Shown piece after piece: positions 1-26,431 of a DNA stretch of 26,431 nucleotides. Every line of letters starts with the position of its first letter. The stretch's first letter is position 1. Both the position numbers and the translations under genes were made by a program. The notes below the pieces were generated by a model. It searched no databases and was not told the DNA's origin. It saw nothing but the letters and a program-made list of their open reading frames with translations. This DNA comes from a virus: IMG/VR virus record IMGVR_UViG_3300032177_000067, positions 1-26,431 of that record; one strand, 5' to 3'.

Positions 1-64
1 CGGCCTCAGAACCTAATGCCGCCAAATAAACCTGCTTATTGGTAACTTTTACTAAATTCCCCAT
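1..64 (-). CDS. Start of an unidentified protein, cut by the window edge
   Basis: An ATG at 64 follows directly after the TAA stop of the upstream glycosyltransferase gene (TAA then ATG with no spacing), and the frame stays open to base 1. Only about 21 residues are visible, beginning MGNLVKVTNKQVYLAALGSE. The sequence GAGGGATAA upstream could act as a weak ribosome binding site. No function can be read from so short a piece. Its position after the glycan operon and its place in the late transcription unit make another virion gene plausible, but this is inference. Confidence 0.55.
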   Translation of the reverse strand, partial: MGNLVKVTNKQVYLAALGSEA

Positions 65-1027
65 TTATCCCTCATAAGCTAATTCCGGATGCCTATAATT
101 AAGACGAGGTATAACTATCTTCCAATCTAACATCTTCAAAAAGTTGCTGTATAATAAATCCATCGCGCCCCTGGCCATATCATCGCAGCATTCCGTAGCC
201 TTTATGTATCCGGCTGCGCAATTATGCCGGTTAATCAGTTGCTGATCGCGCCAGCCCTTTATGTAATACTGGCCATGGTAAGAGAAGATCTCCAGGCCAT
301 TCTCCGTAAAAATCTGGCCGCGCCTCTCTACTACCCGGATATAAGGTTTAAGATGCTGCTCATTCGTCCCCAGCCATTGCAGGCCCGGCAGTTTAACAAT
401 CTTATCATAGGCCCAAAAATGTAAAAAACTTAAATTCATGGCATCCATATCCGGGGCCCGGAATCCCCCCTTAATAAAGATCTCCCAGGACCAGCGCAGC
501 GCAGCTTCCCATTTATAAGGATCTATAAAGACCGGACAGTTGCAAAGATCCTTATCGTTATAGTATCCGCGCTCGATATTCCAATACCATCCCAGCGGCT
601 TATCGTCATATTGAAATTCATGATGCGGATCATCATAGACTTTATTTTGTTCCTTCGATGGCCCCAGGATGTAACCGGTTTTAGCTGCGATCTGGAAGAA
701 TTGTACTGGATCCCGGCAGAAAACCAGGTCCGCATCCAGAATACAAATTGCCTCATATCCTAAACCCAATTCAGCCGCATACCAGTATCTCTTCCGGCAG
801 ACTATCTCTGATCGGCCGCCCTCCGGCTGCCATTCCGACTCCGGGATATTATGAAAAATCACCTTATAAGAAAGCTTATCGAACTGCTTAATGAAATCCT
901 CTTCCAACTCTATCCCCAAAACATGAACATCCGCCTTAGATCCTACATAATCCAGGCTATTAAGCATGGCGCAAAGCTCCGGGGTATATCCGTAAGTCGC
1001 TCCGACGATAAAAGCGTATTTATGCAT
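65..1027 (-). CDS. GT-A fold glycosyltransferase-like protein
   Basis: This 320-residue protein begins with a nucleotide-sugar-binding-like strand (YAFIVGATYGYTPEL) and carries a D98-A99-D100 motif in the context CILDADLVFCRDP, the usual metal and sugar-nucleotide DxD site of GT-A (GT8-like) glycosyltransferases. Such enzymes move a sugar from a nucleotide donor to an acceptor in the cytoplasm. There is no signal peptide or membrane segment. The ATG at 1027 has an AAAGGA-type ribosome binding site. It is the last glycan gene of the operon and resembles the product of 2653-3654 in layout. Donor and acceptor are unknown. The glycosyltransferase call is fairly secure and the family number is not. 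Confidence 0.72.
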   Translation of the reverse strand: MHKYAFIVGATYGYTPELCAMLNSLDYVGSKADVHVLGIELEEDFIKQFDKLSYKVIFHNIPESEWQPEGGRSEIVCRKRYWYAAELGLGYEAICILDADLVFCRDPVQFFQIAAKTGYILGPSKEQNKVYDDPHHEFQYDDKPLGWYWNIERGYYNDKDLCNCPVFIDPYKWEAALRWSWEIFIKGGFRAPDMDAMNLSFLHFWAYDKIVKLPGLQWLGTNEQHLKPYIRVVERRGQIFTENGLEIFSYHGQYYIKGWRDQQLINRHNCAAGYIKATECCDDMARGAMDLLYSNFLKMLDWKIVIPRLNYRHPELAYEG

Positions 1028-1038
1028 TCTGATCCTTT

Positions 1039-1314
1039 TTAGCTCTTAAATCTAATTCCGGTTATCTCTAAGTCATAAGAGATATCTTCTTCTCCGTTTG
1101 TCTTTGTTATCCGAATCTCCCTGGGAGTAATTTTAATTTCCGCATCTAGAGAGATATTAAGATCTTCTTCTGAAATGGGTAGTTTTATCTTACGAAGATA
1201 AACTACCGGCCCCCTAGGTTTAGGCTTTTCCGCTTTTGCCTCCATAGGCATCTGGCCCATCGTTTCGGGTTTCTCCTTTAAGTCTATAAATGGATCATGC
1301 TTTTTCGCTAACAT
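1039..1314 (-). CDS. Small unknown protein with beta-rich C-terminus
   Basis: A 91-residue protein of no recognised family. The first 35 residues are lysine- and proline-rich and probably disordered. The remainder alternates hydrophobic and polar residues (VVYLRKIKLP, AEIKITPREIRITK), as expected for a small beta sheet. The ATG at 1314 has a strong ribosome binding site (AAGGAGGAGAAG) and overlaps the end of the upstream GT9-like gene by 20 bases, which suggests coupled translation. No catalytic motif is visible. It may be a small structural or accessory protein of the late operon. Confidence 0.6.
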   Translation of the reverse strand: MLAKKHDPFIDLKEKPETMGQMPMEAKAEKPKPRGPVVYLRKIKLPISEEDLNISLDAEIKITPREIRITKTNGEEDISYDLEITGIRFKS

Positions 1315-2143
1315 CTTCTCCTCCTTCTAAGGTTTTTAACCATGCCTTAACTTCTCCCCCCTTATATTCCCCTGGGAGTATAGAGGCCCTGGCAACGGGA
1401 AGACGAGTAAAACACTCGAGCTTGAAGTGTTTTTGCAGGAAAAATATCCTGTTACTCGGCAAGATCGCCAGAGCCAAATGCAAATTGCCGCTTACCACTC
1501 CCACGAATCCGGATAAGCAGCCAACTAGGCTTATCAGATTCGAGATCCTGGCGCGCGCCCTCCTTACAGAACAATCCACAAAATCAAACTTCTTATTAAC
1601 CGGGTTATGAAAAACATGCTCAAAATGGGTTTCTATGGGAATAAAGCCTGCCTCCAGGATCTCATCCCAAATAAGCCTTGCGGTCTCTTCTGAGGGATTA
1701 CAGGCATCCGGAAGGCATGTTATATTGAAATGGACCCCGATCAGCCGGCTGGCGCGTACTGGTACAAGCCTATGGCCATTTATAGGAGCTATGCCAAGCT
1801 CATTTACGCAACAAAATTCTCCCTTAGTAAGCTCTACCTGGCCCTCAGACATAGGAAAATGGACTTTAGCCACAATATCGTAATCTAAAGTCTCCAGAGT
1901 ATTCATATCATCCCCGGTTATAAAGCGCGCCCAAGGCACGATATCCTCAAAAGAAAGGCCTTTCTGGACCGCTAGATCGAATTGGATATCCGGATAAAGC
2001 TCCCGGAGCCGGTAAAAGGGATTCAAAAACATAATCAGATCCCCTAGCCCATGCCAGAAAATAATTAGCACTCTCTTAGTCTCAGCGCTAAATTGCTGGA
2101 CTAACTTTTGATCTTCATAAAAAGGCTCAATTACTTTTGCCAT
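1295..2143 (-). CDS. GT9 (heptosyltransferase-like) glycosyltransferase
   Basis: A 282-residue protein with the GT-B architecture of the GT9 ADP-heptose:LPS heptosyltransferase family. The N-terminal glycine loop reads HGLGDLIMFLNPFYRL (H31 to G34, D35), and the C-terminal motif SGNLHLALAI (S218 to H222) matches the family's SG.-.HLA donor-site signature. GT9 enzymes usually add heptose or a related sugar to lipopolysaccharide, and in phages the acceptor is seldom known. It is somewhat shorter than typical members (about 320-350). It overlaps both neighbours (16 bases with 2127-2669, 20 bases with 1039-1314). A second GT9-like domain lies in the fusion at 7624-9483. Confidence 0.75.
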   Translation of the reverse strand: MAKVIEPFYEDQKLVQQFSAETKRVLIIFWHGLGDLIMFLNPFYRLRELYPDIQFDLAVQKGLSFEDIVPWARFITGDDMNTLETLDYDIVAKVHFPMSEGQVELTKGEFCCVNELGIAPINGHRLVPVRASRLIGVHFNITCLPDACNPSEETARLIWDEILEAGFIPIETHFEHVFHNPVNKKFDFVDCSVRRARARISNLISLVGCLSGFVGVVSGNLHLALAILPSNRIFFLQKHFKLECFTRLPVARASILPGEYKGGEVKAWLKTLEGGEDVSEKA

Positions 2144-2669
2144 CTTTGATCACCCACCAGGTAAAATCCTCTCCCAAATGGATTATTTGCTCTTTAAAGC
2201 AGTCATGAAAGACTGCCCGGGTTACTCCATCCTGCTGAATAAAATCATGGCCGGCAATGATCCCTCCGGGCCGGACCTTAGATCCGTAATTCTTAATATC
2301 TCTTAACACTTGATCGTAAGCATGATCTCCATCTATAAAAACAAAATCTATCTCATCCGGCACATCCAGAATCGCCTCATCGCTTGTTTTACGGATGATA
2401 ATGGATCTTCCATTATATTCTGCTAAGCGCGCCTGCGCGATCCGGTAATTCTCATCTAACTCTTCTTGAGTAAGGCCACATTCAAAAAAAGCCCCATCTA
2501 TATGCTGCCAGGGATCAATAGAGTATAAAATCAAATTAGATAAGAACTGGAGCATGGTAACGCTGCCGGATCCGGTTAAGACCCCAATTTCTACTCCGAC
2601 GAGCCTCCGCTCTGATCCAAAATGAGGCAGATAAACCTTCCTCGGCATAAATTCATGCTGCAAGTACAT
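2127..2669 (-). CDS. Class I SAM-dependent methyltransferase (Methyltransf_24-like)
   Basis: This 180-residue protein has the Rossmann methyltransferase signature: motif I VGVEIGVLTGSG near residues 24-35, the acidic strand DEIDFVFIDGDHAYDQV near residues 106-122, and RPGGIIAGHDF after it. This DGDHAY.-.V..DI pattern is typical of the Methyltransf_24 group, often found beside sugar biosynthesis genes where members methylate sugars or related small molecules. The ATG at 2669 lies in the overlap with the preceding gene; a second ATG seven codons later is an alternative start. Part of the overlapping glycan operon. The substrate is unknown. Confidence 0.75.
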   Translation of the reverse strand: MYLQHEFMPRKVYLPHFGSERRLVGVEIGVLTGSGSVTMLQFLSNLILYSIDPWQHIDGAFFECGLTQEELDENYRIAQARLAEYNGRSIIIRKTSDEAILDVPDEIDFVFIDGDHAYDQVLRDIKNYGSKVRPGGIIAGHDFIQQDGVTRAVFHDCFKEQIIHLGEDFTWWVIKDGKSN

Positions 2670-3654
2670 TTTCTCTTTCCTCTTCGTATCTAGGCCTCAG
2701 TATCTGGCCATGCAGATATTCCTCAGATCTGATCTCCGGGATCATGTTATTGAATCGCTCCATAAAAGTCTTAACGATATTATAATTATGCTCATTATTA
2801 TCAGCCAGCCGGATCAGCTCTTTATGATCCCCGGGCCCGGATAACTCTTGCTTAAAACTGCGCCATTCCGCCTCAACCCGTCCCTTCTGCCACCAGCGGC
2901 AATGCCAGGCAGAAAGCGGTATCTGTAAATGATTATAAACCTTATCTCCGCCTACATACAGCCTAGTATAAGGCCAGATCGAATCGCATACCCATAATCT
3001 TCCCGGTAGCCCCAGGACCTTGCCCCTAGATCCATGCCGGCAGACTGATCTATTAAGCGCGATAACTGAATGATTCGCCTCCCCCCGGAAGGCATCCTCA
3101 ATCTGAAAATCTATGATATCCCTAGGTAGCTGAGCGTATTGCTGGCCGATAAAATTCATCCCATCGAAGATCGCAGCCTGGGATCTATCCCAGATATTCT
3201 TATCGTCTCCGAAAGGCAGCTCTTCCGCCCTTAAGAAATTAAAAGGATATTCCGAATTGACCAGGATCCCGGCAGCTGCTATGTTAAAAATCGTATCTAA
3301 ATTCACAAAGACAAAAGTATCCGCCTGGATCACGCAGACTGCTTTATATTTTTTCTCCCTTAAAAGCTTATGCGCCAGGAGCCAATAAGCCAGCCACATC
3401 CTATCCAAAATCCCGGATCCTTCTTTTCTCTTATCGACAACCTCTTCCATCAACTCAGAAACCGGAGTCCAGGTAACATTGAATCGGAAAGCCTGGCTTA
3501 CCTTCTCTCTATATTCCGGATCAAATCCCTCATAAGCTACTTCCCAGTCTGCATCCGTTCCAAAGTAATTCTGCGCATTCATGCAGGAGATCATCCCGAA
3601 AGCATACCCGGCATTGCAAGATAAGACTATTGCGTAATCGCTTTTTTTCTTCAT
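2653..3654 (-). CDS. GT-A-like glycosyltransferase, probable paralogue of 65-1027
   Basis: A 333-residue cytoplasmic protein that begins with YAIVLSCNAGYAFGMISCMN, the same type of opening strand and helix as the product of 65-1027. The equivalent of the DxD site reads VCVIQADTFVFVNLD, so the first acidic residue is glutamine (Q110-A111-D112). This could mean altered metal dependence or loss of activity. The rest is rich in aromatic residues (WHCRWW, LWVCDSIWPY), as in many sugar-binding proteins. Its ATG overlaps the stop of the upstream methyltransferase as ATGA. Assignment as a glycosyltransferase rests on the fold-like pattern and its neighbours. Confidence 0.6.
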   Translation of the reverse strand: MKKKSDYAIVLSCNAGYAFGMISCMNAQNYFGTDADWEVAYEGFDPEYREKVSQAFRFNVTWTPVSELMEEVVDKRKEGSGILDRMWLAYWLLAHKLLREKKYKAVCVIQADTFVFVNLDTIFNIAAAGILVNSEYPFNFLRAEELPFGDDKNIWDRSQAAIFDGMNFIGQQYAQLPRDIIDFQIEDAFRGEANHSVIALNRSVCRHGSRGKVLGLPGRLWVCDSIWPYTRLYVGGDKVYNHLQIPLSAWHCRWWQKGRVEAEWRSFKQELSGPGDHKELIRLADNNEHNYNIVKTFMERFNNMIPEIRSEEYLHGQILRPRYEEERENVLAA

Positions 3655-4343
3655 GAGATTATAGGTTTTAAAGATCCATCATCATTCCGGATATCCGGCT
3701 CCGGACCCTGGGGCCACATCTTTTTGGGATCCTCGATATAATTATCCATCTTTCTTAAAATAGCCAGGCCATAATTAGCGAAGAATCGGATATACTCCCA
3801 TTTATATTTAGGATTATTATAGATCTCCTGTACCGGCTCCATCACCCAACCATAAACATCATGGATAACTAAATAACCTCTCCCGGCATCCAGGAGCAAC
3901 GGATAAAGGATCTCGACTTCTTTTAAAAGATGCTGCCGGGAATGCCAACCATCCACAAAAGCCAATCCCAGCTGACGATCTCCAAAGGTATCTTTAGTCA
4001 TATCCCAGGAGTCCATCTGGAGCATCGTAACCGGTAAGCCCTTTTCCCGGAAGAGCCTCTGGAACTCCGGCAACTCCCCGGAGATATCTATCCCATAATA
4101 TTGGCCATCACATTTATACCGGCTCATATTGTCTTTAACCCCGGAGGCCAAAAAATAAGAACTATACGCCTTACAGACTCCTATCTCGACGACAAAATTT
4201 GCATCCGCGCATCTAGTAAGCCAATAAAGCAACGGGCCATAATAAGGAGTGCTATGATTTATTGTAGTCTCAATATGGTCCTTGCAACTAGCCTCGAATA
4301 TCGGCGCAGGATATTCCTTAAAATAACCATCATCTCTAATCAT
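3651..4343 (-). CDS. Class I SAM-dependent methyltransferase
   Basis: A 230-residue protein with motif I VVEIGVCKAYSSYFLASG, a second strand YYGIDISGE, and the acidic strand LGLAFVDGWHSRQHLLKEVE followed by GYLVIHDVYGW. This is the Methyltransf_24 type of pattern. It is clearly paralogous to 6023-6682: both begin with YF.-.YPAP, share THE N-terminal segment ending in YGP or FGP, and end in YIRFF or YVRFF with GLAILRK. The ATG at 4343 has the site GGGAGGGTAA and overlaps the upstream stop as ATGA. It probably methylates a sugar or carboxylate made by the cassette. The substrate is inferred only. Confidence 0.75.
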   Translation of the reverse strand: MIRDDGYFKEYPAPIFEASCKDHIETTINHSTPYYGPLLYWLTRCADANFVVEIGVCKAYSSYFLASGVKDNMSRYKCDGQYYGIDISGELPEFQRLFREKGLPVTMLQMDSWDMTKDTFGDRQLGLAFVDGWHSRQHLLKEVEILYPLLLDAGRGYLVIHDVYGWVMEPVQEIYNNPKYKWEYIRFFANYGLAILRKMDNYIEDPKKMWPQGPEPDIRNDDGSLKPIIS

Positions 4344-4960
4344 TTACCCTCCCTTTTTGCTAGACATTTTCTTATCCCGGTTACAAGCTCATACAAAGAA
4401 TACTTCTTACCCTTACGACAACTCAAAACATTAACTTCTTTTTCGATCAACTTAACCGCATCCTTAACATACAAAAATTGGAATTTGCGGCGCGTATCTA
4501 TCTTAGGGATCTTGCCGGTTTTTACCTCGGAGATAATCTTCGTAACTATCTTATAAGGCCTGTCTCCGGGCCCATAGACGATCGGCAGCCTAAGGATCCT
4601 TACCTTTAAGCCTCTCATCTGATAGATCCGGCAGATCTCTTCTCCTATCAATTTGCTCAACCCATAGATATGTTCATCCATGACTTGAAAAGTAGAGACA
4701 AATAAAACCCAAATCCTTCTCCTTAAAGCTACCTCTAAAACATCACATAAAGCCAGAAGATTTATCTTTATAGTATCCCTGGGATTCTCTTGGCATAACT
4801 TGCGGCTAGAGACTGCGGCCAGATGCACGATCCCAGAAACCCCTTTCGTTTGTCTCCAGATAGAATGGATCTTAGTAATATCTCCGGTAAAAGCCTTACC
4901 TCCCCGGATAGACTTGCCTATAAAGCCGCCTGCGCCTGTAATAAGAACATTTTTTCTCAT
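4340..4960 (-). CDS. NAD-dependent epimerase/dehydratase (extended SDR), short
   Basis: A 206-residue protein with an N-terminal Rossmann signature VLITGAGGFIG (G9 to G15, the GxxGxxG of extended short-chain dehydrogenases), the GIVHLAAVSS segment, and the YxxxK catalytic pair as Y99-GLS-K103. LRLPIVYGPGDRP is the usual substrate-side motif. Family members interconvert nucleotide sugars. At 206 residues it is much shorter than the usual 300 or so, lacking part of the region after GGFIG and a complete C-terminal substrate domain. It may be a minimal or decayed enzyme. It overlaps both neighbours by four bases. Confidence 0.75.
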   Translation of the reverse strand: MRKNVLITGAGGFIGKSIRGGKAFTGDITKIHSIWRQTKGVSGIVHLAAVSSRKLCQENPRDTIKINLLALCDVLEVALRRRIWVLFVSTFQVMDEHIYGLSKLIGEEICRIYQMRGLKVRILRLPIVYGPGDRPYKIVTKIISEVKTGKIPKIDTRRKFQFLYVKDAVKLIEKEVNVLSCRKGKKYSLYELVTGIRKCLAKREGK

Positions 4961-5865
4961 GGAAAATTTACCATCTTCACTTTCTTAGCCCGGTCCAGGA
5001 TCTTATTGATCTCATGATTTTTACAGCAATTCTGGCACTCCGGCACAACCGGGATCTTCTTAGCTATCTCCGGCCAAATATCCAGGATCCTGTCTTTTTT
5101 CAGATCCCCCAAGATGAATCTTTTATCCCCGGACAAATAAAGGCATGTACTCAACATTCCTTCCCAGTCTATCGAAGGACAAAAATTATACCCGTAACAA
5201 AAATCATAACTCCGGGCCTGCCGGGCATCCCGGTATTTATATTCGGTAAGATATACTTCAAAGCCTTTTTTCTCATATTCTTTAAGATATACCGGTATCT
5301 CGAGTTCCGGTTGAGAAAGATGATCCCCTATAAGAGCAGGGCGGACCTGGAGATAGCTGGACCCCAGGCCGCGCGCCTGCAAGCAAAGCATCCGGAGGTC
5401 CGTCTCCCCCAAAAGCTTCGTCTGATTTATGCAGATTCCAAAAGGTACCTTAGGTTTGATTGTCTTCTTAAGCCCGGCATCAGTTAAAGATATCCGGATC
5501 CATTCAAATTTATCTTGATGAGGAATCTCCTGGAGCCCATTCGTAAAAATCCCCTGTTCTATCCCCAGGAAAAAAGCGCGCTCGACGAAATCCTTAAAAT
5601 GAGGATGCAAAGTCGGCTCCCCTCCTCCGGTCCAATTTATGGCCTTGACTCCCAGTAGGGCCAGATCTTCGATGATCTCCATCATCTTAAGGCTGTCTAT
5701 CTTGGCATCGCTCTTCCTATCCTTAAAAAAACACCAGGGGCAAGAGGCATTGCAGAAAGCTGTCGGAGCTATCTCGACAAGAATAGGCAAGGATCTATCA
5801 GATTCCAGCCATCTCTTTATCCTGTCTCCATGCCATAACAACTTCTCTACGGGCCCGAATATCAT
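4957..5865 (-). CDS. Radical SAM protein with SPASM-like C-terminus
   Basis: This 302-residue protein has the radical SAM cluster motif CNASCPWC (C38, C42, C45: CX3CX2C) followed by the GGGEPTLHP loop. The C-terminal third has further cysteines in FCPSIDWEGMLSTC and VPECQNCC, as in SPASM or twitch auxiliary-cluster domains. Such enzymes carry out radical chemistry on sugars, peptides or cofactors. Between sugar-modifying enzymes it may remodel a nucleotide sugar (dehydration, epimerisation or C-methylation), but a peptide substrate cannot be excluded. The ATG shares one A with the stop of the upstream small gene (TAATG), so the genes are translationally coupled. Confidence 0.82.
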   Translation of the reverse strand: MIFGPVEKLLWHGDRIKRWLESDRSLPILVEIAPTAFCNASCPWCFFKDRKSDAKIDSLKMMEIIEDLALLGVKAINWTGGGEPTLHPHFKDFVERAFFLGIEQGIFTNGLQEIPHQDKFEWIRISLTDAGLKKTIKPKVPFGICINQTKLLGETDLRMLCLQARGLGSSYLQVRPALIGDHLSQPELEIPVYLKEYEKKGFEVYLTEYKYRDARQARSYDFCYGYNFCPSIDWEGMLSTCLYLSGDKRFILGDLKKDRILDIWPEIAKKIPVVPECQNCCKNHEINKILDRAKKVKMVNFP

Positions 5866-6026
5866 TAAAACCTCCGGATGATTATCTTGCCGGCCAAAAC
5901 GAAACGCTCCCAGACAGTTAGATCATTATTAACAAAAGCCTTAAACTTAGGGACCATCTGCTCTGTCTCCTTAGCGGCCATACGCCTGGCCTCTCTCCTT
6001 AACTTCTTAGCCATCCTGCCATTCAT
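5865..6026 (-). CDS. Small basic protein, 53 residues
   Basis: A short frame between the methyltransferase at 6023-6682 and the radical SAM gene. The ATG at 6026 forms an ATGA overlap with the upstream stop, and the TAA at 5865-5867 shares a base with the radical SAM ATG, so the gene fits exactly into the coupled operon. An in-frame ATG at 6014 is an alternative start. The N-terminal half is strongly basic (MAKKLRREARRMAAKE) and the C-terminal half is a hydrophobic-aromatic helix (LTVWERFVLAGKIIIRRF). Similar short proteins with an Arg-rich start and a WERF-like end are common in phage late operons. Function unknown. Confidence 0.65.
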   Translation of the reverse strand: MNGRMAKKLRREARRMAAKETEQMVPKFKAFVNNDLTVWERFVLAGKIIIRRF

Positions 6027-6682
6027 GGGCTCCAATGCCTCGCAGTCTCATCAAATCCTTCTATCTTCCTAAGGATTGCAAGGCCCCAGGGAGTAAAGAA
6101 TCTGACATACTCAAACTGATAAACTCCTTCTTTAATCAACTCCATGATCTCATGGAAGGTATCCTCAGCCGGACCAAAACAGTCATGAAAAAGCCAGTAT
6201 CCCTGGCCCTTGCCTTTTAGCTGAGGATAAAGAGTCTTTAATTCATACATGACATGTTCTCTATCATGGCAACCATCCTGAAAAATCACATCAAAGACTA
6301 TCCCCGGGAAAGTCTCCGGAGTTAGATCCATCGAATCCATATTCCTTAGATCTACCGGCAGGCCGCACTCTAAAAGTTGCTCCCGGACCCGATCTGTCTG
6401 AGCGATATCAATACCATAATACTTATTGCCAGCCATCCCATAACGGACCGCATTATCCCGGACCGCATTGGCCATATAGAAAGCTGTATATCCTTCGGCA
6501 TGGCCTATCTCCAGGACTTGCTCAGCTCCCAGCTCGCGCAGAAGAAAATAAAACATCGGTCCAAAGAAAGGAATTGTCGAATTGATGATCGTAAAGTGCT
6601 GCGCATGCATCATCTCCATTAAAGGAGCCGGATACTGGCTAAAATACTCCACATCCATCGGGAATTGGATCTTATTATGCAT
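6023..6682 (-). CDS. Class I SAM-dependent methyltransferase, paralogue of 3651-4343
   Basis: A 219-residue protein. Motif I is VLEIGHAEGYTAFYMANA, then YYGIDIAQTD, then the acidic strand VIFQDGCHDREHVMYELK and GYWLFHDCFGP. It aligns along its length with the product of 3651-4343, and both end in a GLAILRK strand. The aspartate of the DGxH motif is kept. The ATG at 6682 shares one base with the upstream stop (TAATG). A duplicated methyltransferase within one operon suggests methylation at two positions or on two sugars. The substrate is not known. Confidence 0.75.
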   Translation of the reverse strand: MHNKIQFPMDVEYFSQYPAPLMEMMHAQHFTIINSTIPFFGPMFYFLLRELGAEQVLEIGHAEGYTAFYMANAVRDNAVRYGMAGNKYYGIDIAQTDRVREQLLECGLPVDLRNMDSMDLTPETFPGIVFDVIFQDGCHDREHVMYELKTLYPQLKGKGQGYWLFHDCFGPAEDTFHEIMELIKEGVYQFEYVRFFTPWGLAILRKIEGFDETARHWSP

Positions 6683-6957
6683 TAGTTATCTCCAAATCTG
6701 TATCCCCTAGGCTTAAGAATAAGACTCGGGCTGTATGCATGTATCATGTAGGCCTTACCTATGGACCAGACAAAAACCTTCGGATTATCTCTTTCAGTAA
6801 CCTCAAAGATATCCTTATGCTTATTATTCCAGCGCGCGGCCAGTTCTCTTAATGATTCCTTGGGATCGATCTTACCAAAAGCCCATTCCAGGCATTCTTC
6901 CATTTTTTCCGGAGGTACGCCGGCCAAAGTCAATAACTTATCTCCCCATTCTAACAT
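6682..6957 (-). CDS. Small unknown protein in the glycan operon
   Basis: A 91-residue soluble protein without a recognised domain. It has an acidic helical first half (PPEKMEECLEWAFGKIDPKE) and a second half that alternates hydrophobic residues (VFVWSIGKAYMIHAY), possibly a small alpha/beta fold. The ATG at 6957 overlaps the upstream methyltransferase stop by seven bases and its own stop overlaps the next ATG, so it belongs to the coupled operon. It could be an accessory subunit of a neighbouring enzyme; nothing in the sequence decides this. Confidence 0.6.
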   Translation of the reverse strand: MLEWGDKLLTLAGVPPEKMEECLEWAFGKIDPKESLRELAARWNNKHKDIFEVTERDNPKVFVWSIGKAYMIHAYSPSLILKPRGYRFGDN

Positions 6958-7631
6958 TTTTTCACCCCTACCCCGATCCCTTTTCCGTCGAGGTTTTCAT
7001 GGAAGAAAAACTCATCCTTATGCGCCTTCTTAAAATCTTCCCAGACATCGATTAAAGCGCAGCCATCCGGAGCGATATCATCAAAAAAAAGCAGGCCGGC
7101 CTTGGACAAAGAAGGTATTACATTTTCAAGATCCTGGCGCGCTACATCCTTCTCATGAGCTCCATCAACCAAAATATAATCCATCGCGATCAGTTTCTTC
7201 TCGGGAACTGTCTTAAGCGAATCCCCTATGATAAAATGGATCTTTTCTAGTGGCAGATTCAAAGCCCTCAGATTCATCTTAACTATCTCCGGAGAAATAA
7301 ACCCATCATTGAAGACATCGAAGAGATAAACCTCTGGAGCCTTAGGATCCGGCATCGGGCTTAAAAGCTGGCAGATCGATATTCCGGTCCGGCATCCGAT
7401 CTCCATAATATGATCTAATCTCCAATTAGATCCAATGGCCCAAAGAAGATGATAATAATCTATAAACTTCTCCCCATATTTTTGATAATGGCCCAGGTAT
7501 GCCTCAAAATAAGCATCTCCGGGATTATGCTTTTTAAGGATCCGCATGATATTAAAAACTGCCGCATTCGCGATCGGATCATACTTAAGATGTTTAGCTA
7601 TAAACTTAGACATCTGCTCGGGATTATACAT
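6951..7631 (-). CDS. Class I SAM-dependent methyltransferase
   Basis: The frame opens further upstream, but the ATG at 7631 is preferred because it has a strong ribosome binding site, GGAGGTGG, five or so bases upstream and reduces the overlap with the upstream gene to eight bases. This gives 226 residues starting MYNPEQMSKF. Motif I reads HIMEIGCRTGISICQLL, the second strand VYLFDVFNDG, and the acidic strand MDYILVDGAHEKDVARQDLE followed by GLLFFDDI. This is again the Methyltransf_24 type. The long N-terminal helical region (KYGEKFIDYYHLLW) may form the substrate lid. Substrate unknown, but glycan methylation fits the operon. Confidence 0.75.
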   Translation of the reverse strand: MYNPEQMSKFIAKHLKYDPIANAAVFNIMRILKKHNPGDAYFEAYLGHYQKYGEKFIDYYHLLWAIGSNWRLDHIMEIGCRTGISICQLLSPMPDPKAPEVYLFDVFNDGFISPEIVKMNLRALNLPLEKIHFIIGDSLKTVPEKKLIAMDYILVDGAHEKDVARQDLENVIPSLSKAGLLFFDDIAPDGCALIDVWEDFKKAHKDEFFFHENLDGKGIGVGVKKC

Positions 7632-9483
7632 GGGCCACCTCCGCAACAAACTCCAGCATGCCGCCCTTATAGTACCTCTCAACCGCCCAGGCTACATCTT
7701 CCGGCCGGATCAAAAGCATACAGAGAGGAATATTATCTTTCTTATTATTGCAGTCATAGAATTTACCTCTCCAGCATCCGTCATAAGGAGCGCATAAAAG
7801 GCAACCATTGACATAAATAAACTGATGATTAGGATAAAGCTCCCAGCGCGTCCCTTCCCTGGCCCCGGCAACCACAACGCAGGGCTTTCTAAAGGCAGCC
7901 GCTATATGCATCGGGAAAGAAACGCATGTAATCACTCCTTCGGCCTTAGCGATCAACCTAAAGAGCTCCCGGGTATTTGTCTGGCCTCTCATATCAATAA
8001 CTCCCTTAAGCGCCGCATGCAGATGGCCTTCCTGGCCTATCTGGACCAAAGTAATCTTGTCTTTTAAAAGATCCACAACCTCCTGGTAATAAGGATACTG
8101 CTTAATGGTATTCTCAGCCTTAGCCCCGGCATTGATCACCCAATAAGGACCCTCGATTCCAGCCTTAACTAAAGCAGGCCCTGGCCAGTCTTTCTCCTCC
8201 TGGGATAAAAAGAGATCCGGAAGGATATTAGTCTTATGAATCTTAACCTCCAAGACTTGCTCCAACCAATCTGTATGCCCCTGGCCAAAATGATGCCCTA
8301 CGATCCCGGATTCATGGATCAGAGGATAATGCATATCGATTGCCAGGACATCCCCGATCTGCGCCAGGAACTCCCGGATCAACTCCTTCTCTCCGGCCTT
8401 AATCCTCACAAAAAGCGCATTGCTATCATCCTGGGTAGTCTTGGACCATCGATCATTGATTAACTGGTATTTAGCCTCGTCATACTGGAGCTTAGTTATG
8501 TAAGGAGAATTATCAAAGATCTCATTGCAGGGAGTCCGGACATCTACAAGGTACCGGCCTGGATACGCAAGATTCAAATCCCGGATCGCATTCGTCATAA
8601 CCAGGATATCTCCAGGAGACAGCCGATTAAGTAAAAGGATCTTCTTTGGATCGCTGCGCAGCCAGGCTCCGGTCTTTACTTCTTCTTTTTCTTCCTCTTT
8701 CCTTTCTTCCATGGACAAGGCATCTGTCTCCTCCTTCTTAGTTACCGGTCCGAATACCGGAATCTCCATATTAAAATAAGGAATCACCTTATAATTTCTA
8801 AGGAGCTTTCTCTTTTTATAAACAAAAGCCGGATGCGCTAATCCTCCATCGCAACCGGTTATCATTTTCTTAAGGATAGGATTCTTCTCTAACTCCTCCC
8901 GAGTAAAAAGCGGCTTTTGTAATTCAAAGAGCCGGTCCACTTCCGCCAATAGATCCACTCCCAGAAATCTATCATCAAAGAATCCCCGGCCATCATATCT
9001 TATGGCCATGCGGTATTCGCTTGAACAATAGATAAATATCCCATCGGTTTTTAAATGATGATGAATCCGGGTTAAGATCTCCCGGATCTCTATGGCAGGG
9101 ACATGCTGTAAAACATAAATGAGGTATATGATATCAAACTTCTGATCCAGCTCTTGCGGAGCCTTAGCGTTAAATCTTTCATTATTGACATAAGATTCTG
9201 CCTTCTCCATCATTGATCGAGAGGCATCGCAACCGGTTACAAAGACAGACTTATTCTGAGCTAAGATCTCTTTAGACAAGCGGCCTACGCCACATCCATA
9301 ATCTAAGATCTCAGCCTCGCGCCGGGCAAAGCGCAAGATCGCCTCAGCAAAAGCCGGAGTTTCTGCATCCCATCTCTGCTGCATGGTAAATCCGTTACAG
9401 TCTCCTACTACCTCATGCTGGCCCTCTTCAAATGTTTTCGCTTTGAATAGGTTATGATCCTTCAATACTCGATTCTTCTCCAT
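7624..9483 (-). CDS. Methyltransferase-GT9 glycosyltransferase fusion
   Basis: A 619-residue two-domain protein and the first gene of the glycan operon. Residues about 30-170 are a class I SAM methyltransferase with motif I ILDYGCGVGRLSKEI (59-73), TGCDASRSMM, and the HHHLKTDGIFIYC region. A charged linker rich in Glu and Lys (about 249-271) joins it to a GT9-like domain from about residue 280 (KILLLNRLSPGDILV), whose C-terminal part has VSFPMHIAAAF at the position of the GT9 HLA motif and a cysteine-rich end (CLLCAPYDGC). A fused pair suggests sugar transfer and methylation are coupled. The ATG at 9483 has a GGGGAGG ribosome binding site. Confidence 0.8.
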   Translation of the reverse strand: MEKNRVLKDHNLFKAKTFEEGQHEVVGDCNGFTMQQRWDAETPAFAEAILRFARREAEILDYGCGVGRLSKEILAQNKSVFVTGCDASRSMMEKAESYVNNERFNAKAPQELDQKFDIIYLIYVLQHVPAIEIREILTRIHHHLKTDGIFIYCSSEYRMAIRYDGRGFFDDRFLGVDLLAEVDRLFELQKPLFTREELEKNPILKKMITGCDGGLAHPAFVYKKRKLLRNYKVIPYFNMEIPVFGPVTKKEETDALSMEERKEEEKEEVKTGAWLRSDPKKILLLNRLSPGDILVMTNAIRDLNLAYPGRYLVDVRTPCNEIFDNSPYITKLQYDEAKYQLINDRWSKTTQDDSNALFVRIKAGEKELIREFLAQIGDVLAIDMHYPLIHESGIVGHHFGQGHTDWLEQVLEVKIHKTNILPDLFLSQEEKDWPGPALVKAGIEGPYWVINAGAKAENTIKQYPYYQEVVDLLKDKITLVQIGQEGHLHAALKGVIDMRGQTNTRELFRLIAKAEGVITCVSFPMHIAAAFRKPCVVVAGAREGTRWELYPNHQFIYVNGCLLCAPYDGCWRGKFYDCNNKKDNIPLCMLLIRPEDVAWAVERYYKGGMLEFVAEVAHV

Positions 9484-9510
9484 TTTACTCGCCTCCCCTT
9501 ATATTTTGAA

Positions 9511-9538
9511 GGGCCCGGAGTGCTCAAACCCCGGGCCC
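9511..9538 (-). terminator. GC-rich hairpin between structural genes and glycan operon
   Basis: GGGCCCGG at 9511-9518 pairs perfectly with CCGGGCCC at 9531-9538 around a 12-base loop. On the minus strand it is followed by TTCAAAATAT rather than a clean T tract, so a strong intrinsic terminator is unlikely. It sits in the 61-base gap between the structural gene at 9545 and the fusion at 9483. It could give partial termination, pausing, or protection of the structural mRNA, lowering expression of the glycan genes relative to the capsid genes. Confidence 0.45.
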
Positions 9539-9544
9539 CTTTAG

Positions 9545-9847
9545 TTACTTTGCAGTACCCTCTACTCTAACAATCCCTCCGCCAGCTATGGCTCCGACAT
9601 CTAAGTATATGCCGGTACTGAAAAACTTACCTTGCGGCCATTCCTTAGTTATCGTACCCTGCGCGGCAGGAAAAATAAAGGTTACTATTGCCGATCCTGC
9701 GATCGTTACTCCATCTCTCAGCAGTACAAAATCTCCAGCGGCGCATCCCTTCCAGGCTATCGTTATTGAATGCATCTCACCTGGTGCGCCCTTGATAAGG
9801 AGATCGACTGCTGAGGAGAATTCAAAAAGATTCGGGATTCTCCCCAT
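9545..9847 (-). CDS. Small beta-rich protein, probably virion-associated
   Basis: A 100-residue protein with no signal peptide and a high content of Gly, Ala, Val, Ile and Thr arranged as beta strands (HSITIAWKGCAAGDFVLLRD, AIVTFIFPAAQGTI, GGGIVRVEG). Short proteins of this composition next to phage capsid genes are often decoration or minor head and tail proteins, which is the inferred role. The ATG at 9847 is chosen over the ATG one codon earlier because it is better spaced from AAGGAGG. No sequence family is recognised. Confidence 0.55.
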   Translation of the reverse strand: MGRIPNLFEFSSAVDLLIKGAPGEMHSITIAWKGCAAGDFVLLRDGVTIAGSAIVTFIFPAAQGTITKEWPQGKFFSTGIYLDVGAIAGGGIVRVEGTAK

Positions 9848-9857
9848 CATGACCTCC

Positions 9858-10817
9858 TTATCCTATTGACTCAGAGCTCGAAGACGAGCTTGAGCTACTA
9901 GAGCTGCTCGAAGACGAAGAACTCGAGCTTGAAGAGCTAGACTTGCTCGATGAACTTGAACTCGAGGAGCTTGAAGAACTCGAGGATGAACTCGAGCTGC
10001 TAGAACTACTCGACCTACTCGAACTCGAGGATGAACTCGAGCTTGAACTAGACGAGCTGCTGCTTAAAGAACTACTGGAGCTGCTCGATGACGATGAACT
10101 AGATGAACTTAAGCTAGATGAACTACTGGAGCTAGAGCTTGAAGAACTGGAGCTAGAGCTTGAAGATGAAGAACTGCTCGAACTCGATGAACTTCTGCTC
10201 GAAGAACTGCTCGAAGAACTCGAACTAGAAGAGCTAGACTTACTCGAGGAACTTGAACTACTCGAGGAAGAACTCATACTCGAAGAACTTGAGGATGAAC
10301 TCTTAACCACATCTCCCAGGCCCAAAGTGCTCCTATAATCGACATTAGTAAGCGTCGCATCGGCATCGCAAGCATTTAACGCACGATTCCACCTATCTAT
10401 AAAATCATCCAGAAAGGCAGCAATTTCATCCTGCCATTCTCCTAACTTTTTAATCCTGGCATTGGAGACATCAATTAGATGCTCCGTAGTATCAAACTTC
10501 TCCGTTGTAAAAATAGTCGTACCGGCAACCCCATCATCTGCCGCCAATAGATCCAGGATCGCGTTAAAATTCGTCCGGATATAATAAAGCAGCAAATTTA
10601 CTTTGCCTTGCGGCATGGCATTGTACTGGATATCTTTGCCATAGGTATTTCCGATAGACGGAGAAGTTATTTTATAGGTAGTGGCTATCGCGGTATCGCC
10701 CGTATCGACATTGATCTTATCGATAAACGAGGATAAATTAGTTACGATGGAATAAAGAAGATCAAAGATCCCCTTCTCCCAGTAACCGCGACTTTCGATT
10801 CTCTCTGTATGTCCCAC
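9858..10817 (-). CDS. Poly-serine (mucin-like) protein
   Basis: A 319-residue protein starting with GTG at 10817 behind GGAGG. Residues 1 to about 172 form a folded domain with helical stretches (GKVNLLLYYIRTNFNAIL, WQDEIAAFLDDFIDRWNRAL). From about 173 to 315 it is almost only serine, interrupted singly by Met, Lys, Arg or Leu, ending ESIG. The serines use both AGY and TCN codons in mixed order, so the homopolymer is conserved at the protein level and is not a simple DNA repeat. The gene lies just after the capsid gene and just before the glycosyltransferase operon. Possible roles are a capsid-attached surface chain or fibre and an O-glycosylation target. Both are inference. Confidence 0.8.
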   Translation of the reverse strand: MGHTERIESRGYWEKGIFDLLYSIVTNLSSFIDKINVDTGDTAIATTYKITSPSIGNTYGKDIQYNAMPQGKVNLLLYYIRTNFNAILDLLAADDGVAGTTIFTTEKFDTTEHLIDVSNARIKKLGEWQDEIAAFLDDFIDRWNRALNACDADATLTNVDYRSTLGLGDVVKSSSSSSSSMSSSSSSSSSSSKSSSSSSSSSSSSSSRSSSSSSSSSSSSSSSSSSSSSSSSSSSLSSSSSSSSSSSSSSLSSSSSSSSSSSSSSSSRSSSSSSSSSSSSSSSSSSSSSSSKSSSSSSSSSSSSSSSSSSSSSSSESIG

Positions 10818-10838
10818 TTTTCCTCCGTTAATTCGGTC

Positions 10839-10916
10839 GGGCCCAGCTTACAAGATTTGAACTCGTCCTAAGGGTATTAGCCTTCGTACTTCCGGTTTAT
10901 ACGATCGGCCAGGCCC
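10839..10916 (-). tRNA. tRNA-like cloverleaf, atypical (possible Ile AAU or degenerate)
   Basis: On the minus strand GGGCCTGGC (10916-10908) pairs with GCTGGGCCC (10847-10839) over nine bases with two G-U pairs. Inside are a CGTA/TACG stem with an 11-base loop containing GG (D-arm-like), an AAGG/CCTT stem with the seven-base loop CTAATAC, and ACGAG/CTTGT with loop TTCAAAT, a good T-arm. The loop T before AAT would make the anticodon AAU. Spacing is not canonical: extra bases lie between the acceptor and D arms and between the T arm and acceptor, and no CCA is encoded. It may be a real unusual tRNA, a decayed tRNA or a structural RNA mimic. Confidence 0.42.
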
Positions 10917-10937
10917 CCCCTCATTGTTTAACTAGTT

Positions 10938-11948
10938 TTAGGCTGTACTAGGAGCTGCGCTTGCGCAATACATAGTTACCACGCCATAATCAACTGCATT
11001 AAACAATGGCTTGATAACTCCGAAGATCGCGCCGCAAGCAATACCCCATTGATTCCCGTAATCGAACGATTTTTCTGTCCAATTTACAGGAGCGCCCCAG
11101 GCTATAACTCCAGCCTGCTGGCCGCAGAGGATATTCCTTGCTACATAAGCAGATCCGGATCCATCATTAGTACGATAGACATACTCATGCTCATGGATGA
11201 TAATCCCGTTATAATTGGAGACCGCTCCAGAGAATATCGGGTTATCCTCGCCGCGCACGCCTGCCTCTCGGACTGACTGATTATAAACAGGATCCTGCTT
11301 AAGGTTAGTTACATCGTAAGGATGTAAAAACGCAACATAATACTCTTTACCATTGACGCGGATGGGCCGGATCTTAGGAGAGGCCAGCTGAGCTGTTACT
11401 TTGGCCTTATCTAGGACCTTGGTATCCATCTTCATGGAAGTCGTAAGATTTGCGATCGCGGTTTCTCCGCCTGCATAGACAAGCCGGCTTGCGGCTGCTA
11501 TGGTCGGAGTATTGGAGAAAGTGGAAGATGCCTTGCCGCAGAGTTTATCGAAGATCTCTAATTCGATCCTCTCCGCAAACCAATCCGCCAAACGATTCTT
11601 AGCGCTGGTCCTCATGTTATAGGCATTCTTCTTTTCATCCATCCTGCCGGTTAGGACAACTGCATGGCGGAGCTGATCGATAGCGACATCCTCATCGTAG
11701 TCCGTCATGGCCTCTTCCGACCCTTCCAGGGTATCATCCCCGGACTTGCCGGCTCCGGACAACTTCATCCCGAGGCCAAAGCTGATATTACTACCAGCTT
11801 CCTTTTTTAGATCCTCTAATTCTTGGATCATGGACTGCTCGGTAGCCCCTATAAAACGATTCATATAAAGGTTATCGCGCACATCCGCAAAAAGCTGCTT
11901 ACGCCATAGAGCCGGCTGTAAGGCAGCATTACTGGCTGATGCAGTCAT
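10938..11948 (-). CDS. Major capsid protein, N4-gp56/DUF4043-like
   Basis: A 336-residue protein directly after the scaffold-like gene, in the standard capsid position. Its N-terminal part, with ALWRKQLFADVRDN, an ISFGLGMKLSGAGKSGDD loop, LEGSEEAMTDY and IDQLRHAVVLTGRMD, matches what I recall of the N4-gp56 (DUF4043) HK97-fold capsid family; FAERIELEIFDKLCG and FLHPYDVTNLKQDP continue it. Length is close to the family norm. The ATG at 11948 has GGAGG eight bases upstream. The product would form the icosahedral shell. The capsid role is secure from context, the exact family less so. Confidence 0.85.
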   Translation of the reverse strand: MTASASNAALQPALWRKQLFADVRDNLYMNRFIGATEQSMIQELEDLKKEAGSNISFGLGMKLSGAGKSGDDTLEGSEEAMTDYDEDVAIDQLRHAVVLTGRMDEKKNAYNMRTSAKNRLADWFAERIELEIFDKLCGKASSTFSNTPTIAAASRLVYAGGETAIANLTTSMKMDTKVLDKAKVTAQLASPKIRPIRVNGKEYYVAFLHPYDVTNLKQDPVYNQSVREAGVRGEDNPIFSGAVSNYNGIIIHEHEYVYRTNDGSGSAYVARNILCGQQAGVIAWGAPVNWTEKSFDYGNQWGIACGAIFGVIKPLFNAVDYGVVTMYCASAAPSTA

Positions 11949-11964
11949 TGGTAAAACCTCCTAT

Positions 11965-13113
11965 TTATCCGTACATCTCGAGGTACTTCTCCCTGGTCTT
12001 TTTAGGGAGCTTAGCGAATTCCCGATCGCTCATAGCTGTTATTTGCTCTATGGTATAATCGGATCCTTCGATCTTATCTTTACCCTCGGCATGCCCGGAT
12101 GTTTTTTCTTTGTTTTTATTTGCCTCTAGTTTATCCTGGGCCTCCTGGGCCTCTTTCTCCTTCTTCAATTCCTCCGGAGTTTTGGCTTTGGGCTCTTCGG
12201 GTTTTTTAGCTTTCCTGGCCTTTACCCTTGTCTGGGCGGCCGGGAGCAACTTGGAGTATTCCGGATCTCCCTTTATCAGCTCATATATCTTTAGAGCTGG
12301 ATTTTCGCCTTTTGAGAAGGCCTCGGCTACCGCTTTTTGGTAAGCCGGATTAGTATTGATAATTTCTTCGGTTAATTCCATAACCTCCTCATAATCCTCC
12401 TTATGCTCATTAGCAGCGATGATATCGCAACCTTTGAGGAAAGTCTGAACGACGGGAGTATTAAGGATAGAGGAATCTATCTTAACCTCTTCCTTTTTCT
12501 GACCCTTGGCCAGGATCTTCTGTACATCCGCGACTGTTATAAAGTCGGTCGGATCTTTACCTTCTAACGGATCCTTCTCTTCTTCTTTCGCCTTCTCCGG
12601 CGGTTGTTCCTTCTTAAGTTTGATATTCTCAAAGCGCGCAGCATCTCTTTCGGCCTCGGCATCCTGCTTGGCCTTTCTGTCCCTGCGCATCTGATGATAA
12701 TAAGCCTTTTCTCTTTTGCTAAAATCCTTAAGATCCTCTTCCGTTACCTTGTCCTCCGGTTTCTGCAAGAGTCTTTCGATCTTCAAAATGGGATCTTTTT
12801 CATCTTCTTCATCCTGTTTTTTATTCTCAGCTGCCTGGATCTCTGTCTCAGTAGCTGTCTCCGGCAAATTGACTGCCTTGGCCCTGGACACTAAAGCATC
12901 CTTGGCCTTCTGATCAGTCTCAACTTTCTCCCGGTCCGCCTTCTCTTCTGCGGTCTCTTCTTCTTTTTTCTCTTCTACCGCAGCCGGCTGAGCCCCTTGA
13001 TAGCCTTCCGGAGGAGCCTCTTGCTTAAGAAGAAAATCCTCCTCTTCTTTAGTAAGAGTCTCATTTTTGTCCAATTTTGCCTCTATTGCCTTTATATCCA
13101 TCTGCTCTGCCAT
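11965..13113 (-). CDS. Scaffold-like charged coiled-coil protein
   Basis: A 382-residue, extremely charged protein (long Glu and Lys runs such as EEKKEEETAEEKADREK) with predicted helical coiled-coil stretches and few hydrophobic residues except in a central segment (SSILNTPVVQTFLKGCDIIA). The C-terminus ends with a short ordered motif, EFAKLPKKTREKYLEMYG, as capsid-binding tails of scaffolds often do. It lies between portal and capsid, the classic scaffold position, 16 bases from the capsid ATG. The ATG at 13113 has GGGGAGG upstream. A protease is not evident; it is best called a scaffold by position and composition. Confidence 0.7.
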   Translation of the reverse strand: MAEQMDIKAIEAKLDKNETLTKEEEDFLLKQEAPPEGYQGAQPAAVEEKKEEETAEEKADREKVETDQKAKDALVSRAKAVNLPETATETEIQAAENKKQDEEDEKDPILKIERLLQKPEDKVTEEDLKDFSKREKAYYHQMRRDRKAKQDAEAERDAARFENIKLKKEQPPEKAKEEEKDPLEGKDPTDFITVADVQKILAKGQKKEEVKIDSSILNTPVVQTFLKGCDIIAANEHKEDYEEVMELTEEIINTNPAYQKAVAEAFSKGENPALKIYELIKGDPEYSKLLPAAQTRVKARKAKKPEEPKAKTPEELKKEKEAQEAQDKLEANKNKEKTSGHAEGKDKIEGSDYTIEQITAMSDREFAKLPKKTREKYLEMYG

Positions 13114-13144
13114 TTTTGCCTCCCCTTTTGCCTATCCCGGGATA

Positions 13145-15019
13145 TTAGAGTCCCGGTTTCTCTTTCGCAGCAGCCGCTGCGGTTAATTGCTCCATCCATG
13201 CCTGGACGCGCTTTTTGACTTCTTCTGAATTCTGGAGATCCATGTATTCGATCAAAAGATCCGGAGGGATCTGTACTCCGGCCTTAGATGCCTCGATCAA
13301 CTCCTGGAAGGTCTCAAATCTGATAGAGGTATTCTGATCGGCCTCAGTTACCAGAACATCGTATTTATTGTCTTTAATCATAGTAAGATAGGCTGAGATA
13401 TGGCCTTCATTCAAACCATCCGGCCTGTCCTCTGCAACCTGGAGTTTCATATACTGAGGACCTAAAACCTTCATCAGCTTTTTCTCATCGAAGACCATCG
13501 GCATCATCTCCAAGATAAACTTCCCGATGATCTCTTTTGTGTAGCGGTAATTCTGAAAGATACGCACTAAGGCCAGGATGGCCTGCTTTACGCGCATAGC
13601 GATCGCGCGGCCGCTTGAAGTACCTTCCTGGAACCCCATGAGATCCGGATTAACTCCCAAGATCTGCTTAAACTCCTCATCTGCCTTTTCCTCCCGGATA
13701 TAGTGGCCTTGATTAGGGCCCTTAGGAAGAATCTCCCGAAGTTTCTCGTAATAACCTTTTTTAATTTTGACTACGACTCCCGGCTTAGATCCCATCTGCT
13801 CTAAATCTGTCCACCCGGGATCACTTAGGGCATCCTCTTCTCCTATCCATCCGGAATTAGCCTGGGTATTAAGGATATGAAGATACTGACTCTTAGCCTT
13901 ATTCTTCTCACGCTGAGGGTCCTTAACCTGACGCGTCATACCCTGGACCCTTAAAACTTCTGTCTCAGCATTCGGAGCCCAGTCTGCGATGAATCTAAAG
14001 AAAGGATATCCGGAATAATAAGGCTCCATGGGAGACTTAATATCCTGGATCACATGGCCGCAGACCATGGCCGCTACCCACATCTCCGGAATACTACGCT
14101 CTATAACCTTACCAAAATTCTGGCTAGTGATAAAAGACTCAGCCTCTTCTTTCGTATCAAAGCGGCGCGGCTCCCCGGATTTTACTTCAATAACAAAGTA
14201 CTTCGGGACATGCTTAATATGCCAGTATTCCCAAAGAGTAAATTTAATATCTCCTTCGAATTCCGGCTCTTTATCCGTATCTTCTTCCTGTTTATGAACG
14301 ACTGAGGTAACATTCGGCCGGTTGCCATAATCGTCATCATCCCCTTCGGAAAGTAACCCGGATCCATTCTCAACCTCATCATCATTGTCTTTTATGAATC
14401 CTTTGATCAATTTTTTCTTCTTAGGATAAAGATTTAAAAGCTCATTCTTAGAGAGTTTTACCGGGCCCTTAAAACAATAAGAGGCCCCTTCGTTCATATC
14501 ATATTCCGTACAGTCCGGATCCGGCCGGATCTGGTAAGGAGTACGCTGCTTAAAGATAATATCCCCCCGGATAGGATCCTTATCGTAAGAAATGATCGCC
14601 TCTAGGAATCCCTTGCCGCAATAGATGCCATCATCAAATTGATATCCCAGCTTATAAGTAAGATGGGAAAGTTTATCAACATAATGGATCCCCTTATCGC
14701 AGACCTCAGAGAAGATCTTATCCTCTCCGCCCTCCGGATTTACTTTAATCCTGGCTGTATTCTCTCGCTGATAACCGGCTACCAAGTTAAGGATAGGCTT
14801 GATCCGGTTAAAAGTTAGACAGGGCCTGCCGGCCTCTTCGAGTTTCTGGCGATCCTCTGGATTCCATTGTTCTCCTAAAGCAAAATTATAATCTTCCTTG
14901 CCGACTAATTCCCAGGGCCCATAATGATCCTCTACAATCTGCCTGCGGCCCTTAATCTCTGTACGCAAATCCTCATCCTTAATCCCCTTCTCCTTCTGCT
15001 CCATAGTTTCTTCTGGCAT
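13145..15019 (-). CDS. Portal protein, P22-like
   Basis: A 624-residue protein whose N-terminal third has the P22-type portal signature: DYNFALGEQWNPEDRQKLEE, AGRPCLTFNRIKPILNLVAG and YQRENTARIKVNPEG, followed by YQFDDGIYCGKGFLE and the IRPDPDC loop. The portal dodecamer occupies one capsid vertex, is the DNA channel and binds the terminase. A glycine- and lysine-rich mid region leads to a helical barrel-like C-terminus ending in Ala-rich AAAAAKEKPGL. The ATG at 15019 has AAGGAG. It lies 12 bases after terL, so the operon order is terL-portal-scaffold-capsid. P22-like portals usually accompany short-tailed phages. Confidence 0.88.
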   Translation of the reverse strand: MPEETMEQKEKGIKDEDLRTEIKGRRQIVEDHYGPWELVGKEDYNFALGEQWNPEDRQKLEEAGRPCLTFNRIKPILNLVAGYQRENTARIKVNPEGGEDKIFSEVCDKGIHYVDKLSHLTYKLGYQFDDGIYCGKGFLEAIISYDKDPIRGDIIFKQRTPYQIRPDPDCTEYDMNEGASYCFKGPVKLSKNELLNLYPKKKKLIKGFIKDNDDEVENGSGLLSEGDDDDYGNRPNVTSVVHKQEEDTDKEPEFEGDIKFTLWEYWHIKHVPKYFVIEVKSGEPRRFDTKEEAESFITSQNFGKVIERSIPEMWVAAMVCGHVIQDIKSPMEPYYSGYPFFRFIADWAPNAETEVLRVQGMTRQVKDPQREKNKAKSQYLHILNTQANSGWIGEEDALSDPGWTDLEQMGSKPGVVVKIKKGYYEKLREILPKGPNQGHYIREEKADEEFKQILGVNPDLMGFQEGTSSGRAIAMRVKQAILALVRIFQNYRYTKEIIGKFILEMMPMVFDEKKLMKVLGPQYMKLQVAEDRPDGLNEGHISAYLTMIKDNKYDVLVTEADQNTSIRFETFQELIEASKAGVQIPPDLLIEYMDLQNSEEVKKRVQAWMEQLTAAAAAKEKPGL

Positions 15020-15031
15020 GTTAATCTCCTT

Positions 15032-16489
15032 CTAAGCTGCCATGGCACTACGCGCGCCGGCAGACACTTCCCGATGCTCAGTCTTATCTGACCAGGCATC
15101 TTTCTTATGGATCACCTTGGCACTCTTGCGGCCCCAGACATTCATAACCCAAGAATCTGCGCGGTTAGGAGATCTTCCTAAACGATCCTTAACATCTTCC
15201 TTGGATTCCAGCTGGATCTTGCCCCGGGTATTGATAAAGTATTTCCTTTCTTCTAGTTCCTGCTTAAGATACTCATCATCCGGGATCCTCTCCCGGCCTT
15301 CTTCTGATTCCTTCTTTGCATAAAACCACATCTCAGCTGCCAGATTATAATACTGCTCATCCTCCGGCTTGCCTTGAGAGTGGATCTCTTCTAAATAAAC
15401 TCCATCCGGTTTAATCTTCCGGATAAAATCAGCTATGGGTTGTCCTAAGCCATCGCAGTCTATAATGATATGATTAGCCCCGACTTCCCTGGCCATCTGC
15501 AAGGTCCGGCTGCATGAAGAGGGCCCGGTTGATTTCGCCTGGATATCCTGCTTAGAGATGCGTCCGGAGATTCCCCCATAGATTACTTCTTCATCATCTC
15601 CATGGCCAGCCGGATCATTAGAGACCACGATCTTACGAGTCATCTGGCGCGGCTCTTGAGTTACCATCTGAGATAAAAGCTCCGGAGAAAATAAAGTATC
15701 AATGGAAGACTTAGGCTTAAAACCTCTTACCCTGGCCAGCCAGCGCGGATCATCTCCGGTACCTTCCGGATCCCAGAGCTGCCGGCGTTTCTCAATCCAT
15801 TCATAACTAGCCATGCCCGGGATAACAATCTTCTTCTCCAAATAATTCGGAGAATCTAAGGCATCCAGATGAATCACGATGTTATGAGTTGTATCTTCTA
15901 TGGCCCTGGCAAAGGTCCCGGTTGTTCTAAGAGGGTTTCCGATCATAATCATAAGGTTATGCTGGCCTCCCAGGAGAGAATCAAGCTGCTCGAAGATCTT
16001 ATCTTCGACTGCCTGAGCCTCTGAGACAATGACGCAGATATTAGGAGAATGGAATCCCTGGGCCTTACCGGTCTGATCCCCAGATTCTCTAGTGGTAAAA
16101 GCTATGATAAACCAGTCTGGCTCGACATCTACCTTACAAGTTAGGAGCCTGCCGGGCATCTCTAAAGGCGCATTATTCCAGGCAGTTGAAAGCTCGGCCC
16201 AGATGATTTCTTTAACCTGGCGATCTGTCGGAGCGGTTATGATAACTTTGGAGGGAGGATAGCTGTACAAAAACCAGAGAGGGATCCTGCCGCAAATAAA
16301 GTCCTTGCCTTGCATATTGGCAGAAGGAACTACGATCGGCCTATTCTGCGCTATGGCTCTCGGAATTGCCTCTAGTATCTCGGCTTGACCTTCCGACAAT
16401 AACGAGACCCCCAGGGCGCGGTAGAGCCACGACAGGGGATTCGCTTGAGCCTTCACTAATTCGATTTGAGATAGTGGTAGTTTGGCCAT
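15032..16489 (-). CDS. terL: Terminase large subunit
   Basis: A 485-residue packaging ATPase/nuclease. The ATPase half has a Walker A-like loop VVPSANMQGKD near residues 53-63, ITAPTDRQVKEIIW after it, a Walker B-like strand NICVIVSEAQ near 150 and the coupling motif MIGNPLRTTGTF. The nuclease half shows VVSNDPAGHGDD, IIIDCDGLGQP and the final SPNRADSWVM, giving the expected acidic residues. The Walker B position has Ser-Glu rather than Asp-Glu. The start is an ATG at 16489 with only a weak ribosome binding site, inside the upstream terS frame, so translational coupling is likely. It cuts and pumps DNA into the prohead. Confidence 0.9.
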   Translation of the reverse strand: MAKLPLSQIELVKAQANPLSWLYRALGVSLLSEGQAEILEAIPRAIAQNRPIVVPSANMQGKDFICGRIPLWFLYSYPPSKVIITAPTDRQVKEIIWAELSTAWNNAPLEMPGRLLTCKVDVEPDWFIIAFTTRESGDQTGKAQGFHSPNICVIVSEAQAVEDKIFEQLDSLLGGQHNLMIMIGNPLRTTGTFARAIEDTTHNIVIHLDALDSPNYLEKKIVIPGMASYEWIEKRRQLWDPEGTGDDPRWLARVRGFKPKSSIDTLFSPELLSQMVTQEPRQMTRKIVVSNDPAGHGDDEEVIYGGISGRISKQDIQAKSTGPSSCSRTLQMAREVGANHIIIDCDGLGQPIADFIRKIKPDGVYLEEIHSQGKPEDEQYYNLAAEMWFYAKKESEEGRERIPDDEYLKQELEERKYFINTRGKIQLESKEDVKDRLGRSPNRADSWVMNVWGRKSAKVIHKKDAWSDKTEHREVSAGARSAMAA

Positions 16490-17054
16490 CTTTCGCTACG
16501 AGTTTAATTACCTGGATGAGATCCAGTTTCTTCTTCTTATCTTCTCCGGCAACCTCACGCTCAGCCTGCCGCTTATAGATTCCAAAATGCTCGCCTAATA
16601 ATTCGAGAGCGCCTTTCTTATCCCATACCTTGATCGATTTAATCCAGCCAGTCTGTTCTTTGCCGGACTCATCTTCTTTAGGCTCCCAGAGTTCTTTAAC
16701 TTCGATAGAAGAGATGCAGCGCGTTAGATCTTCCGGCATCTCATGAATGTTTTTAAGAGATCCATCTTTATTAAAGGCCTGGCGGATATTGACCTTGGCT
16801 AATCTCATGAGCTCCCGGACCACAAAATCAGCGCTGGCCTCGAGACGATCTTCTCTTTGCTTACGGAGTCGATCTACTTCGGCCCGAATATTAGCTTTTG
16901 CTAACAACCTAGAGGCTTGCTCATTAGCAGTATGTTCAGAGAATCCGGCCCGGATCGCAGCCTGGGTCCCATTGAAATCGATTAAGTATTCTTTGCAAAA
17001 TGTTATTTGACGCGGATTTAAGGAAGGTTTTTTTTGAGGCTTGCGTTTTTTAAT
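16341..17054 (-). CDS. terS: Terminase small subunit (Terminase_2-like)
   Basis: The family core reads LNPRQITFCKEYLIDFNGTQAAIRAGFSEHTANEQASRLL, the helix-turn-helix of Terminase_2 small subunits that bind the packaging site. An ATG at 17108 lies inside a terminator-like hairpin, so it is rejected. AAAGGAG is followed after six bases by an in-frame ATT at 17054, giving IKKRKPQKKPS as the mature start; a rare ATT start is therefore proposed. The 3' end overlaps terL by 149 bases out of frame and encodes a low-complexity tail rich in Ser, Gly and Arg. The 237-residue length suits the family. Confidence 0.8.
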   Translation of the reverse strand: MKKRKPQKKPSLNPRQITFCKEYLIDFNGTQAAIRAGFSEHTANEQASRLLAKANIRAEVDRLRKQREDRLEASADFVVRELMRLAKVNIRQAFNKDGSLKNIHEMPEDLTRCISSIEVKELWEPKEDESGKEQTGWIKSIKVWDKKGALELLGEHFGIYKRQAEREVAGEDKKKKLDLIQVIKLVAKDGQTTTISNRISEGSSESPVVALPRPGGLVIVGRSSRDTRGNSESHSAE

Positions 17055-17079
17055 TGCGATCTCCTTTAGATAATAAAAA

Positions 17080-17118
17080 AAGAGCGATCTTGTATTGTTA
17101 TAATACAAAACCGCTCTT
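17080..17118 (-). terminator. Terminator hairpin in the terS leader (attenuator-like)
   Basis: On the minus strand AAGAGCG (17118-17112) pairs with CGCTCTT (17086-17080), and an inner TTGTATT pairs with AATACAA, capped by ATAAC. Seven T residues follow directly, giving a typical intrinsic terminator. It lies between the promoter at 17155-17184 and the terS ribosome binding site, so transcripts must pass it to reach the late genes. Confidence 0.7.
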
Positions 17119-17145
17119 CTGGACCTCAGTAAGAGCTTGACTCTT
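17113..17145 (-). promoter_or_regulatory. Antiterminator and competing hairpin in the terS leader
   Basis: On the minus strand AAGAG (17145-17141) can pair with CTCTT (17135-17131) as a small hairpin. The overlapping GCTCTT (17136-17131) can instead pair with AAGAGC (17118-17113), which is the left arm of the terminator. The three pairings are mutually exclusive, as in transcription attenuators. No leader peptide or known ligand-binding fold is visible, so the trigger is unknown. Confidence 0.5.
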
Positions 17146-17154
17146 ATTGCTTAA

Positions 17155-17184
17155 AGTATAAACACAAAAAAACTATTTTGTCAA
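17155..17184 (-). promoter_or_regulatory. Sigma70-type promoter of the packaging/structural operon
   Basis: On the minus strand TTGACA (17184-17179), an 18-base T-rich spacer and TATACT (17160-17155). The -35 box overlaps the TGA stop of the gene at 17181. It is the only clear promoter ahead of terS. Confidence 0.75.
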
Positions 17185-17348
17185 GATTTTTTTTCTTCTT
17201 CTTTGGAATTATTGTCTGTATGAAAAGTAAAGCCCTCGCACTTAATAAGAGCAATTTCTCCCTCCCGGGCGGTAATCTCAATAATTTTTGTCCAGAAGGG
17301 AGAAATTTGATTCATAGCCTGCTGGAATTTTTCAAGGGCAGTTGCCAT
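17181..17348 (-). CDS. Small unknown protein before the late promoter
   Basis: A frame whose likely start is the ATG at 17348 (55 residues, MATALEKFQQAMNQISPFW); an ATG at 17381 would extend it by 11 residues and neither has a clear ribosome binding site. The protein has an amphipathic helical first half, a strand-like IIEITAREGEIALIKCEGF, and a charged tail of Glu and Lys. It overlaps the upstream gene by 17 bases and its stop overlaps the -35 box of the terS promoter. No family recognised. Confidence 0.5.
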   Translation of the reverse strand: MATALEKFQQAMNQISPFWTKIIEITAREGEIALIKCEGFTFHTDNNSKEEEKKS

Positions 17349-17526
17349 AATTATTTTTAGAAGAGCGAAACGGTCTGGCATTGCGTACTATGGTATAAAA
17401 CTGGATTCCGACCTTTTTCAAAACCTTATTCGCGCAAGCCAGGACTTCTTTAATCTGCGCTATATTAACCTGGACTTTCTTCCCTTCTAATCCCGAGATC
17501 TTCTTTGCTAAAGTATTGATATTCAT
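17332..17526 (-). CDS. Small unknown phage protein
   Basis: A 64-residue protein, MNINTLAKKISGLEGKKVQV at its start, with a helical, Lys-rich pattern and IAQIKEVLACANKVLKKVG as a likely amphipathic helix. Its ATG overlaps the TGA of the lipoprotein gene as ATGA. Short proteins of this KISGLEG.-.IAQIKEVL type recur in environmental phage early regions next to genes of unknown function. No catalytic residues are apparent. Confidence 0.58.
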   Translation of the reverse strand: MNINTLAKKISGLEGKKVQVNIAQIKEVLACANKVLKKVGIQFYTIVRNARPFRSSKNNYGNCP

Positions 17527-17786
17527 TTATCCTCCTGCTTATAATTGCTTATGCAATAGGCCGGATGATTCAGTCTCCAGATCCACATCCTGACCTTGAC
17601 TCCGGACTTTACATGGACCGCATACTTCTTATAGCTTTCGGCAATAGTAAGATCTTCTGGGGCTTGCTGGACCCCATTGATCCAAAACATAGTCTGATCC
17701 GGAAGGCTGATATAAACCGGCGGCCGGACAGTACTGCATCCGGCCAGGAAAAAACAAAATAAGATTAAAAAGATGTTCTTCCTCAT
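17523..17786 (-). CDS. Small predicted lipoprotein
   Basis: An 87-residue protein beginning MRKNIFLILFCFFLAGCSTV, a textbook type II signal peptide with lipobox LAGC, so mature Cys17 would be lipidated. After processing about 70 residues remain, with a Pro-rich start (RPPVYISLPDQ) and two Trp motifs (WINGVQ, WIWRLNHPAY). It would sit on a membrane facing the periplasm, probably the outer membrane. Small lipoproteins in phages include Rz1-type spanins and superinfection-exclusion proteins, but nothing here decides between them. The ATG overlaps the upstream stop as ATGA. Confidence 0.72.
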   Translation of the reverse strand: MRKNIFLILFCFFLAGCSTVRPPVYISLPDQTMFWINGVQQAPEDLTIAESYKKYAVHVKSGVKVRMWIWRLNHPAYCISNYKQEDK

Positions 17787-18043
17787 ACTACCATATTCCC
17801 CATCGTACTTCTCATATCTGCTCCGGCTCTCTCTATAAAACCATTCCGGGCATCCTTAAGCATCTCGAATCCATACTTATGACGCGTATAATGAAAAGTA
17901 AGGATTGAGTTACCTTGTTTATCCTTCTTATCCGTCTCTACCGCTGCGAATAAAACGAATCCTTTGCCGGATAGACATTTCTCGACGATGGCTGCGGTTT
18001 CCTTTTTAGGATCATAAACTTCCTTTTTTGGCTGTTCTACCAT
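17783..18043 (-). CDS. Small unknown protein
   Basis: An 86-residue soluble protein with a Lys-rich N-terminus, then KGFVLFAAVETDKKDKQG and ILTFHYTRHKYGFEMLKDA, which look like a small alpha/beta unit. The ATG at 18043 has an excellent ribosome binding site (GGGAGGAGG). It is translationally coupled to the lipoprotein gene downstream. No family recognised. Confidence 0.6.
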   Translation of the reverse strand: MVEQPKKEVYDPKKETAAIVEKCLSGKGFVLFAAVETDKKDKQGNSILTFHYTRHKYGFEMLKDARNGFIERAGADMRSTMGNMVV

Positions 18044-18047
18044 ATTC

Positions 18048-18245
18048 TCACCTCCTCCCTTTAAAATAATGATGCGGATGGATCTTGCTGCATTTACATC
18101 CCATCCAGCTCTCCTTACCTTTAATAAATATCCGGTATCTTCTATATCCGCATACCGGGCAGATCTTCTGGCTTACGGACCTGGCCTTGCCACTTTTTAA
18201 GAGGGCCTCAAGATCTTCCCGGGAGTTTATTGTGATCGTCTTTTT
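18048..18245 (-). CDS. Zinc-ribbon frame without a canonical start
   Basis: An open frame of about 65 codons reading through an acidic helix (REDLEALLKSG) and then a zinc ribbon (KICPVCGYRRYRIF, later MGCKCSKIHPHH). The cysteine pairs and the clean run to TGA at 18048 argue that it is coded. No ATG, GTG or TTG occurs before the ribbon. It lies in the -1 frame relative to the upstream gene and joins it at a run of seven A (18247-18241 on the minus strand), so it may be made by ribosomal slippage as an extension of that protein, or the run may hide a sequencing indel. Confidence 0.5.
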   Translation of the reverse strand, partial: KKTITINSREDLEALLKSGKARSVSQKICPVCGYRRYRIFIKGKESWMGCKCSKIHPHHYFKGRR

Positions 18246-18559
18246 TTAACAACCATGAATTGTTTTAAGATCCCGGCCAGCTCATCCGTAAAGATCTCAA
18301 ACTGCCCATGATCAAAGGAAAATCGATAATCTCCATTACTTATTGCTGTTAGGTTTAACTGGAATCTCATTGCATTATTTACCATGATCGCCTCAACAAT
18401 CTCATGGATAAGAACCTGGAACCTGCGTTCATCGGCATAACTCTTATCTATCTTGATAATATGTTCATGCCAATAAAAACTTCCGCCCTGAATCTTTTTA
18501 TCGAAAACTATACTCCATTTAACTCCGCCAATAATAAGAGTTTTAGGGAATTTTATCAT
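18227..18559 (-). CDS. Metallopeptidase-like protein (HEIxE motif)
   Basis: A 110-residue protein with the motif VLIHEIVEAI (H52, E53, E56) on a helix and a later acidic helix FEIFTDELAGIL, resembling small phage proteins distantly related to ImmA/IrrE or SprT zinc metallopeptidases, where HExxH is usual. Here the second histidine is replaced by glutamate. The first half is beta-rich (VKWSIVFD, HEHIIKIDK). Its ATG at 18559 shares a base with the upstream stop (TGATG) behind GGAGG. The role might be cleavage of a repressor or another host protein, but activity is not established. Confidence 0.6.
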   Translation of the reverse strand: MIKFPKTLIIGGVKWSIVFDKKIQGGSFYWHEHIIKIDKSYADERRFQVLIHEIVEAIMVNNAMRFQLNLTAISNGDYRFSFDHGQFEIFTDELAGILKQFMVVKKRRSQ

Positions 18560-18918
18560 CAAGCCTCCGGGGCCAGGATCCTTAAGGCTAATTCCTTACA
18601 TGGAAAGAGCGCCGGCTTAGTGGTAGTAAGGGTTTTAACGAATGCCTGGATCTTCTCAGTTAAAAGATCAACTTTGAGATTCCTATCTTCTTCCGTCTTC
18701 TTCTGATCCGGCCGGGCCCCAGGAGCCAGATTGAGCTTATCCAGGGCAGTAAAGACTTTTGCTACTTGTAAAATATAAGGCCCCTGCTCAGCCTCCGTAA
18801 GTTTTTCAAAGGCCATCGCATCCTTGCGCTTATCCGGCTTAAGGCCCTCAAAATAGATCAGCGCGGCCAACTGATTAACTAGACTCTGCGGTTTCTTGTC
18901 TGCTTTCTTCTCTGACAT
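18559..18918 (-). CDS. Unknown helical protein
   Basis: A 119-residue, largely helical protein. It opens with a Lys-rich segment, followed by SLVNQLAALIYFEGLKPD and a charged middle region, and ends in FPCKELALRILAPEA. The ATG at 18918 is chosen because GGGGGA stands upstream; a TTG lies one codon earlier. It overlaps the upstream gene by 44 bases. No motif points to a function. Confidence 0.55.
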   Translation of the reverse strand: MSEKKADKKPQSLVNQLAALIYFEGLKPDKRKDAMAFEKLTEAEQGPYILQVAKVFTALDKLNLAPGARPDQKKTEEDRNLKVDLLTEKIQAFVKTLTTTKPALFPCKELALRILAPEA

Positions 18919-19117
18919 CAAATCCCCCTTCCTTTGTGTTAAATAAACATCCTTCTTTATCCTTTAGATTCCCAATAATCATCTCTGCCTCGCATATAGT
19001 AAGTTCATCAAAGGCTTTGCCATAGAAAGTCCGGATATATTCCTCGGCATTGCCAGAAAACCCGGTCTGCATAATAACATCGACGACTTGCCTTTTAAGC
19101 TTTGAAGGTAGAGACAT
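18875..19117 (-). CDS. Small unknown protein
   Basis: An 80-residue protein with a basic N-terminus (MSLPSKLKRQVVDVIMQTGF) and a helical middle (EEYIRTFYGKAFDELT, then CEAEMIIGNLKD). The tail is acidic. The pattern GKAFDELT..EAE.II..L is seen in various phage regulatory or DNA-modulating proteins, but not closely enough to name a family. The ATG overlaps the end of the preceding broken gene by 23 bases. Confidence 0.55.
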   Translation of the reverse strand: MSLPSKLKRQVVDVIMQTGFSGNAEEYIRTFYGKAFDELTICEAEMIIGNLKDKEGCLFNTKEGGFDVREESRQETAESS

Positions 19118-19389
19118 AGTAAGTTTTTAATAATTCTAATAGAGTATCCCGGACTTTTATCGTATCCACAAGATGATTCTCGATGCGATCGATCTCTTCC
19201 ATGGCTGCCTTAAGGCCTTTAGGTTTATATCCCATCCCTCCCAGAAGATCTGCCATCTGCTGCAAGATCTCTTCCCGGGCCTCCGGAGGAATTATAAAAG
19301 TTGCCTCATCCTGAGAGGTAAAGCCGCTCCCAAATTCATATTCCTTCCAGGCTCCTTAAAGGAGCTACGATATTAGTAGCTTTCAGCAT
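19095..19389 (-). pseudogene. Small gene split by an apparent frameshift
   Basis: An ATG at 19389 opens a frame that stops after 17 codons at 19336 (MLKATNIVAPLRSLEGI). From about 19355 the +1 frame continues without interruption to a TAA at 19095 and reads like real protein (KEYEFGSGFTSQDEATFIIP, REEILQQMADLLGGMGYKPK, helical MEEIDRIENHLVD). It has no good start of its own before a TTG and ATG around residue 30. The two pieces together would make one protein of about 97 residues. The break lies at or just after the palindrome GCTCCTT-T-AAGGAGC. The cause may be mutation, a sequencing error or programmed shifting. Confidence 0.55.
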
Positions 19390-19412
19390 TTTTCAAATGC
19401 ACACAGGCCCCT

Positions 19413-19613
19413 TTACTCTAATTTAACCGGATCCTTTAGATCCAAAAATATAACCTTAAATCCTTGTTTCTTAAAGCTGGCCAGGGCTTTGGCCTTAGCT
19501 GTAAGCTTAGCGCTCTCCAAAGATCCAGCAAAGACAATCTCATATCCGGATCGGCTACCGGTTGAGCCCTCATAAGAGTAATTAAGATCGACACGATATT
19601 TATTTTGCTCCAC
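19413..19613 (-). CDS. Small unknown protein
   Basis: A 66-residue protein starting with GTG at 19613, overlapping the upstream gene by 14 bases. It appears to be alpha/beta: strand NKYRVDLNYSYEG, strand YEIVFAGS, then a long Ala/Lys helix (SAKLTAKAKALASFKKQG) and a final strand FKVIFLDLK. Such a compact arrangement could be a double-stranded RNA- or protein-binding fold, but no family is recognised and nothing supports a specific role. Confidence 0.52.
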   Translation of the reverse strand: MEQNKYRVDLNYSYEGSTGSRSGYEIVFAGSLESAKLTAKAKALASFKKQGFKVIFLDLKDPVKLE

Positions 19614-19776
19614 CTAATGCCCTCAAAATTGATTCTAGAGTTGTTTTGCTATATTCTCTCTCTCGCTTGGGCCGGTTGTCTCCGTACTTCTTGATATTAA
19701 GCCTTAAGAGCTTACGACGCATGCGCTTTTTCTCTTGGGCCTTACGATGATGAGCATTAGCTTGCGCTGATCTCAC
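19600..19776 (-). CDS. Small very basic protein
   Basis: The start is taken as GTG at 19776 because it overlaps the stop of the replication gene (GTGA) and has GGGGAGG eight bases upstream; a longer reading into the replication gene would be an artefact. The 58-residue product is rich in Arg and Lys (HHRKAQEKKRMRRKLLRLN), which suggests nucleic acid binding, with a short C-terminal helix (LESILRALGG). Position directly after the replication initiator makes a replication accessory role possible. Confidence 0.55.
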   Translation of the reverse strand: MRSAQANAHHRKAQEKKRMRRKLLRLNIKKYGDNRPKREREYSKTTLESILRALGGAK

Positions 19777-20531
19777 TTCATCATCCTCCCCAAGATCTCC
19801 GCGATACTTTCTGCCTCTGAAGAAGAAGACGATCTCCCTTGAGAAGATCCAGACACTGTATGCATAGCTATATTCCAGCGGCTCCATTCATCCCTAAGGA
19901 CCCGGATAAGCCATGGCCAGGGTTTGCGAATTGTGGCCTTCTCGCGCCAGTAAGCCTCGCAAACTTTAAGCAAGACCTCTTCCGGGAATTCAAACCCGGC
20001 CGGCTGCTTTAGTAATTTTTTTGTTTTTATGAGCAAAGGGTAGATATTGAATCCGTCCTTGATAATTAAATTAAAAGCCTCCTGCAAAGCAGGAGAGTTG
20101 CTTTTGTTTTTCTCTACTCTACTCTTCTCTACTCTACTCTGTGTTAGTACTACCTTAGTACTACGATAGTACTCCTGTACTTCTAATGGAGGATCAGGAT
20201 AATTCCCCTTAGAGGGATGATTTATTGTCTGATGTTTAGAAAGGGTCGGACACCAAAGCCATTCCTTGCCATCCGATTCAAATACAAAATATCTGCGCTG
20301 CGCGATAATTTCTTCTATAATTGGAACGATATCAATGTTTTCTTCTGGAAAAATGTTATTTTTAAGAAAAAAGAGATCATAAGGAAGTACTCCTCCGATC
20401 TTCTTTTTCTCTTCGTTTGGGTCGCTCATATAACACCAACTTAAAAGATAAAAAAACCGCGCTGGGATGGATAATGCGCGGATCTCTTTCTCAAATGGGT
20501 ATATCGGATCTATTTGTCTTTTTCTGGCCAT
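19773..20531 (-). CDS. Replication initiator-like protein
   Basis: A 252-residue protein whose N-terminus (ARKRQIDPIYPFEKEIRALS, then IPARFFYLLSWCYMSDPNE) resembles the winged-helix of phage replisome organisers and replication initiation proteins. A central linker with SRVEKSRVEK separates it from a C-terminal helical domain with FEFPEEVLLKVCEAYW and ALSO KPWPWLIRVLRDEW, as in helicase-loader-type proteins. It would bind the origin and recruit host helicase. The ATG at 20531 follows closely after the HNH gene. Direct repeats lie within the linker coding region. Confidence 0.68.
   Translation of the reverse strand: MARKRQIDPIYPFEKEIRALSIPARFFYLLSWCYMSDPNEEKKKIGGVLPYDLFFLKNNIFPEENIDIVPIIEEIIAQRRYFVFESDGKEWLWCPTLSKHQTINHPSKGNYPDPPLEVQEYYRSTKVVLTQSRVEKSRVEKNKSNSPALQEAFNLIIKDGFNIYPLLIKTKKLLKQPAGFEFPEEVLLKVCEAYWREKATIRKPWPWLIRVLRDEWSRWNIAMHTVSGSSQGRSSSSSEAESIAEILGRMMK
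20111..20140 (-). repeat. Two perfect 15-base tandem repeats in the replication gene
   Basis: On the plus strand TCTCTACTCTACTCT occurs twice in direct succession (20111-20125 and 20126-20140), encoding the duplicated SRVEK in the protein linker. It lies beside the 11-base repeats at 20144-20176, suggesting a repeat-rich origin region in the gene. Confidence 0.8.
20144..20176. repeat. Three 11-base iteron-like repeats
   Basis: TTAGTACTACC (20144-20154), TTAGTACTACG (20155-20165) and ATAGTACTCCT (20166-20176) follow each other with an 11-base period, each centred on the palindrome AGTACT. One repeat per helical turn is typical of initiator-binding iterons, and lambda-type phages place such iterons within the initiator gene. 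Binding by the product of this gene is inferred. Confidence 0.6.
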
Positions 20532-20532
20532 G

Positions 20533-20844
20533 TTATTTATATCCTTTCGATCGATTACATTTCCGGCAGCTTAAAAGAAGATTGTCTAAAATAGTTTGTC
20601 CTCTTTTGATTAAAGGCACGATATGATCTATCTCAAAAGGAATTAGGCTATTATCGTTACCATTCTGTCTAAGATCTATTTTTTTAGGATTCTCTACGAT
20701 GGTAGGTCTGCCATATCGACTATCGACAAATTGACCAATTTTTCCGCAATACTGGCAGGTATTCTTATCCCTTTCAAAAACAGCTATTCGTAAATGAAGA
20801 GGGATTACTTTCTTTATGCGGTTAAGCATCCTTCCTTTAGGCAT
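20533..20844 (-). CDS. HNH endonuclease family protein
   Basis: A 103-residue protein with a zinc-binding HNH arrangement: CQYCG (C30, C33), the catalytic FEIDHIVP (D73, H74), N88 in LDNLLLSC and CRKCNRSKG (C93, C96, N97). HNH proteins of this size next to phage genes are often homing or packaging-associated nucleases. Its N-terminus is basic (MLNRIKKVIPLHLRI). The ATG at 20844 has AGGAGG. The segment between C33 and D73 is about 20 residues longer than in the most compact HNH domains. It is far from terminase here, so a homing or replication role is as likely as packaging. Confidence 0.82.
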   Translation of the reverse strand: MPKGRMLNRIKKVIPLHLRIAVFERDKNTCQYCGKIGQFVDSRYGRPTIVENPKKIDLRQNGNDNSLIPFEIDHIVPLIKRGQTILDNLLLSCRKCNRSKGYK

Positions 20845-20989
20845 GCATTCCTCCTATAAAAATAAAACCCCGGGCCCGGTAGATGAGACTTTTACATTTG
20901 GGGACAACCGGTACCCAGGGCCGCCCTTTCGGGCAGAAAAAATCCAGCGCCTTTGGAGCGCCGGATCTTTTAATTTGGTTAGTCTGCAT
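20837..20989 (-). CDS. Small unknown protein with GC-rich hairpin-prone codons
   Basis: An ATG at 20989 (MQTNQIKRSGAPKALDFFCP) has a GGGGA site upstream and opens 50 codons that end at 20837, overlapping the HNH start by eight bases in the same manner as other genes here. The middle reads PKGRPWVPVVPKCKSLIY. Two internal hairpins, including one followed by six T on the minus strand (20937-20964), look like a terminator but fall inside the frame. The reading frame argues for a real protein, yet an attenuating structured leader for the HNH gene is an alternative. Confidence 0.55.
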   Translation of the reverse strand: MQTNQIKRSGAPKALDFFCPKGRPWVPVVPKCKSLIYRARGFIFIGGMHA

Positions 20990-21024
20990 TTTAGGTCCCC
21001 TTTAGTTGCTAAATTAGTATATTT

Positions 21025-21053
21025 CTTCTATCATACAATTAAATTTCTGTCAA
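21025..21053 (-). promoter_or_regulatory. Sigma70-like promoter
   Basis: On the minus strand TTGACA (21053-21048), a 17-base spacer and a weaker TAGAAG (21030-21025). It follows directly after the stop of the gene at 21061 and precedes the small gene at 20989. Confidence 0.55.
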
Positions 21054-21060
21054 GAGTTTT

Positions 21061-21306
21061 TTAATACTCCTGGCAGGCATAAACCTCATCTTTGCAAGTA
21101 TAGCCGCGCGCCTTCTTCTCGTTAGCGTCGAGAACGCGGATAAAATTCTCATGAAGTAGATCGCTTTTAGTCTGGGCTGCGCGGTTATAATAATTCTCCG
21201 TACCCCATCTAAGAACCTCATGAGTTGCAAAGATGCGCTTTTCACGCATCCAGCTTTTGAGCTGGTCCTTCTTAGTTATTTTTTGCTCAAATAGATCTAC
21301 CGGCAT
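21061..21306 (-). CDS. Small unknown protein
   Basis: An 81-residue protein starting at the ATG at 21306, five bases after AAGGAGG; a TTG one codon earlier is less likely. It reads as mostly helical and polar (TKKDQLKSWMREKRIFATHE, then LRWGTENYYNRAAQTK), with a short Cys-containing tail (YTCKDEVYACQEY). The N-terminal half could be a small winged-helix with RIFATHEVLRWG as recognition helix, but this is not firm. It overlaps the upstream gene by 20 bases. Confidence 0.55.
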   Translation of the reverse strand: MPVDLFEQKITKKDQLKSWMREKRIFATHEVLRWGTENYYNRAAQTKSDLLHENFIRVLDANEKKARGYTCKDEVYACQEY

Positions 21307-21469
21307 CAAAACCTCCTTCCCTTCTCCTTCGTATGATTACCCTAGCCGCCTGGATCCTGGCCTGGATCCTGCGGCATTCGTTTTCTGCCAGCCGGATAAA
21401 CTCCTGGAGCCCTTCGATAGTCTCCGGGAGCTCTTCCTTCATGGCTTTAGATATTCCACTTATACTCAT
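21287..21469 (-). CDS. Small coiled-coil protein
   Basis: A 60-residue protein beginning immediately after the stop of the upstream gene (TAG then ATG) with GGAGGG as ribosome binding site. It is a long charged helix (EGLQEFIRLAENECRRIQAR, then IQAARVIIRRRREGG) that probably dimerises as a coiled coil and could bind nucleic acid by its Arg-rich end. No family recognised. Confidence 0.52.
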   Translation of the reverse strand: MSISGISKAMKEELPETIEGLQEFIRLAENECRRIQARIQAARVIIRRRREGGFDAGRSI

Positions 21470-21961
21470 CTATCCCTCCAGCGGTTTGACAGAATCCCAG
21501 ATCACTTGCTGGTAATCGTTTCCGCCCGTTTCGCTCTTCTTAGTGGCCAGCTGCAACTTTACATCCATATCCTGGAGAAAATCGATGATATCCTGCGGAG
21601 TCGGATTCAATTCTCCCATCCCCATGTTAAGCAGAAATTGAGGAAGATGAGCCTTGCCCCCCAAGGATGCGCCTAGTTTGATCCAGACGCGCCTGGGCTC
21701 TCCATTAGGTAACTGATAATTATTAAGCAAGATCATAATGTTAAATTGCCTGCGCGGAATCTGCTCCTGAGTCTCTGCATCTATAACCGGCTCCTTGTCT
21801 TTATTCAGGAGATATTGCATCTGTCCCTTAAAATAAACATACTCATATTCTACCTTATCGATGCGGCCATCCAGCCATTCCCTCTCCGGTAAAAAAGGAA
21901 AGGGTTTTTGTTTAGGTAAAGGTTTTTTATAATCACCATTCGGCGGTTTCTGTCTATCCAT
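21470..21961 (-). CDS. Possible OB-fold single-stranded-DNA-binding protein
   Basis: A 163-residue protein with a Pro/Lys-rich N-terminal extension, then beta-strand-rich sequence (LDGRIDKVEYEYVYFKGQMQ, FNIMILLNNYQLPNG, RRVWIKLGASLGG) and a final VKLQLATKKSE strand before DYQQVIWDSVKPLEG. The strand order and aromatic content resemble OB-fold proteins that bind single-stranded DNA in phage replication modules. Nothing diagnostic such as an SSB acidic tip is present, so the call is tentative. It sits three genes upstream of the HNH and replication initiator genes. Confidence 0.42.
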   Translation of the reverse strand: MDRQKPPNGDYKKPLPKQKPFPFLPEREWLDGRIDKVEYEYVYFKGQMQYLLNKDKEPVIDAETQEQIPRRQFNIMILLNNYQLPNGEPRRVWIKLGASLGGKAHLPQFLLNMGMGELNPTPQDIIDFLQDMDVKLQLATKKSETGGNDYQQVIWDSVKPLEG

Positions 21962-22106
21962 TTTTAAGTCCCCCTTTCTGGGTAGTAGCGGTTAATATAA
22001 ATATCGCAGGACAATTCCTGCATGCGTAATCCTTCGTCTTCCTCCGGAAATATACTTGTCCGCTGCCGCAATCCGGACAACGCGGCTTTAGGATGCCTTT
22101 AGGCAT
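21954..22106 (-). CDS. Small zinc-ribbon protein
   Basis: The ATG at 22106 is preferred because AAAGGAGGT stands three bases upstream; a start at 22136 is less likely. The 50-residue protein is a zinc ribbon, CPDCGSGQVYFRRKTKDYAC then CP, with cysteines 10, 13, 29 and 32. Its ribbon is strikingly like the C-terminal ribbon of the nuclease-like protein at 23267-23710. It could be a DNA-binding or transcription-modulating factor. Confidence 0.68.
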   Translation of the reverse strand: MPKGILKPRCPDCGSGQVYFRRKTKDYACRNCPAIFILTATTQKGGLKNG

Positions 22107-22299
22107 GGTACCTCCTTTCTGTAAATAGTCTTTCAATGATCCGATTGATCATCGTCTTTTGATTTTCATCTTCGGCAGAAGGCAAAAAGCGATACCACTC
22201 CAAGAGCTGCTCCTCGCTGGCAGACTCGACTTCAGCCATATTATAAGGCCAGGCAACCGGGCGCGGATACCATCCGACCTTTCTGCTTAATTCATCCAT
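22099..22299 (-). CDS. Small unknown protein
   Basis: A longer frame opens at 22362, but that start lies upstream of the promoter -35 box and much of the extension is promoter sequence, so the ATG at 22299, preceded by AGGAGG eleven bases upstream, is used. This gives 66 residues with a Trp-rich start (VGWYPRPVAWPYNMAE) and an acidic helical region (ASEEQLLEWYRFLPSAED). Similar acidic EQLLEWYRFLP proteins occur in phages without known function. Confidence 0.6.
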   Translation of the reverse strand: MDELSRKVGWYPRPVAWPYNMAEVESASEEQLLEWYRFLPSAEDENQKTMINRIIERLFTERRYHA

Positions 22300-22323
22300 A
22301 TTAGGATTTTCCTCCTGGTACAT

Positions 22324-22352
22324 AGTATATGTTTTTTTTTGTGTTTTGTCAA
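22324..22352 (-). promoter_or_regulatory. Strong sigma70-type promoter
   Basis: On the minus strand TTGACA (22352-22347), a 17-base A-rich spacer and TATACT (22329-22324). The -35 box is a consensus match and the -10 is one step off. It drives the genes from 22299 leftward and lies inside the upstream extension of the frame read there. Confidence 0.8.
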
Positions 22353-22374
22353 GAGTTTTCATAGAAGATATATT

Positions 22375-22773
22375 TTATTTTACGATCTCTATGGAGACCG
22401 GTATAACACCTTCTGATAAACTAGCAATAGAATTAAAGGCGCTCTTTGAAAGATCGAGTACCCTCCCTTTACGATAGAGCCTTTTGGCCGGGCCCCTGTC
22501 TGTAACGATGACTTTGCACGATCTATTTGATATAAGCGACCGAACATAAAGCCATGTACCCAAAGGATAATCCCAGCTAGCACAAGTAAATTTATTATCA
22601 TCAAGCCTCCTTCCATTGGCCATAACTCCGGAAGATCCTTCCCGGAGACAACTTTTAATTGAATACCAGCTCGCAGTCTGTCGCTGCGCCGGCTCCGTAC
22701 ATGATGCTAATCTCGAAGTCGTTATAACATTCAATGCTACAAAAATAAACAATATCCTTTTCAAGTTGTCCAT
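22375..22773 (-). CDS. RlpA-like lipoprotein (double-psi beta-barrel)
   Basis: A 132-residue protein with a signal peptide and lipobox LASC (Cys25), then a compact RlpA domain: TASWYS, GVMANGRRLD, SWDYPLGTWLYVRS, VIVTDRGPA and GRVLDLSKSAF, matching the double-psi beta-barrel of rare lipoprotein A family septal lytic transglycosylases, which cleave glycan strands lacking stem peptides. The aspartate of DRGP is kept. The ATG at 22773 has an excellent site, AGGAGG six bases upstream, inside the preceding gene. It is a candidate lysis or infection enzyme, membrane-anchored in a diderm host. No other endolysin appears in the window. Confidence 0.8.
   Translation of the reverse strand: MDNLKRILFIFVALNVITTSRLASCTEPAQRQTASWYSIKSCLREGSSGVMANGRRLDDNKFTCASWDYPLGTWLYVRSLISNRSCKVIVTDRGPAKRLYRKGRVLDLSKSAFNSIASLSEGVIPVSIEIVK
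22389..22601 (-). CDS. Candidate nested membrane protein within the RlpA gene
   Basis: In another frame inside the RlpA-like gene an ATG at 22601 follows AAGGAGG after four bases. The 70-residue product starts with a hydrophobic helix (MIINLLVLAGIILWVHGFMF) and has a second hydrophobic stretch (APLILLLVYQKVLY). Two membrane-like segments and a perfect ribosome binding site recall nested holin or spanin genes, but coding in this frame is not proven and could be a by-product of RlpA codons. Confidence 0.3.
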   Translation of the reverse strand: MIINLLVLAGIILWVHGFMFGRLYQIDRAKSSLQTGARPKGSIVKGGYSIFQRAPLILLLVYQKVLYRSP

Positions 22774-22897
22774 CTATCGCCTCCTCTCTGATCAACGCGA
22801 AAGCCTGGTTGCCTCTAGGGATCCTTCTTTTACACCCCGGGCCCCGGCAAGGATGAGGCTTGCGTGTCTTCTGTACTACATCGAGTCTTTGCTCCAT
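22655..22897 (-). CDS. Small zinc-finger protein (FCS-type-like)
   Basis: An 80-residue protein with a basic N-terminus, HPCRGPGCKRRIPRGNQAF and VYFCSIECYNDF, giving two Cys pairs spaced like a treble-clef or FCS-type finger. It could bind nucleic acid or protein. Its 3' end overlaps the RlpA-like gene by 119 bases in a different frame. The ATG at 22897 has the leader GGGGGACAGAAAG, the same as at 23077. Confidence 0.65.
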   Translation of the reverse strand: MEQRLDVVQKTRKPHPCRGPGCKRRIPRGNQAFALIREEAIDGQLEKDIVYFCSIECYNDFEISIMYGAGAATDCELVFN

Positions 22898-22915
22898 CTT
22901 TCTGTCCCCCTCTTT

Positions 22916-23077
22916 TTAATAAAGATCTGATTCTGTTAGCCGCTTAGCCTTAGAATTCTCTGCGGCATATTCTACAATTTTACTTACCTTGCGATCTAAG
23001 GCTACTAAAAATTCCTTAGTTGTCTGCCGACCCTTTATCGCCACTAACTGCCTTACTGCCTGCTTATTTAGTAACAT
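22916..23077 (-). CDS. Possible histone-fold mini-protein
   Basis: A 53-residue frame starting at ATG 23077 with GGGGGA upstream. The sequence runs KQAVRQLVAIKGRQTTKEF, then ALDRKVSKIVEYAAENSK and RLTESDLY. The order of a short helix, a long central helix ending in A..N.K and a T..DL cap parallels archaeal and bacterial histone-fold proteins (pattern A....RKTL..DI). It is near the lower size limit for that fold. If real, it could wrap or bridge DNA. The identification is by eye only. Confidence 0.55.
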   Translation of the reverse strand: MLLNKQAVRQLVAIKGRQTTKEFLVALDRKVSKIVEYAAENSKAKRLTESDLY

Positions 23078-23264
23078 CTTTCTGTCCCCCTTTCCTTTTG
23101 TCCTGGAGACTCAACTTTATCAAGGTCCCCAAGAGTTGTAATCCCAGCTCTTGAACGAGTTGCTGCGGAAACATGCGCACGCATAGATCCACAGCTCCAG
23201 CCAAGGCCTCAAGATCTTCGATTTTATTCTCTTTCAAGGCCTCCTCCAGCGCAGCAATTCTCAT
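23064..23264 (-). CDS. Small unknown helical protein
   Basis: A 66-residue protein. ATG 23264 is two bases after the upstream stop and follows a G-rich site; GTG at 23273 is an alternative. It is an acidic to neutral helical protein (IAALEEALKENKIEDLEALA, then LVQELGLQLLGTLIKLSL) with a Lys-rich end. It is likely all-alpha and perhaps oligomeric. No recognised family. Its last codons overlap the start of the histone-like gene. Confidence 0.55.
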   Translation of the reverse strand: MRIAALEEALKENKIEDLEALAGAVDLCVRMFPQQLVQELGLQLLGTLIKLSLQDKRKGGQKDVTK

Positions 23265-23266
23265 TT

Positions 23267-23710
23267 TTACCACCCCCTTTCTTTTCCTTCTTCAAAAACA
23301 GATCCACAAGTCTTACATGCAAAATTCCGCATTATTTTTCTATAATAAGTTTCTCCGCTATTGCACTTTGGACAATATGCGATCTTAGTAAATTTTTTTG
23401 ATCTTTTGTTTTTAAGTTTTTTTTCCTTAACCTCACAAGAAGAAATCCGCCCAGGATAAGGAAAGCCCAGATAAAACAAAATATCTATTTTTAAACCAGG
23501 ATATTCTTCTCTAAAAAGTTTTATCTTATTTTTTATGGCATAATAAGCTTGTCGCGTACCTACAACCTCTATGTATTTTTTTTCTTCTGGAAGATAAAAA
23601 TCTGGCTCATAGCTTTTACCACTAGACAAAATAAAACGATTCGGATGGTAAATCCAAGAAATTCTTTTGTAATTCAAAAGAGAGGCAAAAATCCTTTCTT
23701 TGGGAAACAT
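23267..23710 (-). CDS. PD-(D/E)XK nuclease-like protein with zinc ribbon
   Basis: A 147-residue protein with SYEPDFYLPEEKKYIEVVGT (P36, D37, then E48-V49-V50), the arrangement of VSR/T7 endonuclease I-like nucleases, except that the usual Lys of E-x-K is Val. GTRQAYYAIKNKIKLFREEY follows. A C-terminal zinc ribbon (YCPKCNSGETYYRK, FACKTCG; Cys 113, 116, 132, 135) may bind DNA. It could act in recombination, repair or host DNA breakdown. The ATG at 23710 has AAGGAG and stands just downstream of a promoter. The replaced Lys leaves activity uncertain. Confidence 0.7.
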   Translation of the reverse strand: MFPKERIFASLLNYKRISWIYHPNRFILSSGKSYEPDFYLPEEKKYIEVVGTRQAYYAIKNKIKLFREEYPGLKIDILFYLGFPYPGRISSCEVKEKKLKNKRSKKFTKIAYCPKCNSGETYYRKIMRNFACKTCGSVFEEGKERGW

Positions 23711-23739
23711 TTTTCTTCTCCTTTCCTACACACACAAAA

Positions 23740-23768
23740 AATATACATCAATAAATGTAACTTGTCAA
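23740..23768 (-). promoter_or_regulatory. Sigma70-type promoter
   Basis: On the minus strand TTGACA (23768-23763), a 17-base spacer and TATATT (23745-23740). It drives the nuclease-like gene at 23710 and the genes after it, just downstream of a terminator hairpin. Confidence 0.72.
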
Positions 23769-23813
23769 GTTTTATTTTTCTTTTTTTGTGTTTAATGATC
23801 GCACAAAGAAAAG

Positions 23814-23844
23814 AGCCGGTCTCTCCAGCGTCCAGAAACCGGCT
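23814..23844 (-). terminator. Hairpin terminator after the large virion gene unit
   Basis: AGCCGGT (23814-23820) and ACCGGCT (23838-23844) form a seven-base-pair stem with a 17-base loop. On the minus strand it is followed by CTTTTCTTT. It falls just after the small membrane protein gene and just before the promoter at 23740-23768, so it probably ends one transcription unit. Confidence 0.6.
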
Positions 23845-23864
23845 TTATTAGGTAGGGTACGGGG

Positions 23865-23975
23865 CTATAAAATGCAGTAAATTAAAAAGATTCCAATCGA
23901 AAAAATAAACCAGGACCATAAGAAAATCTTATCTCCAATCGTTAGATTCTTCTGAGGCCCTTTTGTATTGATCAT
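23865..23975 (-). CDS. 36-residue membrane protein
   Basis: A short frame beginning at ATG 23975 (MINTKGPQKNLTIGDKIFL) with an AAGGATAAG site, followed by a single membrane span (LWSWFIFSIGIFLIYCIL) and TAG at 23865. It overlaps the zinc-ribbon gene by 47 bases in another frame. The size suits a tiny holin, pinholin-like or inner-membrane exclusion peptide, but nothing specific can be claimed. Confidence 0.5.
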   Translation of the reverse strand: MINTKGPQKNLTIGDKIFLWSWFIFSIGIFLIYCIL

Positions 23976-24072
23976 TGTTTTTCTTATCCTTTGCTTTACA
24001 AAGATCACACTTCCCGGATCCTTCGTTTTTTATTTTTAATACTCTTACTTTGCATTCTTTACATAAACTCAT
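23929..24072 (-). CDS. Small zinc-binding protein
   Basis: A 47-residue protein with CKEC (C4, C7) and CDLCK (C23, C26), a CxxC-CxxC pattern typical of small zinc ribbons, and a charged tail (NNDQYKRASEESNDWR). The ATG overlaps the stop of the large upstream protein as ATGA, which indicates coupling to it. It may be a structural or regulatory mini-protein. Confidence 0.62.
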   Translation of the reverse strand: MSLCKECKVRVLKIKNEGSGKCDLCKAKDKKNNDQYKRASEESNDWR

Positions 24073-26431
24073 TGTCCAGGCCTGAATCCCAGATCTTCCT
24101 CCGGAGTAAATCCCAGGTCCTCTCCTTCGAAATTCTTATCGATCCGCCTCTTATTGACTCCGATATCCTTTATGATCGTAATAACATCATGAGAGACATG
24201 CTTAGGTCTATACCCTAAGATCTCGGCCTTGGCTGCGGTATTGATATCAGTAAGATATCCCTGGAGGATCTTAGCTTTCTCATCATCATCCTTGGCCAGG
24301 AACTTTTTATTAGTAGATAGTATAGTAAAAAGAATATCTGTTTTATTCCCGATGTATTTTTGATATTCCGTATATTGACCAGGAGTAAGTTCGATCGGCT
24401 CCTTTGTCTGGGATCCCAGCTTGATCTTGGCCTGGGCTACGCGCGGAAAGTGGATTGTCTCTCCGGTAGATTCCCAGATATCCAGGACCATCTTAGAGAC
24501 TGGATCCGGCTTGTACTTATTGACGAAGGCCGGATTAAGGAAAACATTAAAAGGATTATTAGAGTCCAGCTGGTACATCTCTTTTGTCCGGCCTAAGGTA
24601 TCGACCTTCTCCGGAAGAGTACCGGCAAGGCCCGGAATACGCATAGCCGCTTTATTATAAACTTCCTTAAAGTAATTAGGATCCCTGGTATTCCTGGCAG
24701 TATTATCTATAAGCTGCCGGATCTGATTCAAGGCTGACGGGACGAAACTGGCCGGGATATCCTGGAGAGTCTCTGAGATTCCCTCCGCTAGATTCTGTTT
24801 AGAAGTAAGAACTCTAAGGCCACGAACTAAAGGTTGCTCCTGGAGAGTCTCTGAGGCCTGGAGGAGTTGATCTCCCAAGTTAAGAGTTTTATCGACAAGA
24901 TTCTCTTTAGGATTAAGGACCATATTCGCGCCTAAGGCCAAGCCTATGGATCCCGGTAAAAACCAGTCATAAGTGATTAAGGTATCATCTTCCCGGATCT
25001 TAGCCATCTCCGGATCCATGCCGGAACTCAAGAATCTCTTTAAAGCCGAAACATTAACCTGATATTCCCGGATGCCGGATGCCTCTCTAGTTGCAGCTAC
25101 ATCTCTATCCTTGGCGCGCTTACCGCTGATGATCCCCAGGGCTGCCAGGACCGCCCCGAGCCCTACCAGAAAAACGGATCCGGTAAAGGCCCGGGAGGTT
25201 GCCTGGACAAATTCCTCTTGATTAAAAGGTCCTTGTTTAAAAATAGGCCGGCCTAAAGCGAAGGCAGCCTTGATGAACCCAAAAGGAGAGTATTCGATTC
25301 CCCTGGCCAGGATATTGGCCGGAGTCTTAGGATATTTAATTACGATATCTCCCAGGCCAAAATCTTTTTGTAAATTGAGTAGCTTTTTAAGCCGGACGAA
25401 AGTATTAGAGATCACATTATCATCCTGGAAGGTCCGGTACAGTCCGGAGAGATTAGCTTTTTCGATCATCTCCTCTGTCGGCTCATCCACTCCGGCAGCC
25501 AGGCATTGATTCCGGGTACTCTGATTAAAGGCTGCCTGGTAGAAAGCGCGGTCCGTAGCTGATAAAGAGATCCTCAAAGTCTTCTCCAAGGCCCCCAAGA
25601 CTCCCTTATCAAAGACTCCGTTAGAAGGAAGGGTATATTTACTCGTTACTCCCGGCTTAAGATTGATTCCTAAAAGAGCCTCTTCTGTCCCCTCTTTCAT
25701 ACCTTGGGCCAGGCCTTTACCCTGAGCTGTCATACTGGGAAGATAAGTTGTACGCTGGCCTGTCCTTAAAGATACGCTGATATCTAATAATGTTCCAAAA
25801 GTATCGGAGATATTCTCCGCAACCTGAAATCCCACATTACCCAGGATATTGCGGACAAAGGTCTTAGGATTTAAGAGCTGGGCCAGAGTCTGGATCATGG
25901 CAATCTTCTTACCTAAACCCGGAGGGATCTGGCCGGCGATCTTCTTTAAGAGAAGAGCCTGCTCGATCTGCTTGGCCCTGGAGAGTCTTCCCATTCCGAT
26001 CTTAAAAGTCTCCTGAGTCTCTGTCGTCCATGGTATATTGTCCGCGGTATCCGGTCCGATGCCGGCTTTTTTGAATTCATTGAAGACGAACTGGAAGGCA
26101 TTTTTGATATCCGGAGGTATCTCTCCGGCATCTTCCATCTTCTTAAATATATCCATAACATACTGATAAGCATTCCTGGGAGGCACATTTAAGAAATCCG
26201 GCCAGTCTTCGGCAGATGGCAACCTACGGATCATCTCAGACATCTTCCGGAGCTCCCCAGCTACTGTCTCGGAGATATGAGGGATCCCCAGCTTCTCGGC
26301 TAGTTTATCCTTTTCGGCCTGGGTCTTTAAGCCTTTAGAGAGCTTTTCATAATTAGTTATGCGCTCTTTTTGTTTAATGTTACCCCGGGCTCTCTGGACT
26401 TGTCTCTCCGCGTACTGGAGGATCCCTTCCG
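24069..26431 (-). CDS. Large internal-virion or polyvalent-type protein, 5'-truncated
   Basis: The frame is open to the window edge, so at least 787 residues are present and the true N-terminus is missing. The visible part has a coiled, charged start (QRARGNIKQKERITNYEKLS), a motif NPKTFVRNILGNVGFQVAEN recalling the P-T-RN-GN signature I associate with phage large polyvalent proteins, one strong membrane-like segment (VFLVGLGAVLAALGIISG), and a long C-terminal region with LNQIRQLIDNTARNTRDPNY. Such proteins are packaged and ejected with DNA and carry several activities. The ejection role is inferred. No enzymatic domain was recognised in this part. Confidence 0.55.
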   Translation of the reverse strand, partial: EGILQYAERQVQRARGNIKQKERITNYEKLSKGLKTQAEKDKLAEKLGIPHISETVAGELRKMSEMIRRLPSAEDWPDFLNVPPRNAYQYVMDIFKKMEDAGEIPPDIKNAFQFVFNEFKKAGIGPDTADNIPWTTETQETFKIGMGRLSRAKQIEQALLLKKIAGQIPPGLGKKIAMIQTLAQLLNPKTFVRNILGNVGFQVAENISDTFGTLLDISVSLRTGQRTTYLPSMTAQGKGLAQGMKEGTEEALLGINLKPGVTSKYTLPSNGVFDKGVLGALEKTLRISLSATDRAFYQAAFNQSTRNQCLAAGVDEPTEEMIEKANLSGLYRTFQDDNVISNTFVRLKKLLNLQKDFGLGDIVIKYPKTPANILARGIEYSPFGFIKAAFALGRPIFKQGPFNQEEFVQATSRAFTGSVFLVGLGAVLAALGIISGKRAKDRDVAATREASGIREYQVNVSALKRFLSSGMDPEMAKIREDDTLITYDWFLPGSIGLALGANMVLNPKENLVDKTLNLGDQLLQASETLQEQPLVRGLRVLTSKQNLAEGISETLQDIPASFVPSALNQIRQLIDNTARNTRDPNYFKEVYNKAAMRIPGLAGTLPEKVDTLGRTKEMYQLDSNNPFNVFLNPAFVNKYKPDPVSKMVLDIWESTGETIHFPRVAQAKIKLGSQTKEPIELTPGQYTEYQKYIGNKTDILFTILSTNKKFLAKDDDEKAKILQGYLTDINTAAKAEILGYRPKHVSHDVITIIKDIGVNKRRIDKNFEGEDLGFTPEEDLGFRPGQ

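Follow-up and report, generated by a model that had tools for sequence, protein, structure and literature searches.

RlpA, the septal ring lytic transglycosylase of Pseudomonas aeruginosa, which cuts glycan strands to leave 1,6-anhydro products, and PA4485 (PDB 4avr) are exported proteins with a double-psi beta-barrel (PF03330) and a conserved Asp, and the Glu, His and Asp residues of the RlpA barrel are its catalytic residues. An envelope gene with a small second frame nested in it is in turn known from the Rz/Rz1 spanin of phage lambda. RlpA-like proteins are widespread in phages as well: their genes are annotated in cyanophages (including PA-SR01, S-PM2, S-CRM01 and A-1) and in phages of Sinorhizobium (phiM12), Agrobacterium (OLIVR5), Rhodobacter (RcRudolph) and Chryseobacterium, a further one is carried by Moraxella phage Mcat, and rlpA was noted in cyanophages A-1, N-1, S-CRM01 and S-PM2 (PMC4916379). 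ORF83 of cyanophage PA-SR01 has moreover been proposed as its lysis gene (PMC7431792), so that an RlpA-type lysis enzyme is a less unusual idea than an earlier note on the present DNA supposed. In a limited search of open-licence papers we found no report of a tested role for the phage proteins, and none that describes a frame nested in phage rlpA or an overlap of rlpA with a zinc-finger gene, the two features considered here.

The locus and the RlpA-like protein

The DNA analysed (the window) is the whole 26,431-nt IMG/VR virus record IMGVR_UViG_3300032177_000067, which carries genes for the terminase small and large subunits, the portal and the major head protein together with a series of small genes, almost all of them in minus-strand orientation. 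A zinc-finger gene, an RlpA-like gene and a frame nested in the latter share DNA within it, as the earlier note had described: all three ORFs are present, and both internal starts have a ribosome-binding site on the minus strand, AGGAGG at 22780–22785 (within the zinc-finger gene, 6 nt before ATG 22773) for the RlpA-like gene and AAGGAGG at 22606–22612 (4 nt before ATG 22601, duplex energy −11.7 kcal/mol) for the nested frame.

The RlpA-like gene (22375–22773, minus strand) encodes a double-psi beta-barrel protein of 132 aa with an N-terminal signal peptide. Its assignment to RlpA is borne out by the PF03330 match (E = 7.6e-14, 52.2 bits against a Pfam cut-off of 28.8) and by a predicted structure whose core reaches pLDDT values >90 and whose best PDB match by Foldseek is PA4485 (E = 2.6e-9, TM 0.88 by target), while TIGR00413 is matched with E = 1.9e-13 at 50.8 bits, below its cut-off of 82.15. 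The hub of cyanophage A-1(L) is also among the best solved-structure matches of the model. PF03330 is the sole domain found and the protein ends with the barrel, without the SPOR domain of RlpA; it further differs from RlpA and PA4485 in having no conserved lipobox and in replacing the canonical Glu and His, and it adds a Cys pair and a TCASWDY motif. The isolate phage proteins found are 31–42% identical to it, and the SC..REG Cys motif is absent from 13 isolate phage rlpA genes, in which the zinc-finger overlap was not seen either.

In the window barrel the Asp (D92) is present, the canonical Glu has become Arg and the His has become Ser. Of 47 aligned loci, 45 have another residue in place of the His and 27 in place of the Glu; all retain the Asp. 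Two cysteines, C42 and C64, are common to the nearest relatives and could form a disulfide. With Glu and His lost, the barrel could be limited to binding or inhibition, as an exported protein comparable with the double-psi beta-barrel papain inhibitor of Streptomyces or with expansin, and the model does resemble both expansins and that inhibitor, with weak NCBIfam matches to EXLX1 and to the papain inhibitor pointing the same way. Against a mere binder or inhibitor stand the RlpA-like nature of the best structural matches, the Asp retained in all 47 loci and the hydrolase that fills the same place in a sister phage (see below), and we regard it as quite improbable.

The signal peptide, MDNLKRILFIFVALNVITTSRLASC (22699–22773, minus strand), was read by eye. 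It contains LASC, which fits a loose lipobox, yet the Arg at −4 violates the PROSITE-type pattern, and none of 46 relatives has a lipobox at this place, the loose pattern recurring only within the helix (IIAC) of two near-identical loci, L045 and L046. Lipid attachment as a conserved property was accordingly rejected, and the protein, called a lipoprotein in the earlier note, is unlikely to be one on these sequence patterns. Elsewhere in the window, near the terminase genes, a small gene (17523–17786, minus strand) has a clear lipobox, LAGC, and is a better lipoprotein candidate.

Overlap with the zinc-finger gene

The zinc-finger gene (22655–22897, minus strand) encodes an FCS/treble-clef-like protein of 80 aa with orthologues in two related phages, L001 and G033, and a relative in L026 that matches zf-FCS with E = 0.0032, below the Pfam cut-off; the spacing of the zinc ligands is largely preserved. 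Its 3' half doubles as the signal-peptide code of the RlpA-like gene, and along the 119 nt of overlap (22655–22773, minus strand) the same bases encode, in two frames, the zinc knuckle YFCSIECYN and the signal-peptide core IFVALNVIT. L001, with the same neighbours and an RlpA-like protein 58% identical, has the same overlap over 128 nt, and the register is the same in G033. In all three phages the internal ATG occupies one alignment column and opens the same +1 frame, and is preceded by an SD-like site at the matching position. Since internal start and frame are thus kept in L001 and G033, the overlap is real and far beyond chance. A profile search with the zinc finger returned only the three loci already known, and single-sequence searches of viral contigs with the zinc finger and its neighbours gave no matches. 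In L026, another phage, the zinc-finger relative (1246–1521) follows an RlpA-like gene downstream at a distance of about 110 nt, with no overlap, an arrangement that hints at a functional link.

Exchange of the wall protein in a sister phage

G033 is a near-complete relative of 38,433 nt, whose terminase and portal are 83% and 74% identical to those of the window. No RlpA was detected in it by profile search, and its zinc-finger orthologue overlaps instead the gene of a 171-aa protein with a signal peptide. The gene on the 3' side of the slot (22099–22362, minus strand) has its orthologue at the same position in G033 (67% identity over 61 aa), and a conserved gene of unknown function in the same block (21470–21961, minus strand) is 60–61% identical to its counterparts in L001 and G033.

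The G033 slot protein is 36% and 31% identical, with shared motifs, to two phage proteins that match PF07486 (Hydrolase_2) with E values of 1e-22 and 1e-26, and it gives weak PHROG matches to endolysin families (E 0.004) and to SleB (E 0.03). It has no Pfam match of its own and fell below the threshold in a PF07486 profile search of the genomes, and a single-sequence structure model was useless for its assignment. The case for a SleB (Hydrolase_2)-like protein is therefore good but not certain, as it is built on aligned motifs and weak matches. Exported SleB/Hydrolase_2 hydrolases such as those of Salmonella phage SSBI34 and Escherichia phage TrudiGerster would be its relatives; they are unrelated to the RlpA-like protein of the window and correspond to the protein that fills the slot in the other phage. 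Signal-peptide Hydrolase_2 genes were also seen amid DNA- or RNA-metabolism genes, and not lysis genes, in a vequintavirus-like phage (L074, 1342–1863) and in a T5-like one (L075, 1411–1860).

Both RlpA and SleB count among the lytic-transglycosylase domains (PMC6403190). The slot thus appears to carry interchangeable exported proteins of two peptidoglycan-cleaving families, each with its signal peptide inside the zinc-finger gene, and we read the difference between the phages as a swap of mature domains following a signal peptide whose replacement would break the zinc finger. It is a single case in one phage group, and within that group a clear one, in which two unrelated wall-acting proteins take each other's place after a signal peptide locked in another gene, which suggests how phages may exchange exported proteins. 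The idea that the RlpA-like protein cleaves the wall is strengthened by the presence of a SleB-like protein in the same slot of the sister phage.

The locus may accordingly be pictured as a slot in the phage genome that holds a small exported protein aimed at host peptidoglycan. The zinc-finger frame, in its middle and final parts, also supplies the start codon and signal peptide of the wall protein, and the mature part is exchanged, an RlpA-like barrel in the window and in L001 and a SleB-like hydrolase in G033. The overlap, the common start, the swap within the slot, the barrel fold and the lost residues are shown by the data, whereas export, the disulfide, the glycan target, the timing and the role are inferred. 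For this explanation as a whole, including the role proposed below, we put belief and doubt at equal weight.

The nested reading frame

The candidate overlapping gene lies in the +1 frame of the RlpA-like gene at 22389–22616 (minus strand) and would encode 75 aa from ATG 22616 or 70 aa from ATG 22601. Taken alone, the window says little for it: synonymous shuffling gave p = 0.013–0.03, which ranks second from the bottom among 78 gene-frame tests of the window and is about what multiple testing would produce. The frame is also broken in L001, the nearest syntenic phage, so that half of what the earlier note named as refuting its reading, a nested frame that is not conserved, applies to the closest relative. 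Of the shared architecture described in that note the zinc-finger overlap is kept in L001 and G033, and the nested frame is open more than expected in part of one subfamily. We had first concluded that the frame was mere chance, and withdrew that conclusion after a stop-codon test in this subfamily.

The subfamily was defined by the SC..REG Cys motif before its stop counts were seen; two matches from bacterial genomes, L199 and L200, whose open frames had already been seen, were later added as near kin. In 13 relatives, with the window excluded, the +1 frame has 73 stops against 84 expected (p = 0.009), and in the full set of 16 loci it has 77 against 95 (z −4.15). The +2 and antisense frames of the same loci show no departure from expectation, nor is there a +1 depletion in the rest of the RlpA family, and within the subfamily the depletion is confined to the nested stretch and reverses just past it. 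An open run at p ≤ 0.03 was found in 8 of the 16 loci, where the share among 326 control windows taken from those loci was 2.5%, and about half of the subfamily breaks the frame. Six members (the window, L002, L024, L025, L199 and L200) have no stop within it and share a common stop at column 103, their start sites being preceded by sequences with duplex energies of −8.8 to −12.7 kcal/mol. SD strength exceeds that of synonymous shuffles across the subfamily (p = 0.011, or 0.015 without the window), and codon identity in the overlapped part is raised in the open members (z 4.75) and not in the broken ones (z 0.97).

These results argue for a true overlapping gene, whose product would be a small, basic and partly hydrophobic protein that acts together with the barrel, for example as a membrane-active partner. 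They are to be set against the breakage of the frame in L001 and several other loci, and against the conservation of the +1 peptide, which is no better than that of the control frame (z 2.99 for +1, 3.02 for +2). The six open members were picked post hoc, so that p values calculated on them alone are biased, and the shuffles ignore that the sequences are related. Once shared codons are held fixed, the evidence drops to a Fisher p of 5e-5 to 3e-4 on that post-hoc set. The six do not form a clade in the tree; codon identity among five of them, however, is 0.50 against 0.38 expected, and some shared ancestry may therefore remain. The contrary reading, that the frame is a functionless by-product of the RlpA coding sequence and its codon choice, draws on the unremarkable p value of the window alone, on the lack of any frame-specific amino-acid conservation and on the derivation of the ATG and SD bases from the conserved NG-R-R-L-D-D motif, and it has to contend with a stop depletion and SD strength that extend across the subfamily, the former in one frame only. 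Because of the post-hoc set, the relatedness of the loci and peptide conservation at the level of the +2 frame, we consider the chances of a true gene evenly poised, and those of a by-product equally so. In the part of the subfamily where the frame is open, the roughly 70 codons may be translated, and if so a small, undescribed gene would lie inside some phage rlpA genes, a possibility that can be tested directly. The full three-layer arrangement, with an exchangeable wall protein whose signal peptide is encoded in a zinc-finger gene and with a +1 nested gene under selection in one subfamily, we believe slightly less readily than we doubt it.

The nested frame had been described as encoding a membrane protein. 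This holds for the window, where the maximum hydropathy over 19 residues is 2.29, and not for nine relatives, where it ranges from 0.08 to 1.42; as no conserved hydrophobic segment was present in the ten sequences compared, a conserved membrane protein was rejected. The arrangement resembles Rz/Rz1 in the nesting of a small frame in an envelope gene, and departs from it in that the outer gene encodes an RlpA-like barrel and that the nested product has neither a lipobox nor a conserved membrane segment. The L200 nested protein also looks hydrophobic by eye and had no match in the phage collection.

Possible role of the exported protein

The RlpA-like protein could be the lysis enzyme itself, a Sec-exported lytic transglycosylase replacing a classical endolysin, with the SleB-like enzyme taking this part in G033. 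The swap of the two proteins in one slot would fit such a function, and so would the position of the slot after the last large same-strand gene of the structural block, which would equally be expected of a late lysis gene. Neither the window nor the scanned ORFs of G033 gave any other recognisable endolysin, small membrane-protein genes were seen by eye near two relatives (in L199, holin-like and lipoprotein genes no more than about 2 kb upstream; in L031, two small membrane proteins immediately upstream), and the function is the one proposed for PA-SR01 (PMC7431792). We nonetheless hold it doubtful. The argument that phages with RlpA and no other endolysin must use RlpA as their endolysin, which seven family searches seemed to support, was discarded as uninformative, since random IMG/VR contigs gave equally low counts (1/27 per family for three families, like the RlpA set). 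The membrane proteins adjoining L031 matched no lysis family among the PHROGs, RcRudolph has a separate cell wall hydrolase besides its RlpA gene, and the canonical Glu and His are gone from the window barrel. The neighbours of the relatives are mostly DNA-metabolism genes, the named families being DNA methyltransferases, HNH endonucleases, exonucleases, a replication initiator, RusA, integrases and a helicase; no lysis family is found among the 25 commonest PHROGs of 128 such neighbours. With no holin, endolysin or spanin family in the window genes scanned, and no holin or spanin recognised beside the barrel, the lysis cassette suggested in the earlier note is not supported.

An accessory role in wall modification is thus more likely than that of a dedicated endolysin. 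The window barrel would be exported via Sec, probably fold with its C42–C64 disulfide, and bind or cleave glycan strands in the periplasm through Asp92, as the canonical Glu and His have been lost. We suppose that it most likely acts during infection as an accessory modifier of the wall, in superinfection exclusion, in interference with growth or division, or as an aid to lysis, and that it is not the phage's dedicated endolysin.

Genomic surroundings and bacterial relatives

The large gene that precedes the locus (24069–26243, minus strand) corresponds to the C-terminal portion of a 2462-aa ORF in G033 and would encode a virion protein. The full-length version in a relative (L069, 7860–15248, 2462 aa) contains stretches matched by PHROG families for a DNA repair protein and for an ATPase/polynucleotide kinase. 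A promoter-like TTGACA-17-TATATT (23740–23768, minus strand; 11 of 12 positions matching) lies in the gap that follows the large gene, in a scan that as a whole gave no excess over chance; it would fit a possible separate transcription unit holding the slot. A leader, GGGGGACAGAAAG, is repeated at 22898–22919 and 23078–23099 (minus strand), each copy directly 5' of the ATG of adjacent small genes. Farther away, a gene at 9858–10817 (minus strand) encodes a protein with very long poly-serine stretches, and downstream of it a cluster of methyltransferase- and glycosyltransferase-like genes (65–9483) occupies an odd position after the head genes.

A scan of bacterial genome contigs returned four matches, one in an Anaerolineaceae MAG and three in Omnitrophota MAGs (L199, L200, L201 and L202), which are the closest copies in bacterial genome assemblies. 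L200 adjoins what appear by eye to be integrase- and repressor-like genes, and may belong to an Omnitrophota prophage.
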